NCBI GenBank assembly: GCA_902792005.1
Contig: CADAXW010000013.1
Span: 40,400-104,399, forward strand
Direction: 5' to 3'
DNA from: an uncultured Lachnospiraceae bacterium
GTDB lineage: Bacteria; Bacillota; Clostridia; Lachnospirales; Lachnospiraceae
Length of the DNA stretch: 64,000 nt
Shown: positions 1-64,000 of the stretch, one piece after another
How the letters are laid out: every line of letters starts with the position of its first letter
How positions within the stretch are numbered: the first letter of the stretch is position 1
The notes under the pieces: model-generated
What the model was told of the DNA's origin: nothing
The model's database searches: none
The model's input: the letters and a program-made list of their open reading frames with translations, nothing else
Made by a program: the position numbers and the translations under genes

Positions 1-100
1 AATGAGCATCGAGGACAATATCAGTATTGCCGACGGCTTCCTGTATATCGCAAAGGAGTCCGGAAGAAACCGGGTGATCTACAAGGAGCCGGAAGCATAG
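1..100 (+). CDS. C-terminal end of a GGDEF diguanylate cyclase (partial)
   Basis: An open frame enters from the left edge and stops at 98-100. The last residues include a stretch of the form ADGFLYIAKESGRNRVIY. This matches the conserved C-terminal helix and strand of GGDEF domains, where A-D-x-A-L-Y-x-A-K-x-x-G-R-N-R is typical. The family makes cyclic di-GMP from two GTP. Only about 32 residues are visible, so nothing can be said about sensor domains or whether the GGDEF signature is intact. A hairpin terminator follows 20 bases downstream. Confidence 0.6.
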   Translation, partial: MSIEDNISIADGFLYIAKESGRNRVIYKEPEA

Positions 101-118
101 AACGGTGTAGATGAAAAA

Positions 119-156
119 ACAGCGGGGACAGTTTATAGTGTCTCCGCTGTTTTCCT
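119..156. terminator. Bidirectional intrinsic terminator
   Basis: A 12-bp stem (119-130 with 139-150, one G-T wobble) has an 8-base loop. It is followed by TTTTCC on the plus strand and preceded by AAAAAA, which reads as a T run on the minus strand. It therefore serves the GGDEF gene from the left and the pilin gene from the right. Confidence 0.8.
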
Positions 157-196
157 CTGATTAGAGAGAGGCATGTTTTGGGGGCAGGGTAGTTAG

Positions 197-895
197 TTAC
201 TTTGAATGCTGTTCACCGATGGGTGTGGTCAGAGAATCATCCAGACCAACACGCTTTGCAAAGATCTTTGCGGACTCTTCATCCTTGGAATGTCCTCCGG
301 TTCTTTCCTGATTGGAGGCGCTTCCTCCGAGATGGAGTTCGCCTGCATCATCGATATAAACATCCAGCTGATATGTGTTCCAAGTGGTTCTTGCCTTTGC
401 GGTCAGATCATTATAGAATACATATTCATCGATGGCACTTCTGCGGATATAATCATGATCCGGTCCCGGCGGGAACCACTTATATCCATATTCCTCGCAG
501 TCCCTGATATTTCTTTCGGTGGCGGGGCTTACATACACAAGACCTGCTTCGATCAGAGCAAGGGCTGTACTGGGATCAGAGCAACGGATCTCCTCGTGGT
601 CTACATAGACCCATCCTCTTTTGTACGACTCGCTCTCACCGGTCTTCGGATCCGTATATGCAACTTCTCTTCCCTGGAAATCGCTGGGGAAGGGATGTGT
701 ATTGATGGCATTCTTGATCATACTGGCATTATGAACATCCATGGCAAGTCTTGCTTTTTCCAGATATCCGAGAACACCCATGGTGATGGCTACGGCCAGG
801 ATACCCATGATGGCGATGACGATGATGATTTCAACTAAACTGAAACCTTTATCGTCGTGTGTTTTTTTACGGTTGAGCATGTTGTTTAGGCGCAT
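197..895 (-). CDS. Type IV pilin-like prepilin (pseudopilin)
   Basis: A 232-residue protein with a class III signal. A short basic leader (about 16 residues, rich in K, R and N) ends in glycine and is followed by F-S-L-V-E and a hydrophobic helix (about residues 17-42). This is the prepilin peptidase site, with cleavage after Gly, N-methylation of Phe, and the conserved Glu5. The rest is a soluble domain with two likely disulphide cysteines. Subunits of this type assemble into type IV pili, pseudopili or competence-like filaments. No assembly ATPase, platform protein or peptidase lies nearby, so it is an orphan pilin. An AAGGGAG ribosome binding site sits 6-7 bases before the ATG, and a strong promoter lies upstream. 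Confidence 0.85.
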   Translation of the reverse strand: MRLNNMLNRKKTHDDKGFSLVEIIIVIAIMGILAVAITMGVLGYLEKARLAMDVHNASMIKNAINTHPFPSDFQGREVAYTDPKTGESESYKRGWVYVDHEEIRCSDPSTALALIEAGLVYVSPATERNIRDCEEYGYKWFPPGPDHDYIRRSAIDEYVFYNDLTAKARTTWNTYQLDVYIDDAGELHLGGSASNQERTGGHSKDEESAKIFAKRVGLDDSLTTPIGEQHSK

Positions 896-919
896 GTTTT
901 ACTCCCTTCTGAATACGTA

Positions 920-1006
920 TGTTCATATTTCGTTTAAAAGTCGTTCAATTTCACAAATAAAACACGCAATGTTAGTATATTGTTTTCATTCTGTTCATAT
1001 TTCGTT
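920..1006. repeat. 15-bp exact direct repeat in the pilin leader
   Basis: TGTTCATATTTCGTT occurs at 920-934 and again at 992-1006, 72 bases apart. Both copies lie between the pilin promoter and its start codon. They could be regulator sites or repeated RNA elements; the function is unknown. Confidence 0.7.
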
Positions 1007-1009
1007 CAC

Positions 1010-1038
1010 ATTATATCTGAATCAATTCATATTTTCAA
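1010..1038 (-). promoter_or_regulatory. Promoter of the prepilin gene
   Basis: Read on the minus strand, TTGAAA (1033-1038) and a perfect TATAAT (1010-1015) are separated by 17 bases. This predicts a leader of about 105 bases before the pilin ATG. Confidence 0.75.
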
Positions 1039-1166
1039 GAGAAATATTACCGGAACAATTCAAAATAACCTACAATCTTAATTGTGCATATTGTACATTC
1101 CCAAAAAAATAAAATCAGGATCCTATATAGAAAAGAAAAGATTGGGTGAAAGAGGAGCCTGGAGGA

Positions 1167-1193
1167 GACTTTGCGTTTCGCAGGGTCTTTTTT
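1167..1193 (+). terminator. Intrinsic terminator with no visible upstream gene
   Basis: GACTTTGCG (1167-1175) pairs with CGCAGGGTC (1179-1187) across a 3-base loop, with two G-T wobbles, and a run of six T follows. No plus-strand gene precedes it. It may end a short untranslated transcript starting around 1040-1100. Confidence 0.65.
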
Positions 1194-1230
1194 GATTCAC
1201 AAAAAAATCACAGTTTTAAGAAAAAATCAG

Positions 1231-1259
1231 TTTACAATACGAAACAAAAGTGATATACT
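1231..1259 (+). promoter_or_regulatory. Promoter of the sigma-factor gene (extended -10)
   Basis: TTTACA (1231-1236), a 17-base spacer and TATACT (1254-1259), with TG one base upstream of the -10 hexamer. Each hexamer differs from consensus at one position. The transcript would carry a leader of about 220 bases. Confidence 0.75.
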
Positions 1260-1334
1260 CAGTTTCACAATTTCAAATACGGAATTGGAGGCAACAACAA
1301 ACGCAAAATAATAATGAAAAATGTTTAGAAAAAT

Positions 1335-1399
1335 GCTTTCGTTTTTTCTGCGCGGTCGCCCAATATATGTATGTAGGCAGTGGCGAAAGCAACGAAAGC
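1335..1399 (+). other. Structured leader of the sigma-factor mRNA
   Basis: GCTTTCGTT (1335-1343) and AACGAAAGC (1391-1399) form a perfect 9-bp stem. It encloses a GC-rich stretch with a second pairing option (CGCC near 1357 with GGCG near 1382). I could not match it to a known riboswitch class. Confidence 0.5.
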
Positions 1400-1485
1400 C
1401 GCAATTTCAAAATGAAATTACAAAATGTAACCAAGGTAACAGGTATATTTCAAATAATATTTCCAATCAAAAGGAGGAACTTAAC

Positions 1486-2367
1486 ATGAAAGATTTTGAT
1501 TACACTCATGTAGCTATGATCAATGAGATTCTTGACAATGTAGATGACTTTAAGAAGCCCTATGTGGATTTGGACAAGTGCAAAAGGCTTATTGCCAAGC
1601 AGGTTAGCAGAAACATTCCTTATACAGGCCCAGCCCTTAGTGCTGAGGATCTCATCATTGCAGCAATCTGTGAGGATGGCCTGATGAGGGCCCTGGAAAA
1701 CTATGATCCTTCTCAGAAGGTAAGCTTCCATATCTTTGCAGAGAAGTATGTCTTTGGAGCCATCCGAAAGGAGATTGACCGCTGTGGTCATACCTTTGCC
1801 ATGAAGGCCTGGGCAGAGAAGGAGCTGACTCAGATCCAGAGGCTGAATGAGATGTATCAGGCAAAGGAGCCTGATCTGGAGAAGAGACTCCTTCTCATTG
1901 CAGCTGAGTTCAACAAAAACAGAAAGAAGGCTCTTCCTCTGGCTACTATCAGAGACATCCTTCTCTTTGATGTTCAGAGGACATCACCTGTCTATCTGGA
2001 TGAGCCTGTCTGTGAGGGCTCTGATGAGAGCAGGAGAGAAATGATCCCTGATTCCTCTATCTCCCCGGAGGAGGTGGTCATCAACAAAGAAATGAAGTCC
2101 AGACTGGAGAGGCTTTTCCACTTCCTGCCTGAGAAGGAGAGAGAGATTGTGAAGCTGAGAATGGGCTGGGATGACTGCATCCCCAAAACAAACAGGGAGG
2201 TGGGTGAAATGCTGGGCCTTTCAGCAGCCAGGATTGGGCAGCTCTATCGCCCTGCCATGGAGAAGCTCAAAGACATGGCAAATGAGGAAGGGCATTTTGC
2301 TCTTCCTCATTTTTCGTCCGGGATGAATATGGTTGCTTCGGTTCCACCGCAGTCCCGGTTTTTATAG
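1486..2367 (+). CDS. Sigma-70 family RNA polymerase sigma factor
   Basis: A 293-residue protein from the ATG at 1486, chosen because AAGGAGG lies 6 bases upstream; longer in-frame starts lack one. Residues about 53-105 resemble sigma region 2 (an EDLIIAAICEDGLMRALENY-type core helix). Residues about 205-265 resemble region 4, with L-P-E-K-E-R-E-I-V-K-L-R and a helix-turn-helix ending R-I-G-Q-L-Y. It would direct RNA polymerase to a specific promoter set. The coding sequence is almost free of CpG (four in the first 825 bases), unlike its neighbours, and Arg is mostly AGA/AGG. The frame reads through an apparent terminator and overlaps the convergent kinase gene by 61 bases, so the last ~25 residues may not belong to the ancestral protein. 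Confidence 0.85.
   Translation: MKDFDYTHVAMINEILDNVDDFKKPYVDLDKCKRLIAKQVSRNIPYTGPALSAEDLIIAAICEDGLMRALENYDPSQKVSFHIFAEKYVFGAIRKEIDRCGHTFAMKAWAEKELTQIQRLNEMYQAKEPDLEKRLLLIAAEFNKNRKKALPLATIRDILLFDVQRTSPVYLDEPVCEGSDESRREMIPDSSISPEEVVINKEMKSRLERLFHFLPEKEREIVKLRMGWDDCIPKTNREVGEMLGLSAARIGQLYRPAMEKLKDMANEEGHFALPHFSSGMNMVASVPPQSRFL
2281..2315. terminator. Bidirectional terminator inside overlapping gene ends
   Basis: AATGAGGAAG (2281-2290) pairs with CTTCCTCATT (2302-2311), followed by a T run on the plus strand. It lies just beyond the minus-strand kinase stop codon, but within the open frame of the sigma factor. Confidence 0.7.
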
Positions 2368-3587
2368 GTAAGTGTTCCGTTGCACATCAGCGCCAGACGT
2401 TTCTCGATATTTTGGATCGCGGTGTGGGGCTGGGTTGAATTCTCGGAATTCTCCAGACCGGGGCCGGTGTCCAGAACGGAGATGGTGGTACCATCCTCAT
2501 CTTTTTTGGTAAGTATCGTAATCTCAAGTGGTTCGTTATTCTCCGGATCCACCCCGTATTTGACTGCATTTTCCACCAGAGGCTGCAGAGTCAGAGGCGG
2601 AAGGCAGAACTCGGTATGAGGTGTATTGAAGTGAACGAGAAGGCTGTCCTCAAACCGCACCTGTTCCACCGCAAGATAGGCCTGGGTGTGAACCAGCTCC
2701 TCGTCAAAGGGGATCATATCCTGCTTTGCGATGGCGCTGAAGTTCTTTCGGAGATAGGTGGTAAAGTCCAGGGTAACCTTCTGGGCTTTTTCCGGATCCT
2801 GTGCACAGAGATAGTAGATGCTGGTCATGGTATTGTAGATAAAATGTGGCCGCATCTGAAGTACGGCGGATTCGGTCCTCAGCTTTGCATTTTCCTCATG
2901 CTGCTGGATCTGTTCCGCAGCGATATCCATCATCAGGTATCCGAACATGAACAAGGATGCGATGGAGGTACCGATCACGATCATCAGAAGTCCGTAGGAG
3001 AACATCTGGGTAAGGATACAAACCATCGGGATCAGCAGGAAAATGAGGAATGCCTTGATCTGCGAGCGGGAAAGTACATCCCGCTCATAGATGACATATC
3101 CCAGATTCACCAGTGTCATAAGGGCCGGCGGGATCAGCAGAAGGAAGTAAAACGGACCGCGGGAGTACACATTTTCGTCTGAGATCACATAGATCGAGTC
3201 TGTAAACTGAGTTATGAGCAGCAACAGGAAGTAGATGCACCAGAGGATCAGCTCTGTCAGAAATACGGGACTCTTTTTCACTGTCTCTCCTGCATAGTGA
3301 AGGATCTGGACCGTAAGCAGGAGCATCAGGAGAGAAGAAAAAGTGGACTCAAAAAAAAGCGCCGATTTACTGAGAACCCAGAAGTCCCCATCCAGAAAGA
3401 GAAGGGAGATCTGGACGACTATGTCGCATGCGATATATGCGATCAGAGTCGGGAAAAAGACCATGTAAAAACGGCGGTTCCAGGTTTCTGCGTAGGGAGT
3501 GATCAGATTAAGAACGCATCCCAGGATCGCAAGGATCAGACCGCTGACGGCTGCTGTGAAATTAACTATGTCGACCCAATTACCCAT
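2307..3587 (-). CDS. Sensor histidine kinase, LytS/YehU-like, multi-pass membrane
   Basis: A 426-residue protein. The N-terminal ~215 residues contain six or seven hydrophobic segments and no extracytoplasmic sensor domain. A histidine-kinase domain of the LytS family follows, with the phospho-acceptor motif R-P-H-F-I-Y-N-T near residue 247. The C-terminal ATPase domain has the N box (P-L-V-E-N-A-V-K-Y-G) and the D-T-G-P-G-L box. It would autophosphorylate and pass phosphate to the regulator encoded just upstream, whose gene it overlaps by 8 bases (translational coupling). The input is probably a membrane or small hydrophobic signal; the ligand is unknown. Its 3' end overlaps the convergent sigma-factor gene. 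Confidence 0.88.
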   Translation of the reverse strand: MGNWVDIVNFTAAVSGLILAILGCVLNLITPYAETWNRRFYMVFFPTLIAYIACDIVVQISLLFLDGDFWVLSKSALFFESTFSSLLMLLLTVQILHYAGETVKKSPVFLTELILWCIYFLLLLITQFTDSIYVISDENVYSRGPFYFLLLIPPALMTLVNLGYVIYERDVLSRSQIKAFLIFLLIPMVCILTQMFSYGLLMIVIGTSIASLFMFGYLMMDIAAEQIQQHEENAKLRTESAVLQMRPHFIYNTMTSIYYLCAQDPEKAQKVTLDFTTYLRKNFSAIAKQDMIPFDEELVHTQAYLAVEQVRFEDSLLVHFNTPHTEFCLPPLTLQPLVENAVKYGVDPENNEPLEITILTKKDEDGTTISVLDTGPGLENSENSTQPHTAIQNIEKRLALMCNGTLTYKNRDCGGTEATIFIPDEK

Positions 3588-4167
3588 TCGATAAACCCCG
3601 GATCCGGTTTCTCAGAAGAGGAAGCTGTTTCTGAACTGCCTCCACGGTGAGAGGCTTCATCAGAAAACCACTGGCTCCGGTGTTCCAGGCATCCAGTGAA
3701 TAGCCCTCGTATGCGGTGAGAAACACAACATTTGTTTTCGGATTGATATCCAAAAGATCCTTGCAGACAGTCAGGCCGCTTCGCTTGCCCATCTCGATAT
3801 CCAGAAAGGCCAGATCCACTGGTGTGTTTCTGGCGAATTCCATGGCCTCGGAGGGTTTCGTGAAGCCATAGATCGACGCTTCCGGAATTGCCTTCTTCAG
3901 AATCGGAAGGCTTCCGCTCAGAATGATTTTTTCATTATCTACCAGGATCACCACAAGGTCGCTGTCTTCTTCGGTTCCATTCAGAAGCTCCGAGACATCG
4001 ACATCCAGACATTTGGAAAGGCGGGCGATCATTACGGCATCGGGCATACGGGTACCGGACTCCCAGCGCGCAACACTGGAGCGGTCGACAAAAACCATAT
4101 CTGCCAACTGCTGCTGCGAAAGATCTTTACTCATTCTAATCTCTTTTAGTCGTTCTGCAAAGTCCAT
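3580..4167 (-). CDS. Response regulator with N-terminal XRE helix-turn-helix and C-terminal receiver
   Basis: A 195-residue protein whose domain order is the reverse of ordinary response regulators. Residues about 4-60 are an XRE-type helix-turn-helix (L-S-Q-Q-Q-L-A-D-M, then S-S-V-A-R-W-E-S-G). Residues about 72-190 are a receiver domain with an acidic pocket, the phospho-acceptor Asp in L-A-F-L-D-I-E-M, Thr in F-L-T-A-Y-E and Lys in L-M-K-P-L. It is coupled to the LytS-like kinase. A GGGGAGG site precedes the ATG. Phosphorylation would presumably change DNA binding or dimerisation of the XRE domain. A perfect palindrome inside its own promoter suggests autoregulation. Confidence 0.85.
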   Translation of the reverse strand: MDFAERLKEIRMSKDLSQQQLADMVFVDRSSVARWESGTRMPDAVMIARLSKCLDVDVSELLNGTEEDSDLVVILVDNEKIILSGSLPILKKAIPEASIYGFTKPSEAMEFARNTPVDLAFLDIEMGKRSGLTVCKDLLDINPKTNVVFLTAYEGYSLDAWNTGASGFLMKPLTVEAVQKQLPLLRNRIRGLSNG

Positions 4168-4199
4168 ATTTGCGCCTCCCCCCTTGTGATGCTGACTTC

Positions 4200-4228
4200 A
4201 CTATAGCAGAAACATGTTTCCATAACAA
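4200..4228 (-). promoter_or_regulatory. Promoter of the XRE-receiver/kinase operon with palindromic operator
   Basis: On the minus strand, TTGTTA (4223-4228) and TATAGT (4200-4205) are 17 bases apart. The spacer contains the perfect 12-bp palindrome GAAACATGTTTC (4209-4220), well placed for a repressor such as the XRE-domain regulator. Confidence 0.6.
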
Positions 4229-4240
4229 CCCAGTGTGCCA

Positions 4241-4277
4241 ATATGGAACATATGAATGCGAAATATAGTGATATAAT
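4241..4277 (+). promoter_or_regulatory. Extended -10 promoter and dyad upstream of budA
   Basis: TGATATAAT (4269-4277) is an extended -10 without a recognisable -35. The dyad ATATG-GAA-CATAT (4241-4253) overlies the -35 position, so an activator or repressor may act there. Confidence 0.5.
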
Positions 4278-4339
4278 GAGATTTGTATATAGATGAAAAA
4301 TGCTATATTGAATTCTATAATAAAAGGAGAGAAAACATC

Positions 4340-5071
4340 ATGGCAGAGCACAGCAAAATGTACCAGGTATCCACACTTCAGGCACTGGCCCTCGGCTACA
4401 CAAGGAAGGTGATTCCGGTGAAGGAGCTTCTGAAGGAGGGGAATACCGGCCTTGGAACCTTTGAGGATGTAAACGGAGAAATGATCGTCCTTGACGGACG
4501 CTGTTTTCGTGCAAGGCATGACGGCTCGGTGGTTGAGCCGGATCCGGAGACGGGAGTTCCCTTTGCTGCGGTGGCAGAGCTGAAGGGAGACCGTACATTT
4601 CCGCTGGAGTCCATGCCGGATATCCAGTCCATCCGGACGGAGCTGACCAGACGGATCGAAGAGCATTTCGGACTGAACAGCATGCACGTGGTTCGGATCG
4701 ACGGTGTCTTTGACCGGGTGGATGCCAGGTCTGAGGAACCCTACCGGTCCCATCATGTCACGCTGAAAACCATGCTGGATTCAACTCAGACAGCCTTTGT
4801 TTTTGAGAATATCCGGGGAACGCTTGTGGGTGTTTACTATCCGGATCATATGGATGGGATCAACATGCCCGGGTGGCATCTGCATTTTCTGTCGGAGGAC
4901 AGGACCAGAGGCGGACATGTTTTTGATGTGACGCTGAAGGAAGGAACGGTACGTCTTGACAAGATCAGCCGCATCGAGATCAATCTTCCGAAGGATGCCG
5001 CATTTGATACCTATTCGCTGAAGAGCGCATCCGAGGATGAGATAAAGAAGGTGGAAAAGGGATCTGAATAA
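4340..5071 (+). CDS. budA: Alpha-acetolactate decarboxylase
   Basis: A 243-residue protein converting 2-acetolactate to acetoin and CO2, part of the pyruvate-to-acetoin/butanediol route and of acetolactate control. The start at 4340 follows an AAAGGAGAG site; the longer in-frame extension has none. The metal site is intact: G-W-H-L-H-F-L followed by R-G-G-H gives His180, His182 and His193, with the spacing of the three zinc ligands known in the family. The conserved G-T-F-E-D-V-N-G-E and L-D-G motifs sit near residues 39-53. Length is normal. It is divergently transcribed from the XRE-receiver operon, and the next gene follows after 38 bases but may have its own promoter. Confidence 0.95.
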   Translation: MAEHSKMYQVSTLQALALGYTRKVIPVKELLKEGNTGLGTFEDVNGEMIVLDGRCFRARHDGSVVEPDPETGVPFAAVAELKGDRTFPLESMPDIQSIRTELTRRIEEHFGLNSMHVVRIDGVFDRVDARSEEPYRSHHVTLKTMLDSTQTAFVFENIRGTLVGVYYPDHMDGINMPGWHLHFLSEDRTRGGHVFDVTLKEGTVRLDKISRIEINLPKDAAFDTYSLKSASEDEIKKVEKGSE

Positions 5072-5109
5072 TAATCAGTTTTTTTGAGTGAAAGGTGGTA
5101 TAATACGAC

Positions 5110-6588
5110 ATGATGAATCTGCTGGAAGAATCCATAATTTATGCAACGCTTATGTATCAGGGAAAGGTCCGCAAGTTTAAGAGTGTTCCCTTTATCCTTC
5201 ATCCCATGGAGGTTGCGCAGATCCTGGCGACCATGACAGATGACCAGGAGGTGATCGCCGCCGGCATGCTTCATGATGTCCTGGAGGAGACCGACGGTAC
5301 CCTGATGGAGCTCGAAAAGCGATTTGGAAAGAGAGTCGCCATGCTTGTGGCTTCGGAGTCCGAGAATGATTATCCGGGAGAAGACCGGAGGGCAACGTGG
5401 AAAAGACGTAAGGAAGAAACTCTGAAGATCCTGAAAAACAGTACGGATATCGGGGTTCGGATGCTTTGGCTTGCAGATAAGCTGGCGAATATCCGGTCCC
5501 TGGCCCGGATCTATTCCGAGGTCGGAGAGGAGCTCTGGACCAAACTTCATCAGACGGATCCGGAGGAGCATCGCTGGTACTACCGCACCGTCGCCGAGAG
5601 CGTGGAGCTTCAGCTGAACAAGACCGGCGCATTTAAGGAGCTGATCAAGCATATCAACTTTATCTGGCCCGGTACATTTGATTCGGACAAAGCCCGGTAT
5701 AAGAAGTACAGGGAAATGTCGGTGGACGGCTGCAGGCTGCTTGGCAAGGGAGCCAAGGGAGATGTATACCGGTATGATGACGAGCTGATCATAAAGGTTT
5801 ATAATCAGAACAATACCTACCATGATGTGGAGCAGGAGATCGCCCTCAGCAGGAAGGCCTTTATCCTGGGGATCCCCACGGCTATTTCCTTCGGTATCGT
5901 ATCGGTAGGAAAGCTGTACGGCGCCATGTATGAGCTGGTGGAGTCGGATACGGTTTCCAAATGTCTGGAAAGAAATCGCGGACAGGTCGACTATTACGCA
6001 AAGATCATGGCAGAGCTTGCATTACAGATTCACAGTACCTCCGTCACAGAGAAAGACGGTTTTCCGGATGCAACGGACCGGCTGAAGGGTTATATCAAGC
6101 GGGGCGTCGCCTATGAAAGCGAGGAGCTTGCAGGAAAATGTCTCCGCCTGGTTGACACGCTTCCGGAGTCAAAGACTCTGGTTCATGGAGATTTCCATAC
6201 CGGAAATGTATTCCTGCAGAACGGAGAGGCGCTTCTCATCGATATGGACCGGCTTTCCACAGGCCACTCCATCGTGGATATCAGCGGTATCTACTATTTC
6301 TATGTAGTCCTTGGGGAGGAGGATCCTTCTGTGGTTGAGGATTTCATGGGATTTTCCTATCAGACGGCGGGAGAGTTTTATGGCTGCTTCCTGAAGCATT
6401 ATCTGAAGACAGAGGATGCATCGAGACTGGCTGAGGTTACAGAGAAGGCATCCCTCCTCTGTTATATCCGGATGATCCATAAGATCCATAAGCAGGGGGA
6501 GCTGTCAGCGAAGGACCGGGAGATGCTGGGGCATTATACCGCAAAGATAGAAGCGCTGGTTGAGAAGCTGGATACGCTGAATTATTAA
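5110..6588 (+). CDS. HD-domain (SpoT/MESH1-like) hydrolase fused to APH-like kinase
   Basis: A 492-residue two-domain protein. The N-terminal ~180 residues resemble the metal-dependent HD hydrolase of SpoT and MESH1, with G-K-V-R-K, an H-P-M-E-V-A histidine, H-D near residues 54-55 and a late L-A-D-K-L-A-N motif. From about residue 205 there is an aminoglycoside-phosphotransferase/choline-kinase fold, with a Gly-rich loop (L-G-K-G-A-K-G-D-V-Y), the Brenner-type motif H-G-D-F-H-T-G-N near residue 358, and I-D-M-D as the metal-binding Asp. It could hydrolyse (p)ppGpp-like nucleotides and phosphorylate a small molecule, but the substrates are unknown. The ATG lies only 5 bases after an extended -10 (TGGTATAAT, 5096-5104), so a leaderless mRNA is possible. 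Confidence 0.8.
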   Translation: MMNLLEESIIYATLMYQGKVRKFKSVPFILHPMEVAQILATMTDDQEVIAAGMLHDVLEETDGTLMELEKRFGKRVAMLVASESENDYPGEDRRATWKRRKEETLKILKNSTDIGVRMLWLADKLANIRSLARIYSEVGEELWTKLHQTDPEEHRWYYRTVAESVELQLNKTGAFKELIKHINFIWPGTFDSDKARYKKYREMSVDGCRLLGKGAKGDVYRYDDELIIKVYNQNNTYHDVEQEIALSRKAFILGIPTAISFGIVSVGKLYGAMYELVESDTVSKCLERNRGQVDYYAKIMAELALQIHSTSVTEKDGFPDATDRLKGYIKRGVAYESEELAGKCLRLVDTLPESKTLVHGDFHTGNVFLQNGEALLIDMDRLSTGHSIVDISGIYYFYVVLGEEDPSVVEDFMGFSYQTAGEFYGCFLKHYLKTEDASRLAEVTEKASLLCYIRMIHKIHKQGELSAKDREMLGHYTAKIEALVEKLDTLNY

Positions 6589-6610
6589 ATAAAGGAACAA
6601 TTGATAACCT

Positions 6611-8023
6611 ATGAGTAATAAGAAAACTTCGTCTGCTGTTAAATTTCTGACGATACTGATCGTATCCCTGGGGATCCTTACAGTGATGCTTCTGATCCTG
6701 CGTAAGGATATGAAAACCCTGGAGATCAAGCGGTCTCTGGGAGGAATGTTTGATTCCTTTGATGTGAAGTTCGGACAGGAAGGGATCGCTGAGGTATCAG
6801 AGATCTATCAGACGGAGGATGAGATTGTCCATGTGATCTTTCGCTCCGTGAAGGAAGGAACCACATCCTTTACTCTCACCTGCAGCAATAAGGGAAGGGA
6901 CAGGGACTCCATTCTGGCAACAGGCCTTCTTCTGCTTTACTGGTTTCGAAAGGGTCGGCGGATGGCCTTCTTTTCCTATAAGTGCATCCTGGATTTCGGT
7001 CTTTCCGTCTTTTTCCTGATCCAGTCGCTGGTACTGATCGGGGCTGTAGTCTATGACCGTATACATCCGGAGCTTCAGATCCGGGGAGAACATTTCTTCC
7101 GGCTGACCAGCTTTTCCATGACTCTGCTGGTGCTGCTGTCTTTCCCGGTGCTTTTTATCTTCAGTCTTTTCCTGTCCGCCAGCAACATTTCCCTGATCCG
7201 AAAGGAAGGATCCGGTTTTTCAAACATGCTGGGGATCCTGCTCAGTGGACTCCTGATGGCGGGGATTGGCGTCAGTGCATATCTGCTCATCAACTCACCG
7301 GGTACTTTGGATTATAGTCCGCAGGAGACGATCCTGGTCGTGGTGCGAAATATTACAGCTGCAGTCTTTTTCTACTTTGAATGTCATCTGTTCTCAACAT
7401 TTCTGTTCTGCCAGATGGCCGGACGTCATAAGCCGGCCTTCGACAAGGACTATCTGATCATTCTTGGCTGCGGGATCCGGGAGGATGGAACTTTGTATCC
7501 GCTGCTTCAGGGACGTGCGGACCGGGCCATCGCCTTCTACCGCGCACAGCTGGAAAAAACAGGCCGGAAGGCATTCTTCGTTCCTTCCGGCGGTCAGGGG
7601 CCTGATGAGTGTATGCCCGAGGGCGAAGCCATCCGGAATTATCTGATCTCACAGGGGATCCCGGAGGAGCAGATCATTCCGGAGACAAAATCCGTGAACA
7701 CTCTTCAGAATATGAAGTTTTCCCAGGAGATCATCCGGGCAAATGCGGCGCTCACTGAGCAGCCGGATGCCGAGGATCCGGTCATTGCATTTTCCACTAC
7801 CAACTATCATGTGTTCCGTGCCGGCATTCTTGCGGCCGATCTGGGAATGAATGTGGATGGTATGGGAGCGAAGACCAAATGGTACTTCTGGCCCAATGCA
7901 CTGATCCGGGAATTCGTGGGCATGCTGGTCCGGGAGTGGAAGCTTCATCTGTCGCTTCTGATCGTCATTGCGACGCTTTCCGTATTCTCCGCCAACCTGC
8001 AGTGGCTGTTTGAACTGTTCTGA
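6611..8023 (+). CDS. Membrane protein with C-terminal DUF218 (YdcF/SanA/ElyC-like) domain
   Basis: A 470-residue protein. It has an N-terminal membrane segment (about 11-28), a short soluble part, then four to five further hydrophobic segments. The C-terminal ~170 residues form a DUF218 domain, with L-I-I-L-G-C-G-I at its start, G-R-A-D-R-A-I, a P-S-G-G-Q-G loop, E-G-E-A and a late T-T-N-Y-H-V-F-R-A motif. Relatives act in cell-envelope processes such as peptidoglycan or polysaccharide precursor metabolism and vancomycin permeability; the exact reaction is unresolved. A last hydrophobic helix ends the protein. It follows the HD-kinase gene by 22 bases with an AAAGGA site and is probably cotranscribed with it. 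Confidence 0.8.
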   Translation: MSNKKTSSAVKFLTILIVSLGILTVMLLILRKDMKTLEIKRSLGGMFDSFDVKFGQEGIAEVSEIYQTEDEIVHVIFRSVKEGTTSFTLTCSNKGRDRDSILATGLLLLYWFRKGRRMAFFSYKCILDFGLSVFFLIQSLVLIGAVVYDRIHPELQIRGEHFFRLTSFSMTLLVLLSFPVLFIFSLFLSASNISLIRKEGSGFSNMLGILLSGLLMAGIGVSAYLLINSPGTLDYSPQETILVVVRNITAAVFFYFECHLFSTFLFCQMAGRHKPAFDKDYLIILGCGIREDGTLYPLLQGRADRAIAFYRAQLEKTGRKAFFVPSGGQGPDECMPEGEAIRNYLISQGIPEEQIIPETKSVNTLQNMKFSQEIIRANAALTEQPDAEDPVIAFSTTNYHVFRAGILAADLGMNVDGMGAKTKWYFWPNALIREFVGMLVREWKLHLSLLIVIATLSVFSANLQWLFELF

Positions 8024-8055
8024 TTCCACATTCTTCCGGGGATGAACAGATTATA

Positions 8056-8084
8056 TTGAAAACCATGATTTGATGTGTTACAAT
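8056..8084 (+). promoter_or_regulatory. Promoter of the cobalamin operon
   Basis: TTGAAA (8056-8061), 17-base spacer, TACAAT (8079-8084), with an upstream TG giving an extended -10. The transcript would start just before the riboswitch. Confidence 0.75.
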
Positions 8085-8105
8085 GCTTGCAAAATTGATA
8101 GAGAT

Positions 8106-8300
8106 AGTTGTACGGTGCCGTTGCAGTACCCGCTTCGGTGAGGCTGCAGAGGTTAAAAGGGAAACAGGTGTGATGCCTGTGCGAACTCGTCACTGTATAT
8201 GCGGAGTGCTGTTGTTGCAGAGTTTTGGCCACTGGGATATCCCGGGAAGGTAGATGACAGCGCGTGGATGCATGAGCCAGGAAACCTGCCGTAGAACTGG
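8106..8300 (+). promoter_or_regulatory. Cobalamin (AdoCbl-type) riboswitch
   Basis: The aptamer shows the conserved core of the cobalamin riboswitch. There is an A-rich GGTTAAAAGGGAA segment near 8151-8163, a paired arm ACAGGTGTGATGCCTGT, GCGAACTCGTCACTG, then CACTGGGA and CCCGGGAAGG near 8230-8250. It ends with the B12 box GAGCCAGGAAACCTGCC (8274-8290). It is followed by a candidate antiterminator hairpin and an intrinsic terminator, so binding of the corrinoid most likely stops transcription into the B12 operon. Confidence 0.95.
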
Positions 8301-8413
8301 TACAGGAATCATATTCCGGATCACGAGTCATTGATCGTACTGTGTAAACAGGGGTGAGGCGCAGCAAGGAGGCGAGGCAGCCCTCCTGTTTGATTGCGGT
8401 TTTTAACTCATTC

Positions 8414-8436
8414 CATTCCGGTGGAATGTTTTTTTT
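8414..8436 (+). terminator. Riboswitch expression-platform terminator
   Basis: CATTCC (8414-8419) and GGAATG (8423-8428) form a short stem followed by eight T, 36 bases before the first gene. The stem is short for a terminator, but the U tract and position fit an attenuator. Confidence 0.65.
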
Positions 8437-8471
8437 GTACTTTTTCTATCGATAAATAATAGGAGGACATT

Positions 8472-10127
8472 ATGAAGAAGAAACTCGTAACAGTCATGTT
8501 GACATCGGCAGTTGCTGCATCCTTACTTGTGGGCTGTGGCAAATCAGATGACAGTACCACCGCAGCACAGGATACTGCAGCAGGTACGGAGCAGGTCACA
8601 GAGGCAAAAACCACTGAGGCCAAGGGTACAGAGGAAAAGAGCACAGGAGCGGAGGATGATGCTGCAAAGGCCAAGGAAGTTGCAGATCTGATCGATGCGA
8701 TCTATGTTCAGGAGAGAACGAATGAGACCGATGAGCTCTGTGCAAAGGCAAAGGCAGCATGGGATGCCCTTACAGACACACAGAAGGAGTTGGTGGAAGG
8801 CGAAGAAGCAGATCCGGATTACTTCGGAAGAGATACAGGAGATGCATCCAAGGATGATCCGTTAAATGCGGACAATATCGGTGAAAAGGAGATCCTGGTG
8901 GTAAGCTTCGGAACATCCTTCAATGACAGCCGTGCCCAGGATATCGGTGGGATCGAGAAGGCCATCGCAGCAGCAAACCCGGACTGGTCCGTAAGAAGAG
9001 CCTTTACGGCACAGATCATCATCAATCATGTACAGGCACGCGACGGTGAGAAGATCGACAACATGGACCAGGCTCTGGAGAGAGCAGTGGCTAACGGAGT
9101 TAAGGAGCTGGTGGTACAGCCCACACATCTCATGCATGGTGCAGAGTATGACGAACTGAAGGAAGCCCTTGCAAAGTATGAAGCAAAGTTTGAAAGCGTT
9201 CGTGTTGCAGAGCCCCTGCTTGGTGAAGTAGGTGCGGATGCAACCGTGATCAATGAGGATAAGAAGGCAGTTGCTGAAGCAGCTGTCGCTGAGGCAGTGA
9301 AGACCTCCGGTTTTGAGAGCCTGGAAAAGGCAGCAGAAGACGGAACCGCATTTGTATTCATGGGACATGGTACAGCACATGTGGCAAAGGTCAGCTACAG
9401 CCAGATGGCAACACAGATGCAGCAGCTGGGCTATAAAAATGTATTCATCGGTACGGTTGAGGGTGAGCCCGAGGATACCGCATGTGACAAGGTGATCGAG
9501 GCAGTCAAGGCTGCCGGCTACAAGAAGGTGATCCTTCGTCCTCTGATGGTTGTAGCAGGAGATCATGCAAACAATGATATGGCAGGAGATGATGATGACT
9601 CCTGGAAGAGCATGTTCATCGCATCCGGCGCATTTGACTCCGTTGATACACAGATCGAAGGTCTGGGCCGGATCGAAGCCATTGAGAAACTGTATGTGGC
9701 TCATACGGCAGCGGCAGTTGAAAGCAAGGGAAGCGAAGGCAGCACAGGAGCGGACGCTTCCGCACTGAAGGACGGAGAGTATCAGGCAAAGTTCACAACC
9801 GACAGCTCCATGTTCAAGGTAAATGAGACCTATAATGATATGGGAACTCTGACGGTAAAGGACGGCAAGATGACGATCCACATCAGTCTGCAGTCGGAAA
9901 ACATCGTAAACCTCTTCCCGGGAACGAAGGATGAGGCTGAAAAAGACGGCGCGGAGCTTCTTCAGCCCTCCAAGGATTCCGTAACCTACGCCGACGGAAC
10001 AACAGAAACCGTTAACGGCTTCGACGTTCCGGTTCCTTATTTGGATAAGGAATTTGATCTGGCACTGATCGGAACCAAGGGAAAATGGTATGATCATAAG
10101 GTAATCGTAGCAACGCCTGAATCATAA
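8472..10127 (+). CDS. cbiK: Surface-anchored CbiK-like sirohydrochlorin cobaltochelatase lipoprotein
   Basis: A 551-residue lipoprotein: signal peptide with lipobox L-L-V-G-C (Cys22), a Thr/Glu-rich linker, a small helical segment (about 65-110), then a complete CbiK domain (about 138-415). The chelatase active site is intact: M-G-H-G with His299 and V-A-G-D-H with His365, matching His145 and His207 of Salmonella CbiK. A further ~120-residue beta-rich domain follows (432-551), with the D-G-x-Y ... T-V-K-D-G-K-M pattern of NEAT-like modules. Normal CbiK is cytosolic and inserts Co2+ into sirohydrochlorin. The export signal places this one outside the membrane, beside a BtuF-like protein and under a B12 riboswitch. 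It may chelate, bind or hand over metal tetrapyrroles rather than serve the cytosolic pathway. Confidence 0.88.
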   Translation: MKKKLVTVMLTSAVAASLLVGCGKSDDSTTAAQDTAAGTEQVTEAKTTEAKGTEEKSTGAEDDAAKAKEVADLIDAIYVQERTNETDELCAKAKAAWDALTDTQKELVEGEEADPDYFGRDTGDASKDDPLNADNIGEKEILVVSFGTSFNDSRAQDIGGIEKAIAAANPDWSVRRAFTAQIIINHVQARDGEKIDNMDQALERAVANGVKELVVQPTHLMHGAEYDELKEALAKYEAKFESVRVAEPLLGEVGADATVINEDKKAVAEAAVAEAVKTSGFESLEKAAEDGTAFVFMGHGTAHVAKVSYSQMATQMQQLGYKNVFIGTVEGEPEDTACDKVIEAVKAAGYKKVILRPLMVVAGDHANNDMAGDDDDSWKSMFIASGAFDSVDTQIEGLGRIEAIEKLYVAHTAAAVESKGSEGSTGADASALKDGEYQAKFTTDSSMFKVNETYNDMGTLTVKDGKMTIHISLQSENIVNLFPGTKDEAEKDGAELLQPSKDSVTYADGTTETVNGFDVPVPYLDKEFDLALIGTKGKWYDHKVIVATPES

Positions 10128-10136
10128 GGATAATCT

Positions 10137-11666
10137 ATGGAAAAAAACGGTTTCGTAAGAAAAACCATTGTATATCTGGTCCTTATTCTGGGACTTCTTC
10201 TGGTAACCTCCTGTGGATCACAGGGGGTTACTTCTGATGAGGAGAAAAATAATGAGATCGTAAAAACCACCTATTCGGTGGAGATTTCTCTGGAGGGCGG
10301 TTCGGGAAAAGCGACGATCCAGTCCCCTGTGACCATTACGGAGATGGACGGACAGCTGTCAGCGAAGCTGGTATGGACCAGCAAGAACTATGATTATATG
10401 ATCGTCGGGGGCGTCCGGTATGAAAACGAAAATGTAGGCGGCGACTCCACCTTCACGGTGGATATCGAGAATACCACGGAGCCTCTCAAGGTGATCGGAG
10501 ATACCACGGCCATGAGTACGCCCCATGAGATCGAATATGTGATCCACTGGGGAGAGAAGGGGGCGCAAAGCCAGGAGGTGGTCCGGGGAACCGGTACGGA
10601 CCGGGCAGCGGTGCAGAAGGCGCTGGAGGCTGCAGGTCTGTCGCGGACCGGAGAGTATGAGCTTTCCTATGCCACCGGATTTCAGATCGATCGATATGGG
10701 GAGATCGACCACATTTCCATCGAGAATTCCGGAGAATATGTGGTGGTTCCCGAGGGGAAGGAAGCACCGGCGGGTCTGCCGGAGGGGACTGTAGTCATGA
10801 AGAAGCCCTTTGACTGCACCTATCTGGTTTCCACAGCTGCTATGGATCTTCTGAATGCCTGCGGGGCACTGGACCGGGTAAAACTCTCCGGGAGCAAGGA
10901 GAGTGACTGGTATATCCCGGAGGCGAAGGAGGCCATGAAGGCAGGGACGCTGGTCTATGCCGGAAAATACAGGGCGCCGGATTATGAACTGCTTCTGGAG
11001 TCCGGCTGCGATCTGGCCATTGAGAATACCATGATCTACCATGAACCGGCGGTGCGCTCCAAGCTGACGGAGCTGGGGATCCCGGTTCTGGTGGAAACCT
11101 CCAGCTACGAAAAACATCCGCTGGGCAGGCTTGAGTGGATCAAACTGTATGGTGTATTATTTGATAAGGAGCAGGAAGCGGAGACCTTCTTCCGGGAACA
11201 GGTAAAGCGGGTGGAACCGCTGCTTCAGGAGAAGAAGGATACCGGGAAGAAGGTGGCCTTCTTCCATGTGACGGCAGGCGGACTCATCAATGTACGGAAG
11301 TCCGGGGATTATATCACCCGGATGATCGAGCTGTCCGGAGGACACTATGTTCCGAACAACACGGGGGAAGGGGAAAATGCGCTTTCCACCATGAATATGC
11401 AGATGGAGGATTTCTACAGAGAGGCCTCCGATGCGGACGTGATCATCATCAACAGCACCATCGGCGGGGAAGTGGCCTCGGTGGATGAGCTGATGGAAAA
11501 GAATGAACTGTTCAGGGACTTTAAGGCGGTGAAGAACGGGAAGGTTTACTGTACAACGCGGGATCTCTTCCAGAAGATCACCGGAATGGCGGAATTCATG
11601 CAGGACCTGAATGATATCTTTAATGATGTGGACAGGGAATATACCTATCTGAAGAAGCTGGAATAA
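10137..11666 (+). CDS. btuF: BtuF-like corrinoid/tetrapyrrole ABC substrate-binding lipoprotein
   Basis: A 509-residue lipoprotein with lipobox V-T-S-C (Cys26). Residues about 45-150 form a beta-rich domain (E-G-G-S-G-K-A-T-I, then N-Y-D-Y-M-I-V) resembling the accessory domain of the preceding chelatase protein. The C-terminal ~290 residues are a class III (BtuF/FhuD/FepB) binding protein fold. The riboswitch and the following BtuC and BtuD genes point to cobalamin, cobinamide or another corrinoid as ligand; heme or cobalt-tetrapyrrole is the alternative. AAGGA precedes the ATG by 8 bases. The end of the gene, including its stop codon, is part of a 14-bp triplicated repeat. Confidence 0.85.
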   Translation: MEKNGFVRKTIVYLVLILGLLLVTSCGSQGVTSDEEKNNEIVKTTYSVEISLEGGSGKATIQSPVTITEMDGQLSAKLVWTSKNYDYMIVGGVRYENENVGGDSTFTVDIENTTEPLKVIGDTTAMSTPHEIEYVIHWGEKGAQSQEVVRGTGTDRAAVQKALEAAGLSRTGEYELSYATGFQIDRYGEIDHISIENSGEYVVVPEGKEAPAGLPEGTVVMKKPFDCTYLVSTAAMDLLNACGALDRVKLSGSKESDWYIPEAKEAMKAGTLVYAGKYRAPDYELLLESGCDLAIENTMIYHEPAVRSKLTELGIPVLVETSSYEKHPLGRLEWIKLYGVLFDKEQEAETFFREQVKRVEPLLQEKKDTGKKVAFFHVTAGGLINVRKSGDYITRMIELSGGHYVPNNTGEGENALSTMNMQMEDFYREASDADVIIINSTIGGEVASVDELMEKNELFRDFKAVKNGKVYCTTRDLFQKITGMAEFMQDLNDIFNDVDREYTYLKKLE

Positions 11667-11693
11667 AGAAGCTGGAATAAAGAAGCTGGAATA
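11652..11693 (+). repeat. Three exact 14-bp tandem repeats over the btuF stop codon
   Basis: AAGAAGCTGGAATA is repeated three times in tandem (11652-11665, 11666-11679, 11680-11693). The first copy encodes the C-terminal K-K-L-E and supplies the start of the stop codon; the other two are untranslated. Confidence 0.95.
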
Positions 11694-11698
11694 AGCAT

Positions 11699-12715
11699 AT
11701 GAAAAAAAGACGGTACATCATTTTCTTTACTGTGACCGTGCTGCTGATCCTGGGACTGATCTGGCTCAGTCTCTATCTCGGAAGTACCCGCCTCGGAGCG
11801 GAGGAGATCCTTCGGATCCTGGGCGGTGACAGGGAAGATACGGCGCACATGAATATTATCATGAATATCAGGCTTCCCAGGGCCATGGCGGCCCTTCTTT
11901 TGGGAGGTGCTCTTGCGCTGTCCGGATATATGCTTCAGACCTTCTTTGGAAATCCCATCGTAGGACCCTTTGTGCTGGGTATTTCCTCAGGCGCCAAGCT
12001 GGCGGTGGCGCTGGTCATGATCCTCTGTCTTTCTGCCGGAAGAGCCATCGGCCTCACGGAAATGGTACTGTCCGCCTTTGTCGGCGCCATGACGGCCATG
12101 GCCTTCGTCCTTCTGATCTCCGTCAAGGTAAAAAGTATGAGCATCCTGGTGGTCTGCGGGATCATGATCGGTTATATCTGTTCCGCCATCACGGACTTTG
12201 TCGTTACATTTGCGGATGACGCAAATATCGTAAATCTGCATAACTGGTCCATGGGCAGTCTGTCCGGGATCAACTGGGATGAGCTCCGGGTGGCGGCGAT
12301 CATCATCGCGGTCTGCCTGATCCTGGCTTTTACACTGATCAAGCCCATGAACGCCTATCGAATGGGGGAGGCCTATGCGCGGAGCGTGGGCGTGAATATC
12401 CGGTGGCTGCGGGTGATGCTGATCCTGGTCTCCAGTCTGCTGGCGGCCTGCGTGACTGCATTTGCCGGACCCATCTCCTTTGTGGGGATCGCGGTGCCGC
12501 ACCTTGCCAGGATCTGTCTTCGGAGTGATGCAGCGCACATCATGATACCGGCCTGCTTTCTGGGAGGCTCGGTGGTGACGCTGCTCTGCGATGCCATCGC
12601 GCGAACGGTTTTCTCACCCATGGAGGTGAGCATCAGTTCTGTGACTGCGGTACTCCTGGTGCCGGTGGTCATCCTCATGCTGGTGAGAAGAAAAGGGAAG
12701 AGCGGGGATGACTGA
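11699..12715 (+). CDS. btuC: FecCD/BtuC-family ABC transporter permease
   Basis: A 338-residue polytopic protein with about nine or ten hydrophobic helices. It has FecCD-family signatures: R-L-P-R-A-M-A-A-L-L-L-G-G near residue 55, G-N-P-I-V-G-P, and the C-terminal G-P-I-S-F-V-G-I-A-V-P-H-L-A-R. The last is the coupling region that contacts the ATPase. Length is typical. It would form the membrane channel for the BtuF-like ligand. The gene starts 33 bases after btuF, just past the tandem repeat, and its end overlaps the next gene by 8 bases. Confidence 0.92.
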   Translation: MKKRRYIIFFTVTVLLILGLIWLSLYLGSTRLGAEEILRILGGDREDTAHMNIIMNIRLPRAMAALLLGGALALSGYMLQTFFGNPIVGPFVLGISSGAKLAVALVMILCLSAGRAIGLTEMVLSAFVGAMTAMAFVLLISVKVKSMSILVVCGIMIGYICSAITDFVVTFADDANIVNLHNWSMGSLSGINWDELRVAAIIIAVCLILAFTLIKPMNAYRMGEAYARSVGVNIRWLRVMLILVSSLLAACVTAFAGPISFVGIAVPHLARICLRSDAAHIMIPACFLGGSVVTLLCDAIARTVFSPMEVSISSVTAVLLVPVVILMLVRRKGKSGDD

Positions 12716-15128
12716 TATGACGGATAGGACTGATATGAAGAAAGAAAAAGGGATCAAAACGGAAAACCTGAATATCGGATATGACTCTGATCTGATCAGA
12801 GATATCACCCTTTCGGTTCAGCCGGGCTCCATCGTTACCCTGATCGGTCCCAACGGCTGTGGGAAGACCACACTTCTGAAGACCCTCACCGGTGCGCTGA
12901 AGGAACGGGGCGGGGTGATCCTGCTGAACGGAGATGACCGGTCGAAGCTTTCGGCAGCGGAAACGGCCAGGCGCCTGTCGGTGATGATGACCTATAAGCT
13001 GAAGCCGTCGCTTATGACCTGCCGGGAGGTGGTGGAGGTGGGACGGTATCCCTACACCGGACGGCTGGGGATCCTGTCCGACGAGGATAAGAGGAAGGTG
13101 AAGGAAGCCATGGAGTGGACAAATGTGTCCGATCTGGCTGACACCTTCTTTCAGAATATCAGTGACGGCCAGAAGCAGCGGGTCCTGCTGGCCCGGGCCA
13201 TTTGTCAGGAGCCGGAGATCCTGGTCCTGGATGAACCCACGTCCTTTTTGGATATCCGTCACAAGCTCGATATCCTTCAGAGGATCGTTACTCTTTGTAA
13301 GGAACGGAAGATCGCAGTTCTGATGTCCCTCCATGAGCTGGAGATCGCACGGAATCTGTCGGATACGGTGGTGGCCATGGGAGAAGGCCGGGTGCAGAGG
13401 ATCGGAACGCCGGAGGAGGTATTCCGGGAGGACTTTATCCGGGAGCTGTATCATCTGGAAGGAATGGATACCGGGATTCTGGGAAGCATGCCGTGGGAGA
13501 CGGAGACCGGGGAGGACGGTGCCGGAGACATGACGGCGGGCAAGCCTGGTGACGTAGAACCCGCTTCCGGGGAGCATTACGCCGGAGCCGCAGGTGGCGA
13601 CAGGAAGGCTGACGGGAAGGCGAAGGTCATTATGATCCAGGGCACCATGTCCAATGCCGGAAAGAGCCTTCTGGCAGCGGGACTCTGCCGGATCTTTTCG
13701 GATGACGGTTTTCGGGTTGCGCCCTTCAAATCCCAGAACATGGCGCTCAATTCCTATATAACGAAGGAAGGCCTGGAAATGGGACGGGCCCAGGTCATGC
13801 AGGCAGAGTGTGCCAGAACAGAGCCCCTTGCAGCCATGAACCCCATCCTGCTCAAGCCCTCGGATGATGTGGGCTCCCAGGTCATCGTGAATGGAAAAGT
13901 GGTCGGGAACATGAAGGCCATGGAGTATTTCCGGCGGAAAAAAGAGTTTGTAAAGGACATAGAGGCGGCCTACAATTCCCTGGCGGAGAATGCGGATATC
14001 ATTGTGGTAGAGGGCGCCGGTTCTCCGGTGGAGCTGAACCTTCTGGAAAATGATGTCGTGAATATGGGGCTGGCTAACATGATCGATGCGCCGGTGCTTC
14101 TGGTGGGAGATATCGACCGGGGCGGGATCTTCGCTCAGCTCATCGGAACCCTGGATCTTTTAGAGGAGCCGGAACGACGCAGAGTGAAGGGCGTTATTGT
14201 GAATAAGTTCAGAGGCGACGGAAGCCTTTTTAAAGACGGCATCCGAATGCTGGAGGAAAAGGGAAACACCCGGGTGGTGGGTGTGGTTCCCTATCTGCAG
14301 CTCAGTCTGGATGATGAGGATTCTCTGTCGGAACGCTTTCAGCGGAAGGAGACGGGGGCCATTGATATTGCTGTGATCCGGTTCGGTCATATATCGAATT
14401 TTACGGACTTTGATCCCTTTGATCAGCTGGAGGATGTATCCATCCGATATGTTTCCTCTGTTTCCGAGCTGGGGACGCCGGATCTGATCATTCTTCCGGG
14501 CACGAAGAATACCATTGCCGATCTTCAGTGGATGAAGGAGCAGGGGCTTGCGAAGGCAGTCACGGAAATGTCGGAGCAGGGAACCTCGGTTCTTGGGATC
14601 TGCGGCGGCTATCAGATGCTGGGACGAAGCATCGAGGATCCCGATAACGTGGAAGGCGGCGGAAAGGAACAGGGCCTTGGCCTGCTTCCTGTGGATACCG
14701 TGCTGGGAACGGAAAAGACACGGACACATTTTACAGGGAAGGTGACTGGGGCGGAAGGCATCCTGGAGGCCCTTGCCGGAACGCCGGTGGAGGGATATGA
14801 GATCCATATGGGAAGGACCGAACCCTGCGAGGATCTGACGGAATTCACGTCGGAGCAGACGGGCTTCTGCCGTAAGAATATATATGGGACCTATCTCCAC
14901 GGCTTCTTTGACGGAAGACAGGTTTTGGAGAAGGTGATCCGGTGTGTGGCAGCGGCAGGAGGAAAGAACTGGGAGCCGGGAGAGATACTGGATCATAGGG
15001 ACTTTAAGGAGAATCAGTATGACATGCTGGCGAGGGAACTTCGGGCATGTCTGGATATGAACTATATTTACGGGATCCTGGGGATTGACCGAGGTCAGAT
15101 GGAATCAGAAAAAGAGAACGTAAGATGA
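12708..15128 (+). CDS. cbiP: Fusion of BtuD-type ABC ATPase and cobyric acid synthase (CbiP)
   Basis: An 806-residue single open frame. Residues about 15-255 are an ABC ATPase: Walker A G-P-N-G-C-G-K-T-T (47-55), signature I-S-D-G-Q (151-155), Walker B I-L-V-L-D-E-P (171-177), switch His209. Residues about 305-800 are cobyric acid synthase: an N-terminal ATP domain (Q-G-T-M-S-N-A-G-K-S, 311-320) and a class I glutamine amidotransferase domain with Cys632 in L-G-I-C-G-G-Y-Q and His731 in T-Y-L-H-G. The two are joined by a ~45-residue Gly/Ala/Glu-rich linker, with no internal ribosome binding site visible. The protein would energise BtuC and amidate four corrin side chains. This joins uptake and biosynthesis in one polypeptide. 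Confidence 0.92.
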   Translation: MTDMTDRTDMKKEKGIKTENLNIGYDSDLIRDITLSVQPGSIVTLIGPNGCGKTTLLKTLTGALKERGGVILLNGDDRSKLSAAETARRLSVMMTYKLKPSLMTCREVVEVGRYPYTGRLGILSDEDKRKVKEAMEWTNVSDLADTFFQNISDGQKQRVLLARAICQEPEILVLDEPTSFLDIRHKLDILQRIVTLCKERKIAVLMSLHELEIARNLSDTVVAMGEGRVQRIGTPEEVFREDFIRELYHLEGMDTGILGSMPWETETGEDGAGDMTAGKPGDVEPASGEHYAGAAGGDRKADGKAKVIMIQGTMSNAGKSLLAAGLCRIFSDDGFRVAPFKSQNMALNSYITKEGLEMGRAQVMQAECARTEPLAAMNPILLKPSDDVGSQVIVNGKVVGNMKAMEYFRRKKEFVKDIEAAYNSLAENADIIVVEGAGSPVELNLLENDVVNMGLANMIDAPVLLVGDIDRGGIFAQLIGTLDLLEEPERRRVKGVIVNKFRGDGSLFKDGIRMLEEKGNTRVVGVVPYLQLSLDDEDSLSERFQRKETGAIDIAVIRFGHISNFTDFDPFDQLEDVSIRYVSSVSELGTPDLIILPGTKNTIADLQWMKEQGLAKAVTEMSEQGTSVLGICGGYQMLGRSIEDPDNVEGGGKEQGLGLLPVDTVLGTEKTRTHFTGKVTGAEGILEALAGTPVEGYEIHMGRTEPCEDLTEFTSEQTGFCRKNIYGTYLHGFFDGRQVLEKVIRCVAAAGGKNWEPGEILDHRDFKENQYDMLARELRACLDMNYIYGILGIDRGQMESEKENVR

Positions 15129-16213
15129 CAAAAGAAGAACTGTATTCAATGAAAACAGAAGCGCCCGACAGGGATGTGGAGGTGCTTGCGAAGCAAAGGT
15201 GGGACAGCCTTGTGAAGCCGATTGACGGGCTCGGCGCATTTGAGGAGATGATCTGCAGGATCGCCGGGATCCAGGGGAAGACTTCTCCGACCCTTTCCCG
15301 GAAGGGCCTGATCATCATGTGTGCGGATAACGGCGTGGTGGAGGAAGGCGTGACGCAGACCGGTCAGTCGGTTACCTATGATGTGGCGGAGATGATGGGG
15401 GAGCGGCGGAGCTCCGTAGGCAGGATGACCATGCATTATCCGCTGGACATTTTCCCCTATGATGTGGGGATCAATACAAAGGATACGCCGAAGGGCGTGA
15501 TCAACCGAAAGATCCGGCAGGGTACCGCGAATCTTCTGAAGGGTCCTGCCATGACAGAGCAGGAGTGCCTTGCTGCCATCGGCGTCGGGCTGGAGGCCGT
15601 GCGGGACTGTCACTCCAAAGGCTACGACATCATCGCCACCGGAGAGATGGGGATCGGAAATACCACCTCCAGTGCGGCACTGCTTTCCGCACTTACGGGA
15701 GAAAAACCGGAGCGCTTCACCGGAAGGGGATCCGGTCTTCCGGATGCTGGACTGGAACGAAAGAAGCAGGTGATCCGGGATGCCGTAAGGCTGCATCGCG
15801 GAGCAAAGGCCGGTACACCGGTGAAAACGGCGGAGGAGACACTGCAGGTCCTGACTGCTCTTGGAGGGCTGGACATTGCGGCCCTTGTGGGTGTTTTTCT
15901 CGGAGGCGCGGTCTGCCGCATTCCGATTGTGATCGACGGCCTGATCAGCGCGGTTTCGGCCTATACTGCGGAGCTTTTCCTGCCGGGCTGCCGGGACTAT
16001 ATGATCGCCTCCCATTCAGGAAAAGAGAAGGGAACGGAGCGGATCCTGACGGAGCTGTCGCTCACACCGGTGCTTCAGGCTGATATGGCACTGGGCGAGG
16101 GAACGGGCGCGGTTTTGCTTTTTCCCATGCTGGATATGGCGCTGTCTCTTTATCTGGACGGCACCACATTTCAGGATACGGATATCGCGAAGTATGAGAG
16201 GTTCGGTAAATGA
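15125..16213 (+). CDS. cobT: Nicotinate-nucleotide--dimethylbenzimidazole phosphoribosyltransferase
   Basis: A 362-residue enzyme making alpha-ribazole 5'-phosphate, the activated lower ligand, from nicotinate mononucleotide and a base. Typical motifs are present: C-A-D-N-G-V-V-E-E-G-V (about 61-71), G-E-M-G-I-G-N-T-T near residue 175, and the C-terminal L-G-E-G-T-G-A with the catalytic Glu. Full length. It overlaps the cbiP fusion by ATGA and the following cobU by 4 bases, so the genes are translationally coupled within the B12 operon. Confidence 0.95.
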   Translation: MTKEELYSMKTEAPDRDVEVLAKQRWDSLVKPIDGLGAFEEMICRIAGIQGKTSPTLSRKGLIIMCADNGVVEEGVTQTGQSVTYDVAEMMGERRSSVGRMTMHYPLDIFPYDVGINTKDTPKGVINRKIRQGTANLLKGPAMTEQECLAAIGVGLEAVRDCHSKGYDIIATGEMGIGNTTSSAALLSALTGEKPERFTGRGSGLPDAGLERKKQVIRDAVRLHRGAKAGTPVKTAEETLQVLTALGGLDIAALVGVFLGGAVCRIPIVIDGLISAVSAYTAELFLPGCRDYMIASHSGKEKGTERILTELSLTPVLQADMALGEGTGAVLLFPMLDMALSLYLDGTTFQDTDIAKYERFGK

Positions 16214-16746
16214 TCACTTTGATTATTGGTACGAATAACAGCGGCAAGTCGGAGCTGGCGGAGAAACTGGCCGTGCAGCGGGGAACCGGAAGAAAATACT
16301 ATCTGGCAACCATGCAGCTCTGCGATGACGCCAGCCGGGCCCGGGCGGAGAAGCATAGAAGAATGCGGGCCGGAAAAGGCTTTCTCACCATTGAGAAGGA
16401 ATGCCGGATCAGAGAAGTGCTTTCCTCCATAGAAGACGCGGAGAAGGCATTGGTGCTCCTGGAATGCGTTTCAAATCTTGTGGGAAATGAACTCCATTCG
16501 GATCCGAAGTGGCTGAGGTCGTTTGGTTCTGGTGAGGCACCGGAGGATACATTTACGGAAATGATTGTGAGTGACATCAAGGCCGTGGCGGACAGGGTCC
16601 GTGATCTGATCCTTGTTACGAATGAATATGATAAGGATGATGCGGGATACGACCGGCAGACCAGGATCTACGTAGAGCTGCTGAGCCGGGTAAACGAAAG
16701 GCTCCGTGACGCAGCGGATGAGGTCATCGATTTACGGAAGGATTGA
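16210..16746 (+). CDS. cobU: Adenosylcobinamide kinase / adenosylcobinamide-phosphate guanylyltransferase
   Basis: A 178-residue bifunctional nucleotide-loop assembly enzyme. It phosphorylates adenosylcobinamide and then forms adenosylcobinamide-GDP. The P-loop is G-T-N-N-S-G-K-S (7-14), somewhat diverged from the usual G-G-A-R-S-G-K-S. The guanylylated histidine corresponds to His49 in E-K-H-R-R-M-R. Length is usual. It is coupled by 4-base overlaps to cobT upstream and cobS downstream. The P-loop divergence (Asn-Asn) is noteworthy but keeps the Gly-Lys-Ser core. Confidence 0.9.
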   Translation: MITLIIGTNNSGKSELAEKLAVQRGTGRKYYLATMQLCDDASRARAEKHRRMRAGKGFLTIEKECRIREVLSSIEDAEKALVLLECVSNLVGNELHSDPKWLRSFGSGEAPEDTFTEMIVSDIKAVADRVRDLILVTNEYDKDDAGYDRQTRIYVELLSRVNERLRDAADEVIDLRKD

Positions 16747-17528
16747 GACGCTTGAAGATACTAAGATGGTTAGGAATTACATTTTCCCTGTTCAGCCGGA
16801 TCCCGGTTCCCAGGTTTAAGTGGAGGGAGGAGGAAATGCGCTACAGCATGGCCTTTCTTCCGCTGGTGGGAGGGATCATTGGGCTTGGAACGTATCTGAT
16901 AAGCGGCGTGAATCCCTTTGCGGAGCTCCCCGTGGCAGTCAGGATCCTGCTCACGCTGGCGCTCTCCCTGCTGATCACCGGAGGCTTCCATGTGGACGGC
17001 TTTATGGATACGGAGGATGCCATGCATTCCTTCGCACCGACCGAGAAAAAGCTGGAGATCCTGAAGGATCCCCATATCGGGGCCTTTGCCGTGATCGCTC
17101 TTGTAAAATGGCTGCTGATCTACGCTGCCGCCATCACTGCGATCCTGCTGAATGAACGGACCGACGAAAGGATCCTTGTGATCCTGGGTCTGACCTTTGT
17201 GATCAGCAGAAGTCTTCTGGGACTCACCTCTTTCTTCTTTCCGAAGGCAAAGAAGGAGGGGATGCTGTATGAGGAAACGAAAACGAAGCCCCGGGTGGTG
17301 GTGATCCTTCTTTCCATCCAGCTGGCAGCGGCGGTGGGGGTTTCCCTTTGGATGGATCTCCTTTCGGGAAGCATGGTTGTGCTTCTCTACACGCTGCATA
17401 CCATCTATTACCGGTATACGGTTTATAAGAATTTCGGAGGGGTTACGGGAGATACGGCAGGATACTTTCTTACCACCGGCGAGATCCTGGCAGCCCTTGT
17501 TCTGGCAGGGACTCTTTATCTGAAGTGA
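16743..17528 (+). CDS. cobS: Adenosylcobinamide-GDP ribazoletransferase (cobalamin synthase)
   Basis: A 261-residue membrane enzyme that joins adenosylcobinamide-GDP with alpha-ribazole or its phosphate, the last step of cobalamin assembly. It shows the family N-terminus (F-S-R-I-P-V-P), the acidic metal motif G-G-F-H-V-D-G-F-M-D-T-E-D-A (about 79-92), and six or seven hydrophobic segments. The likely start is the TTG at 16743, which overlaps the cobU stop. The mobile substrate and membrane location fit the known CobS/CbiB membrane complex. Confidence 0.93.
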   Translation: MRRLKILRWLGITFSLFSRIPVPRFKWREEEMRYSMAFLPLVGGIIGLGTYLISGVNPFAELPVAVRILLTLALSLLITGGFHVDGFMDTEDAMHSFAPTEKKLEILKDPHIGAFAVIALVKWLLIYAAAITAILLNERTDERILVILGLTFVISRSLLGLTSFFFPKAKKEGMLYEETKTKPRVVVILLSIQLAAAVGVSLWMDLLSGSMVVLLYTLHTIYYRYTVYKNFGGVTGDTAGYFLTTGEILAALVLAGTLYLK

Positions 17529-17536
17529 GGCATGTT

Positions 17537-18154
17537 ATGGCAAAAAAACAGGTTGTTCTGATCCGTCATGGTCAGATCCCCGGAAATGTAGAGAAACGGT
17601 ATATCGGGTGCAGAACGGATGAATCGCTTACGGAACACGGGATCGAAGAGATCCGGGCAAGACGGGCGGAAGCAGGAAAGCTGCTTTCCGGAGGTGTGGT
17701 CCGGATCTGCTGCAGTCCCATGAAGCGGGCGGTTGAAACGGTATACTACCTGTTTGACGAAAAGGCCCCGACGATCCTTACAGATCTCAGGGAGATGGAT
17801 TTTGGAAACTTTGAGGGAAAGAATTATGAAGATCTTTCCGGAGATAAAGACTATCAAAGTTGGATCAACAGCGGGGGAACAAAGGATTTCCCCGGGGGAG
17901 AAAAGAGAGACGCGTTTATCCATCGGTCCATGCAGGGCTTCCGTGCGGCGCTGGGAGACATAGAGATATCGGAAAGAGTTATCATCCTTTGTCACGGTGG
18001 CACCATCATGGCGATCATGAGTGCTCTCACCGGGAAGGATACTTACGATTTTATGGTTGGAAATCTGGAGGGCTACATCCTGGATCTGGAGATGAATGAT
18101 GAAGGAATACATGTTATTTCATATAATCGCCTTGTTTTTGGGCGTTCTGCTTGA
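17537..18154 (+). CDS. cobC: Histidine phosphatase, alpha-ribazole phosphatase-like
   Basis: A 205-residue histidine phosphatase superfamily protein. The catalytic R-H-G motif is in V-V-L-I-R-H-G-Q near residues 6-13 and the second catalytic His is in I-L-C-H-G-G-T near residue 155. It would remove the 5'-phosphate of alpha-ribazole phosphate or of cobalamin 5'-phosphate. I chose ATG 17537 because GAGG lies upstream; an in-frame GTG at 17525 overlaps the cobS stop and is possible. Its end overlaps cbiB by 59 bases. Enzymes of this family can have broader substrates, but the operon context favours CobC. Confidence 0.87.
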   Translation: MAKKQVVLIRHGQIPGNVEKRYIGCRTDESLTEHGIEEIRARRAEAGKLLSGGVVRICCSPMKRAVETVYYLFDEKAPTILTDLREMDFGNFEGKNYEDLSGDKDYQSWINSGGTKDFPGGEKRDAFIHRSMQGFRAALGDIEISERVIILCHGGTIMAIMSALTGKDTYDFMVGNLEGYILDLEMNDEGIHVISYNRLVFGRSA

Positions 18155-19097
18155 CCAGATCGTGGGAGATCCGCATTCACTTCCGCATCCGGTGCGGGGC
18201 ATCGGAAGACTTATTGCCTGGCTGGAGGGAAGACTCCTGGGAGCCCGCGGTTCGAAGCAGACGGAGCGAAGACGGGGCGCACTGCTTTGGTGGCTGGTGA
18301 TCCTGATCGTAGGAACCGTTACGGCGCTGATCCTCGTTCTGGCATATCAATCCCTTGTTTATCTGGGCCTTTTCGTTGAAATGATACTTGTATGCTATAT
18401 TCTGGCGGCAAGAAGTCTTTGCAGGGAAAGCATGGCGGTACAAAGAAGGCTTATGAACCGGGATGTTCCCGGGGCAAGGCACGCTCTTTCCATGATCGTG
18501 GGAAGAGATACGGAGCCTCTTTCCGAGGAGGAGATCGTAAAGGCTGCAGTGGAGACGGTGGCTGAAAATACCTCGGACGGGGTTATCGCCCCGCTTCTTT
18601 ATACCATCATTGGCGGACCGGTACTGGGGCTTTGCTATAAGGCGGTAAACACCATGGATTCCATGCTGGGATACCAAAATGACAGATACAGGAACTTTGG
18701 ACGGTTTGCGGCGAAGGCAGATGATCTTCTGAACTATATCCCATCCAGACTCAGTGCACTGGCAATGATCTTCGGATGCAGGATACTTGGGCTCTTCTCG
18801 GGACATTTTAATGGGAAGGAAGCACACAGGATCTGGGTTCGGGACAGGAGAAATCACAGCTCGCCGAATTCGGCCCAGACAGAAAGCGTGACAGCGGGAG
18901 CTCTGGGGCTCCGGCTGGGAGGAACCCATACCTATCAGGGCATTCCGGTGGAGAAGCCCTATATCGGGGATGAGCGAAGAAAGGCGGAACCGGAGGATAT
19001 CCGGCGGTCAAACCGGCTGATGTTTATGACGGAGGCGGTGGTTTTCGTCCTGTGCATGGCGGTGATGATCACGGTCCTCTGTTGTATGTGGGTTTAG
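18096..19097 (+). CDS. cbiB: Adenosylcobinamide-phosphate synthase
   Basis: A 333-residue integral membrane protein that attaches (R)-1-amino-2-propanol O-2-phosphate to adenosylcobyric acid. Family signatures are clear: L-L-D-Q-I-V-G-D-P and L-P-H-P-V-R-G-I-G near the N-terminus, V-A-E-N-T-S-D-G-V-I-A-P in the middle, and M-D-S-M-L-G-Y followed by F-G-R-F-A-A-K-A-D-D. Four to five membrane helices. It overlaps cobC by 59 bases, unusually long. Its aminopropanol phosphate donor would come from the next gene, CobD. Confidence 0.94.
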   Translation: MMKEYMLFHIIALFLGVLLDQIVGDPHSLPHPVRGIGRLIAWLEGRLLGARGSKQTERRRGALLWWLVILIVGTVTALILVLAYQSLVYLGLFVEMILVCYILAARSLCRESMAVQRRLMNRDVPGARHALSMIVGRDTEPLSEEEIVKAAVETVAENTSDGVIAPLLYTIIGGPVLGLCYKAVNTMDSMLGYQNDRYRNFGRFAAKADDLLNYIPSRLSALAMIFGCRILGLFSGHFNGKEAHRIWVRDRRNHSSPNSAQTESVTAGALGLRLGGTHTYQGIPVEKPYIGDERRKAEPEDIRRSNRLMFMTEAVVFVLCMAVMITVLCCMWV

Positions 19098-19116
19098 ATG
19101 AAGGAGTTGGAAGGTA

Positions 19117-20166
19117 ATGCAGCACGGCGGAGATATCTACAGGAATAAGGTGAAGATGGATCATTCGGTGAATCTGAATCCTCTGGGAATCCCGGCGGAG
19201 GTGCTTTCAGCGGTCCGAAGCTCACTGGACAGGGCAGGGGTTTATCCTGACCTTCTGCAGGGAGCCGTGCGGGAAGAGATCGCTGCATCCGTCGGCGGAT
19301 CATCAACTTCTGTACTGGCTGGAAGCGGAGCCTCCGAGCTGCTTATGGGAGCGGTTCGCGTCATTATGCCAAAGAAGGCGCTGTTGTTTGAACCCTGCTT
19401 TTCCGGTTATCAGCATACGCTCACGTCGGTAGGTTGTGAGATATGTCATCACATTCTGACGGAGGAGAATGGCTTCCGTCTGACGGCGGAGGATCTGGAG
19501 GCTGTGACGCCGGACCTGGATCTGATCCTGCTTTCGGATCCGGTGAATCCCACAGGACAGAGCCTCGAGGATACATTTATCGAAGAATTACTGGAAAAGG
19601 CAGAGAAGAATCATATCTCCGTGATCCTGGATGAGAGTTTTCTTATGATGTCGGACAAGGCCGGTCAGGGTCACTCGGATCACGGCTATGAACGGGTGCA
19701 GCGGTATGAGGAGCTTTGGGTCCTTCGTTCCATGACGAAGCTCCTGGCCATGCCGGGGATCCGGATGGGATATGTCATTTCCGGGAAGGAGAACATCCGC
19801 CGGCTGACGGGGCAGCTTCCGGAGTGGAATCTCTCAATTCCTGCGGAGGCGGGGATCCGGGCCGGGCTGAAGCTTCTTCAGGATGAGGCGTACATCGGAC
19901 ATATGCTTTCTCTGATCCGGGAGGAACGAGAATATCTGTCCCAGGGCCTCGGAGCGCTTGGTTTTACGGTCTATGACAGCCAGACATCCTTTCTTCTTTT
20001 CCGGGGACCGGAGGATCTGTATGAGAGGCTGCTTGCCCGGGGGATCCTGATCCGGGACTGCAGTGATTTCCGGGGCCTCGGGAAGGGGTACTACCGGATC
20101 GCGGTGAAGAAGCATGAGGAAAATGTGGCGCTTCTTCGGGCCTTAGGAAGAATGATGGAGGAATGA
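19117..20166 (+). CDS. cobD: Threonine-phosphate decarboxylase (PLP aminotransferase fold)
   Basis: A 349-residue class I/II aminotransferase-fold enzyme. The N-terminal H-G-G-D-I-Y and N-L-N-P-L-G motifs are typical of CobD. The PLP-binding lysine is Lys208 in S-M-T-K-L-L-A-M-P-G-I-R, with N-P-T-G near residue 145. It decarboxylates L-threonine O-3-phosphate to aminopropanol phosphate for CbiB. An AAGGAG site precedes the ATG. The gene end lies in an 11-bp repeat (GGAGGAATGA at 20157-20166 and 20168-20177) that duplicates its stop codon and supplies the ribosome binding site for cbiC. Confidence 0.92.
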   Translation: MQHGGDIYRNKVKMDHSVNLNPLGIPAEVLSAVRSSLDRAGVYPDLLQGAVREEIAASVGGSSTSVLAGSGASELLMGAVRVIMPKKALLFEPCFSGYQHTLTSVGCEICHHILTEENGFRLTAEDLEAVTPDLDLILLSDPVNPTGQSLEDTFIEELLEKAEKNHISVILDESFLMMSDKAGQGHSDHGYERVQRYEELWVLRSMTKLLAMPGIRMGYVISGKENIRRLTGQLPEWNLSIPAEAGIRAGLKLLQDEAYIGHMLSLIREEREYLSQGLGALGFTVYDSQTSFLLFRGPEDLYERLLARGILIRDCSDFRGLGKGYYRIAVKKHEENVALLRALGRMMEE

Positions 20167-20180
20167 CGGAGGAATGATGG

Positions 20181-20807
20181 ATGAATTTTGAAACAGTCAA
20201 ACCGGCGGAGATCGAAAAACGAAGCTTTGAGATCATCACCCAGGAGCTGGAAGCAGCCGGCATCCGGCTGGATGAGACTTTGGCGCCGGTGATCAAGCGC
20301 TGTATCCACACCTCAGCCGATTTCGAGTATGCAGAGACACTGGCCTTCTCGGAGGGGGCCGTGGACCGGATGAAGGAACTGATCCGACAGGGCGCCACCA
20401 TCGTGACGGATACAAATATGGCGCTGGCAGGGATCAACAAAAAGAAGCTGGCCTCCTTCGGCGGCAGGTGCATCTGCTTCATGGCAGAGGAGGATGTGGC
20501 AAAGGAAGCCACGGAGCGGGGCATCACCCGGGCAGCCGTATCCATGGAGCGGGCCGCAGCTCTGGGAGAGAAGGTGATCTTTGCCATCGGAAATGCGCCC
20601 ACGGCCCTGATCCGGCTCCATGAAATGATGCAGGAGGGGACTTACACTCCCGCATTCATCATCGGTGTTCCGGTGGGCTTTGTAAATGTGGTCTGGGCGA
20701 AGGAGCTCTTCCTCGGAACGTCGGTTCCGTACATCATCAACCGGGGAAGAAAGGGCGGAAGCACCATTGCGGCGGCCATCTGCAATGCGGTGCTGTATCA
20801 AATGTGA
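20181..20807 (+). CDS. cbiC: Cobalt-precorrin-8 (precorrin-8X) methylmutase
   Basis: A 208-residue enzyme that moves the C-11 methyl group to C-12, giving cobyrinic acid (hydrogenobyrinate in the aerobic route). The catalytic histidine is His43 in R-C-I-H-T-S-A-D-F-E-Y, at the same position as in CobH. Later motifs T-D-T-N-M-A-L-A-G-I and G-N-A-P-T-A-L are also typical. Normal length. The ATG is preceded by GGAGG contained in the repeat at the cobD stop. Confidence 0.95.
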   Translation: MNFETVKPAEIEKRSFEIITQELEAAGIRLDETLAPVIKRCIHTSADFEYAETLAFSEGAVDRMKELIRQGATIVTDTNMALAGINKKKLASFGGRCICFMAEEDVAKEATERGITRAAVSMERAAALGEKVIFAIGNAPTALIRLHEMMQEGTYTPAFIIGVPVGFVNVVWAKELFLGTSVPYIINRGRKGGSTIAAAICNAVLYQM

Positions 20808-20834
20808 TCGGAGCTTTGAAAAAAGGAGATCCGG

Positions 20835-21953
20835 ATGAAAAAGGGATTTACCACCGGAAGCTGTGCGGCTGCGGCAGGAAAGGCAGCGGCGTACATGCTC
20901 CTGGGAGGAAAAAGAATAGATAAGATCGAGATCGAGACGCCGGCGGGGATCCGCTACTGTCCGAAGCTGGAGGAAATCGATATTGGGGAGGACTACGTCC
21001 GCTGTGCAGTTCGAAAGGAATCCGGGGATGATCCGGATATCACGAACGGATCCCTGATCGTGGTGAAGGTGAGTCATGGCAGGGAAGGCCAAAGCCTTCG
21101 GGAGATACGGATCGAGGGCGGAGAAGGCGTTGGCAGAGTGACCCGTCCGGGACTGGATCAGCCGGTGGGAGCCGCAGCCATCAATTCAGTTCCGAGGCAG
21201 ATGATCGAGCAGGAGGTGCGGCAGGTCATGGAGCTCTTTGATCATGAGGGAACTCTGGAGGTTGTGGTTTCGGTTCCCGGCGGAAGGGAGCTGGCAGAGA
21301 AGACCTTCAATCCCAGACTGGGGATCGAAGGCGGGATCTCCATCATCGGAACCTCGGGGATCGTGGAACCCATGAGCCAGAAGGCGCTTCTTGATTCCAT
21401 CCGGGTGGAGCTGCGTCAGAAGAAAGCCATGGGAAGCACTGTGGCAGTGATCACCCCCGGGAATTACGGACTGGCCTTCATGAAGGAAGTCTACGGCTTC
21501 GATCTGGATCAGGCAGTGAAATGTTCCAACTTCATCGGGGACACCATCGATATGGCAGTGGAGCTTGGCTTTCAGAAGCTGCTTCTCTGCGGCCACATCG
21601 GAAAGCTTGTGAAGCTTGCCGGCGGGATCATGAATACCCATTCCAGAGAAGCGGACTGCAGGATGGAGCTTATGGCGGCAGCGGCCGTAAGGTGCGGCGC
21701 TTCCGAAGCGGCAGTGCGGGAGATCCTGGACTGTGTATCCACAGAAGAAGCGGTAGCGGTCTATGAAAGAGAAGGACTCACCGGACGTGCCTTTGCGTAT
21801 CTCACGGAGCGCGGCGCATTTTATCTGGACCGGCGGGGAAAGGGAGAGATCGCCATTCAGTACATGATGTATTCCAATCAGTACGGCCTGCTGGGAAAGA
21901 CGGGGGAGGCAGAGGCTTTTCTGATGGAAGCGAATAGTAAAGACGAAGAATAA
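20835..21953 (+). CDS. cbiD: Cobalt-precorrin-5B C1-methyltransferase
   Basis: A 372-residue protein. The N-terminus F-T-T-G-S-C-A-A-A-A-G-K-A is the CbiD hallmark, and G-G-T/G-G-R motifs and T-P-G-N-Y-G near residue 205 also match. It adds the C-1 methyl group during anaerobic corrin ring synthesis; its presence marks the oxygen-independent pathway. A GGAGAT site lies before the ATG. Full length, with no visible defects. Confidence 0.95.
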   Translation: MKKGFTTGSCAAAAGKAAAYMLLGGKRIDKIEIETPAGIRYCPKLEEIDIGEDYVRCAVRKESGDDPDITNGSLIVVKVSHGREGQSLREIRIEGGEGVGRVTRPGLDQPVGAAAINSVPRQMIEQEVRQVMELFDHEGTLEVVVSVPGGRELAEKTFNPRLGIEGGISIIGTSGIVEPMSQKALLDSIRVELRQKKAMGSTVAVITPGNYGLAFMKEVYGFDLDQAVKCSNFIGDTIDMAVELGFQKLLLCGHIGKLVKLAGGIMNTHSREADCRMELMAAAAVRCGASEAAVREILDCVSTEEAVAVYEREGLTGRAFAYLTERGAFYLDRRGKGEIAIQYMMYSNQYGLLGKTGEAEAFLMEANSKDEE

Positions 21954-21972
21954 AAGCGAAAGGAAACAGGGC

Positions 21973-22734
21973 ATGATTAACTTTGTGGGTGCAGGACCCG
22001 GGGCGGTGGATCTCATCACGGTCCGGGGAATGGAGCTTCTGAAAAAGGCAGATGTGGTGATCTATGCGGGAAGTCTGGTGAATCCCGGGCTTCTGGATTA
22101 TGTACCGTCTTCAGCAGAGATCTATGACAGTGCAGGGATGACGCTGGAAGAGGTGATGCAGGTCATGATCGCTGCCCATCGCGACGGAAAAGAAGTGGTG
22201 CGTCTGCATACCGGAGAGCCCAGTCTGTACGGAGCCGTGCGGGAACAGATGGACATCCTGGACCGGGAAGGGATCGGATATGCTTCCTGTCCCGGTGTCA
22301 GTGCCTGCTTCGGAGCTGCAGCGGATATGAATCTGGAATATACCCTCCCGGGGGTGTCCCAGACACTGATCATCACAAGGCTGGAGGGAAGAACCGGGGT
22401 TCCGGAGAAGGAAAGCATGCAGGCCCTTGCGTCCCATGGAGCATCCATGGCGATCTATCTAAGCGCCGGAATGCTGGAACGGCTCTCGGAGGAACTGCTC
22501 CGGGGAGGATACACACCGGATACACCGGCGGCCATCGTTTATAAGGCAACCTGGCCGGAGGAGAAGATCCTGCCCTGTACGGTGAAGGATCTGGCGGAGA
22601 CGGCAAAGAAGGCAGGGGTTTCGAAGACCGCGGTGGTGCTTGTGGGACGCGCCGTGGGAACGAAGGACTATGAAAGGTCAAAGCTGTATGATCCCACATT
22701 TTCAACGGGATACCGGGCTGCGAAGGAAGAGTAG
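21973..22734 (+). CDS. cbiF: Cobalt-precorrin-4 C11-methyltransferase
   Basis: A 253-residue SAM-dependent tetrapyrrole methylase. It has the N-terminal G-A-G-P-G-A-V-D-L-I-T loop and A-G-S-L-V-N, then L-H-T-G-E-P-S-L-Y-G near residue 78, the CbiF-type version of the second loop. It adds the methyl group at C-11. It follows cbiD by 19 bases with an AAAGGAAA site and precedes cbiG by 5 bases. Confidence 0.94.
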   Translation: MINFVGAGPGAVDLITVRGMELLKKADVVIYAGSLVNPGLLDYVPSSAEIYDSAGMTLEEVMQVMIAAHRDGKEVVRLHTGEPSLYGAVREQMDILDREGIGYASCPGVSACFGAAADMNLEYTLPGVSQTLIITRLEGRTGVPEKESMQALASHGASMAIYLSAGMLERLSEELLRGGYTPDTPAAIVYKATWPEEKILPCTVKDLAETAKKAGVSKTAVVLVGRAVGTKDYERSKLYDPTFSTGYRAAKEE

Positions 22735-22739
22735 ATACT

Positions 22740-23732
22740 ATGAAGAAGAAGGCCATATGCTTTACCCGGGGCGGGAAGCAGATCATAGAGAGGATCAATC
22801 AAAAATATCTGGAACAGGGAGCCGAGCCGATGGAGGCATATCTCTCCTCCGATAAGGTGGAGCCGGGAGAGGGCTTTTGCAAGGTGGAGGGACCTCTCGG
22901 CGCCTGGACGGCGGAACATTTTCATCCGGGGAACGGACTTCTGTTCATCGGAGCGGTGGGGATCGCGGTAAGAGCCCTGGCCGGACTGCCGAAGGACAAG
23001 CTTTCCGACTGCCCTGTGGTGGTGATGGATGATACGGCCCAGTTCGTGATCCCCATTCTCTCTGGACATGCAGGGGGAGCGAACGGTTGGGCAGCGGAGA
23101 TTGCTGCCATGCTGGGGGCGGTGCCGGTGATCACCACGTCCACGGACAGAAATGAGGCCTTTTCCGTGGATACTTTCGCGATGGAGCGCAGACTGACCAT
23201 TACAGAGAAGGAGGGGATCCGAAAGGTCTCCGTGAAAGCGCTGGAGGAGAAGAAGGTTACGCTCTCCATAAAGAACTACCCGCCAAAGCAGCCCGTGGAT
23301 CTTATCATAGCAGATAAAACGGATGCGGAATGCACCCTGCTTCTTAAGCCGAAGCCCTATACGGTGGGAGTGGGAATGAAGAAGAACAAGGACGCGGGAG
23401 AGGCGGAAGCTTTCCTTCTTGATACGCTGAAGGATCTGGAGATCCCCGTCTCCGATGTATATGCACTTTGTACCATAGACATAAAGGAGGAGGAGCCTGC
23501 ACTTCTGGCCATGCGGGATAAGTACAGGATCCCGGTATTCTCCTTTGACAGAGAACTCCTGGAGAAGGCGGAGGGAGACTTCACCGCATCGGAATTTGTC
23601 CGGGAACAGGTAGGGGTGGATAATGTATGTGAACGCGCGGCAGTCCTTGGAGCCGGCCCGGGAGCTGAGCTGATCCTCCGGAAGCAGGCGCGGGACGGAA
23701 TGACCATTGCTGTGGCAAAACGGATGATATGA
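22740..23732 (+). CDS. cbiG: Cobalt-precorrin-5A hydrolase
   Basis: A 330-residue protein that opens the delta-lactone ring and releases acetaldehyde. The N-terminal domain has G-A-V-G-I-A-V-R-A-L near residue 66 and S-G-H-A-G-G-A-N near 110; the C-terminal CbiG domain follows from about 205. Length is typical of a stand-alone CbiG. It sits between cbiF and cbiH, the enzymes acting just before and after it. Confidence 0.93.
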   Translation: MKKKAICFTRGGKQIIERINQKYLEQGAEPMEAYLSSDKVEPGEGFCKVEGPLGAWTAEHFHPGNGLLFIGAVGIAVRALAGLPKDKLSDCPVVVMDDTAQFVIPILSGHAGGANGWAAEIAAMLGAVPVITTSTDRNEAFSVDTFAMERRLTITEKEGIRKVSVKALEEKKVTLSIKNYPPKQPVDLIIADKTDAECTLLLKPKPYTVGVGMKKNKDAGEAEAFLLDTLKDLEIPVSDVYALCTIDIKEEEPALLAMRDKYRIPVFSFDRELLEKAEGDFTASEFVREQVGVDNVCERAAVLGAGPGAELILRKQARDGMTIAVAKRMI

Positions 23733-23769
23733 AATGGAATATGAAATGGGATATGATAAGGGATATGAT

Positions 23770-24498
23770 ATGGGAAAGATCTATGTGATAGGCATCGGCC
23801 CGGGAGACCGCCGTCTGATGACGGACCTGGGAAGAGAGGCCCTGGAAAAAAGCGATGTCATAGTGGGATATAAGGTCTATATCGATCTGATCCGGGAGGA
23901 CTATCCGGAGAAGGAGTTTCTGGAGAGTGGTATGCGGGAGGAAATTCTCCGCTGTGAGAAATGTATCGCCCTTGCCAGGGAAGGAAAGACAGTGTCCCTG
24001 ATCTGCAGCGGAGATGCAGGTGTGTATGGTATGGCCTCCCCGCTTCTTGAGGTGGCGGAAAAAGAAGGCTTTATGGATGTGGAGATCATCCCGGGTGTCA
24101 CCGCAGCTCTGGCAGGGGCGGCGATCCTCGGCGCACCGGTCAGCCATGATTTCTGTACCATCAGCCTGAGCGACCTCCTGACACCCTGGGAGCTGATCGA
24201 AAAGAGACTGCGAAGTGCGGCAGAGGGAGACTTCTGCATCGTGATCTACAATCCGGCCAGCCGGAAGCGGGCGGACTATTTAAAGAAGGCCTGCGGGATC
24301 CTTATGGAGAAGCTGCCGGAGGATACGGCTTGTGGTTATGTCCGGAATATCGGAAGAGACGGATGTGAGAAAAAGGTCTGCACACTGAAGGAGCTGGCAG
24401 AGGAGCCGGTGGATATGTTTGTGACGGTGTTCGTCGGAAACTCCCGTACCAGAATATCAGACGGGAAGCTGATCACACCCAGAGGATATAAGCTATGA
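23770..24498 (+). CDS. cbiH: Cobalt-factor III / precorrin-3B C17-methyltransferase
   Basis: A 242-residue SAM-dependent methylase. It has I-G-I-G-P-G-D at the N-terminus, then S-G-D-A-G-V-Y-G-M-A near residue 82 and I-P-G-V-T-A-A-L-A-G-A near 107, all typical of CbiH/CobJ. It methylates C-17 and drives ring contraction. I chose ATG 23770 because AAGGGA lies upstream and because homologues start M-G-K-I-Y; an in-frame ATG at 23734 would add 12 residues (M-E-Y-E-M-G-Y-D-K-G-Y-D) built from a small DNA repeat. It overlaps the next gene by 4 bases. Confidence 0.93.
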   Translation: MGKIYVIGIGPGDRRLMTDLGREALEKSDVIVGYKVYIDLIREDYPEKEFLESGMREEILRCEKCIALAREGKTVSLICSGDAGVYGMASPLLEVAEKEGFMDVEIIPGVTAALAGAAILGAPVSHDFCTISLSDLLTPWELIEKRLRSAAEGDFCIVIYNPASRKRADYLKKACGILMEKLPEDTACGYVRNIGRDGCEKKVCTLKELAEEPVDMFVTVFVGNSRTRISDGKLITPRGYKL

Positions 24499-26510
24499 AA
24501 AAGATCATCATTTTTTCGGGAACAACAGAAGGAAGAACCCTTTCCACCCTGCTCACGCAGAGGAGGATACCCCATGTGGTTTGTGTTGCCAGTGCGTATG
24601 GCGGGGAAATGATGGAGGACAGTACATTTGCGGAGCTTCACATCGGTCGCATGGATGCGGAGGAAATGAAGCAGTTCCTGTCAGCCCGGATCTCCGGCGC
24701 GGAAGGGATGGTGGTGGATGCCACCCACCCCTATGCAACCGAGGTAACAGCAAATATAAAACTTGCGGCAGAGGCGCAGGGAGTTCCATATCTCAGGGTC
24801 GTGAGAGGAGCAAGTGACGCAGCCCCGGGAGACATGGCAGTTTACTCTGACATCCGGGCCTGTGCGGAAGCGATGGATCAGACCTCGGGAAATATCCTGC
24901 TTACCACCGGCAGCAAGGAGCTGCGCGCCTACTGCGAGGTGGTATCGGAAGAAACCAGAAAGAGGACCTACGTCCGGGTACTGCCCACCATGAGCAGTCT
25001 GGAGCAGTGCATCTCGGAAGGGATCGAAGGGGATCATATCATCGCCATGCATGGTCCCTTTACCAGAGAATGTAACGAAGCGATCCTGCGGCAGTATGAT
25101 ATCCGCCACCTGGTGACCAAGGACAGCGGGACTGCAGGCGGCTTCCTTGCCAAGGCAGAGGCTGCCGAAGCAGCGACGGTGCAGCTTCACGTCATCGCCA
25201 GACCGGTGGAGGAGGAAGGTGTTTCGTTGAAGGAAGCGGAGCGGGTCCTTCTTTCCCTTCTTTCGGAATGTCAGGAATCGGGCTCGATTCCGGAAGTCTC
25301 CATCGTAGGAATGGGGATGGGATCTTCGGGCTGCAGGCTTCTTATGGCAGAGGAAGCGCTTCATGCAGCAGATGCGGTGTTTGGAGCCTCCCGTCTTCTG
25401 GAAGGTCTTAAGGATATCCCGGAGGTTAGAAAATATGCCATGTACCGGGCGGAGGAGATCATTCCGGTTCTGGAGCGGGAGTGCTTTAACAGGGTAGTGA
25501 TCCTCTATTCCGGAGATACCGGGTTTTACAGCGGAGCAAGGAAGATGCTCCGGGCTTTGAAGGAGTGGAAGCCGGATCTGCAGGTGGAAATGTTCCCTGG
25601 AATCTCTTCTTTCTCCTACCTTGCAGCGAAGCTGGGAGAAAGCTATGAGGATGCCGCATTGTTCAGTCTGCACGGAAAGAATTCGGAAGCAGACTTCGGA
25701 GCTTTGCTCGGGGAAGTCCGTCATCATTCGAAGGTATTTGCGCTTCTTTCCGGTCCGGAGGATGTCCCTGAGATCGCAAAACGCCTTCTGGCAGCGGGGA
25801 TCGAGGGAAGCATCAGCGTAGGAACGGATCTGTCCGGCGAAGGGGAGCAGATCGATACATATTCTCTTTCGGAGGCGGAGTCCTTCCGGAGAGAAGGGAT
25901 CTCCACCGTGCTGATCCGAAACAGCGTACCGGAAAAAAGGGTGCTGCTTCCGGTGAAGCGGGATACGGAATTCCTAAGGGACCGCATCCCCATGACCAAG
26001 GAATGCATCCGTCATGAAAGCATCCTTCGGCTGGAGCTTCGGGAAGGAGATGTCCTGTATGATATCGGCGGAGGAACCGGTTCCGTAGCCATCGAGGCAG
26101 CGGCGCTTTCTTCCAGTCTGAAGGTGTATACCATCGAGAGGAAACCGGAGGCTGCAGCGCTGATCCGGGAGAATCTGAAAAATACAGGAACGGAAAATGT
26201 AACCGTGATCGAGGGGGAGGCCCCTGCAGCACTGTCAGGTCTGCCAAAGCCGGATGCTGTTTTTATCGGAGGAAGCGGAGGAAATCTCCGGGAGATCCTG
26301 GAGACTCTGACAGCCATGGGCACAGGAACACGCTATGTGATCAATGCAGTGAGTATGGAGACCATAGGAGAGATCCGGGAGCTGCTGAAGGACTATCCGG
26401 CGGAGGATGAAAGAACGGTAATGATCGCGGTCAGTGACGTAAGAGAGGTCGGGAGTCATCATCTTCTGCAGGCGCAGAATCCGGTATGGATCTTCTCTTT
26501 TTCAATCTGA
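24495..26510 (+). CDS. Trifunctional fusion: CbiJ reductase, CbiE and CbiT methyltransferases
   Basis: A 671-residue protein with three enzymes in series. Residues 1-245: precorrin-6A reductase of the CbiJ/CobK family (F-S-G-T-T-E-G-R, D-A-T-H-P-Y-A near 75-81, T-T-G-S-K-E-L). Residues about 267-475: CbiE, a tetrapyrrole methylase (V-G-M-G-M-G, Y-S-G-D-T-G-F-Y-S-G, F-P-G-I-S-S-F). Residues about 490-671: CbiT, a Rossmann-fold methylase and decarboxylase (Y-D-I-G-G-G-T-G-S). CbiE-CbiT fusions (CobL) are common; adding CbiJ at the front is rarer. Together they carry cobalt-precorrin-6A to cobalt-precorrin-8, the substrate of CbiC. Confidence 0.93.
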   Translation: MKKIIIFSGTTEGRTLSTLLTQRRIPHVVCVASAYGGEMMEDSTFAELHIGRMDAEEMKQFLSARISGAEGMVVDATHPYATEVTANIKLAAEAQGVPYLRVVRGASDAAPGDMAVYSDIRACAEAMDQTSGNILLTTGSKELRAYCEVVSEETRKRTYVRVLPTMSSLEQCISEGIEGDHIIAMHGPFTRECNEAILRQYDIRHLVTKDSGTAGGFLAKAEAAEAATVQLHVIARPVEEEGVSLKEAERVLLSLLSECQESGSIPEVSIVGMGMGSSGCRLLMAEEALHAADAVFGASRLLEGLKDIPEVRKYAMYRAEEIIPVLERECFNRVVILYSGDTGFYSGARKMLRALKEWKPDLQVEMFPGISSFSYLAAKLGESYEDAALFSLHGKNSEADFGALLGEVRHHSKVFALLSGPEDVPEIAKRLLAAGIEGSISVGTDLSGEGEQIDTYSLSEAESFRREGISTVLIRNSVPEKRVLLPVKRDTEFLRDRIPMTKECIRHESILRLELREGDVLYDIGGGTGSVAIEAAALSSSLKVYTIERKPEAAALIRENLKNTGTENVTVIEGEAPAALSGLPKPDAVFIGGSGGNLREILETLTAMGTGTRYVINAVSMETIGEIRELLKDYPAEDERTVMIAVSDVREVGSHHLLQAQNPVWIFSFSI

Positions 26511-26531
26511 CTTTCGGAAAAATCGGATAAG

Positions 26532-26585
26532 GGAACATCGGATGTGGAAACATCGGATGAAGGAGCATCAGATGAAGGAGATACG
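26532..26585 (+). repeat. Degenerate 15-bp tandem repeat before cbiA
   Basis: About three and a half units of a GGAACATCGGATGTG-like 15-mer, each carrying an ATG and a GGA. The repeat creates several in-frame ATG codons and AAGGAG motifs at the start of cbiA. Confidence 0.8.
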
Positions 26586-28050
26586 TGCAAAAAGAATAAT
26601 GTTCGCGGCCCCCGGGAGTCACAGCGGAAAGACCACGGTCACCTGTGGGTTCCTGGAGGTACTGAAGCGAAGAGGGCTGGAACCGGTTTCCTTTAAATGT
26701 GGGCCGGATTACATCGACCCCATGTTTCATGAGAGCGTCCTGAAGGTTCCCTGCCGAAATCTGGACACCTATTTTGCAGGAACGGAGGGAGTTCGGGATA
26801 TCCTGGCCGGCTGCGGAGACCGCTATGCCGTGGTTGAAGGGGCCATGGGGATCTACGATGGCGCCAGGCTGGACGACATTACGGGATCTGCGTATGAGAT
26901 CGCGGAAGCAACGAAGACCCCCATCGTTCTGGTGGTTGACGGCTCCGGCATGGGACGGACACTGCTGTCCCTGATCCGGGGAGTACTTGCGGACGATACG
27001 GCGCATTTGATCCGGGGGATCCTTCTGAATAAGATCAGTGAAGGCTACTACCGGAGTCTGGAGCCGGTGCTGAAGCAGGCACTGGAGGAGCTGCGAACCG
27101 GGGTCCGGCTGCTTGGCTGCCTTCCAAAGCAGAAGGAGATTACCATCGAAAGCAGGCACCTGGGACTTAAGCTTCCGGGAGAGATGGAGGATCTTTATCG
27201 AAAGATAAAGGCCGCCGGAGAACTCCTTCTGAAATGTGTCGATATCGATCAGCTGCTGCGGATCATGGAGGAGGCGCCGGTCCTGCACCGGGAAGAGACA
27301 CCGGTCCTGCACCGGGAAACGGAACCCGTGCAGAACGATGTGCCTGGACTGAAAGAGGAGGATCCTGCTTTCGGGACCGGTCTTACTCTGGCGGTTGCCA
27401 GGGATGATGCATTCTGCTTTTATTACAGGGAGAACCTGGAGCTCTTTGAAAGGTACGGGGTCCGGCTCCAATACTTCTCGCCCCTTCGGGATCGGGAGGT
27501 TCCGCCGGAGGCAGACGGGATCCTGCTGGGCGGAGGTTATCCGGAGCTCTATCTGAAGGAGCTGAGTGAGAATACCTCCATGCTTCACTCCGTGAGAAGC
27601 CGCATCGCCGCCGGCACGCCAAGCCTTGCTGAGTGCGGAGGCTTTATGTATCTTCATAAAACCATCATCGACGCAGAGGGTGTGTCCTATCCCATGGCGG
27701 GGATCCTGGAGGGAGAATGCAGGTTTACCGGGCATCTTGTCCGCTTCGGATATATGAGACTCCGGGAGATTCATGATGCAGGAATCGCCTCCGATGAAAT
27801 GTACCGGAGTCTGGTTGGAATGAAGGGTCACGAATTTCATTATTATGACAGCACGGTCTGCGGAGATGCCTATGTGGCGGAAAAACCATATAAACCGGCA
27901 GAGTGGACCTGTATCAATGTAGGAACTGCAGGAACTGCAGGAGGCAGCGGGATCTGGGGCTTCCCGCATCTCTACTATGGTTCAAAACCGGAGTTTGTCA
28001 GAAGCTTTATACGTCGAATGAGAGAGGTGTCAGATGGAACAGTCACATAA
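26572..28050 (+). CDS. cbiA: Cobyrinate a,c-diamide synthase
   Basis: A 492-residue enzyme (from ATG 26572) that amidates side chains a and c of cobyrinate using glutamine and ATP. It has an N-terminal P-loop A-P-G-S-H-S-G-K-T-T near residues 13-22 and a C-terminal class I glutamine amidotransferase domain with Cys355 in L-A-E-C-G-G-F. The start follows AAGGAG by 6 bases; ATG 26542 is also in frame but lacks a site. An in-frame 24-bp duplication near 27281-27328 doubles a V-L-H-R-E stretch in a surface linker. The end overlaps the next gene by 17 bases. Confidence 0.93.
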   Translation: MKEIRAKRIMFAAPGSHSGKTTVTCGFLEVLKRRGLEPVSFKCGPDYIDPMFHESVLKVPCRNLDTYFAGTEGVRDILAGCGDRYAVVEGAMGIYDGARLDDITGSAYEIAEATKTPIVLVVDGSGMGRTLLSLIRGVLADDTAHLIRGILLNKISEGYYRSLEPVLKQALEELRTGVRLLGCLPKQKEITIESRHLGLKLPGEMEDLYRKIKAAGELLLKCVDIDQLLRIMEEAPVLHREETPVLHRETEPVQNDVPGLKEEDPAFGTGLTLAVARDDAFCFYYRENLELFERYGVRLQYFSPLRDREVPPEADGILLGGGYPELYLKELSENTSMLHSVRSRIAAGTPSLAECGGFMYLHKTIIDAEGVSYPMAGILEGECRFTGHLVRFGYMRLREIHDAGIASDEMYRSLVGMKGHEFHYYDSTVCGDAYVAEKPYKPAEWTCINVGTAGTAGGSGIWGFPHLYYGSKPEFVRSFIRRMREVSDGTVT

Positions 28051-28300
28051 ATACTTCGAAAACCGAGACTGTAAATACTATCCATGTCATGAGGGGCTGG
28101 AGGAGATCAACTGCCTTTTCTGCTATTGTCCCCTGTATTCCTTTTCCTGTCCGGGGGACTATACGCTGATCCGGAAGGAGGATCGGGTGATCAAAAACTG
28201 CAGAGGCTGCACATTTCCGCATAAGCCCGAAAACTATGACCGCCTGATGGAGCTGATCCGGGAGTTCAACAGGAATAAGGATCAGAAGAAGGAGGAATGA
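28034..28300 (+). CDS. Cysteine-rich small protein of cobalamin operons
   Basis: An 88-residue protein with eight cysteines, arranged C13-x4-C18-x8-C27-x2-C30-x-C32-x6-C39, then C56-x2-C59. This pattern matches the cysteine-rich small domain family (PF04071 by recollection), often found beside cobalamin genes in Clostridia and archaea. It likely binds zinc, an Fe-S cluster or cobalt; its biochemical role is not established. It is tightly coupled: a 17-base overlap with cbiA and contact with the HAD gene. The C-terminus is charged and helical. Confidence 0.8.
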   Translation: MEQSHKYFENRDCKYYPCHEGLEEINCLFCYCPLYSFSCPGDYTLIRKEDRVIKNCRGCTFPHKPENYDRLMELIREFNRNKDQKKEE

Positions 28301-28302
28301 AT

Positions 28303-29163
28303 ATGGAATATAAACCGAAGGAAACCGTGCTTGCCATTTGCTACGATTTTGACAAGACGCTGTCGCCCACAGATATGCAGGCCCAGGGCTATATCCAGTC
28401 CGTGGGCTATGATATAAAGGAATTCTGGGACAAGACAAATGTGCTCGCTGCCGCCAATGATATGGACGGGAACCTTGCGTACATGTATGTGATGATGGAT
28501 GAGGCAAGAGGGAAGCTGATCTTTAACCGGAAAAGCCTGGAGGATTATGGAAGCAAGGTAAAGCTGTTCCCAGGGGTGGCTGAATGGTTTGACCGGATCA
28601 ATGCGTACGGCAGAGAAAGAGGGATCATCGTCGAGCATTACATCATTTCCTCCGGGTTGAAGGAGATGATCGATGGGACGGAGATCGCAAAGAAGGGCGC
28701 ATTTAAAAAAATCTATGCCAGCAGCTTCTTCTATGATGAAAAGGGTGTGGCAGTCTGGCCGGCCCAGGTGATCAATTATACGAACAAGACCCAGTTCCTG
28801 TTCCGGATCGAAAAAGGGGTTCTGGACATCAATGACGACGGGGTGAATGAATATTACGCGCCGGAGAATCTCCGGGTTCCTTTCCGGAATATGGTTTATA
28901 TCGGTGACAGCGACACCGATATCCCGTGCATGAAGCTGGTAAATGTGAACGGTGGCCATTCCATTGGCGTATATGACCCGGAAACCGGGAAGAAGGACCG
29001 TGTCCACAAAATGCTCCGGGACAACCGGATCCGGTATTTTGCACCGGCGGATTACCGCGAGGGTACGGAGCTGGATAATCTGGTAAAGGCGGTCATCGAT
29101 AAGACGGCAGCCTACGAAAAACTGGAGACCAAGCACATTTCCGATGTCTATGAGACGCGGTAG
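28303..29163 (+). CDS. HAD-superfamily phosphatase
   Basis: A 286-residue haloacid dehalogenase-like protein. Motif I is D-F-D-K-T near residue 16, motif II lies in I-I-S-S-G-L-K near 115, and motif IV is I-G-D-S-D-T-D near 206. I chose ATG 28303 because GGAGG (28291-28295) is 7 bases away; ATG 28297 is too close. It is the last gene of the B12 operon before a strong terminator. That position invites a role as a phosphatase for a corrinoid or ribazole intermediate, but the family is broad and the substrate is unknown. Confidence 0.8.
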   Translation: MEYKPKETVLAICYDFDKTLSPTDMQAQGYIQSVGYDIKEFWDKTNVLAAANDMDGNLAYMYVMMDEARGKLIFNRKSLEDYGSKVKLFPGVAEWFDRINAYGRERGIIVEHYIISSGLKEMIDGTEIAKKGAFKKIYASSFFYDEKGVAVWPAQVINYTNKTQFLFRIEKGVLDINDDGVNEYYAPENLRVPFRNMVYIGDSDTDIPCMKLVNVNGGHSIGVYDPETGKKDRVHKMLRDNRIRYFAPADYREGTELDNLVKAVIDKTAAYEKLETKHISDVYETR

Positions 29164-29170
29164 ATAAAAA

Positions 29171-29217
29171 ACAGTCCCTGTCACGTACGGTACGTGAAAA
29201 GGGACTGTCTTTTTTTG
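29171..29217 (+). terminator. Terminator of the B12 operon
   Basis: ACAGTCCC (29171-29178) pairs with GGGACTGT (29201-29208), with an internal CACGT/ACGTG arm, followed by C and eight T. It lies 8 bases after the HAD stop codon. Confidence 0.9.
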
Positions 29218-29232
29218 CCTATGATTTGATTA

Positions 29233-29766
29233 TTATTTGATCACAAGTGCTTCCAGAACTGCCTTTGTCTCAGGGCTGTCAAACTTGAAACCGGAGCAGG
29301 AAACACGTACCGGCTTGCCGTTTGCCTTACCATAGAGCTCGAATCCGTTGCTGTACTCGAAACCGGTCCAGTCAACAGTGCCGATCTTGCCGGATACATC
29401 CTTCTGATCCTGTGTGTATGTAGCCTTGTTCTGCTCATACTTCTTCATGTACATATCTTCCTTCTCCATGTTGAAATCGAACTTGGAGAAATCGGACTTT
29501 CTTACAGAACAGCAGGTGGTGTCATCCTCGTTCAGAGCATAGCCCTTCTTGAAGGTCCAGCCTTCCGGAATACCTACGGTGTAATCACCCCAGGTTTCTG
29601 TGGATGCGATGGTGATAGCTGCGGGAGCAGTGGTTGCCGCTTCTGTAACTGTCTGTGCTGCATCGGTTGCGGGAGTTGCCTCTGTATTGCTGCTGTTGCT
29701 TCCGCAGGCAACAAGGCCTACGCACATGAATGCGGCAGCAAGAATGACTGCAAGTTTCTTTTTCAT
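29233..29766 (-). CDS. Small lipoprotein of unknown function
   Basis: A 177-residue exported protein with a lipobox L-V-A-C near residue 21, a Thr/Ala-rich linker (about 22-55), and a compact ~120-residue domain starting W-G-D-Y-T-V-G-I-P-E-G-W. That opening resembles small extracytoplasmic domains that follow a lipoprotein linker. Three cysteines lie in the mature domain. I do not recognise a specific family. AAGGAGG precedes the ATG by 8 bases and a strong promoter lies upstream. It is convergent with the B12 operon and separate from the two-component genes beyond its promoter. Confidence 0.8.
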   Translation of the reverse strand: MKKKLAVILAAAFMCVGLVACGSNSSNTEATPATDAAQTVTEAATTAPAAITIASTETWGDYTVGIPEGWTFKKGYALNEDDTTCCSVRKSDFSKFDFNMEKEDMYMKKYEQNKATYTQDQKDVSGKIGTVDWTGFEYSNGFELYGKANGKPVRVSCSGFKFDSPETKAVLEALVIK

Positions 29767-29801
29767 ATCTCATGTCCTCCTTAAGAGTTTTTTCAAAAGC
29801 G

Positions 29802-29829
29802 ATTATACACGGATGAATAAAAAAGTCAA
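29802..29829 (-). promoter_or_regulatory. Promoter of the small lipoprotein gene
   Basis: On the minus strand, TTGACT (29824-29829) and a perfect TATAAT (29802-29807) are 16 bases apart. The predicted leader is about 30 bases. Confidence 0.8.
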
Positions 29830-29850
29830 GGGAAGGGCGCTACACCACGT

Positions 29851-30597
29851 TTACTCCGGATCAGGCAGCTTGCGAAGCCGGTAGCCCATTCCCCAGACGG
29901 TTTCGATATAATCGAAGTCATCTTTTTTGCGGAGCTTGCTCCGAAGGTTGCTCATGTGTACCTTCAGGGACTGATCTTCAGGGAAATACTCTTCATTCCA
30001 GATGCTGGTGAAAAGATTTGCCTTGGAGAAGAGCTTCTTCGGATTTTCGAGAAGCAGATCCAGGATCTGATATTCCCGTGCGGTAAGGCAGACTTCCTCA
30101 TCCTTCACGGTGACGGAGGAGGTGTCTTTATTCAGAATGATATTTCCATACCGCAGTGTCCTGTCCGGGGTGAGGTTTGCAGACATCCCGTTCCTGCCGG
30201 GATCTGTTCCCGGGGCGTCCAGCCGAAGCTGGATCTGATATCGTCTGGCAACCGCCTCGATCCGGACCAGTACATCCGGAAGCTCAAAGGGCTTGATGAT
30301 GTAATCATCTGCACCTGCCCGCATCATGGTCATGCGGCTGTCCAGGGCAGAAACGGCGGAAATTACAATGACGGGAATATCGGTAATGCTGCGGACTTTC
30401 GGCAGGAGTTCATCTCCGGAAAACCCGGGCAGCATCATGTCCAGCAGGATCATACCGTAGTCTGCCGTATGCGCCTTCAGTTCATTCAGTCCCGCCACGC
30501 CGTCATACTTTGCAGTGGTCTCATATCCGTTTTTTGTAAGATAGACGGAGAGAAGATCGGCGATCTCCTTATCGTCTTCTATGATCAGTATTTTCAT
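29851..30597 (-). CDS. OmpR-family response regulator
   Basis: A 248-residue regulator. Its receiver domain (about 1-118) has the D-D acidic pair, the phospho-acceptor Asp in I-L-L-D-M-M-L-P-G and Lys in I-I-K-P-F. A winged-helix DNA-binding domain (about 150-245) has L-T-A-R-E-Y-Q-I-L and T-V-W-G-M-G-Y-R. The start at 30597 has a GGAGGT site 8 bases upstream; a longer in-frame start lacks one. It pairs with the kinase encoded immediately upstream and probably controls the ABC exporter of the same operon. Confidence 0.92.
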   Translation of the reverse strand: MKILIIEDDKEIADLLSVYLTKNGYETTAKYDGVAGLNELKAHTADYGMILLDMMLPGFSGDELLPKVRSITDIPVIVISAVSALDSRMTMMRAGADDYIIKPFELPDVLVRIEAVARRYQIQLRLDAPGTDPGRNGMSANLTPDRTLRYGNIILNKDTSSVTVKDEEVCLTAREYQILDLLLENPKKLFSKANLFTSIWNEEYFPEDQSLKVHMSNLRSKLRKKDDFDYIETVWGMGYRLRKLPDPE

Positions 30598-30617
30598 GGG
30601 GTTTACCTCCGCTCGCG

Positions 30618-30666
30618 GATCAGGATGGATACTCCGGCACATCATGTCAGATCAGGATGGATACTC
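30618..30666 (-). repeat. Partial tandem duplication of the kinase gene end
   Basis: GATCAGGATGGATACTC occurs at 30618-30634 and 30650-30666, a 32-bp period. The right copy encodes the last residues and stop codon of the kinase; the left copy is untranslated and lies just before the regulator's ribosome binding site. Confidence 0.9.
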
Positions 30667-31638
30667 TGGCATGGTCAGGCGGATCTCAAACAGGCTGTCC
30701 GCCACATTTCCTTCGATCTGAAAATGCATGGCACCTGCCAGCTCCTTTACCACATACAGTCCAAGTCCGGTGCCGGGGCCGGTACGTGCCTTCGCCCGAT
30801 AGAAGGGTTCGAAGATATGATCTGTGTCGATGGGAAAGTTTTCATCCATGTCATTTCGGAGGATGAAACGGATAGATTCGTCCGCCTTTTCTACGGAGAG
30901 TTCGATCCGGCTTCGGGCGTACTTCCGGACGTTGGAGAAGAGGTTTTCCAGGATCCGCTCCAGATAATGCCGGTCGGCCCGGACGGTGAGCTGCTCCTCC
31001 GGTATGGCGATCTCCGTTTCGATCCCGGAGTCCTCAATCCAGGAATACTGAGCCATCATTACATCCGAAAGAACGATATCAAAGCGAACGGCTTCCAGAG
31101 GAAGCTCCTTCCCTGCATCCAGATAGGTTACCTCAAAGAATTCATCCGAAAGAGTTTTCAGGTATCGCAGCCGTTCGGAAACGATGAGGAGATAATCCCG
31201 GATGGAGGTAAGCTCCTGCAGATAATCACGGCTTTCCGGAGCAGGGGTCTTCGCATCTGCCGGGACCTCAGCCAGTATGTTATCCAGGGATTCCTGCACC
31301 ATCTGCAGATAGCCGTCTGCCGAGGTGAGGGGAGTTCGAAAATCGTGGGAGACACCTGCCATGATGGTCCGTACCCGCTGTTCCTCCTCTGCGGAGCGTC
31401 TGGCAGATTCTTTCAGTTCATCCACCAACAGATTGATCTCCCTGGCCAGCGCTACAGAAGACGCACCAAAGGAAGCAACCGTTATCGGCTGCTCCCTGTC
31501 CGTGGTCCGTATCTCATTTAGTTGTTCTCTGAAGCTCCGAAGCTCTGCCTTCAGGCAAAGATACCGAACCAGCAGTATCAGAGCCAGTATTCCGAATAAA
31601 GCGGCGAGAACGATCAGAGTGATGGTCAAACTGTCCAT
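30652..31638 (-). CDS. Sensor histidine kinase with single membrane helix
   Basis: A 328-residue kinase. One N-terminal hydrophobic helix (about 4-28) is followed directly by a cytoplasmic coiled stretch, a HisKA domain with the phospho-acceptor H in G-V-S-H-D-F-R-T-P-L-T near residue 99, and a HATPase domain with G-T-G-L-G-L-Y near 293. There is no extracytoplasmic sensor, which fits the group of kinases that respond to the state of a partner ABC transporter. The regulator is encoded 54 bases downstream and the exporter lies upstream. The ribosome binding site is weak. Confidence 0.88.
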   Translation of the reverse strand: MDSLTITLIVLAALFGILALILLVRYLCLKAELRSFREQLNEIRTTDREQPITVASFGASSVALAREINLLVDELKESARRSAEEEQRVRTIMAGVSHDFRTPLTSADGYLQMVQESLDNILAEVPADAKTPAPESRDYLQELTSIRDYLLIVSERLRYLKTLSDEFFEVTYLDAGKELPLEAVRFDIVLSDVMMAQYSWIEDSGIETEIAIPEEQLTVRADRHYLERILENLFSNVRKYARSRIELSVEKADESIRFILRNDMDENFPIDTDHIFEPFYRAKARTGPGTGLGLYVVKELAGAMHFQIEGNVADSLFEIRLTMPEYPS

Positions 31639-31753
31639 ATAGAAACCTGTAATTTCCGAAAGAGTTTATAGTGTTCGTACGATCATTCGATTTATGAAGA
31701 ATGCGTCCCCATGATTAGAATAATGTATTCGGGAAAATGTTTCAATATGCATA

Positions 31754-32509
31754 TCAATAATCCTTCCGTGAGTAGACGAGGTATGCGATGCCGCCCCAGA
31801 GCAGAAGCTCGATGGCGAAGCCGCCCAGGCTCTGCCATACTACGTCAGGGCTCATGGGAGATGTAAGAATCACGCCCTGCTTTGAAAGGCAGGTGACGTT
31901 GAGGATCGTACTCAGGAAGCTGTCGGAAGAAGCGGCATTGAAGGTTTCTTCCATCAGATCCTGGCTGGTGACGGCGGAAGCGATGATCTGGCCAATGGTT
32001 TCCAGCAACAGCCGGACATATACCAGCACGGGCCCCAGCATGCTTTTTACACACATGGTGAGCAGAACGCCGAAGGACGTACAACGAAGGAGTGAAAGGA
32101 GGAACAGGGGTTCCTGTTTCAGCACTTCAGAGATTCCCTGCGTGCTCATAGTGCATGCGATCCCAAGACCAACCAGGTGAGCAGCATATACGATGAGCGC
32201 GATAGGGAGTGCGATGGACAGCAGCTTCGACAGGATGATCCGCATGGAGCTGTTCCCTGCCATGACTTCATACATACATGTGCGGTGATGATACCCGCGG
32301 CCGGCGATGTAGGCTGCCATCAGTGAGATCAGCATGGCTCCGACGGAGAGCATGGACATACTTGACACGAAAAAGGTCTCTGCCGACTCCACATTGGGTG
32401 CTGAGACAAAGGGGGCGGCTGTCATATAGAGTGCGATAAAGAATGTGAACACCCAAAACCCGTTTACTTTTTTCGTACGATATAATTCCGCTTTGATCAG
32501 TTTACCCAT
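31754..32509 (-). CDS. ABC-2 type exporter permease
   Basis: A 251-residue membrane protein with about six hydrophobic helices, starting with a cytoplasmic segment (M-G-K-L-I-K-A-E-L-Y-R). This organisation fits ABC-2 permeases of the lantibiotic-immunity and bacitracin-type exporters. Sequence identity is low in this family, so the substrate is not predictable. It is encoded 4 bases downstream of its ATPase and upstream of a two-component pair, which suggests export of, or protection against, an antimicrobial peptide or related compound. Confidence 0.82.
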   Translation of the reverse strand: MGKLIKAELYRTKKVNGFWVFTFFIALYMTAAPFVSAPNVESAETFFVSSMSMLSVGAMLISLMAAYIAGRGYHHRTCMYEVMAGNSSMRIILSKLLSIALPIALIVYAAHLVGLGIACTMSTQGISEVLKQEPLFLLSLLRCTSFGVLLTMCVKSMLGPVLVYVRLLLETIGQIIASAVTSQDLMEETFNAASSDSFLSTILNVTCLSKQGVILTSPMSPDVVWQSLGGFAIELLLWGGIAYLVYSRKDY

Positions 32510-32513
32510 GATT

Positions 32514-33470
32514 CTAAGCCCTCCTTCCGAACAGGTTTTTTATGGGTGAATACTTTTCCTTCTCCGCCTTTTCATGGGAAACCTTTGACAGATAGTACTC
32601 CTCCAGACTGTCACTGGTCTGGGCAAAACGAAGGATGGTAAAGCCCGCTTCTGTGATAGCGCGGGATACCTTCGCCACATCATCCAGAGACTCGTACAGC
32701 CGAAGCTCGTCATCCTCCATCACCTTATAATCGCTGATGGAAAGGGTTTGCTCCAGAGCCGCTACGGTCTCTGCCATTCGATCCGTCCGAATGGAGATAT
32801 AGCTTCGGGAGTGCTGCATCAGCTCTTCCTTCGAAAGGGATTCGATGATCTGCCCTTCATTTATGATCACATAGTCCGTGCAGAGCTCCGACAACTCTGC
32901 CAGCAGGTGACTGGAAATGATAATGGTCTTTCCTTCCTTCTCACACAGCTCTTTTAAAATGTGCCGTACCTCCACGATGCCTTCGGGATCCAACCCATTT
33001 ACGGGCTCGTCCAGAACCAGGACCTCGGGATCCGGAAGCAGCGCCATGGCGATCCCCAGCCGCTGTTTCATTCCCAGAGAAAAATGTTTCGCGGCCTTCT
33101 TCCCGGTATCGCCAAGACCCACGTACTGAAGAAGCTTCTCGCAGCGGGAAGCATCCGCCACGCCCCGGACCAGACGGACATACTTCATATTTTCCATGGC
33201 TGTGAGAGATCCGTCGATGATGGGGTTCTCGATCATGAAGCTGATGCGGTCCCGGTTTCTGTCCAGACGCTCCTCCGATTCAAATAACCGGAGCTGTCCG
33301 TCCGTGGCGTGGGCCAGTCCGCCGATGATCTTCATAATGGTGGTCTTGCCCGCACCGTTGGGACCGATCAGACCCACGATATGTCCCTTCTCAACCGAGA
33401 AGGACACATGCTCCAGCACCTTATGCTTTCCATATACCTTCTGGATCTCTTTCAGTTCGATCACTTTCAT
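32514..33470 (-). CDS. ABC exporter ATP-binding protein (BcrA-like)
   Basis: A 318-residue ATPase. Walker A is G-P-N-G-A-G-K-T-T near residues 37-45, the signature is L-G-M-K-Q-R near 132 (degenerate relative to L-S-G-G-Q), Walker B is V-L-V-L-D-E-P near 150, and the switch His lies in I-S-S-H-L-L. A C-terminal ~90-residue extension follows the nucleotide-binding domain, as in peptide-antibiotic exporters such as BcrA. First gene of an operon with its permease, kinase and regulator. A promoter with candidate regulator repeats lies just upstream. Confidence 0.9.
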   Translation of the reverse strand: MKVIELKEIQKVYGKHKVLEHVSFSVEKGHIVGLIGPNGAGKTTIMKIIGGLAHATDGQLRLFESEERLDRNRDRISFMIENPIIDGSLTAMENMKYVRLVRGVADASRCEKLLQYVGLGDTGKKAAKHFSLGMKQRLGIAMALLPDPEVLVLDEPVNGLDPEGIVEVRHILKELCEKEGKTIIISSHLLAELSELCTDYVIINEGQIIESLSKEELMQHSRSYISIRTDRMAETVAALEQTLSISDYKVMEDDELRLYESLDDVAKVSRAITEAGFTILRFAQTSDSLEEYYLSKVSHEKAEKEKYSPIKNLFGRRA

Positions 33471-33515
33471 AGATGATGTCCTTTCGTCCTTTGTATTGGT
33501 TCATGTTCTGTACCC

Positions 33516-33548
33516 ATCATAAAACCGGGTGGTTAAGAAAAGGTTAAG
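33516..33548 (-). promoter_or_regulatory. Candidate regulated promoter of the ABC exporter operon
   Basis: On the minus strand a TATGAT -10 (33516-33521) lacks a -35. In the -35 position are two exact heptamers, GGTTAAG on the plus strand (33531-33537 and 33542-33548), with an 11-bp period. Heptamers on one helical turn are the usual target of OmpR-type regulators. Confidence 0.5.
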
Positions 33549-33642
33549 TTTCTGAATTATCTTAATTTTATCCGTTGTCGGGAGACTTCACCTATGATAG
33601 GATGGGAATAACAAACAAGTTTCATACAAGTTGGAGGAACCA

Positions 33643-34734
33643 ATGGGAGATAGCAGGAGAGAAAGAAAATACAGTGAAATAGAGACAGAGCTTCGGGAGC
33701 TGGTGTTCTCCGATCTTTGTAAACCGGGCGATAAGCTCCCTTCCGAAAATGTACTGGCCCAGCGTTACGGTGTCAGCCGTCAGACCGTGCGGAAGGCGCT
33801 GGAAGGGCTGGAACGGGAAGGATACATTTACGCGAAGCACGGAAGCGGACGCTTTGTATCCGAACGGATGCTGCACCGGAAGCAGTCCAAGAATATCGCT
33901 GTGGTCATGACCTATCTGTCCGACTATATCTTCCCGAAGGTGATCAGTGGGATTGATGAGGTCCTGTCTGCCAACGGCTATGACCTCATCCTGAAGCATA
34001 CCAACAACTCCCGCCACGGAGAACTGGCCTGTCTCACAGAGCTTCTGAACAAGGACATCGACGGGATCATCATCGAACCCAGTAAGAGCAATCTGTACTG
34101 TAAGCACGTCGATCTCTTCGAGAAGCTGGAGGAATACGAGATCCCTTACGTATTTATTCAGGGAGAATACGAAGCCATGGTTGACCGGCCCCATGTACTT
34201 CTGGATGATGAAAAAGGAAGCTTCCTCCTGACGCAGCACCTGATCGGCCTCGGACATCGGGAGATCTACGGGATCTTTAAAAGCGATGACAGCCAGGGAC
34301 AGAAACGCCACAACGGATATGCCCGTGCACTTGCAGAAGCAGGGATCCCCTATGATCCGACACGGGTCATCTGGTTCTATACAGAGGACCGCAAGGTCCA
34401 TCCCTACACCAGCCTGCAGAAGATCATCCGAAGCGGCAGACAAGTGGACGCGGTGGTCTGCTATAACGACCAGATCGCCCGCCACGTGATCCGCGCCATC
34501 CGGGAAACCGGGAAACGCGTACCCGAAGACATCTCCGTCACCGGCTACGACAATTCCGAAAACCTGAATGTAGACGGCTCCCAGCTCACCACCATCGTAC
34601 ATCCCCAGGAAGAACTGGGCCGCCTGGCCGCGGACATGCTGCTACACCTGATCCGCAAGGAGGAGACAGAGACACGAATTGTAATTGAGCCGGAGTTAAT
34701 AATTGGTGACACAACAAAAACGTATATGCAATAA
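33643..34734 (+). CDS. araR: GntR/LacI-type transcriptional regulator, AraR
   Basis: A 363-residue repressor. Residues about 8-75 form a GntR winged helix (L-P-S-E-N-V-L-A-Q-R-Y-G-V-S-R-Q-T-V-R-K-A-L). From about 80 onward is a periplasmic-binding-protein-like effector domain of the LacI type. This GntR-plus-LacI architecture is that of AraR, the L-arabinose-responsive repressor. The start at 33643 has GGAGG 5-9 bases upstream. It precedes the arabinose catabolic genes in the same direction, separated by a structured element and terminator, so it probably represses them until arabinose binds. Confidence 0.9.
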   Translation: MGDSRRERKYSEIETELRELVFSDLCKPGDKLPSENVLAQRYGVSRQTVRKALEGLEREGYIYAKHGSGRFVSERMLHRKQSKNIAVVMTYLSDYIFPKVISGIDEVLSANGYDLILKHTNNSRHGELACLTELLNKDIDGIIIEPSKSNLYCKHVDLFEKLEEYEIPYVFIQGEYEAMVDRPHVLLDDEKGSFLLTQHLIGLGHREIYGIFKSDDSQGQKRHNGYARALAEAGIPYDPTRVIWFYTEDRKVHPYTSLQKIIRSGRQVDAVVCYNDQIARHVIRAIRETGKRVPEDISVTGYDNSENLNVDGSQLTTIVHPQEELGRLAADMLLHLIRKEETETRIVIEPELIIGDTTKTYMQ

Positions 34735-34759
34735 TAACAGGTTTGTTTTCGTTTGTGTT

Positions 34760-34880
34760 CATACGAGGCGCTAAACGTCCGACCACGATGCCTTTCGAGG
34801 TCATTGCGGGTCCCGGCACTTGGCAATCCGTGAGCGAAGCGAAACGGGAAGCCTATGTGCCGCTGGGGGCACCCGCAACT
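34760..34880 (+). other. Highly structured non-coding element between araR and araA
   Basis: Nested pairings are visible. GCGGGT (34806-34811) pairs with ACCCGC (34871-34876), GGCAC (34815-34819) with GTGCC (34857-34861), and CCGT (34828-34831) with ACGG (34844-34847). A small CCT-TTCG-AGG hairpin sits at 34791-34800. It may be a structured leader RNA or a dispersed repeat of the genome; I cannot place it in a known family. Confidence 0.55.
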
Positions 34881-34884
34881 AAAC

Positions 34885-34935
34885 AAGTTCCATGATAAGC
34901 CTAGGGGTAACTATGGCAAATCATGGAACTTTTTT
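34885..34935 (+). terminator. Intrinsic terminator just upstream of araA
   Basis: AAGTTCCATGA (34885-34895) and TCATGGAACTT (34921-34931) form a perfect 11-bp stem followed by a T run. It ends the araR transcript or acts as an attenuator, since the araA ribosome binding site starts 6 bases later. Confidence 0.85.
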
Positions 34936-34955
34936 GTTGGAGGAGGTACATTTCA

Positions 34956-36449
34956 TTGAAGAAGAAGGACTACAAGTTCTGGTTCTGTACCGGTTCCCAG
35001 GATCTTTACGGGGACGAGGTTCTGCAGCATGTCGCTGCGCATTCCAAAGAGATCGTGGACACACTGAACGCATCCGGCACCCTGCCCTACGAGGTGGTGT
35101 GGAAGCCGGTGCTCATCACAAATCAGCTGATCCGCGAGACATTTAACAAGGCAAATGAGGACGAAAGCTGTGCAGGCGTCATCACCTGGATGCACACCTT
35201 TTCGCCGGCAAAATCCTGGATCCTGGGGCTGCAGGAGTACCGCAAACCGTTGCTGCATCTTCACACCCAGTACAACGAGGAGCTGCCCTACGACACCATC
35301 GACATGGACTTCATGAACGAGAACCAGGCGGCTCACGGTGACCGGGAGTACGGCCACATCGTCAGCCGTATGCGGATCGAGCGGAAGGTAGTGGTCGGCT
35401 ACTGGAAGGATCCGGTGGTGCAGGGGAAGATCGCATCCTGGATGCGCACCGCAGTGGGCGTCATCGAGTCCAGTCATATCCGCGTGATGCGTGTGGCAGA
35501 CAACATGAGAAATGTAGCGGTCACCGAGGGAGACAAGGTGGAAGCGCAGATCAAGTTCGGCTGGGAGGTGGACTCCTATCCGGTGAATGAGATCGCGGAC
35601 AGTGTGGCTGCCGTTTCCGAGTCGGATGTGAACGCCCTGATGGACGAGTATGAGAGTAAATATCAGTTTGAGCTGGACGGACGTGATCCGGAGGAATTCC
35701 GCAGGCACGTGGCCGTACAGGCGAAGATCGAGCTGGGCTTCGAACGGTTCCTGGAGGCAAAGGATTATCAGGCCATCGTCACACATTTCGGTGATCTGGG
35801 TGCACTGAAGCAGCTGCCCGGTCTGGCGATCCAGCGTCTGATGGAGAAGGGCTACGGCTTTGGTGCCGAGGGCGACTGGAAGGTAGCCGCCATGGTACGT
35901 CTGATGAAGATCATGACCGAGGGCATGCCGGGAGCAAAGGGCACCTCCATGATGGAGGACTACACCTACAACCTGGTTCGCGGCAAGGAAGGAATCCTGG
36001 AGGCGCACATGCTGGAGATCTGTCCCTCCATCTCCGACGGACCCATCCGTGTCCGTGTAAAACCTCTGTCCATGGGAAATCGGGAGGATCCTGCGCGGCT
36101 GGTATTCACCGCAAAGGAGGGACCGGGTATCGCAGTCTCCATGGTGGATCTGGGCAACCGTTTCCGTCTTATCATCAATGATGTGGAGTGCCGGAAGACC
36201 GAGCGCCCCATGCCGGAGCTGCCGGTGGCAACAGCTTACTGGACGCCGCAGCCGGATCTCTATACCGGCGCTGAAGCATGGATCCTGGCAGGCGGGGCAC
36301 ACCATACAGCCTTTACCTACGATCTCACTGCAGAGCAGATGGGAGACTGGGCAGAGCTGATGGGCATCGAAGCGGTATTTATCAATAAGAACACAACCAT
36401 CCCGGAGTTTAAGCGTGATCTGAAACTGGGAGAGGTATTTTATCGTTAA
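34956..36449 (+). CDS. araA: L-arabinose isomerase
   Basis: A 497-residue isomerase converting L-arabinose to L-ribulose; E. coli AraA has 500 residues. The N-terminus [16 protein letters not shown] is characteristic, as are H-T-Q-Y-N-E near residue 95 and E-D-Y-T-Y-N-L near 335. The start is TTG at 34956, with AGGAGG 9 bases upstream. The longer ATG frame from 34923 would start inside the terminator stem. First enzyme gene of the arabinose operon. Confidence 0.95.
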
Positions 36450-36472
36450 ACGAAGAAAGAAGGGAGTACAAA

Positions 36473-37126
36473 ATGAAATTCTTTATCGACACAGCACATG
36501 TAGAGGACATCAAAAAAGCAAATGACATGGGAGTGATCTGCGGCGTGACCACAAATCCGTCCCTCATCGCCAAGGAAGGCCGCGACTTCAAGGAGGTCAT
36601 CAAGGAGATCACCGAGATCGTGGACGGCCCCATCAGCGGCGAGGTAAAGGCCACCACGGTGGATGCAGAGGGAATGATCGCTGAGGGCCGCGAGATCGCA
36701 GCCATCCATCCGAACATGGTAGTGAAGATTCCCATGACCGTAGAGGGTCTGAAGGCAGTGAAGGCTCTCTCCAAAGAGGGGATCAAGACAAATGTAACGC
36801 TGATCTTCTCTGCTAACCAGGCGCTTCTCGCAGCAAGAGCCGGTGCAACCTATGTATCTCCCTTCCTGGGACGTCTGGACGATATCAGCTCCCCGGGAAT
36901 CGAGCTTGTAGAGAATATCGTGGACATTTTCCAGAACTATGATATCCGGACCGAGATCATCGCAGCCAGCATCCGGAATACGGTTCATGTAACCGAGTGT
37001 GCTCTGGCAGGTGCGGATATCGCAACCGTGCCCTATGCTGTGATCGAGCAGATGACCAAGCATCCTCTGACAGATCAGGGTATCGTGAAGTTCCAGGAAG
37101 ACTATCGAAAGGTATTCGGTGAGTAA
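36473..37126 (+). CDS. tal: Transaldolase / fructose-6-phosphate aldolase-like
   Basis: A 217-residue small-type transaldolase (TalC/FSA group). The Schiff-base lysine is Lys85 in V-V-K-I-P-M-T, matching Lys85 of FSA. V-T-T-N-P-S-L near residue 25 and N-V-T-L-I-F-S near 107 are also conserved. It transfers dihydroxyacetone units in the non-oxidative pentose phosphate pathway, so it links araD output to fructose 6-phosphate. A GAAGGGAG site precedes the ATG. Confidence 0.92.
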
Positions 37127-37129
37127 AAT

Positions 37130-37966
37130 ATGAATGATGAGATGAAAAAGGATCTGCAGAAGAAGGCAAATGAGGTACGGCGCGGAATCGTGACAGCGGT
37201 TCACAGCGCAAAGTCCGGCCATCCGGGAGGATCTCTCTCGGCAGCGGACATCCTGACCTACCTCTATTTTGAAAAAATGAACATCGATCCGAAGGATCCG
37301 AGAGGTGCGGATCGGGATCGTTTCGTTCTTTCCAAAGGACACATCGCGCCGGCGCTTTATTCCGTACTCGCCAACCGCGGCTATTTCCCGGTAGAAGATC
37401 TGAAAACCCTCCGTCATACCGGGTCATATCTGCAGGGACACCCGGACATGAAACACATTCCGGGTGTGGACATGTCCTCCGGATCTTTGGGACAGGGTCT
37501 CTCCGCGGCAGTCGGAATGGCGCTGGCAGGTAAGCTGGACAAGAAGAGCTACAGAGTTTATGCCATGTGCGGCGACGGAGAGATCGAGGAAGGCCAGATC
37601 TGGGAGGCGTCCATGTTCGCGGCTGCCAGAAAGCTGGATAACCTGACTGTGATCATAGACAACAACAACCTTCAGATCGACGGGACCATCGAGGAGGTCT
37701 GCTCCCCCTATCCCATCGCTGACAAGTTCGAGGCCTTTGGCTTCCATGTGATCTGCATCGACGGACATGATTTCGATGCCATCGAAAATGCATTTGCAGA
37801 GGCAGAGAAAACGGAAGGAAAGCCTACGGCCATCGTTGCGAAGACCACGAAGGGTAAGGGCGTATCCTTTATGGAGAATCAGTGCGGATGGCACGGAAAG
37901 GCTCCGAATGATGAGGAATACGCACAGGCCATGAAGGATTTGGAGGATTTGGAGGTGACCGCATAA
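37130..37966 (+). CDS. Transketolase, N-terminal subunit
   Basis: A 278-residue thiamine-diphosphate-binding half of a split transketolase. Visible are H-S-A-K-S-G-H-P-G-G-S-L-S near residue 28, S-K-G-H near 67, and the TPP motif G-D-G-E-I-E-E-G ... N-N-N near 149-180. It works with the next gene's product to transfer two-carbon units. The frame's end contains a 9-bp duplication (GATTTGGAG twice) that encodes a D-L-E-D-L-E stretch. It overlaps the next start by one base. Confidence 0.93.
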   Translation: MNDEMKKDLQKKANEVRRGIVTAVHSAKSGHPGGSLSAADILTYLYFEKMNIDPKDPRGADRDRFVLSKGHIAPALYSVLANRGYFPVEDLKTLRHTGSYLQGHPDMKHIPGVDMSSGSLGQGLSAAVGMALAGKLDKKSYRVYAMCGDGEIEEGQIWEASMFAAARKLDNLTVIIDNNNLQIDGTIEEVCSPYPIADKFEAFGFHVICIDGHDFDAIENAFAEAEKTEGKPTAIVAKTTKGKGVSFMENQCGWHGKAPNDEEYAQAMKDLEDLEVTA

Positions 37967-38904
37967 TGGCAGAGGTAAAGAAAATTGCGACCAGAGACAG
38001 CTACGGCCAGGCACTGGTGGAGCTGGGAACCGAGAAGGAAGATCTGATCGTTCTCGATGCGGATCTTGCAGCTGCCACCAAAACGGCGGTATTTAAGAAG
38101 GCATTCCCGGAGAGACATATCGACTGCGGTATCGCAGAGGCAGATATGATGGGCATCGCTGCAGGACTTTCCACCTGCGGAAAAGTACCCTTCGCCAGCA
38201 CATTTGCCATGTTTGCCGCAGGCAGAGCCTATGAACAGGTAAGGAACTCCATCGGTTACCCGCATCTGAATGTAAAGATCGGTGCGACCCACGCCGGCAT
38301 CTCCGTCGGTGAGGACGGTGCCAGCCATCAGTGCAACGAGGACATCGCCCTGATGCGGACCATCCCCGGGATGACGATCTTCAATCCGTCGGATGATATC
38401 GAAGCGAAGGCTGCGGTAAAGGCAGCATACGAGATCGACGGACCGGTATATATGCGCTTCGGGCGACTGGCGGTTCCGGTGATCAATGACAATCCGGATT
38501 ATACCTTCGTACCCGGCAAGGGCGTGCTGCTCCGGGACGGAACGGATATCACCATCTTCGCTACGGGCCTGCCGGTCAGCGAGAGCCTTCAGGCAGCGGA
38601 AATGTTGGCACAGGACGGCGTAAGCGCGCGGGTGATCAACATCCATACAATCAAGCCAATCGATGAGGAGATCATCGTGAAGGCAGCGAAGGAAACAGGA
38701 AAACTCTTTACTGTGGAGGAGCATTCCATCATCGGCGGCCTGGGCAGTGCAGTGGCAGAGGTGCTTTCAGAGCAGGCACCGGCGCCGCTCACTCGCATCG
38801 GTGTCAGAGACACCTTCGGCGAGTCCGGACCGGCAAAGGAACTGCTTCACAAATACAAGCTGGATGCAGAAGGCATCTACGAACAGATCAAGGCAAAACT
38901 ATAA
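37966..38904 (+). CDS. Transketolase, C-terminal subunit
   Basis: A 312-residue protein with the pyrimidine-binding and C-terminal domains of transketolase. It shows the D-C-G-I-A-E-A-D-M-M-G-I-A-A-G motif near residue 51, T-H-A-G-I-S-V-G-E-D-G-A-S-H-Q near 107, and V-E-E-H-S-I-I-G-G near 247. It completes the split transketolase, and its ATG overlaps the stop of the N-terminal subunit gene. Confidence 0.93.
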   Translation: MAEVKKIATRDSYGQALVELGTEKEDLIVLDADLAAATKTAVFKKAFPERHIDCGIAEADMMGIAAGLSTCGKVPFASTFAMFAAGRAYEQVRNSIGYPHLNVKIGATHAGISVGEDGASHQCNEDIALMRTIPGMTIFNPSDDIEAKAAVKAAYEIDGPVYMRFGRLAVPVINDNPDYTFVPGKGVLLRDGTDITIFATGLPVSESLQAAEMLAQDGVSARVINIHTIKPIDEEIIVKAAKETGKLFTVEEHSIIGGLGSAVAEVLSEQAPAPLTRIGVRDTFGESGPAKELLHKYKLDAEGIYEQIKAKL

Positions 38905-38924
38905 TTGAGGAGGAATAAAATATC

Positions 38925-40406
38925 ATGGAAAATATGCCCATCGTTAAACTTGGAATCATCGCAGTCAGCCGTGACTGCTTCCCTATGAGTCTGTCCATTT
39001 CCAGACGGCAGGCAGTTGTTGCAGAGTACACGAAAACCTATGGTGAGATCTACGAGTGTCAGACCACCGTAGAAAATGAAGTGGATATGCGGAAGGCCCT
39101 GGCAGAGGTAAATGAGGCCGGCTGTAACGCACTGGTTGTCTTCCTTGGCAACTTCGGACCGGAGTCCAGCGAGATCCTTCTGGTAAAGGAATTCTGCGGA
39201 CCCTCCATGGTGGTTGCTGCCGCTGAGGAAGCCGGCGACCGTCTCTGCGACGACCGCGGCGATGCATACTGCGGTATGCTGAATGCCAGCTACAACTTAA
39301 AGCTTCGCAACCTGAAGGCGTATATCCCGGAGTATCCGGTGGGAACTGCTTCAGAGGTTGCTGACATGATCAATGATTTCAAGACCATCGCCCGTACATC
39401 CATCGCATTAAACGACCTGAAGCTCATCAGTTTCGGCCCCCGTCCGCAGGATTTCCTGGCATGCAACGCACCCATCAAGCAGCTCTATAATCTGGGCATT
39501 GAGATCCAGGAGAACTCCGAGCTGGATCTGTTCGAAGCCTTCAACAAGCATGCAGGCGATGCACGGATCCCCGAGGTTGTGGCTGATATGGCAAAGGAGC
39601 TTGGAGACGGCAACAAGAAGCCGGAGGTTCTCGAGAAGCTGGCACAGTATGAGCTGACACTTCTTGACTGGATCGAGGCAAATAAGGGAAGCCGCAGTCA
39701 TGTGGTGATCGCAGGAAAATGCTGGCCCGCATTCCAGACACAGTTCGGTTTTGTTCCCTGCTATGTGAACAGCCGTCTGGCAGCCCGCGGAATCCCGGTA
39801 TCCTGTGAGGTGGATATCTACGGAGCTCTTTCCGAGTACATCGGTCAGCTGGTAAGCGAAGACGCAGTAACGCTTCTGGATATCAACAACTCCGTACCCC
39901 GGGATATGTATGAGTCCGAGATCAAGGGCAAGTTCGATTATGACTATGACATCAAGGATACCTTCATGGGCTTCCACTGCGGCAACACCTGCAGTACGAA
40001 GCTGGCATTCCATGAGATGAAGAATCAGAAGATCATGGCACGTACCCTTCCGGAAGAGGTGACCAACGGAACTCTGGAGGGCGATCTGATCCCCGGTCAT
40101 GCAACGGTTTACCGTCTGCAGAGCACCTCAGACGCAGGACTTCGTGCGTATGTGGCAGAAGGAGAGATCCTTCCGGTACGGACCCGTTCCTTCGGAGGCA
40201 TCGGTATCTTCGCCATCCCGGAAATGGGACGCTTCTACCGTCATGTCCTGATCGAGAAGAACTATCCCCACCATGCAGCCATCACCTTCCATCACAACGG
40301 ACGTCTGCTGTATGAGGTATTCAAGTTCATCGGCGTTGAGTTAGACGAGATCGACTACAACCGTCCGAAGGGAGTTCGGTATCCTTCCGAGAATCCCTTC
40401 AGCTAA
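38925..40406 (+). CDS. L-fucose/L-arabinose isomerase family protein
   Basis: A 493-residue protein of the FucI/AraA-like isomerase fold (sugar ketol-isomerases using Mn2+). It is not closely similar to the AraA encoded in the same operon; the C-terminal part with G-H-A-T-V-Y-R-L and H-H-A-A-I-T-F-H-H is typical of the fucose isomerase family. Substrate could be L-arabinose, D-arabinose, L-fucose or another aldose. Its position between transketolase and the kinase suggests a role in the pathway, perhaps a second isomerase for a related pentose. GGAGG lies 12 bases before the first ATG. Confidence 0.82.
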   Translation: MENMPIVKLGIIAVSRDCFPMSLSISRRQAVVAEYTKTYGEIYECQTTVENEVDMRKALAEVNEAGCNALVVFLGNFGPESSEILLVKEFCGPSMVVAAAEEAGDRLCDDRGDAYCGMLNASYNLKLRNLKAYIPEYPVGTASEVADMINDFKTIARTSIALNDLKLISFGPRPQDFLACNAPIKQLYNLGIEIQENSELDLFEAFNKHAGDARIPEVVADMAKELGDGNKKPEVLEKLAQYELTLLDWIEANKGSRSHVVIAGKCWPAFQTQFGFVPCYVNSRLAARGIPVSCEVDIYGALSEYIGQLVSEDAVTLLDINNSVPRDMYESEIKGKFDYDYDIKDTFMGFHCGNTCSTKLAFHEMKNQKIMARTLPEEVTNGTLEGDLIPGHATVYRLQSTSDAGLRAYVAEGEILPVRTRSFGGIGIFAIPEMGRFYRHVLIEKNYPHHAAITFHHNGRLLYEVFKFIGVELDEIDYNRPKGVRYPSENPFS

Positions 40407-40426
40407 GATAGAAATGGGGGTAACAT

Positions 40427-42013
40427 ATGGACTATAAAGAAATCATCGACGCGGGCAAAACCGCGATAGGAATCGAATTCGGATCTACAAGGATCAAGGC
40501 AGTTATGGTAGATCTTTCCGGAAAGCCCATTGCCGAGGGCGGACATACCTGGGAGAACCAGTATGTGGACGGGCTCTGGACCTACAGTCTGGATATGATC
40601 TGGACCGGTCTGCAGGATGCCTATCAGCAGCTGGCAAAGGATGTGCAGGAGAAGTACGGAGCAGAGATCCGTACCACCTCCGCCATCGGTTTTTCGGCCA
40701 TGATGCACGGCTATATGGCATTTGACAAGGAAGATCAACTTTTGGTACCATTTCGTACATGGAGAAACACTGTGACCGGCGAAGCGGCAGCGGAGCTGAC
40801 GAAGGAGTTTGGCTTCAATATCCCGCAGCGCTGGAGCATCGCACATTTGCATCAGGCAGTGCTGAAGAACGAGCCCCATGTACCGGAGATCACCTTCTTC
40901 ACCACCCTGGCCGGCTATATTCACTGGCAGCTTACGGGTGAGAAGGTACTGGGTGTTGGGGATGCATCCGGCATGTTCCCCATCGACAGCAAAACCAGGA
41001 ATTACAATGCAGACTATCTTGCAAAATACGAAGCGCTGGTTGCGGATCGCGGCTTCGCATGGAAGCTTTCGGAGATCCTTCCGAAGGTGCTGGTAGCAGG
41101 AGAGGCTGCAGGAACACTGACGGCAGAAGGCGCAGCGAAGCTGGATGTCAGCGGCAAGCTTGCCGCAGGGATCCCTCTCTGCCCGCCGGAGGGCGACGCA
41201 GGTACCGGAATGGTGGCCACCAACAGCGTGGCAGTCCGTACCGGAAATGTATCCGCAGGCACTTCCATTTTCGCCATGATCGTTATGGAGCAGGCCTTAA
41301 GGCAGGTGCATGAGGAGATCGACGTGGTGACTACGCCGGTGGGAGATGATGTAGCGATGGTACACTGCAACAACTGTACCTCCGACATCAATGCCTGGGC
41401 AGGCATCTTCCGCCAGTTTGCGGATGCCATCGGCGCTCCGGTGGATACAGACAAGCTTTATACCACACTCTTTACCGCGGCACTGGACGGTGCTCCGGAC
41501 TGTGGCGGACTGGCAGGATTCAACTACTTCTCAGGAGAACCGGTCACCGGCTTTACCGAGGGACGTCCCGTATTTGCCAGAAGAGTGGATGCGGATTTCA
41601 GCTTTGCGAACTTCATGCGGCTGCATCTCTACTCGGCAGTCAGCACTCTGAAGGTAGGTATGGATATCCTGCTGAACGAAGAGGATGTTAAGGTGGACCA
41701 GCTGTATGGACACGGTGGTTTCTTCAAGACAAAGGAAGTGGGACAGCGGATCATGTCGGCGGCTACCGGAGGACCGGTAACGGTTATGGAGACTGCCGGA
41801 GAAGGCGGAGCCTGGGGTATGGCAATCCTGGCACTGTATCTGGCGGTGGCTGAGAAGCAGACACTTTCTGAATATCTGAACGAAACGATCTTTGCCGGAG
41901 AAGAAGGAACGACGGTAACGGCTTCCAAGGAAGAGATCGACGGATTTAATCAGTTTATGCAGACCTTCAAGGCGACACTGCCTATTGAGAAGGCTGCAGT
42001 GGAAACCCTTTGA
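40427..42013 (+). CDS. FGGY-family sugar kinase, probable L-ribulokinase
   Basis: A 528-residue FGGY kinase. N-terminal [11 protein letters not shown] is the phosphate-1 loop. H-G-Y-M-A near residue 95, the catalytic Asp region E-G-D-A-G-T-G-M near 257, and the C-terminal Y-G-H-G-G-F adenosine-site motif near 425 are visible. With AraA upstream and AraD downstream it most likely phosphorylates L-ribulose, although its sequence is not that of classical AraB and it may be an alternative ribulokinase. A GGGGG site precedes the ATG. Confidence 0.88.
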
Positions 42014-42069
42014 TCATCGGGGATGTGACACGGCACATTTCCCGGTCGCAGCCTGGAAAGGACAGAAAA

Positions 42070-42765
42070 ATGCTGGAAGAACTGAAGAAGAAGGTATATG
42101 AGGCAAACATGGAGCTCCCCCGCCGGGGACTGGTCACCTACACCTGGGGTAACGTCAGCGGCATCGACCGCGAAGCAGGACTCTTTGTGATCAAGCCCAG
42201 CGGCGTGGATTATGAGACCATGAAATGGGAAGACATGGTGGTGATGGATCTGGAAGGAAACCGCGTGGAGGGAACCTACAGACCCTCCTCCGATACACCG
42301 ACCCATCTGGAGCTCTATAAGCGGTATCCGGAGATCGGCGGAATCGTTCATACCCACAGCCCGGAGGCAACCTCCTGGGCCCAGGCAGGACGGAGCATCC
42401 CGCTGTACGGAACCACCCATGCGGATTATTTCTTCGGAGAGATCCCCTGTGCAAGGAGCCTCACCAAGGAAGAAATCGATGAAGCCTACGAGAAGAATAC
42501 CGGACTTGTGATCATCGAAACATTTGACTCGAAGGGACTGAACCCCATGTATACACCGGGTGTGCTCTGTACGAATCACGGACCCTTTACCTGGGGCAAG
42601 GATGCGGCAGAAGCAGTGCATAACGCAGTGGTTCTGGAAGAGGTTGCAAAGATGGCGCTGAAGACAGAACTGATCAATCCGGAGGTTAAGCCGGCACCGG
42701 ACTGCATCCGGGATAAGCATTTCTTCCGGAAGCACGGAGCGAATGCTTACTACGGGCAGGGCTGA
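42070..42765 (+). CDS. araD: L-ribulose-5-phosphate 4-epimerase
   Basis: A 231-residue class II aldolase-fold epimerase, the same length as E. coli AraD. Zinc ligands are His94 and His96 in V-H-T-H-S and His170 in C-T-N-H-G-P-F. It converts L-ribulose 5-phosphate to D-xylulose 5-phosphate for transketolase. ATG 42070 is preceded by AAAGGA; an upstream TTG frame adds 20 residues without similarity. Last gene of the arabinose operon. Confidence 0.95.
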
Positions 42766-42776
42766 TAATGTGGCGG

Positions 42777-42860
42777 GGTCAGACCCCATTACATGCAAAA
42801 CGGGGACGGTTTTGAATCTGACATGAATTCCCTGTCGGATTCGGGATCGTCCCCCGTTGT
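42777..42860. repeat. REP-like inverted repeats after araD
   Basis: A GGGGTC-A-GACCCC hairpin (about 42776-42788) is followed by a long interrupted inverted repeat. ACGGGGACG (about 42800-42808) pairs with CGTCCCC-CGT (about 42848-42857), with an inner arm GAATCTGACA/TGTCGGATTC. This could terminate the ara operon, but the layout also resembles REP/MITE elements. Confidence 0.6.
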
Positions 42861-42991
42861 CTGTCGGTAGGTATTATTCGTATAAAGTGTAATTTCCATG
42901 TGGCGAATGGAGCCCCCATTTGATATAATCAGTTTGTGAGCTTATGGCCATGTCTGTCTGCCCGAACGGGCAGAGGAAATGAGGGGTGTTT

Positions 42992-44101
42992 ATGGCAAAG
43001 AAACTCGGCTTCGGCCTGATGCGGCTCCCGGAGAAGGGGAGCGAGATTGACATCGGGCAGACGAAACAGATGGTGGATCTGTTTATGGATCGGGGGTTCA
43101 CCTATTTCGACACAGCATGGATGTACTGTAATTTCCGCAGTGAGGAAGTCACAAAGGAGGCTCTGGTATCACGCCATCCCCGGGATTCCTTCACTCTTGC
43201 CACCAAGCTGCATTCCGGTTTTATCAGGACGGAAGCGGACTGTGACAAGGTGTTTAATGAGCAGCGTCGCAAGACGGGAGCGGATTTCTTTGATTATTAT
43301 CTGATCCATGATGTAAATTCCCATTCGATTGAAACCTATGACAGACTGGATGTCTGGAGCTGGATCGCCGAGAAGAAGAAGGCGGGTCTGGTGCGGGAGA
43401 TGGGTTTCTCCTTCCATGACGGACCGGAGCTTCTGGACAAGGTCCTGACGGAGCATCCGGAGATGGAATTCGTCCAGCTTCAGATCAACTATCTGGATTG
43501 GAATTCCTCCGGGATCCAGTCACGAAAATGTTACGAGGTTGCCACAAAGCACGGGAAGCCGGTCACGGTCATGGAGCCGGTGAAGGGAGGAACCCTTGCA
43601 AATGTACCGGCTGCCGTGGAGACGCTCTTCAGGGAGTACAACCCGGATGCGTCGATCCCGTCCTGGGCGATCCGATTTGCAGCCAGTCAGCCGAATGTGC
43701 GTTTCGTGCTGTCAGGCATGAGCACCCTGGCACAGGTGGATGACAATACCGCCTACATGCAGGACCTGGTTCCCCTAAATGAGGAGGAATTAAGGCGGAT
43801 CTGGAAGGCGGTGGCCATCATCAACGGTGAGATCGCCATTCCCTGTACTGCCTGCGCATATTGCGTGGACGGTTGTCCCATGCGGATCCCGATCCCGAAA
43901 TATTTCTCGCTGTACAATGCGGAAATGCAGGAGTGTGAAGGAAAGGGATGGACACCTCAGGGAGAGTATTACGAGAATCTGACAAAGACCTTCGGCAAGG
44001 CCAGTGACTGTATACAGTGCGGCCAGTGCGAAGGGATCTGCCCCCAGCATTTGCCCATCATACGGCATCTGCAGGATGTGGCTAAGCAATTTGAACATTA
44101 A
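42992..44101 (+). CDS. Aldo/keto reductase with C-terminal 4Fe-4S dicluster
   Basis: A 369-residue protein. The N-terminal ~270 residues are an aldo/keto reductase barrel ([15 protein letters not shown] with the catalytic Asp and Tyr; K-L-H-S Lys; D-Y-Y-L-I-H-D His). The C-terminal ~95 residues carry two ferredoxin-like clusters: [12 protein letters not shown] and [12 protein letters not shown]. Such enzymes probably couple carbonyl reduction to iron-sulphur electron transfer in anaerobes; substrate unknown. The ATG at 42992 has GAGGGG upstream. Confidence 0.92.
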
Positions 44102-44113
44102 GGAGGTACCACT

Positions 44114-44548
44114 ATGGCATGTTTTCTTGTACCTGCAGCGGAAGCAATCGTCACAACCATCGTGACAAAGGTCGTTAAGAAGAAGGAGGCAGCTGCTCCG
44201 GAGAAGACCGATGCAGTTTCCGTACGTTTGGATGATGAAACGGTTGAGAAGAGAGAGCGTATCCCATTTTCATCGAAAATGAGATGGCTTAACGGGTTAC
44301 TCTGGGGAGGCTCCGGCCTGCTTGCTTTTGAGCATCTGTGGCATGGAGAGGTTACACCCTGGTTCCCATTCCTGACGGCTGCGGAGAGCCCGGACAGTCT
44401 TCAGGAAATGTTCCACGAGATGTCCACGGTGGGTGTCTCCATGGCGGTGCTGGTTACCGCGATCTGGGGAGTCATGGTTGCCGTAACCTCCATTTTGGAG
44501 AAGAAGGCGGTTGTTTCGGATTCGGAGCTGATACCGGAGAAGGAGTAG
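44114..44548 (+). CDS. Small membrane protein of unknown function
   Basis: A 144-residue protein. The N-terminus is weakly hydrophobic (M-A-C-F-L-V-P-A-A-E-A-I-V-T-T-I-V), followed by a charged Lys/Glu region, then two hydrophobic stretches (about 61-85 and 107-128) and an acidic tail. The ribosome binding site AAGGAGG is strong. I do not recognise the family. It lies between the Fe-S aldo/keto reductase (12 bases away) and another small membrane protein (3 bases away), so the three are probably cotranscribed. Confidence 0.75.
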   Translation: MACFLVPAAEAIVTTIVTKVVKKKEAAAPEKTDAVSVRLDDETVEKRERIPFSSKMRWLNGLLWGGSGLLAFEHLWHGEVTPWFPFLTAAESPDSLQEMFHEMSTVGVSMAVLVTAIWGVMVAVTSILEKKAVVSDSELIPEKE

Positions 44549-44551
44549 GAT

Positions 44552-44869
44552 ATGACATTACTTATTACAGTTTTTGCAGCGGTGATCTCCACCGTGATCT
44601 GGTATCGGAGAGACCCGAAGGATGATATGAAGGTCGGGGTTCTGTGCTGGCTCTTCTGGGGTGCTTCCATCATGTGGCTGGTGGATGCCATATTTGAGTA
44701 TAAGGAGCTGGGAGCGGAATATTTCTCCCCGTCACTTAAGGACATGCTGAATGACAGCTTCCTCGGATTATCCGTCATTGCGCTGGCGCTGATCATCTGG
44801 CTGGTGGTCCTTCTGATCAAGGATCCCAGAGGCCGGGTACGCCGGGCGCTTTTCAAAAAGGCTGATTGA
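44552..44869 (+). CDS. Small membrane protein of unknown function
   Basis: A 105-residue protein with three hydrophobic segments (about 2-17, 28-46 and 72-92) and a basic C-terminus. An R-R-D-P-K-D-D-M loop joins the first two. No family recognised. It starts 3 bases after the preceding membrane protein gene with a GGAGAAGGAG site inside that gene's end, which suggests the two proteins are made together. A hairpin terminator follows. Confidence 0.72.
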   Translation: MTLLITVFAAVISTVIWYRRDPKDDMKVGVLCWLFWGASIMWLVDAIFEYKELGAEYFSPSLKDMLNDSFLGLSVIALALIIWLVVLLIKDPRGRVRRALFKKAD

Positions 44870-44876
44870 TGAACAG

Positions 44877-44907
44877 GGCGGTTCTCAGGACTTGAGGACC
44901 GCCTTTA
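44877..44907 (+). terminator. Probable terminator before larB
   Basis: GGCGGTTCTCA (44877-44887) pairs with TGAGGACCGCC (44893-44903), an 11-bp stem with one wobble, followed by TTTACTG. The T run is short. Confidence 0.6.
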
Positions 44908-44923
44908 CTGAGAAGGATCGTAT

Positions 44924-45847
44924 ATGAGTCGAGATACAAGAACCATATTGGAGGAGGTCCGTTCCGGGGTACTGACCACGGAGGAAGCCCTCCTGGAACT
45001 GAAACAGAAGCCCTTCACGGATATCGGCTATGCGAAGGTGGATGTGCACCGCCGCATCCGTCAGGGTGTGCCGGAGATCATCTACGGAGAGGGCAAGACC
45101 TCGCAGCAGATCATCGGTATCCTTCGCGCCATGGAGGAGGCGGGGGAGGACAGGGTCCTGATCACCCGTCTGCCCGAGGATACTGCGGGGCAGGTGGCGG
45201 AAGCCTTTCCCATTACCTATCATGCGGAGGCGCGGATCGGTATCCGAGGAGATCTGCCGGAGCCGGATGTGCCGGGAACCATCCTCATCGCCACAGGAGG
45301 GACCAGTGATATCCCCGTGGCTGAGGAAGCTGCGCTGACTGCGGAGTATCTTGGAAACCGGATAGAACGCCTGTATGATGTGGGTGTGGCAGGACTGCAC
45401 CGTCTGCTGAGTCATATCGAGGAGATCCAGCAGGCATCTGTGATCATCGCCATCGCCGGGATGGAGGGGGCCCTGGCCAGTGTCATCGGAGGCCTGGCAG
45501 AGTGTCCCGTGATCGCGGTTCCCACCAGCGTGGGTTACGGAGCCTCCTTTGAGGGACTCTCCGCACTGCTTTCCATGCTGAATTCCTGCGCCAGCGGAGT
45601 TTCGGTGGTGAATATCGACAACGGTTTCGGCGCGGCCTATACCGCCAGCCGGATCAATCACAGTGCTTCCGGAACCCGGAAAGATGGTGGAACGCCTGAA
45701 CCGGCTGGGCATCCCGGATGTGGAATACCGGCTGGAGCCGGCAGAAAAATGTGGCATTACCGGGTCACAGGTACGGGTGCTGGTCCATGGGGAAGAGGAG
45801 TCCTGCGGGGATCATCATCACGATCACGACGAACAACACCACCATGA
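44924..45847 (+). CDS. larB: Nickel-pincer cofactor carboxylase LarB with aberrant C-terminal tail
   Basis: A frame of 307 codons. The first ~246 residues are a complete LarB (PurE-like fold; G-G-T-S-D-I-P-V-A-E-E-A near residue 126, and the end V-N-I-D-N-G-F-G-A-A-Y-T-A-S-R-I-N). LarB carboxylates and hydrolyses nicotinic acid adenine dinucleotide for the nickel-pincer nucleotide cofactor. Homologues stop about here. In this sequence the stop codon is missing and the frame continues ~60 codons through larC DNA in the wrong frame. A deletion between larB and larC explains both the tail and the truncated LarC. GAGAAGG precedes the ATG. Confidence 0.88.
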   Translation: MSRDTRTILEEVRSGVLTTEEALLELKQKPFTDIGYAKVDVHRRIRQGVPEIIYGEGKTSQQIIGILRAMEEAGEDRVLITRLPEDTAGQVAEAFPITYHAEARIGIRGDLPEPDVPGTILIATGGTSDIPVAEEAALTAEYLGNRIERLYDVGVAGLHRLLSHIEEIQQASVIIAIAGMEGALASVIGGLAECPVIAVPTSVGYGASFEGLSALLSMLNSCASGVSVVNIDNGFGAAYTASRINHSASGTRKDGGTPEPAGHPGCGIPAGAGRKMWHYRVTGTGAGPWGRGVLRGSSSRSRRTTPP

Positions 45848-46961
45848 CCACCATCATGATCATCACCACGATCACGACCATCACGATGACCATGACGAGC
45901 ATCATGCTCATCATCACGATCACGACGAACAACACCACGAGCATCATCACCACGATCACCATCACTCGCACCGCACTCTCGGCCAGATCCGTGATGTGGT
46001 GGAGAAGCTTCCGGTGGATCCGAAGGTGAAGGAAGATATCCTCACGGTCTATACCCTGATCGCGGAGGCGGAAGGCCATGTGCATGGGAAACCCGTGGAG
46101 GAGATACATTTTCATGAGGTCGGAACCTGGGATGCGGTTGCGGATGTGACGGCCGTGTCTCTGATCCTGCACGAGCTTGCTCCGGAGCAGATCATAGTGT
46201 CGCCTGTCCATGTGGGCGGCGGCCAGGTAAAATGTGCCCACGGCACCCTTCCGGTTCCCGCACCTGCGACGGCATATATCCTCAGGGACATTCCCATCTA
46301 CGGAGGGAAAATCCGGGGAGAACTCTGCACCCCCACAGGAGCAGCCCTGCTGAAGACCTTTGCGACCCGGTTCGGAGACATGCCCGTGCTCAGGACTACG
46401 GCGATCGGTTATGGTATGGGGAAGAAGGATTTTGAAGCGGCCAACTGCGTGCGCGCGATCCTCGGGGAGACAGAAGGTAGCCCCGAAGAAGATGAAAAAG
46501 GGAATAGTCGGTACATTTCCGGCGAGGTTCCGGATGGAAGAAAGGGTACCATTCTCTCTCTCTCCTGTAATGTGGATGACATGACCGCAGAGGAGATCGG
46601 TTTTGCAATGGACCGGCTTTTCGCAGGCGGAGCCAGGGAGGTGTTCACGCTTCCTGTCGGGATGAAGAAGAACCGGCCGGGGACACTGCTTCAGGTAATC
46701 TGTGACGAGAACGACCGGGAGAAGTTCCTGGAGCTTCTGTTCCGCCATACGACGACACTTGGCGTCAGAGAACAGGTCATGAACCGATATACTCTGGATC
46801 GGAGGATCGAGACAGTTGAGACCCCGTACGGCCCGGTAAGGAGAAAGGCCTCCGAGGGCTACGGCGTCACCCGAAGAAAATGGGAGTATGACGATCTTGC
46901 GCGGATCGCTGAAAAGACAGGGAAATCTCTGAGGGAGCTTCGTGCCGAACTCAGTGAATGA
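45663..46961 (+). pseudogene. larC: Nickel insertion protein LarC, N-terminally truncated
   Basis: A 432-codon frame matching LarC from about residue 25-30 onward. The conserved N-terminal start with a G-x-x-G-D-M motif is missing, and the first codons (L-P-E-P-G-K-M-V-E-R-L) sit inside the larB frame. There is no ribosome binding site. A very His/Asp-rich stretch of about 55 residues (45814-45978) would bind nickel. The rest is intact, including C-T-P-T-G-A-A-L and the C-terminal metal-binding domain. LarC inserts Ni into the pincer nucleotide with CTP. Translation could begin at GTG 45663 or ATG 45684, but function is doubtful unless a ribosomal frameshift or an unseen start is used. Confidence 0.75.
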
Positions 46962-47018
46962 TAGAAACGTGATAAGGTAAGTATTGAGTAGTATTGAGAA
47001 GTGTCGGGAGATGAACAG

Positions 47019-47831
47019 ATGATATCCGTGGACGGACAACTGAAGAGAAAGCAGGAGCAGCTGGAGGACCTCCTCCGCTCTATGGGGCGGGTCGCGGTTG
47101 CTTTTTCTTCCGGCGTGGATTCCACCTATCTGCTTTACACCGCAGGACGCGTATTGCAGGAAAATGTAGTTGCTTTCACTGCGGTGGCGCCCATCTTCCC
47201 AAAGAGGGAAAGTGAAGAGGCGGAAGAAATCTGTCGGGCCTGGGGCATCCGTCAGGTCATGGTCCCTTATCATCCCCTGGAGCAGACAGCGTTTCGGGAA
47301 AACCCAAAGGACCGCTGTTACCACTGTAAGACAGCGTTGTTTCAGAAGGTTCTTTCTCTTGCAAAGGAAATGGGGTTTGAATGCGTAGCGGAGGGTACCA
47401 ATCTGGATGACCTGTCTGATTACCGACCCGGACTCCGGGCCATCGAGGAGCTGGGGATTCGGAGCCCTTTGATGGAAGCGGGACTTACAAAGGCAGATAT
47501 CCGGACTTTATCCAAAGCGGCGGGTCTTCCTACCTGGGACCGTCCCTCATTTGCCTGTCTGGCATCCCGTTTTGTATATGGAGAGGCCATCACAGAGGAA
47601 CGGCTGTCCATGGTTGAGAAGGCGGAGGCGTACCTGGCCGGGCTGGGTCTTGGACAGTATCGTGTCCGGATGCACGGGATGCTGGCACGGATCGAGACGG
47701 ATCCGGCGGGAATGGAACAGTTGTCGGAATCGAAGGTCCGCACCGGACTCTGCGAATATATGAAGGGCCTGGGGTTTCAGTACGTGACTCTGGATCTGCA
47801 GGGCTACCGGACAGGGAGCATGAATCTCTGA
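47019..47831 (+). CDS. larE: LarE sulfur transferase (PP-loop ATPase)
   Basis: A 270-residue ATP pyrophosphatase-fold protein. The PP-loop S-S-G-V-D-S-T lies at 30-36 and the sulphur-donor position is Cys180 in F-A-C-L-A-S-R, corresponding to Cys176 of Lactobacillus plantarum LarE. D-R-C-Y-H-C-K near 90 is typical. It converts the cofactor precursor's carboxylates to thiocarboxylates. ATG 47019 follows CGGGAG by 8 bases. The cofactor serves LarA-type racemases and epimerases, but no larA lies in the window. The larC-larE gap carries a short duplication (GTATTGAGTA / GTATTGAGAA). Confidence 0.92.
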   Translation: MISVDGQLKRKQEQLEDLLRSMGRVAVAFSSGVDSTYLLYTAGRVLQENVVAFTAVAPIFPKRESEEAEEICRAWGIRQVMVPYHPLEQTAFRENPKDRCYHCKTALFQKVLSLAKEMGFECVAEGTNLDDLSDYRPGLRAIEELGIRSPLMEAGLTKADIRTLSKAAGLPTWDRPSFACLASRFVYGEAITEERLSMVEKAEAYLAGLGLGQYRVRMHGMLARIETDPAGMEQLSESKVRTGLCEYMKGLGFQYVTLDLQGYRTGSMNL

Positions 47832-47837
47832 CGGGCG

Positions 47838-47850
47838 GGAGTACGTACGA
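47838..47850. promoter_or_regulatory. AraR-box-like palindrome upstream of the sugar-sensing genes
   Basis: GTACGTAC (47841-47848) is the core of known AraR operators in Bacillus. It sits about 90 bases before the binding-protein gene. The flanks match poorly, so this is a weak suggestion. Confidence 0.25.
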
Positions 47851-47939
47851 ATCATATGAATGACTTAGTATAGCGGTCGTAAAATAGATGGACGAATGCG
47901 CAGAATGCTATACCAGGAAAGAAAGAGGAACAGATCATC

Positions 47940-48977
47940 GTGAAGAACGGAAAGAATAACATGCATCGTAGAGAGGGAAGCAGACGGAGAACCGGCAGAT
48001 TACGGGTTCTTCTTCTGCTTGCTGTCTGTACAACTCTTCTTGTCGGATGCCTTTCCGGCTGCGGGGAGAAGGAAACAATGGCGGATAAGGGCGCGGAGCT
48101 TCTGCTGGGCTTCAGTCAGCTGGGATCGGAAAGTGCGTGGCGGATCGGAAATACCCGGGATATCGAAAAGAAGGCCGAGGAATACGGGATCAGCCTGATG
48201 CTGGAGAATGCCAATCAGAAGCAGGAGAATCAGATCGCAGCCCTCCGCCGGTTTATTGCCTACAAGGTGGATGTCATCGCCTTCTCGCCCATTGTGGAAG
48301 AGGGCTGGGACAATGTGCTGAAGGAAGCAAAGGAAGCCGGGATCCCTGTGATCCTGGTGGATCGTGACGTGAATACCAAGGAGAGCGGACTCACCACCTG
48401 CCTCATTGGTGCGGACTTTTATAAAGAGGGTGTCATGGCAGCGGAATATCTGATCCGGAAGACAAATGCGCTGGGTAAGGATCACATGAAGATCGTGGAG
48501 ATCACGGGAACCGAGGACTCTACTCCCATGCGTCAGCGGCAGGCGGGCTTCATGGATACCATTAAGCAGGACAGTCGGCTGGAAGTGATAAAGAGCGTGA
48601 ACGGAGATTTCCTGAAAAGCCAGGGCGCGGAGTGTATGCGGGAACTGCTGAAAACCTATGGCAGCGATATCGACGTGGTTTACAGTCACAATGATGAAAT
48701 GACGCTTGGTGCGTTGACGGAGATCGAGCAGGCGGGCTATCAGCCGGGCAAGGATATCGTTATCATTTCCATCGACGGTGGACAGGATGCCATCGACGTG
48801 CTGAAGGAAGGAAAGATCAACTGTATCGTGGAGTGTACACCCATGCTGGGAAGCACCGTGATGGAGACGGCAAAGAAGCTGAAGAACGGGGAGACCGTTG
48901 ATCAGCTGATCCATCCGGAGGAGAGATATTTCAGCGATGAGCAGGACCTCTCCAACCTGGAACCCCGCGGTTATTAA
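47940..48977 (+). CDS. Sugar-binding lipoprotein, probable sensory subunit for the adjacent kinase
   Basis: A 345-residue protein: basic N-terminus, hydrophobic segment, a lipobox-like L-S-G-C near residue 40, then a class I periplasmic-binding-protein fold like RbsB, XylF or YtfQ. I note D-R-D-V near the hinge and S-H-N-D-E-M-T near residue 244, typical of sugar contacts. It is not next to the transporter but directly upstream of a LytS/YesM kinase and YesN regulator, as in the xylose-sensing XylFII-LytS-YesN system of Clostridium. It probably presents sugar to the kinase. Start is the GTG at 47940 or the ATG at 47961. Confidence 0.82.
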   Translation: MKNGKNNMHRREGSRRRTGRLRVLLLLAVCTTLLVGCLSGCGEKETMADKGAELLLGFSQLGSESAWRIGNTRDIEKKAEEYGISLMLENANQKQENQIAALRRFIAYKVDVIAFSPIVEEGWDNVLKEAKEAGIPVILVDRDVNTKESGLTTCLIGADFYKEGVMAAEYLIRKTNALGKDHMKIVEITGTEDSTPMRQRQAGFMDTIKQDSRLEVIKSVNGDFLKSQGAECMRELLKTYGSDIDVVYSHNDEMTLGALTEIEQAGYQPGKDIVIISIDGGQDAIDVLKEGKINCIVECTPMLGSTVMETAKKLKNGETVDQLIHPEERYFSDEQDLSNLEPRGY

Positions 48978-49002
48978 AGGACGGAAGAAGACGGAGAGAT
49001 CG

Positions 49003-50469
49003 ATGAGCAGGATCAAAAAAGAAAAAAGTATCATAGGTAAGATCGACAGCATGAGTCAGCGACTTGTGATCCTGCTGGTTTTTCCGGTCTTCGTCAGCCT
49101 GGTGCTCATGCTTGTATATGCCGGGCGCTATCATAATGCCATCCGGCGCATGGAGACCATTGCAAGTCTGAAGACCGTGGTGGCGGAAGAGATCCCCGAA
49201 AGTGTATGGGATATTGTCAGCGGGAGACAGACGGTTACGGAAAGTAAGGTCTATTCGAAAATACATGAGGTCCATGAAACCATTGAAGAGATCATGGAGA
49301 AGGCAGAGGATGATGACCGGCTGTCGCTTATGGTCGCAGACCGGACCATGCAGACACTTGAAAATTATGTAAACCAGATCCGGGACAATATCGAAGACGA
49401 ACGTCCCGTGGTAGAGAATGAAGAGATCCTGAATGAGATCCGAAGTGTGTCCAGTCTGGTGGACAGTATGCTGAATGAGTATATCGCCAGGGAGATCGAA
49501 TCTACGGCGGAGAGAAGCTCCACACTTCGCCTCCTGATCCTGATCACCGCTATTGCGGAAGCTCTTGTGGTGGTTCTGGCCTGGTTCCTTCGGAACCGGT
49601 CCATGAAGCATACTGCTGTATTTGTAAAGCAGCCCATCGACCGTCTGGAGGAGGTTGCGGAGAAGCTGGCGGAAGGAACGCTGGATGCCCGGCTGAATGA
49701 GACGGAGGTAACGGAGCTCAGGAATCTGACCCATCAGGTCAATATCATGGCGGACCGTCTGGAGGAAATGATGGACAAGAGCCATCAGGATGAAAGGAAC
49801 CTCAGAAAGGCGGAGCTTCGAACCCTGCAGGCGCAGATCAACCCACATTTCCTGTACAATACGCTGGATGCCATTATCTGGAAGGCAGAGGCGGGTGAGA
49901 AGAACGAGGTCATTCAGCTGACCAACGCCCTCAGTAATTTCTTCCGGATCAGCCTGTCCTCCGGTGCAGACTGGATCCCCATCCGTCAGGAACGGAAGCA
50001 CATCGAGGGCTACCTTACGATCCAGCAGACCAGATACAGAGACATTATGCGTTATGAGATCGACATCCCGGATGAGATCGGGGATTATTACATCCTGAAG
50101 CTGCTGCTTCAGCCGCTGGTGGAAAATGCGCTGTACCACGGGATCAAAAACTGCCGGGGCGGCGGAACCATCCGGGTGGTGGGACGCCTGGTGGATGACA
50201 TGCTGGAGTTCGCCGTATCGGATACGGGAACCGGAATGACGGAGGAACAACTGGAGGATCTGAAGGAACGGATGAAGGAAGGACAGCCCGCCGTCAGTGC
50301 AGGCTCGGGAGGCTTCGGCCTGGTAAATGTGAATCTTCGTCTCAGGCTTTACTATAACCAGCCGGAGGGACTTAAGATCGTCAGTAATGAAAACGGTACC
50401 ACGGTTAGCTTCCGTGTACCGTGCAGAACCAGAGAGGAGATAGAAGAGAATGAAAGTATTCCTGGTTGA
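49003..50469 (+). CDS. Sensor histidine kinase, LytS/YesM type
   Basis: A 488-residue kinase. It has a first membrane helix (about 19-40), an extracytoplasmic helical domain of ~130 residues, a second helix (about 170-190), a HAMP linker (about 205-260), a His_kinase domain with Q-I-N-P-H-F-L-Y-N-T near residue 280 and an ATPase domain with P-L-V-E-N-A near 371 and D-T-G-T-G. The start at 49003 follows GGAG by 6 bases. The external domain likely senses the sugar-loaded lipoprotein encoded upstream. It overlaps the regulator gene by 20 bases. Confidence 0.9.
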   Translation: MSRIKKEKSIIGKIDSMSQRLVILLVFPVFVSLVLMLVYAGRYHNAIRRMETIASLKTVVAEEIPESVWDIVSGRQTVTESKVYSKIHEVHETIEEIMEKAEDDDRLSLMVADRTMQTLENYVNQIRDNIEDERPVVENEEILNEIRSVSSLVDSMLNEYIAREIESTAERSSTLRLLILITAIAEALVVVLAWFLRNRSMKHTAVFVKQPIDRLEEVAEKLAEGTLDARLNETEVTELRNLTHQVNIMADRLEEMMDKSHQDERNLRKAELRTLQAQINPHFLYNTLDAIIWKAEAGEKNEVIQLTNALSNFFRISLSSGADWIPIRQERKHIEGYLTIQQTRYRDIMRYEIDIPDEIGDYYILKLLLQPLVENALYHGIKNCRGGGTIRVVGRLVDDMLEFAVSDTGTGMTEEQLEDLKERMKEGQPAVSAGSGGFGLVNVNLRLRLYYNQPEGLKIVSNENGTTVSFRVPCRTREEIEENESIPG

Positions 50470-51724
50470 TGATGAGGTGGTGATCCGGGAAGGGATCCGG
50501 GAGTCATTTCCATGGGATGATACACCGTATACTTTGGTGGGAGAGGCTCCGGACGGAGAGATGGCCCTGCCCATGATCCGGGACACGAACCCGGACATCG
50601 TGATCACCGATATCAAGATGCCCTTCATGGACGGCATCGAGCTGTGCCGGGTTCTCCGTGTCCAGATGCCATGGATCGGCATCATCATCCTGAGTGGATA
50701 TGATGAGTTCGAGTACGCCCGTCAGTGCCTTCAGCTGGGAGTTCGGGAGTATCTTCTGAAACCCATCAACTCGGAGGATCTCCGGAAGGCGCTGGATAAG
50801 CTGAGTGCCGAGCTGCAGGAGGAGAAGAAGCAGAGAGAGCATGCGGAAAGCCTCCGGGCCCGTATGCGTGAGAATGAAAACCGGAATGCCGGAATGAATA
50901 ACGGAGCGGATGGACGCTTCCTGAAGGAGAAGCTCATCGGTTCCCTCTTTTCCGAGGAAGCCATGGAGGAGGATGCGAAAAATGCGCTGAGGCAGCTGGA
51001 TGCCATGGGCAGTCCCGTGACAGCAGCCTACTATACGGTGGTGGACGCCGCATTTTCACCGGTGGAAAAGGGACAGGAAGCAGCTGCATCTCTTGCAGAG
51101 GGCAGCGGAGGTATCGTCCATACCTCCGGAAGTCGTACCGGAACCCGACTTCTGACGCTGGGAGATTCCGCGCGGGATGCAGAGGAAAGAGCCTATGCCT
51201 TTGCTTCCTCGCTTGTTACGGAGGTGCAGCGTGCAGGCTGTGAGAAGATACGGGTGGGGATCGGTGAGATCGTGGAGAAGCCGGAGGAGATCCTGAGCAG
51301 CTTCAAAACCGCCCGGCATATCCGGCACATCCTGGAGGAACGTCCGGACGAGGAACCTCTGATCCTGGGTGTTCGGGAAATGGGAGACTCTGCAGGGGAT
51401 GCGGGAACACCCTCGGTGATCAATGATGCGAAGGTATATATGTCACAGCATTTTTCGGATCCGAATCTCATGCTGCAGGATGTGGCGAAGGCCGTGAATA
51501 TGAGCAACAGCCGGTTCTCCACCGTGTTCTCCCAGCAGAGCGGGCAGACCTTCACGGAGTATCTGATCTATCTCCGCATGAACAAGGCAAAGGAGCTGCT
51601 TAGGACCACGGATATGAAGAGCTCCCAGATCGCCCATGAAACCGGGTATAACGACGCACACTATTTCAGCTACATTTTCAAGAAGAATACGGGGATGACG
51701 CCTTCTGAATTTCGTGCGCAGTAG
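50450..51724 (+). CDS. AraC-family response regulator, YesN type
   Basis: A 424-residue regulator. Its receiver domain (about 1-120) has D-D near 7-8, phospho-acceptor Asp in I-V-I-T-D-I-K-M-P and K-P-I-N. A central ~180-residue linker follows, then a C-terminal AraC-type double helix-turn-helix (about 320-424) with V-N-M-S-N-S-R-F-S and A-H-E-T-G-Y-N-D-A-H-Y-F-S. Paired with the kinase, it probably activates the sugar transporter operon that starts 170 bases downstream. Confidence 0.92.
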   Translation: MKVFLVDDEVVIREGIRESFPWDDTPYTLVGEAPDGEMALPMIRDTNPDIVITDIKMPFMDGIELCRVLRVQMPWIGIIILSGYDEFEYARQCLQLGVREYLLKPINSEDLRKALDKLSAELQEEKKQREHAESLRARMRENENRNAGMNNGADGRFLKEKLIGSLFSEEAMEEDAKNALRQLDAMGSPVTAAYYTVVDAAFSPVEKGQEAAASLAEGSGGIVHTSGSRTGTRLLTLGDSARDAEERAYAFASSLVTEVQRAGCEKIRVGIGEIVEKPEEILSSFKTARHIRHILEERPDEEPLILGVREMGDSAGDAGTPSVINDAKVYMSQHFSDPNLMLQDVAKAVNMSNSRFSTVFSQQSGQTFTEYLIYLRMNKAKELLRTTDMKSSQIAHETGYNDAHYFSYIFKKNTGMTPSEFRAQ

Positions 51725-51729
51725 TATGA

Positions 51730-51802
51730 TTTTTAACCATAATAAAATAATTATTAACTCTTTTTTGGATTTCAGAATAATTTTCAACCATGTCAAAATG
51801 AT
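51730..51802 (+). promoter_or_regulatory. Candidate regulator sites upstream of the sugar transporter
   Basis: Two direct repeats with the shared frame TTTT-N-AACCAT-N3-AAAAT start at 51730 and 51781, 51 bases apart (about five helical turns). The second abuts the expected -35 of a weak promoter (TATACG at 51823-51828). They fit sites for the YesN-type regulator encoded just upstream. Confidence 0.5.
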
Positions 51803-51897
51803 GATACATTTACTTTAATTCTTATACGGAGTAAACTCCATATTACAAGATGACCCATTGGGGGGTAACAAGGTTTTTAAGTATAAGGAGGAGTGAA

Positions 51898-52932
51898 ATG
51901 AAGAAGTTTCGTAAGTTAGTAACAGCTACAGTGCTGTCAACCGCAATGATGTTCAGTTTATGTGCATGTGGTTCCGATTCAACATCCACAACAGCTGCTG
52001 GTGGCAGCTCTGAGAGTGGTGGTGGTGCAGCAACGGAAGCAGCAAAGCCGTCAGGCGGCGTGATCAAGGTTGGTGTTGTTAACAACCCGCCTTCAGAGTC
52101 CGGTTATCGTGAAGCAAACGTTAAAGACATGGAGAAGGTATTCTCCGCAGAGAACGGTTATGAGCTGAAGACATCCTACAGTCTGAAGAACGATGAGCAG
52201 CTTCAGGCAGCTCAGGGCTTCATCACAGAAGGTGTTGATTATCTTCTGATCTCCGCAGCTGAGACAACCGGCTGGGACGAGGTTCTTAAGAAGGCAAAAG
52301 AGGCCGGCATCAAGGTTTACCTCTTTGACCGTATGATCGATGTAAGTGAAGACCTTTATGAAGCAGCAGTTGTTTCCGACATGGCTGCAGAGGGTGATAC
52401 AGCTGTTAACTGGCTGCTGTCCCAGAACCTTCCGGAGTACAAGGTAATCCACATCCAGGGTGCTATGGGTTCTGATGCTCAGATCGGACGTACAGGCGCG
52501 CTTGATAAGCAGTTCGAGTCCGGCAAGATGACCAAGGTTGTTCAGCAGACAGCTACATGGGACGAGGCAGAGGCTAAGAAGATCGTTGAGACCGCTATCA
52601 ACAGTGGATCAGACTTCAACGTAATCTATGCAGAGAACGATGGTATGGCTAAGGGTGCTGTAGCAGCACTTGACGAAGCTGGTATCACACACGGTGTTGA
52701 CGGCAAGGTTGTAGTTATGGGATTTGACTGCAACAAGTGGGCTCTTCGTGAACTCCTTGCTAAGAAGTGGAACTATGATGGACAGTGCAGCCCGTTCCAG
52801 GCTCAGATCATCAGCGACCTGATCAAGAGTGGACAGGCGCCGGCATCCAAGAAGATCATCAACGAAGAAAAGGGCTTTGACGCAACTACAATTACCCAGG
52901 AAGATATCGACAAGTACGGACTGGGCGAATAA
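51898..52932 (+). CDS. Sugar ABC transporter substrate-binding lipoprotein
   Basis: A 344-residue lipoprotein with lipobox L-C-A-C (Cys24), a Gly/Ser/Ala-rich linker (about 25-50) and a class I sugar-binding fold. The contact motif A-E-N-D-G-M-A-K-G lies near residue 243 and F-D-R-M near 142. The organisation and the two-permease transporter downstream resemble the galactofuranose system YtfQRT-YjfF; arabinofuranose or another furanose/pentose is a reasonable ligand. Codon use is biased, which suggests high expression. The start at 51898 has AAGGAGGAG upstream. Confidence 0.92.
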   Translation: MKKFRKLVTATVLSTAMMFSLCACGSDSTSTTAAGGSSESGGGAATEAAKPSGGVIKVGVVNNPPSESGYREANVKDMEKVFSAENGYELKTSYSLKNDEQLQAAQGFITEGVDYLLISAAETTGWDEVLKKAKEAGIKVYLFDRMIDVSEDLYEAAVVSDMAAEGDTAVNWLLSQNLPEYKVIHIQGAMGSDAQIGRTGALDKQFESGKMTKVVQQTATWDEAEAKKIVETAINSGSDFNVIYAENDGMAKGAVAALDEAGITHGVDGKVVVMGFDCNKWALRELLAKKWNYDGQCSPFQAQIISDLIKSGQAPASKKIINEEKGFDATTITQEDIDKYGLGE

Positions 52933-52966
52933 TCACTTTTGAGATCTGATCTCATGAAAGTCAGAA

Positions 52967-53014
52967 AGCGCAGTCAGGCTGTATAGTCTAACACTAAAAC
53001 AGCAGGACTGCGCT
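52967..53014 (+). terminator. Hairpin between binding protein and ATPase genes
   Basis: AGCGCAGTC (52967-52975) pairs with GACTGCGCT (53006-53014), with an inner GGCTGT/ACAGC arm. The tail is CTCTTT. Such partial terminators commonly keep the binding protein more abundant than the membrane parts. Confidence 0.7.
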
Positions 53015-53045
53015 CTCTTTATGCAAAAGACAGGAGGAAACGGGT

Positions 53046-54557
53046 ATGCAAGAGGATTGCTTGCTGAAAATGACGGGGATCGAGAAAAGGTTCCCCGGAG
53101 TCCTTGCACTCCATAATGTGGAATTTACACTCCGGAAGGGTGAGATCCATGCGCTTATGGGAGAAAATGGCGCAGGAAAGTCAACGCTGATCAAGATACT
53201 GACAGGGGTATATCCCATGGACGGCGGTGAGGTGACCGTCGAGGGACAGAAGGTTCATATCGGTTCGCCCCAGGATGCACAGAATAGCGGAATCAGTACG
53301 GTTTATCAGGAGATCACGCTGTGCCCGAACCTGACGGTTGCCGAGAATATGTTTATCGGCCGGAGTAAAGGACTCTTTGTAAAACAGAAGGATTATGAAA
53401 AGCGTGCGGATGAGATCCTGGCGAATCTCCAGATTCCCGCCAGAGCGCGTCAGCAGCTGGGCAACTGCTCCCTGGCAGTACAGCAGATGGTGGCCATCGC
53501 ACGTGCGGTGGATATGCAGTGTAAGGTTCTGATCCTTGACGAGCCCACATCCTCTCTGGATGATAAAGAGGTAAATATGCTCTTTACCCTTATGCGGGAT
53601 CTGAAGTCCCGTGGCGTAGGGATCGTGTTTGTAACACATTTCCTTGAGCAGGTTTATGAGGTTTGCGACAGGATCACGGTACTCCGAAACGGAGAACTCG
53701 TGGGAGAGTATCTGGTAGAAGATCTGCCGCAGGTACAGCTGGTTGCAAAGATGATGGGTAAGGAGCTGGAAGAGCTCAACAACCTGTCGGATACAGAGGA
53801 AAAGACAGCGAAGGAAGGGGAGGTATTCTACGAGGCAGAGGATCTCTCCAGCAGCGCTGCATTTCCGTTTAACTTCTCCATCAGGAAGGGTGAAGTCAAC
53901 GGCTTTACCGGCCTCCTTGGCTCCGGCCGAAGTGAGAGCGTAAGAGCCATCTTCGGTGCGGATAAGGTAACCGGCGGAAAGGTAAGGATCAAAGGAAAAA
54001 ACGTGAAGATCACGAAGCCCATCGATGCCATGAAGAACCGGATCGGTTACCTGGCAGAGGACAGAAAGCGGGACGGTATCATCTCAGAGCTCAGTGTCCG
54101 GGAGAATATCATCCTTGCCATGCAGGTAATGAACGGTATCTTCAAGCCCATCAGTCGCAGCGAGTCTCTGGCCTTTGCGGAAGAGTATATCAAGGCTTTG
54201 AATATCAAGACAGCAAGCCCTGAGACCCCCATCGGTTCTCTCAGTGGCGGTAATCAGCAGAAGGTGATCCTGGCCAGATGGCTTCTGACCCATCCGGATT
54301 ATCTGATCCTGGATGAGCCCACCCGTGGTATCGACGTAGGAACCAAGCTGGAGATCCAGAAGCTGGTGCTGAAGCTTGCGGAAGATGGCGTGAGTGTAAC
54401 CTTTATTTCCTCTGAGGTTGAGGAAATGCTCCGTACCTGCAGCCGGCTGATCGTTATGCGCGACAGACATATCGTAGGCGAACTGACAGGATCGGATCTG
54501 AACCAGGCACAGGTAATGAAGACGATTGCAGGAGGTGAGGCGCAAAATGAAAACTAA
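53046..54557 (+). CDS. Sugar ABC transporter ATP-binding protein (two ATPase domains)
   Basis: A 503-residue RbsA/MglA/YtfR-type protein with two tandem ABC domains. First domain: Walker A G-E-N-G-A-G-K-S-T near 39-47 and L-I-L-D-E-P-T. Second domain: Walker A replaced by G-L-L-G-S-G-R-S (non-canonical, as usual in this family), signature L-S-G-G-N-Q-Q-K near 397 and I-L-D-E-P-T-R-G-I-D-V-G. It powers sugar import. It overlaps the first permease gene by 11 bases. Confidence 0.95.
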   Translation: MQEDCLLKMTGIEKRFPGVLALHNVEFTLRKGEIHALMGENGAGKSTLIKILTGVYPMDGGEVTVEGQKVHIGSPQDAQNSGISTVYQEITLCPNLTVAENMFIGRSKGLFVKQKDYEKRADEILANLQIPARARQQLGNCSLAVQQMVAIARAVDMQCKVLILDEPTSSLDDKEVNMLFTLMRDLKSRGVGIVFVTHFLEQVYEVCDRITVLRNGELVGEYLVEDLPQVQLVAKMMGKELEELNNLSDTEEKTAKEGEVFYEAEDLSSSAAFPFNFSIRKGEVNGFTGLLGSGRSESVRAIFGADKVTGGKVRIKGKNVKITKPIDAMKNRIGYLAEDRKRDGIISELSVRENIILAMQVMNGIFKPISRSESLAFAEEYIKALNIKTASPETPIGSLSGGNQQKVILARWLLTHPDYLILDEPTRGIDVGTKLEIQKLVLKLAEDGVSVTFISSEVEEMLRTCSRLIVMRDRHIVGELTGSDLNQAQVMKTIAGGEAQNEN

Positions 54558-55623
54558 AAAAAGAAGCTTTGCGGCGATCTTCGGACCGTTGGCCATACCT
54601 CTGATCGCCGTCGCTTTGCTGGTGATTTTCAACCTGATCCGTGATCCCAGCTTCTTCGGTATAGAGATCAAATACAATATTGACGGAAATGCGGTTCTTT
54701 CCGGAAACCTGATCACCATCATCAACGGTGCCAGTGAGCTTGCGATCCTTGCAATGGGTATGACCCTTGTTACCGCAGCCTGCGGCGGACAGGATATCAG
54801 TGTAGGCGCAGCCGCAGCTATCGCCGGTAGTGTATTTGTAAAGATACTGAAGTCCGCTTCTGAGATTGGCGGCGGAACGGTAGTTCTTGCTTTTCTGGCA
54901 GCATGTGTTGTAGCAATGATCTTCGGAGCATTCAATGGATCCCTGGTTGCGATATTTAAGATACAGCCCATGATCGCAACGTTGATCCTATATACCTGCG
55001 GTCGGTCTATCGCATACTGGATCAACGGCGGTGCGACTCCGACGGTAGAAAGTCCCATCATTTCCGCATGGGGCGGTTTCATCCCGGGAGTTCCGATTCC
55101 GACTCCGGTGCTGATCGTTATCATCATGGCGATCATCTTTACACTGGTCTTCCGGTTTACATCCCTCCGGCTGATGACACAGGCGGTAGGTATCAACGAA
55201 AGCGCAGCGAAGCTGAATGGTATCAATACTACATTTATCAAGCTGCTCAGCTTTATCATTCTTGGTGTATGTGTGGCTGTTGCAGGAAGCATCGGCGTCA
55301 GCCGACTGGGCCTGATCAACCATGAGACGCTGCTTCTGGATGTGGAGATGGATACGATCCTTGCAGTTGCCATCGGCGGTAACAGCCTGGGTGGCGGACG
55401 GTTCCGTCTCAGTGGAAGTATCATCGGAGCCTATGTTATCCAGATGCTTACCATCACACTGTATGCCATGGGTGTATCCTCCACGGATGTTAAGGCATAC
55501 AAGGCAGTTGTCATCGTCATCCTGGTAGTTATCGGATCTCCTGTTGTAAAGAGGAAATTCCAGAAGTTTATGGGAGATATGCGCAGGAAAAAAGCTGAAA
55601 AAAGGGAGAAAGGAGCTGCATAA
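54547..55623 (+). CDS. Sugar ABC transporter permease 1 (YtfT-like)
   Basis: A 358-residue membrane protein of the RbsC/MglC/YtfT family with about eight to ten helices. Typical motifs are G-G-Q-D-I-S-V-G near residue 84 and A-I-G-G-N-S-L-G-G near 279. ATG 54547 is used because GGAGGTGAGG precedes it; it overlaps the ATPase stop. A basic, charged C-terminus (R-R-K-K-A-E-K-R) follows the last helix. Confidence 0.93.
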   Translation: MKTKKRSFAAIFGPLAIPLIAVALLVIFNLIRDPSFFGIEIKYNIDGNAVLSGNLITIINGASELAILAMGMTLVTAACGGQDISVGAAAAIAGSVFVKILKSASEIGGGTVVLAFLAACVVAMIFGAFNGSLVAIFKIQPMIATLILYTCGRSIAYWINGGATPTVESPIISAWGGFIPGVPIPTPVLIVIIMAIIFTLVFRFTSLRLMTQAVGINESAAKLNGINTTFIKLLSFIILGVCVAVAGSIGVSRLGLINHETLLLDVEMDTILAVAIGGNSLGGGRFRLSGSIIGAYVIQMLTITLYAMGVSSTDVKAYKAVVIVILVVIGSPVVKRKFQKFMGDMRRKKAEKREKGAA

Positions 55624-55625
55624 AT

Positions 55626-56657
55626 ATGGAAGACTTTATGAAGAAACGCAGAGAACCATTTACCGACACGCAGCTTCTGATGACCATCACCATTGGTATC
55701 TTCGTGGTCATGTATATTCTCGCCATGATTTTCCTCGGAGGCGGTTTCCTGCATTTTCAGCAGATTGCTGATCTTTTGAATGACAATACCAGTCTGATCA
55801 TCGTATCCTGTGCCCTGACCATCGTTATGATCGGCGGCGGTATCGATATCAGCGTTGGTGCGGTTACATCTCTCGTAGTTATGAGTTGTGTTATGTACCT
55901 GAACAACGGAGGAAATATTTTCGTATCCATCCTCCTGGCGTTAGGTATCGGCCTTGCCTTTGGTGTGGTACAGGGCTTCCTGATCAGTTATCTGGAAATC
56001 CAGCCCTTCATCGTTACACTGGCAGGTATGTTCTTTGCACGTGGTATGACCACCATCCTTTCGGTGAATCCGCAGAAGGCAACCCATGAGGGCTTCCTGG
56101 AGCTGATGAGCAGCCGGATCGAGATCCCCTGGCTGGGATATACTGCAAATAACGGAAATAAGATCCCTCTTCGGATCGAGATCGGTGTTATTGTAGCGAT
56201 CCTCTGTGTGATCGCAGTGTTCCTCATTCTGAGATTCTCCCGTCTGGGCCGTAATTTCTACGCCATCGGTGGAAATCAGCAGAGCGCACTGATGCTTGGT
56301 ATCAATGTAAAGAGAACCAGATTCCTTTCCTATGTGATCAGCGGACTTCTCTGCGGTATCGCAGGTTATGTGTTCATGATGCATACAGGTGCAGGAAATG
56401 CAACCAATGCAGCGGGCATGGAAATGAATGCCATCGCCTCCTCCATCATCGGCGGTACCCTCCTTACCGGTGGTGTCGGAAGTGTGATCGGTACCTTCTT
56501 CGGAACCATGACACTGACCACGATCAAGAAGATCGTTGTATCCAGTGGACTGAATCAGCCCTGGTGGCAGAGTATCTCCACCGGCGGTATGCTTTGCTTC
56601 TTCATCATTCTCCAGAGTGTGGTACTCCGGAAGAGAGAGAAGAAGAGAAACCTATGA
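55626..56657 (+). CDS. Sugar ABC transporter permease 2 (YjfF-like)
   Basis: A 343-residue permease of the same family but clearly different from permease 1. Motifs are G-G-G-I-D-I-S-V-G near residue 75, R-G-M-T-T near 140, and I-G-G-N-Q-Q-S-A near 217. Two non-identical permeases with one double ATPase is the hallmark of the YtfQRT-YjfF class and of related furanose/fructose importers. It starts 2 bases after permease 1 with GGAG upstream. Confidence 0.93.
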   Translation: MEDFMKKRREPFTDTQLLMTITIGIFVVMYILAMIFLGGGFLHFQQIADLLNDNTSLIIVSCALTIVMIGGGIDISVGAVTSLVVMSCVMYLNNGGNIFVSILLALGIGLAFGVVQGFLISYLEIQPFIVTLAGMFFARGMTTILSVNPQKATHEGFLELMSSRIEIPWLGYTANNGNKIPLRIEIGVIVAILCVIAVFLILRFSRLGRNFYAIGGNQQSALMLGINVKRTRFLSYVISGLLCGIAGYVFMMHTGAGNATNAAGMEMNAIASSIIGGTLLTGGVGSVIGTFFGTMTLTTIKKIVVSSGLNQPWWQSISTGGMLCFFIILQSVVLRKREKKRNL

Positions 56658-56700
56658 GGAAATAATAAAGAGGAAAAATAAAACACAAAAAAACCCATGG

Positions 56701-56727
56701 ATGGTCGGGGGAGATTCCCCCGATCAT
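56701..56727 (+). terminator. Hairpin terminator after the sugar transporter
   Basis: TCGGGGGA (56705-56712) pairs with TCCCCCGA (56716-56723) with outer ATG/CAT pairing. The T tract is poor (TTCTATATTT), so termination may be partial. Confidence 0.6.
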
Positions 56728-56745
56728 TCTATATTTGAAAATGGC

Positions 56746-56775
56746 TTTTCATATTTTCAGGAGTTGTGATATGAT
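56746..56775 (+). promoter_or_regulatory. Promoter of the frameshifted GGDEF gene
   Basis: TTTTCA (56746-56751), 18 bases, then TGATATGAT (56767-56775), an extended -10 of the same type seen at 1251-1259 and 4269-4277. Confidence 0.5.
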
Positions 56776-56835
56776 GGGGCTGTGAGAACATGCTTTGTAA
56801 GAGCATTAGAATCGAGGCTTAGGAGACAGACCGGA

Positions 56836-58286
56836 ATGAGCGATCAGGATCACAAATCAAATAAAACAGTGAGTCACGTCGGGATCCGTACACTGGCAGT
56901 TGCATTTATCGTAATTGCCATATTTGTTTCTGCGGCGATTTATATCGGACTGCGTTTCTATGCCACCAAAAAAGAGGCGCTGCAGCTGCAGTGCGAGGTG
57001 AATGCCAAGGATTCCGCCAGAGAATATGACCGATGTCTGCATACGCGTGCCAATATCGTTGCCGTTGTAGGATACGCGGTGGATACCATGATGAAGTCCG
57101 GCAAGGATAACCAGGCGATCCTGGAGTATCTGACTTCTGAAACAAATTACATTGTTGTTACGCTGGATCCCAGCACCACCGGTCTTTATGGTCTTTTTAA
57201 CGGGGAATACCTTGACGGATCCGGCTGGACCCCGGATGCAGACTATGTTCCAACGGAACGGCCCTGGTATATCCAGACACTTCAGTCCGATCGGGAGATC
57301 ACATTTGTTGAGCCCTATCTGGATATGCAGACGGAAACAGTCATGATGACGGTAACGGATCTGCTCACTGACGGGAAAAGCGTTATTGCCATGGATGTCA
57401 GCCTGGCTCCGATACAGAAGATCATTGAAAATGTAACGACTGAAACCGAAGGAAGTCAGGCCCTCGTTCTGGATTCAAACGGAATTGTGGTTGCACATTC
57501 CGATAAGAGCCAGTTGGGCGTCAATTATCTTGCGGCGGCGGATGGTCTGGGACATTCCATCGCTGACAGCATTCTGTGGATAAGCTTGAGGGGGGATGGT
57601 TCAGTGTCAGTCTGATCGATACGGATATCTGGTATCAGCCCCTGCGGCGTACCACAGTGATCCTGGGAATCGGGTTGGCTGTAATGGTAGCCTTCCTTAC
57701 CTTCGTATTCCTCCGTCTCAATGCAAAGAACCGGGCGCTTCAGCGGCTTCATACAAGGATCGATCAGGAGGAACGCCGTGGCAATGAACTGCAGCTGCTT
57801 TCCGAAACCGATCGTATGACCGGGCTTTATGATCGCGTCAGCGGCGAACGCAAGGTAAATGCGCTGCTGGATGCTAATGTGGAGGGCATGTTCCTGGAGC
57901 TGGATATTGATAATTTCAAGTCCATCAATGACACCTATGGACATCAGGTGGGGGATCAGGTGATCCTTGCAGTGGCGGAAGCCTTGCACAGTACCTTCCG
58001 ATCCAATGATATCACTATGCGGCTGGGCGGAGATGAGTTCGGTGTTTTTGCAGTGGGTATCACGAAACAGGAAATGGCGGAGGCCATCATCCATCGTCTG
58101 TTCCAGCATCTGGATTGTATGGAGGTTGAGGGACTGGGAGAACGGAAGGTCACTGGCAGTGTAGGAGCTGTGCTCTCAACAGGAAAGAAGGCGGAGCACT
58201 TCGGTGAGTTGTACACTGCCGTTGACACCGCCATGTATACGAGCAAGAAGCAATCAGGCAACAGCCTTACCTTCGGCTCGTTATGA
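56836..58286 (+). pseudogene. Membrane sensor diguanylate cyclase interrupted by a frameshift
   Basis: Two overlapping frames make one protein. Frame 1 (56836 to stop 57613-57615): membrane helix (about 19-42), then a Cache-type extracytoplasmic sensor domain. Frame 2 (open from about 57576 to 58286): end of the sensor, second membrane helix, then a GGDEF domain with T-G-L-Y-D-R, the exact G-G-D-E-F signature and an R-S-N-D inhibitory site five residues before it. Joining the frames needs a -1 shift or one extra base, most simply near the six-G run at 57590-57595. The gene is either inactive, phase variable, or a sequencing error. ATG 56836 follows AGGAG. Confidence 0.82.
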
Positions 58287-58412
58287 TATTTCAGCGGTTG
58301 ATAAGGTGCCAAGGGATATCACAGCCATCCGGATTTCTGATCGAGCTGATCCAGCATATCAAGGAATAAAAAAAGATTTGAGCCACTGTTTTGTGGATAT
58401 GATACATTTCAA

Positions 58413-59027
58413 ATGGGTGTATTTATGGGAAAGAAAAAAGTCGAACATGTGGTGTTTGATGGGATGCGGAAGATAAAAAAGAGCATCAACATCAACCAAT
58501 ATAACACGCAAAATGAGAACAGAACAGTGAAGCGGACAGCGAAATCAAATGTTCAGAAGCATCCATTCCCACCACTTTATGATGAGAATTCAAGGGTGCT
58601 GATACTTGGTAGTTTTCCGTCTGTAAAGTCCAGAGAAATGATGTTTTTCTACGGACATCCACAAAACAGATTCTGGAAGGTGATCGCGGGTATTTTTGAT
58701 GAGGAGATTCCGATTTCGATTGACGAGAAGAAACAGTTGATTCTCGGAAATCATCTTGCTCTTTGGGATGTGATCGCAGAATGCGAAATCGTGGGCTCAT
58801 CGGATGCGAGCATCAAAAATGCCCGGGCGAATGACCTGAGCAAAATCCTGAATCATGCGCCGATTCAGAAGATTATAGTCAATGGTAAAACGGCGGAAAG
58901 ACTATATATCAAATATATTGAACCGGTGACGGGAATAAAAGCGGTTGTGCTTCCATCCACAAGTCCTGCGAATGCGGCATGGAGCCTGGATAGACTTGTA
59001 GATGCGTGGGAGGCTGAGATTAAATGA
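58413..59027 (+). CDS. DNA-deoxyinosine (hypoxanthine) glycosylase
   Basis: A 204-codon frame; the conserved domain starts about residue 49 (H-P-F-P-P-L-Y-D). Motifs are L-I-L-G-S-F-P-S-V-K-S-R-E, F-Y-G-H-P-Q-N-R-F-W-K, L-W-D-V-I and L-P-S-T-S-P-A-N-A, which match the uracil-DNA glycosylase-superfamily enzymes that remove hypoxanthine from DNA. The N-terminal ~48 residues are lysine- and asparagine-rich and not part of the family; the true start is uncertain, since no strong ribosome binding site is seen. Start of the AT-rich accessory region. Confidence 0.85.
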   Translation: MGVFMGKKKVEHVVFDGMRKIKKSININQYNTQNENRTVKRTAKSNVQKHPFPPLYDENSRVLILGSFPSVKSREMMFFYGHPQNRFWKVIAGIFDEEIPISIDEKKQLILGNHLALWDVIAECEIVGSSDASIKNARANDLSKILNHAPIQKIIVNGKTAERLYIKYIEPVTGIKAVVLPSTSPANAAWSLDRLVDAWEAEIK

Positions 59028-59099
59028 TGCACTTATGCCTGGGGCATAGGTGCAAAATATGCACCTATGCTTGACACGCAGGTGCAAATGTTGCATACT
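59028..59099 (+). promoter_or_regulatory. Promoter and operator array of the MntA/HepT pair
   Basis: TTGACA (59071-59076), 17 bases and CATACT (59094-59099) form the promoter. Just upstream are three related sites in alternating orientation: TGCACTTATGC (59028-59038), GCATAGGTGCA (59044-59054) and TGCACCTATGC (59060-59070). The last two form a perfect 11-bp inverted repeat. The GGTGCA core recurs at 59081-59086 and around the ribosome binding site. Confidence 0.7.
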
Positions 59100-59119
59100 A
59101 TCTATGATGGAGGTGCAAT

Positions 59120-59593
59120 ATGGGCGCGATTAAAAAATTGAGAACAGAAAAGAAACTGACCCAGCAGCAAGCTGCAGAAATACTTGGCATTTCTCTCAGG
59201 TCATACAAATCTTATGAGAATGATGCCGATAAGGTTGGTACAATAAAATACAATTACATTCTTGATAAACTTAATTCAATAAACCCGATAGACGAAGAAC
59301 ATGGTATTTTGGATTTGGAATATATAAAAGAAAAATGTGATAGCGTTTTCTCGGAGTACCCAGTACATTATTGCGTCTTATTTGGGTCTTATGCAAAAGG
59401 TAAAGCTATAGAAACCAGCGATGTAGATCTGCTTGTTTCGTCCGATGTAAAAGGACTAAAGTTTTATGGAATGGTTGAAAAACTCAGGACTTCGCTCCAC
59501 AAGAAGGTAGATGTGCTTAGTCTTGAGCAACTTAGGGATAATCTTGAACTGACAGATGAGATATTAAAGAACGGGATCAGGATATATGGATAA
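59120..59593 (+). CDS. mntA: XRE-MntA antitoxin: helix-turn-helix fused to MNT nucleotidyltransferase
   Basis: A 157-residue protein. Residues about 3-50 form an XRE-type helix-turn-helix (K-K-L-T-Q-Q-Q-A-A-E-I-L-G-I-S, then Y-K-S-Y-E-N). Residues about 78-157 form a minimal nucleotidyltransferase with F-G-S-Y-A-K-G and the catalytic pair Asp101 and Asp103. MntA proteins neutralise HepT by adding AMP to it. The fused helix-turn-helix would let this antitoxin repress its own operon through the TGCAC-TATGC sites. It overlaps hepT by 8 bases. GGAGGTG precedes the ATG. Confidence 0.9.
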   Translation: MGAIKKLRTEKKLTQQQAAEILGISLRSYKSYENDADKVGTIKYNYILDKLNSINPIDEEHGILDLEYIKEKCDSVFSEYPVHYCVLFGSYAKGKAIETSDVDLLVSSDVKGLKFYGMVEKLRTSLHKKVDVLSLEQLRDNLELTDEILKNGIRIYG

Positions 59594-59918
59594 CTATAAA
59601 AATGATACTTACTATCTGGACAAGATCAGAACGGATATGACATTCATTATTGCTCACATGAAGGATGTAGACCTGCAGGAATTAAACAATAACGAAGTTC
59701 TGCTTGATTCAATGCTTTTTAGAATGATTCAGATCTCAGAGAATGTAAAACGGCTTTCTGAGGAATATAAAGAAAATAACAGTAACCTGCCATGGAACGA
59801 ACTTACTGGTCTTAGAAATCGTATCGTACATGATTACGGAAATATAGATCTGAATATTGTGTTTGAAACGCTGAAGTATGATATCCCGGAGCTTATGGAG
59901 CGATTGACGGAAGAATAA
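59586..59918 (+). CDS. hepT: HepT toxin (HEPN/DUF86 ribonuclease)
   Basis: A 110-residue all-helical HEPN-family protein. The RNase motif R-x4-H is present as R77-N-R-I-V-H82, followed by D-Y84, the tyrosine region modified in HepT. Active HepT cleaves RNA and stops growth; AMPylation by MntA blocks it. It is encoded with an 8-base overlap downstream of the antitoxin, the normal order for this family. Normal length and intact active site suggest a functional system. Confidence 0.92.
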   Translation: MDNYKNDTYYLDKIRTDMTFIIAHMKDVDLQELNNNEVLLDSMLFRMIQISENVKRLSEEYKENNSNLPWNELTGLRNRIVHDYGNIDLNIVFETLKYDIPELMERLTEE

Positions 59919-60016
59919 GATGATATAATATTCTTGAATCAGGTGAGCTATCAGAAACTTCTATCGGTTTTTCCGACAAAAGTTCAACATATGATAGATT
60001 TGTTTTTGGAAGCAAC

Positions 60017-60055
60017 GGCGTTTCATCTTTAAAAGGTGAGGCGCCTGTTTTTTTT
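60017..60055 (+). terminator. Attenuator-like terminator immediately upstream of the RelA/SpoT-domain gene
   Basis: GGCGTTTCATC (60017-60027) pairs along its full length with GGTGAGGCGCC (60035-60045), using G-T wobbles, with a 7-base loop and eight T (60048-60055). The ribosome binding site GAGGAGG overlaps the end of this tract. Confidence 0.8.
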
Positions 60056-60075
60056 GAGGAGGTTACAAGGTTTAT

Positions 60076-61074
60076 ATGATTACGCTAAATGATTATTTGT
60101 TTTCCGGTGATACTGTTCTGAAGATTCTTCTTCAGTATTCCAACGATTTGAAGGAAGAGGCTATTAAAAATCACAATCCAATAGATATGGCACATAGCAA
60201 TTTCCTGATTCAGATCATTGAAATTCTTGAGCATACAGAATTCCTTACATCACAATCCCAGAGGATAAATGAGTTCTATATGTACATGGCAAATAAGTAT
60301 CCTTTTCTTGCATTTACATTCAAGGGAAGAATCAAATCACTTATACGTGCTGAAGAAAAATTCAATGGTTATATCTTGGAGTATATTCACGATTATTATA
60401 AGGAAAAGGGAAAATATCCAAATGATGCTGAGATAAAAAACAATCTCAATTGTTTCAGAGATTTGATCGCATATCGAATCGTTATATCATTGCCCCAGTG
60501 TCATGTAACAGAACAGGATAGCATTGAAGAGCAGGAACTGAAGTATCTTTATGAAATAGCAAATGTACTTCCTGAGTTTCTTGAAGAAAGGGGTTTTACT
60601 CCGGAGCTTTCAGGGATTCCTGATAGAAATACCTCGATATACCTGTCTGATAATAATCAGTCCTATTATAGAGACTATGTTCAAACTCCGCGCACATCGG
60701 GATATAAAGCGCTCCATATCACATTTTTTGATAATTTTGCAAGATGTCATACAGAGTTACAGATCAGAACCAAGGATATGGATGATCTCGCAGAGATAGG
60801 AAGGGCAAATCATGATGGCTATGAGAAACAGCAGGAGGAAAATCGTGCAAAGAGAGATATGATTCCTGAGGGACAGTGCAGCTGTTTTGACGAAGCATAC
60901 GAGCGGCTTATAAAGCTTCAGGAGCTTGATCTGGCATCGGTAAATGTAAATATGTTCAAGGCGTATAACAATCAGCTGATCAATGATGGCTGCGGTTTAT
61001 TCAGGGGCAGACAGATCCTGCCATTTGAGCATTTATCAAGATTTCAAAATGATAGTGAAATTGCGAAATTATGA
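60076..61074 (+). CDS. RelA/SpoT synthetase-domain protein (possible small alarmone synthetase)
   Basis: A 332-residue protein. The core shows F-K-G-R-I-K-S-L-I-R-A-E-E-K, R-D-L-I-A-Y-R-I-V-I-S-L near residue 130, and S-G-Y-K-A-L-H-I-T-F-F with H-T-E-L-Q-I-R-T near 212-236, all signatures of the nucleotide pyrophosphokinase fold. There is no HD hydrolase domain, TGS or ACT. It may make (p)ppGpp or (p)ppApp, or modify another target as toxSAS enzymes do. It lies beside a HepT/MntA pair and behind an attenuator-like terminator, a setting more like a stress or defence gene than housekeeping RelA. Confidence 0.82.
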   Translation: MITLNDYLFSGDTVLKILLQYSNDLKEEAIKNHNPIDMAHSNFLIQIIEILEHTEFLTSQSQRINEFYMYMANKYPFLAFTFKGRIKSLIRAEEKFNGYILEYIHDYYKEKGKYPNDAEIKNNLNCFRDLIAYRIVISLPQCHVTEQDSIEEQELKYLYEIANVLPEFLEERGFTPELSGIPDRNTSIYLSDNNQSYYRDYVQTPRTSGYKALHITFFDNFARCHTELQIRTKDMDDLAEIGRANHDGYEKQQEENRAKRDMIPEGQCSCFDEAYERLIKLQELDLASVNVNMFKAYNNQLINDGCGLFRGRQILPFEHLSRFQNDSEIAKL

Positions 61075-61091
61075 ATATTGCGAAATTATGA
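61058..61091 (+). repeat. Two exact 17-bp tandem repeats over the RelA-like stop codon
   Basis: ATTGCGAAATTATGAAT is repeated in tandem at 61058-61074 and 61075-61091, and the first copy includes the gene's stop codon. Confidence 0.85.
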
Positions 61092-61187
61092 ATAGTTTAT
61101 GGTATAATCAGTCGTAGCAGGGTCTGAATAGAAAGAATTGTATGCATCGCGTGCGATGGATTGGTGGAAGGATTGATTTGGAATTAA

Positions 61188-61565
61188 GAGTTAGGAAGGT
61201 GCTTTGAAGCAATCGTTTCTCTGGGAGATGCCAACAGCAGATATAAGGATTTTTACGATATGTATATCCTCGCTGACCGGTATGACCTTGATGGAACAGA
61301 ACCGAAGGAAGCAGTCAGAGAAACCTTTGAGCATAGAGGTACAGGTTTTGATGATATCTTTGCTTTCACTGAAGACTTTTTGGCAAGTGAAATTCACCAA
61401 AACAGATGGAAAGCATTTCTAAAAAAGAAGAAAGCGCTTGTGAATGCAGAACTGGAAGATGTGGTTGAGCTGCTCAAAACGCTACTGCTTCCAATTGTAG
61501 AGAACATAATCGGAAACAATAATTATTCAGCAAAATGGGATCATATATCTCGAAGCTGGAAATGA
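61188..61565 (+). pseudogene. Remnant of an AbiEii-type nucleotidyltransferase toxin
   Basis: An open frame without a proper start encodes the C-terminal part of the AbiEii/AbiGii family: E-A-I-V-S-L-G-D-A-N-S-R-Y-K-D-F-Y-D-M-Y, then F-E-H-R-G-T, F-T-E-D-F and R-W-K-A-F-L-K-K-K. The catalytic N-terminal half with the nucleotidyltransferase G-S motif is missing, and there is no AbiEi antitoxin. An extended -10 (TGGTATAAT, 61100-61108) lies upstream. Confidence 0.75.
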
Positions 61566-61642
61566 AGAAAGAATAGTAAATAAGATCAAGAGGATCATGT
61601 GAAGAGCATGGTCCTTTTATTTTGCGGAAAGGAGGGATTCCG

Positions 61643-61864
61643 ATGGCTGGGAGAAACCCGAAACCTACAGCATTGAAGAAGCTGGAAGGCAATCCAGGGA
61701 AAAGAAAACTGAATACTAAAGAGCCGATGCCGGGTAAAGGAATGCCCGACTATCCGAAGTGGCTGCTTCCGGAAGCGAAGAAGGAGTGGGAGCCTGTGGG
61801 AGGTGGGTTTTACATTGAAAGAATTCTAAGTTTTTCTTTATTGTTATGCTGCCGATATTTATAA
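61643..61864 (+). pseudogene. 5' fragment of a phage terminase small subunit (P27 family)
   Basis: After AAAGGAGG the frame starts M-A-G-R-N-P-K-P-T-A-L-K-K-L-E-G-N-P-G-K-R and continues to about 61795 with clear P27-type terminase similarity. It then runs into unrelated sequence and stops. Only the first ~50 residues remain, so this is a prophage scar. Confidence 0.8.
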
Positions 61865-61962
61865 TGGTGAGTAAATATTTTTGAAAAATGTGTAACCACC
61901 AGTAAGGAAATGTTGCTATATAGGGTGAAGGCCTTAAATAAGCTGAAAGGAGGAAGCGATTC

Positions 61963-62535
61963 GTGAATGATAATGAAATAGTAGAGCTCTACTTGTCCAG
62001 AAACGAAGATGCTATAAACCAGACAGCGCAAAAATACGGTTCAAGGCTTAGAAATATAGCGAACAGTATCCTTAATGACAGGGAAACGGCAAAAGAATGT
62101 GAGAATGATGCTTATCTTGAAACATGGGAACTGATTCCGCCGCATGAACCGAGGAATTATCTCTTTGCGTTTGTTGGTAGGATTGTGAGACACATTGCAT
62201 TGAATGTGTGCAAGAAGAACAGCAGGCAAAAAAGGTATGCCTTATATTGTGAACTGACACAGGAAATGCAGGAATGTATTCCTGCGGATAACGACATAGA
62301 AGCAGAGATAGATGCAGAGATAGAAGCAAATTATCTTAGTGGTCTTATCGACAAGTTTTTGGAGAAGTGTACTGAAGAGCAGCAAAATGTTTTCGTGAGA
62401 AGATATTGGTATTTTGATTCAGTATCTCAGATAGCAAAGACCTATGGCTTTTCACAGAGCAAGGTGAAGACTATGTTGTTCAGGATGAGATCAGACTTAA
62501 AAAAGCATTTAGAAGAAGGAGGTTATGACGTATGA
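61963..62535 (+). CDS. ECF-like sigma-70 family sigma factor
   Basis: A 190-residue sigma factor with region 2 (about 20-85; L-R-N-I-A-N-S-I-L-N-D-R-E-T-A-K-E-C-E-N-D) and region 4 (about 130-185; C-T-E-E-Q-Q-N-V-F-V-R-R-Y-W ... F-S-Q-S-K-V-K-T-M-L-F-R). The start is GTG at 61963, with AAAGGAGG upstream. It overlaps the following membrane protein gene by 4 bases, the usual sigma/anti-sigma layout. Confidence 0.9.
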   Translation: MNDNEIVELYLSRNEDAINQTAQKYGSRLRNIANSILNDRETAKECENDAYLETWELIPPHEPRNYLFAFVGRIVRHIALNVCKKNSRQKRYALYCELTQEMQECIPADNDIEAEIDAEIEANYLSGLIDKFLEKCTEEQQNVFVRRYWYFDSVSQIAKTYGFSQSKVKTMLFRMRSDLKKHLEEGGYDV

Positions 62536-63584
62536 AGGATCATGATCTTTTGGAAGCTGTTGGTGGGATAAACGAGAAATATATTAACAATGCGGCAAAT
62601 ATGCAAGCAGAACCAAAAAAGAAAAAATATCTTAAATGGATACCTGCTGTGGCTGCATGTGTGTGCTTAATCGTTATTGCAGGAATTGCGATTCCTAAGT
62701 TGACAGATACACCTAATGTTGAGAAGAATCCGGATCTTAATAAAAATACTGCTATCGCAGAGAATAATGATAACCAAGAGGAAAAATCGGATCATGCAAA
62801 TGAAAATGTTGCGGAAGGTATATTTATTCCACAGATTGAACTGCCTGATTCCTCAGAAACCGAGGCAGCAAAAATGATTGGGATTATTGTTTATCAAGGA
62901 CAGATCTATACTGAGGCAGAGAGTTACTATGGTGCAGATGCTCAAAGGATAGAATCATTAGTGGGAGATTATCTGGGAAGCGCAAAAGGAAATATTGACG
63001 AGTGGTCAACACAAGATGAATATGCTACAGAATTTGCGTCTACGGTTCCTGGTGAAGTTTATTCTGTAAATGGATATGATAAGAACTTTCGTATATGCAT
63101 TCGTAGCGAGGTGGAAGATGAGAACCATAATCCAACTTTATGGATAGAGTTCTACGATTGCCTTAATGGTATCACTTTAGCAAAAGGACAGGATTTGTTT
63201 GAGGATAGGCTCCACATAAGTGAAAGGACAGAGATTGTTAAATGGCAGAGCCATTATGACTGGGACTATGAAGGCGGAAATTATCAGGATGCTAATATTC
63301 CAAATGATGTCTGGCGTGAATTTTGGGATGCTGTTGACAATGGCGAATTTATAAATACATGGAATCCTGATAATAACATGAGTGATCCTACTAGTAATAA
63401 TGAGAGTATCTATGATACACAGAACCAGGCGCACCTTATTTTGACGATGAGTGATGGTACAGTTATTCGTATAAGATTGATTGAAGGTGGGTATGTTGGT
63501 TATGATCCGTTAGGATGGTATTTCGTTAAAATACCTGAAGATGTATTCAATTCAGTTTATGATGCGTGTGGTGGAACACATTAG
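62532..63584 (+). CDS. Membrane-anchored partner of the sigma factor (putative anti-sigma)
   Basis: A 350-residue protein: cytoplasmic N-terminus of ~34 residues (M-K-D-H-D-L-L-E-A-V-G-G-I-N), one membrane helix (about 36-56), an Asn/Glu-rich linker, and a ~250-residue extracellular domain rich in Trp, Tyr and Asp. The N-terminal segment plus helix resembles anti-sigma proteins of Lachnospiraceae. Translational coupling to the sigma gene supports this role. The outer domain is unrecognised and may sense an envelope signal. A terminator follows. Confidence 0.8.
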   Translation: MKDHDLLEAVGGINEKYINNAANMQAEPKKKKYLKWIPAVAACVCLIVIAGIAIPKLTDTPNVEKNPDLNKNTAIAENNDNQEEKSDHANENVAEGIFIPQIELPDSSETEAAKMIGIIVYQGQIYTEAESYYGADAQRIESLVGDYLGSAKGNIDEWSTQDEYATEFASTVPGEVYSVNGYDKNFRICIRSEVEDENHNPTLWIEFYDCLNGITLAKGQDLFEDRLHISERTEIVKWQSHYDWDYEGGNYQDANIPNDVWREFWDAVDNGEFINTWNPDNNMSDPTSNNESIYDTQNQAHLILTMSDGTVIRIRLIEGGYVGYDPLGWYFVKIPEDVFNSVYDACGGTH

Positions 63585-63612
63585 ACAATTTAGAATTTAA
63601 AACTATTCAGTG

Positions 63613-63640
63613 GAGAGTCGTGTAAAAGCGGCTCTCTTTT
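63613..63640 (+). terminator. Terminator of the sigma/anti-sigma operon
   Basis: GAGAGTCG (63613-63620) pairs with CGGCTCTC (63629-63636) with one wobble, followed by TTTT. Confidence 0.8.
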
Positions 63641-63661
63641 CATACTCCGAAGAGCGGAGAG

Positions 63662-63816
63662 ATGATCCTGACGGTTCACAGATGGTTTGCGAAAAAGTCC
63701 TATCCGGGAAACTGGATGTATGCGAGGATGGGAGATCTGGCGGAGAAGGTGACAAAGGCTCTGGGTGATACTGATAAGCCCGTGGAACCGGAAAAGCCGG
63801 AGGATAAGACTACAGA
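63662..63816 (+). pseudogene. C-terminal remnant of a phage lysin (amidase-like)
   Basis: The frame encodes V-H-R-W-F-A-K-K-S-Y-P-G-N-W-M-Y-A-R-M-G-D-L-A-E-K-V. It resembles the end of the catalytic domain of phage N-acetylmuramoyl-L-alanine amidases, followed by a Pro/Glu/Lys linker. The upstream catalytic part is absent and the frame soon leaves lysin sequence. Confidence 0.65.
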
Positions 63817-64000
63817 TCGACAGTACCGGATATCGGAAAGCTTGCTGAGGTCGCAGCTTTTCGAAAAGATGGTGTGCGTTCTCTGCATCCGACTCATTCT
63901 ATGGCGGCTTTCGGAAAAGAGGCAGAATCGTTTGTAAAGGGTGAGGAGAAGTGTGCTTCTCCGGCACCTGTTGGGAGTTGTATAAGCCGCCTTTACGAAG
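63811..64000 (+). pseudogene. Fragment of an AAC(3)-family aminoglycoside N-acetyltransferase-like gene
   Basis: In a different frame from the lysin remnant, the codons read D-I-G-K-L-A-E, R-S-L-H-P-T-H-S-M-A-A-F-G and G-S-C-I-S-R-L-Y-E. This matches the conserved central region of AAC(3)/YokD acetyltransferases. There is no start codon and the 5' part is missing. The frame is still open at the window edge, so how much follows is unknown. Confidence 0.6.

Follow-up and report, generated by a model that had tools for sequence, protein, structure and literature searches.

A cobalamin-riboswitch operon in Lachnospiraceae headed by an exported CbiK lipoprotein, NEAT-fold domains and a BtuFCD-like transporter: a possible surface route for tetrapyrrole salvage

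Organization of the locus and its protein modules

The window analyzed here, a stretch of 64,000 nucleotides from the genome of an uncultured Lachnospiraceae bacterium, contains a cobalamin riboswitch followed on the same strand by genes for an exported CbiK lipoprotein, a substrate-binding protein (SBP), a BtuC-like permease and a fused BtuD ATPase, and then by the genes cobT, cobU, cobS, cobC, cbiB, cobD, cbiC, cbiD, cbiF, cbiG, cbiH, cbiJ-E-T and cbiA (Table 1). All corrin and nucleotide-loop genes are present in the window except that for CbiL; a CbiL-like ORF, short (177 aa) and with an internal gap, was found on contig C86 of the window genome (G000). The anaerobic cobalamin operon headed by the exported CbiK module is near-complete. 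The SBP, the FecCD permease and the ABC ATPase together make up the gene set of a type II importer (BtuFCD/FecBCD), the cargo of which is inferred in the absence of ligand data.

Table 1. Features of the riboswitch-controlled operon in the window
Feature	Position	Strand	Evidence
Cobalamin riboswitch	8096..8307	+	Rfam RF00174, 92.2 bits vs gathering score 31.5, E 1.4e-21
Exported CbiK lipoprotein with C-terminal NEAT-A, 551 aa	8472..10127	+	ORF; Pfam CbiK E 5.3e-71
Signal peptide and lipobox LVGC, Cys22	8472..8537	+	Sequence reading
CbiK chelatase core, residues 139-416, His299 and His365	8886..9719	+	Pfam match, alignment
NEAT-A domain, CbiK residues ~425-551	9744..10124	+	AlphaFold2, Foldseek, Pfam in relatives
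BtuF/IsdE-like SBP lipoprotein with N-terminal NEAT-B, 509 aa	10137..11666	+	Pfam Peripla_BP_2 E 2.7e-29
NEAT-B domain, SBP residues ~33-146	10233..10574	+	AlphaFold2, Foldseek, Pfam in relatives
Periplasmic-binding-protein fold of SBP, residues 231-475	10827..11561	+	Pfam Peripla_BP_2
BtuC-like permease (FecCD family), 338 aa	11699..12715	+	Pfam FecCD E 3.2e-78
BtuD ATPase-CbiP/CobQ cobyrate synthase fusion, 806 aa	12708..15128	+	Pfam ABC_tran 4e-31, GATase_3 9.3e-53
Remaining cobalamin operon, cobT to cbiA	15125..28050	+	Pfam; NCBIfam for cbiF, cbiH, cbiJ-E-T

The product of the first gene passes the Pfam CbiK cut-off (239.4 bits vs 26.2) but misses that of the NCBIfam sirohydrochlorin cobaltochelatase equivalog (190.5 of 400 bits), and is thus a member of the CbiK family without being a strict equivalog. 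Its nearest solved chains are 9b86, named "Heme-binding protein FetB" (E 9.8e-40), the cobaltochelatase 1qgo (2.5e-37) and the homologous chelatase 2xvx (4.7e-29), which we take to be the D. vulgaris protein; the nearest named relatives belong to the Lachnospiraceae. In an alignment of 21 CbiK sequences, His299 and His365, which we take to be the catalytic histidines, are invariant and Cys22 is conserved at 90% or more, while a lipobox was read in all 19 CbiK copies of the genus with a readable N-terminus, including that of the window. The surface location of this lipoprotein and its insertion of cobalt are inferred, without data on localization or activity.

Both accessory domains were shown by computation, on model-predicted structures, to have a divergent form of the NEAT fold, which is known from haem-binding domains. 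The AlphaFold2 model of NEAT-A (pLDDT 93.4) has NEAT/Shp-type haem binders as its top four Foldseek matches, the first of which, the NEAT structure 4myp (E 1.3e-4, TM 0.57), is alone under E 0.001. For NEAT-B (pLDDT 87.3), all 43 top matches are NEAT or Shp structures, 11 of them under E 0.001, with the haem complex of IsdC (2o6p; E 2.4e-4, TM 0.68) as the best match and TM values up to 0.70 among the matches. At E<=0.1, the Pfam NEAT profile was detected in 38 of 61 aligned NEAT-A members (best relative E 1.8e-5) and in 33 of 57 NEAT-B members (best relative E 4.2e-7). The copies of the window itself are weaker: NEAT-A scores under the gathering threshold of this profile (18.7 of 32.8 bits), the NEAT-B copy has no Pfam NEAT match at E<=0.1, and a search of PDB sequences with the NEAT-B profile did not find NEAT chains. 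Identity of the window domains to the listed NEAT/Shp structures is only 8-19%. The last strand holds invariant residues, His96 and Tyr100 in NEAT-B and His118 in NEAT-A, whose role as ligands is inferred, in the absence of binding data. The SBP carries a lipobox, VTSC, that ends at Cys26 by sequence reading. Its top NCBIfam relative is the haem-binding SBP IsdE, far under the cut-off (35.8 of 298.65 bits), so that the name BtuF is a functional guess.

The order of modules (CbiK, NEAT-A, NEAT-B, SBP, BtuC, BtuD) is constant in all 20 loci of the genus, which show three layouts of gene boundaries, and at L109, a distant locus in another family, CbiK, both NEAT domains and the SBP are fused in one lipoprotein of 917 aa. 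A riboswitch lies on the same strand upstream of exported cbiK in each of the 19 genus loci with upstream sequence (the window and 18 sisters). Since the riboswitch, the exported CbiK and the identical module order recur in sister species, the arrangement with the transporter exceeds chance. Among genomes G000-G036, exported CbiK was present in 20 of the 21 with CbiD and in none of the 16 without it. At 27 of a broader set of 80 named loci, no SBP with BtuC lay within 9 kb on the same strand.

An earlier note on this locus, made from the sequence alone, had described the first three ORFs of Table 1 as CbiK under a B12 riboswitch, a BtuF-like lipoprotein and BtuC, followed by BtuD. The ORFs, the riboswitch (RF00174) and the CbiK assignment (Pfam) held, as did the CbiK lipobox and intact histidines and the presence of similar extra domains in both lipoproteins, identified here as NEAT-A and NEAT-B; in the second lipoprotein, the SBP, the extra domain is N-terminal. 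The fourth gene was amended to a BtuD-CbiP fusion, and the note was silent on the continuation of the cobalamin operon. It had named ordinary wall anchors, and a missing functional link to the BtuFCD genes, as outcomes that would count against it: the identity of the extra domains as wall anchors is ruled out by the NEAT fold matches in Foldseek, the predicted structures thereby favouring the note, and the link to the transporter genes is strong, as judged from constant adjacency, shifting gene boundaries and fusions.

Early-pathway genes and the type of CbiK

In the window genome, which is 92% complete, searches gave no HemC, CobA or CbiM, and neither a separate CbiX nor a second CbiK; the survey for further chelatases suggested in the earlier note thus gave no other CbiK, and CbiX matches only inside the same gene. 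HemC and CobA were likewise not found in the single-contig genomes G002 and G005, so that gaps in MAGs alone are an insufficient explanation for these absences.

The wider distribution was analyzed in 80 genomes, hand-chosen from an incomplete list, in which HemC and CobA above its cut-off occur in one identical set of 34. Among the 75 genomes with a classified CbiK, both proteins were missing in 41 of the 50 with the exported form only vs none of the 25 with a cytosolic CbiK. HemC was present in none of the 20 genomes of the window's genus with exported CbiK, in 9 of 30 exported-only genomes elsewhere, and in all genomes with both forms (8/8) or the cytosolic form alone (17/17). By genus, a member without HemC was found in 14 of 16 exported-only genera vs none of 17 genera containing the cytosolic form. 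One genome, G409, has kept the exported CbiK and a cbi cluster, with HemC, CobA and a second CbiK missing; each of its four congeners has HemC, CobA and two CbiKs. The exceptions are the nine exported-only genomes that retain HemC and CobA, six of them in genus g34, where the ring is seemingly made inside the cell though no CbiK other than the exported one was found. In the window's genus, none of 25 genomes tested gave HemC or over-cut-off CobA, and four of these are without CbiD. As the absence is genus-wide and includes these CbiD-less genomes, it is not linked to the exported CbiK within this genus, and the association depends on comparisons between genera and within a few other genera.

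Support from a second sample is weaker. CobA was present in 19 of 50 exported-type genomes, the cytosolic CbiK status of which was unchecked, and was missing in 6 of 29 further genomes with cytosolic CbiK, five of the six in genus g128. At least four of these 50 genomes (G434, G459, G464 and G468) were already in the first sample. From the second control set, only G235 was removed, as a duplicate of G449 in the exported list, and G187 and G210 have a second CbiK with an unread N-terminus.

The CbiK classes of the 80-genome set were corrected, from the N-terminal sequence alone, after the HemC and CobA results were known. ORF length, used first as a proxy for export in the controls, proved unreliable against the reading of N-termini, which moved G383, G298 and G342 from the controls to the exported-only class and G311 and G314 to the class with both forms; before this, G383 was the sole "control" without HemC. 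The exported copy of G311 was assigned via locus L174, whose genome has identical coordinates. For G369, G371 and G389, the second CbiK is classified by length only, the N-terminus of the second copy in G150 is ambiguous, and that of the G035 CbiK is truncated by the contig end. A short divergent CbiK, also present in G005, G008 and G033, was left out of the cytosolic count.

Several other candidates were considered and set aside. CbiM was dropped as a clean marker of CbiK type due to its mixed distribution (above the cut-off in 1 of 20 genus genomes with exported CbiK, 11 of 30 exported-only genomes elsewhere and 14 of 17 cytosolic-only genomes). A hidden CbiX was rejected in the 41 genus genomes searched, where 21 of 22 listed PF01903 matches lie inside CbiK ORFs and the remaining one is below the cut-off. 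A hidden chelatase of the SirC/Met8 type was also rejected: PF13241 matches occur in all 41 of these genomes and are mostly weak, with strong ones only in G017 and G061 and a weaker one in G036. Of the four matches in the window genome, two, including the strongest, fall in one ORF, which we take to be TrkA-like (from a look at its N-terminus, without a profile), and the other two, on contigs C3 and C36, are unassigned. A "cobaltophore", in which the cell would export its own ring for metallation, was rejected for the window's genus because its 25 tested genomes gave neither HemC nor over-cut-off CobA.

Proposed salvage route and alternative explanations

What is shown by computation is a conserved, ordered module in which CbiK, with a signal sequence and conserved histidines, is joined by two NEAT-fold domains, an FecB/IsdE-type SBP and BtuCD. 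From the absence of HemC and CobA where CbiK is exported only, the ring is probably external and at about the sirohydrochlorin stage. We favour, with moderate confidence, a B12-riboswitch-controlled surface salvage of tetrapyrroles, in which scavenged sirohydrochlorin is metallated and relayed by the NEAT domains to BtuFCD; the ligand, the chemistry and the location are all inferred. In this view, the cell would not make precorrin-2 (an inference for which HemC and CobA are the only early genes searched) and would import a ready-made macrocycle of the sirohydrochlorin stage, either sirohydrochlorin or siroheme after removal of its metal, released by other organisms. The NEAT domains would catch the ring and hand it onward, by analogy with the passing of haem in Isd systems, and the CbiK core would insert Co(II) outside the membrane. 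Cobalt-sirohydrochlorin would then be taken into the cytosol by the SBP and BtuCD, enter the pathway at CbiL/CbiH and be finished to cobalamin, the whole operon being switched off by B12. With Co(II) inserted before uptake, cobalt would enter together with the ring. A bolder reading, which we consider as likely to fail as to hold, is that anaerobic B12 synthesis has its first committed step, the insertion of cobalt, outside the cell, on a scavenged macrocycle that two NEAT domains then relay to BtuFCD; in a variant, iron would be swapped for cobalt in siroheme instead of sirohydrochlorin being metallated.

The earlier note proposed that the lipoprotein acts extracellularly, inserting metal into a tetrapyrrole or binding it, and that the neighbouring transporter then takes the ring up. 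This proposal is supported, with surface location, ligand and cobalt insertion remaining inferences. Its salvage reading is narrowed: the likely substrate is a ring of the precorrin-2/sirohydrochlorin level, feeding an otherwise nearly complete synthesis pathway.

The alternative that survives best, though we regard it as unlikely, is ordinary uptake of cobalamin or cobinamide via BtuFCD, with the exported CbiK and the NEAT domains only binding corrinoids and performing no chemistry. It is supported by the B12 riboswitch control, the homology of BtuC and BtuD and the nucleotide-loop genes in the operon. However, it leaves unexplained the retention of the corrin-ring operon without HemC and CobA, the tracking of CbiD by exported CbiK and the two invariant histidines.

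The other three alternatives appear very unlikely. Acquisition of haem or haem iron, in which NEAT domains would capture haem and the CbiK-like protein would strip its iron in the manner suggested for P. gingivalis IhtB, would agree with the NEAT folds, with FetB as the nearest solved structure, with the relation of the SBP to IsdE, far under the cut-off as it is, and with the description of IhtB as a CbiK-like haem-binding lipoprotein (PMC10913741). Against it stand the B12 riboswitch found at all 19 genus loci for which upstream sequence exists, the position at the head of a cobalamin operon and the co-occurrence with CbiD; moreover, protoporphyrin cannot feed corrin synthesis.

Alternatively, the exported CbiK might serve as the usual cobaltochelatase of the cytosol, active before it is exported or as an unexported fraction, with lipidation and transporter neighbours incidental. 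In its favour, this is the sole CbiK found in the window genome, and six g34 genomes with HemC and CobA have only an exported CbiK among those found. It is opposed by the lipobox in all 19 readable genus copies, by the fusions to NEAT and SBP modules, including the single CbiK-A-B-SBP lipoprotein, and by HemC and CobA still being missing in the window genome. Finally, a metal-free ring might be imported and metallated inside by an unrecognized chelatase, with exported CbiK serving only to bind. Five genomes of genus g128 have a cytosolic CbiK without over-cut-off CobA, and a BtuCD-like transporter adjoins that CbiK in two of them (L209, L218), so that a salvage in which the metal is inserted internally may exist. 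Against this alternative, a separate CbiX or a second CbiK was not found in the window genome, CbiM is missing in 19 of 20 genus carriers, and the exported CbiK has kept both histidines without variation.

Related systems and implications

The proposed salvage system is less isolated than the earlier note had stated. In P. gingivalis, IhtB is a CbiK-homologous lipoprotein that accompanies an SBP, a permease and an ATPase (the IhtA, IhtC, IhtD and IhtE system; PMC10913741); we take FetB and IhtB to be one protein. The window likewise combines an exported CbiK homologue with an SBP, a permease and an ATPase. P. gingivalis reportedly has no steps to precorrin-2 (PMC6461909), and a 2026 review reports insertion of manganese into protoporphyrin IX by FetB, as well as an accumulation of porphyrins at the surface of the outer membrane (PMC13402209). 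Unlike the window system, IhtABCDE is filed under haem and iron and has a TonB receptor, and the relevant literature sections do not mention a B12 riboswitch or NEAT domains, both of which the window has.

In Desulfovibrio, one B12-element regulates cbiK-cbiL together with btuCDF (PMC545781). An exported (periplasmic) CbiK-P exists in these bacteria, which make their own tetrapyrroles and also have a cytosolic CbiK; the substrate of the exported form is unresolved. To our knowledge, NEAT domains do not occur in this system. The Isd relay (IsdA/IsdC/IsdX1 to IsdE/F) resembles the window in its NEAT folds, lipoprotein SBP and FecCD permease. Isd NEAT domains relay haem to the lipoprotein SBP IsdE and a permease. 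By contrast, the window domains are fused to a chelatase and an SBP, very divergent and under B12 control.

Tetrapyrrole precursor salvagers, as defined by Shelton et al. (PMC6461909), have complete corrin and loop pathways with early tetrapyrrole genes missing, and their classes include precorrin-2-type salvagers, which the 92% complete window genome resembles in that HemC and CobA were not found. Shelton et al. tested dependence on ALA; an importer or surface chelatase is not named in the sections bearing on it. A surface chelatase linked to a NEAT relay and BtuFCD would give salvagers that retain the ring-finishing pathway a specific and testable uptake route. If true, the bolder reading would supply that of precorrin-2-type salvagers in Lachnospiraceae, make sirohydrochlorin or siroheme a traded currency among gut microbes, and imply that bacteria classed as B12 "producers" by their cbi genes may rely on their neighbours. 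It would also give a common rationale to the exported CbiK homologues FetB and Desulfovibrio CbiK-P and, by homology, P. gingivalis FetB/IhtB might be recast as part of a B12 pathway.

A coupling of cobalt supply to CbiK is also seen in related genomes with CbiMNQO, where CbiK is fused to a partner which we take, from context, to be CbiO (L100, L105 and L111). These fusions differ in being cytosolic, and the window genome is without a CbiM match; all six genomes of the 80-genome set with CbiO-CbiK fusions contain HemC and CobA.

Exported CbiK in the cobalamin operon

As judged from sequence alone, the exported CbiK is the first gene of a near-complete anaerobic cobalamin operon, and the chelatase should therefore be read differently. 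The observation made in the earlier note, namely a CbiK lipoprotein, a substrate-binding lipoprotein (SBP, BtuF/IsdE-like) and transporter genes under a B12 riboswitch, held. The riboswitch is conserved upstream on the same strand in 19/19 loci of the window's genus with upstream sequence, within 333 bases of the predicted start. Some sister loci (L050, L051) encode BtuD and CbiP separately, as opposed to the fusion in the window.

Features of the operon in the window
Feature	Positions	Strand	Remark
Cobalamin riboswitch	8096-8307	+	heads operon
CbiK-family protein	8472-10127	+	lipobox at Cys22
Substrate-binding lipoprotein (SBP)	10137-11666	+	lipobox at Cys26
FecCD permease	11699-12715	+	
BtuD-CbiP fusion	12708-15128	+	806-aa polypeptide joining the BtuD ATPase to the CbiP/CobQ cobyrate synthase
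cobT, cobU, cobS, cobC, cbiB, cobD, cbiC, cbiD, cbiF, cbiG, cbiH, cbiJ-E-T, cbiA	up to 28050	+	tight spacing

Searches of the genome harboring the window (G000) identified a single CbiK, the exported one, which is the only recognised cobaltochelatase found; CbiX matches were confined to this same gene, and no separate CbiX was found. No HemC, no CbiM and no CobA above the cut-off were detected in this genome, the sub-cut-off CobA matches including CbiF and CbiH of the window. Elsewhere in G000, contig C28 carries a second CbiJ-CbiE-CbiT fusion (L092, 5313-7490), and the 4.7-kb contig C86 carries a 177-aa CbiL-like ORF (L093, 1700-2233) that aligns to the profile with a gap in the middle and could be a degenerate gene, a real variant or an assembly fault.

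Accessory domains and module order

The C-terminal extra domain of CbiK (NEAT-A) and the N-terminal extra domain of the SBP (NEAT-B) both gave confident all-beta AlphaFold2 models (pLDDT 93.4 and 87.3, respectively). In Foldseek comparisons with the PDB, the best 4 matches of NEAT-A and the best 43 of NEAT-B were all NEAT or Shp haem-binding structures, 1 and 11 of them passing E 0.001. The sequence evidence for the NEAT assignment is weak and agrees with the fold evidence only partly. At E ≤ 0.1, the Pfam NEAT family matched 38/61 NEAT-A and 33/57 NEAT-B members; the window copy of NEAT-A is under the curated cut-off and that of NEAT-B has no match. The four top matches of the NEAT-A profile among PDB sequences (E 0.02-0.1) were chains titled NEAT/IsdX proteins, and no NEAT chain was found with the NEAT-B profile. 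The two domains are distant relatives of one another (hhalign probability 95%). The last strand holds the invariant His118 in NEAT-A and the invariant His96 and Tyr100 in NEAT-B; in the absence of ligand data, a role of these residues in ligand binding is a possibility resting on inference only.

The order CbiK, NEAT-A, NEAT-B, SBP, BtuC, BtuD is constant in 20/20 loci of the genus with exported CbiK (the window and L038-L056), and the gene boundaries vary: NEAT-A and NEAT-B form their own gene in 12 loci, are fused to the SBP in 3, and are divided between CbiK (NEAT-A) and the SBP (NEAT-B) in 5, the window among them. In another family, a single 917-aa lipoprotein (L109) comprises CbiK, both NEAT domains and the SBP. 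Over all loci examined, some of which were counted twice under different names, the multi-module polypeptides were CbiK-A (65), B-SBP (53), A-B (35), CbiK-A-B (16), A-B-SBP (7) and CbiK-A-B-SBP (1), with the exceptional orders A-CbiK (6), CbiK-A-CbiK (1) and A-CbiK-A (1). Among 80 named loci, 53 have SBP and BtuC in the same orientation and no further than 9 kb away; the other 27 include contig ends and CbiK genes standing alone. The SBP precedes CbiK in 4 of the 80.

Exported CbiK and the missing precorrin-2 pathway

In genomes G000-G036, exported CbiK was present in 20/21 genomes with CbiD and in 0/16 without it. One of the 20 (G035) is truncated at the N-terminus by a contig end, and no CbiK was found in the remaining CbiD-bearing genome (G019, 85% complete). 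The CbiD-less genomes contain a short CbiK relative (15/16; 62-129 bits) or no relative (1/16); exported forms score 241-288 bits and the truncated G035 copy 155 bits. The four short relatives examined (L027-L030) have no signal peptide and have lost the GDH motif.

HemC and CobA, the upper-pathway enzymes toward precorrin-2, were surveyed in 80 genomes, hand-picked from inside and outside the window's genus; among carriers of exported CbiK, the survey leaves out families f11, f17 and f18 (e.g. L063, L080, L006). Both enzymes occurred in the identical 34/80 genomes. HemC was detected in 0/20 exported genomes of the window's genus, 9/30 exported-only genomes outside it, 8/8 genomes with both exported and cytosolic CbiK, 17/17 cytosolic-only genomes and 0/5 genomes with no CbiK or the short form. 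Fisher's test of HemC against CbiK class, run after CbiK reclassification and uncorrected for phylogeny beyond the genus count, gave 1e-12 when genomes were counted and 1.5e-7 when genera were counted (a HemC-less member in 14/16 exported-only vs 0/17 cytosolic-containing genera). Since HemC and CobA are absent in 25/25 tested genomes of the window's genus, with or without CbiD, the association rests on differences between genera and within a few other genera. The within-genus contrasts are telling: G409 has no HemC, CobA or second CbiK and retains exported CbiK together with a CbiL-containing cbi cluster, whereas its congeners G213, G309, G369 and G371 have HemC, CobA and two CbiKs; likewise, the exported-type, HemC-less G383 shares a genus with G415, which has HemC and the CbiO-CbiK type.

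The association is weaker in a second sample, where CobA was missing in 31/50 named exported-type genomes and in 6/29 further genomes with cytosolic CbiK. Five of these six belong to genus g128, in which over-cut-off CobA was missing in all five genomes tested; G119, G203 and G217 each have a single, cytosolic CbiK. In two g128 loci (L209, 7954-10830; L218, 8869-10976), a lipoprotein gene and BtuCD-like genes lie divergently beside cytosolic CbiK, and salvage with internal metallation may therefore also exist.

Without precorrin-2 synthesis, a genome retaining CbiC, D, E, F, G, H, J, T, A and P requires a ring at the precorrin-2/sirohydrochlorin level, for which neither protoporphyrin nor uroporphyrinogen is a substitute unless CobA is present. 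Tetrapyrrole salvage as such is likely. For the exported systems, the simplest account, which we consider moderately likely, is that the NEAT domains would capture the macrocycle, exported CbiK would insert cobalt outside the cell, and the SBP and BtuCD would import cobalt-sirohydrochlorin, with the whole system repressed by B12; the placement at the cell surface, the ligand, the metal and the way in which transfer runs are all inferred. The proposal of the earlier note, metallation or binding of a tetrapyrrole outside the cell for uptake, is supported in outline and sharpened.

Known systems and variant forms of CbiK

Systems that pair an exported CbiK with an ABC importer are already known. 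Among solved structures, the window CbiK is closest to FetB (9b86), ahead of cobaltochelatase 1qgo. IhtB of Porphyromonas gingivalis, described with IhtA-E, is a CbiK-homologous putative haem-binding lipoprotein of a system called hardly characterised (PMC10913741), and IhtB and FetB are discussed in PMC13227078 and the review PMC13402209. A B12-element over cbiK-cbiL and btuCDF was described in Desulfovibrio (PMC545781). Desulfovibrio CbiK-P and the Isd relay serve as background, and Roper et al. 2000 reportedly worked on P. gingivalis. Tetrapyrrole precursor salvagers were defined in PMC6461909, where P. gingivalis is reported to lack the steps to precorrin-2, and the precorrin-2 class was stated again in PMC8123684. 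The relevant sections of PMC7689651 contain nothing on exported CbiK. In the open-licence full texts searched, no paper joined a cobaltochelatase with a lipoprotein, riboswitch and BtuF, or with a NEAT domain, and no title among the open-licence papers found on sirohydrochlorin/precorrin-2 salvage pointed to such a system. What appears new, by inference from sequence alone, is that a NEAT relay is involved, that the genes sit in a B12 operon and that they go with a missing precorrin-2 pathway; through these features the open question of how precorrin-2-type salvagers feed becomes directly testable.

A tree of 146 CbiK cores, built by a quick method and with many weakly supported forks, placed 93/93 exported forms within a 98-row clade alongside 5 cytosolic ones (SH-aLRT 92). 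Among the named carriers are records of Butyrivibrio, Roseburia, Blautia and Sellimonas, and many of the records are MAGs. Lipidation of exported CbiK is not universal, since five N-termini (L096, L098, L245, L247, L254) resemble cleavable Sec signals and lack the lipobox cysteine. Polypeptides of 889-1090 aa with about twice the usual CbiK-core score (L148, 10001-12670; L170, 8606-11479; L172, 867-4139) are probably tandem CbiK copies with NEAT-A, as inferred from their sequences. G224 carries a cytosolic CbiK besides a lone exported CbiK lipoprotein of 288 aa (L262, 4547-5413), with no NEAT, SBP or BtuC modules in the 10-kb stretch. A 404-aa CbiK of G201 (L269, 3673-4887) matches the accessory, NEAT-like domain and has no evident signal peptide at its start or in upstream frames. 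At L094 (7179-7955), a short CbiK relative adjoins a TrkA-like gene in a genome also carrying the exported form. A CbiO-like ATPase carries cytosolic CbiK as a C-terminal fusion at L100, L105, L111, L194, L195 and L196; at L197 the fusion partner is CbiH.
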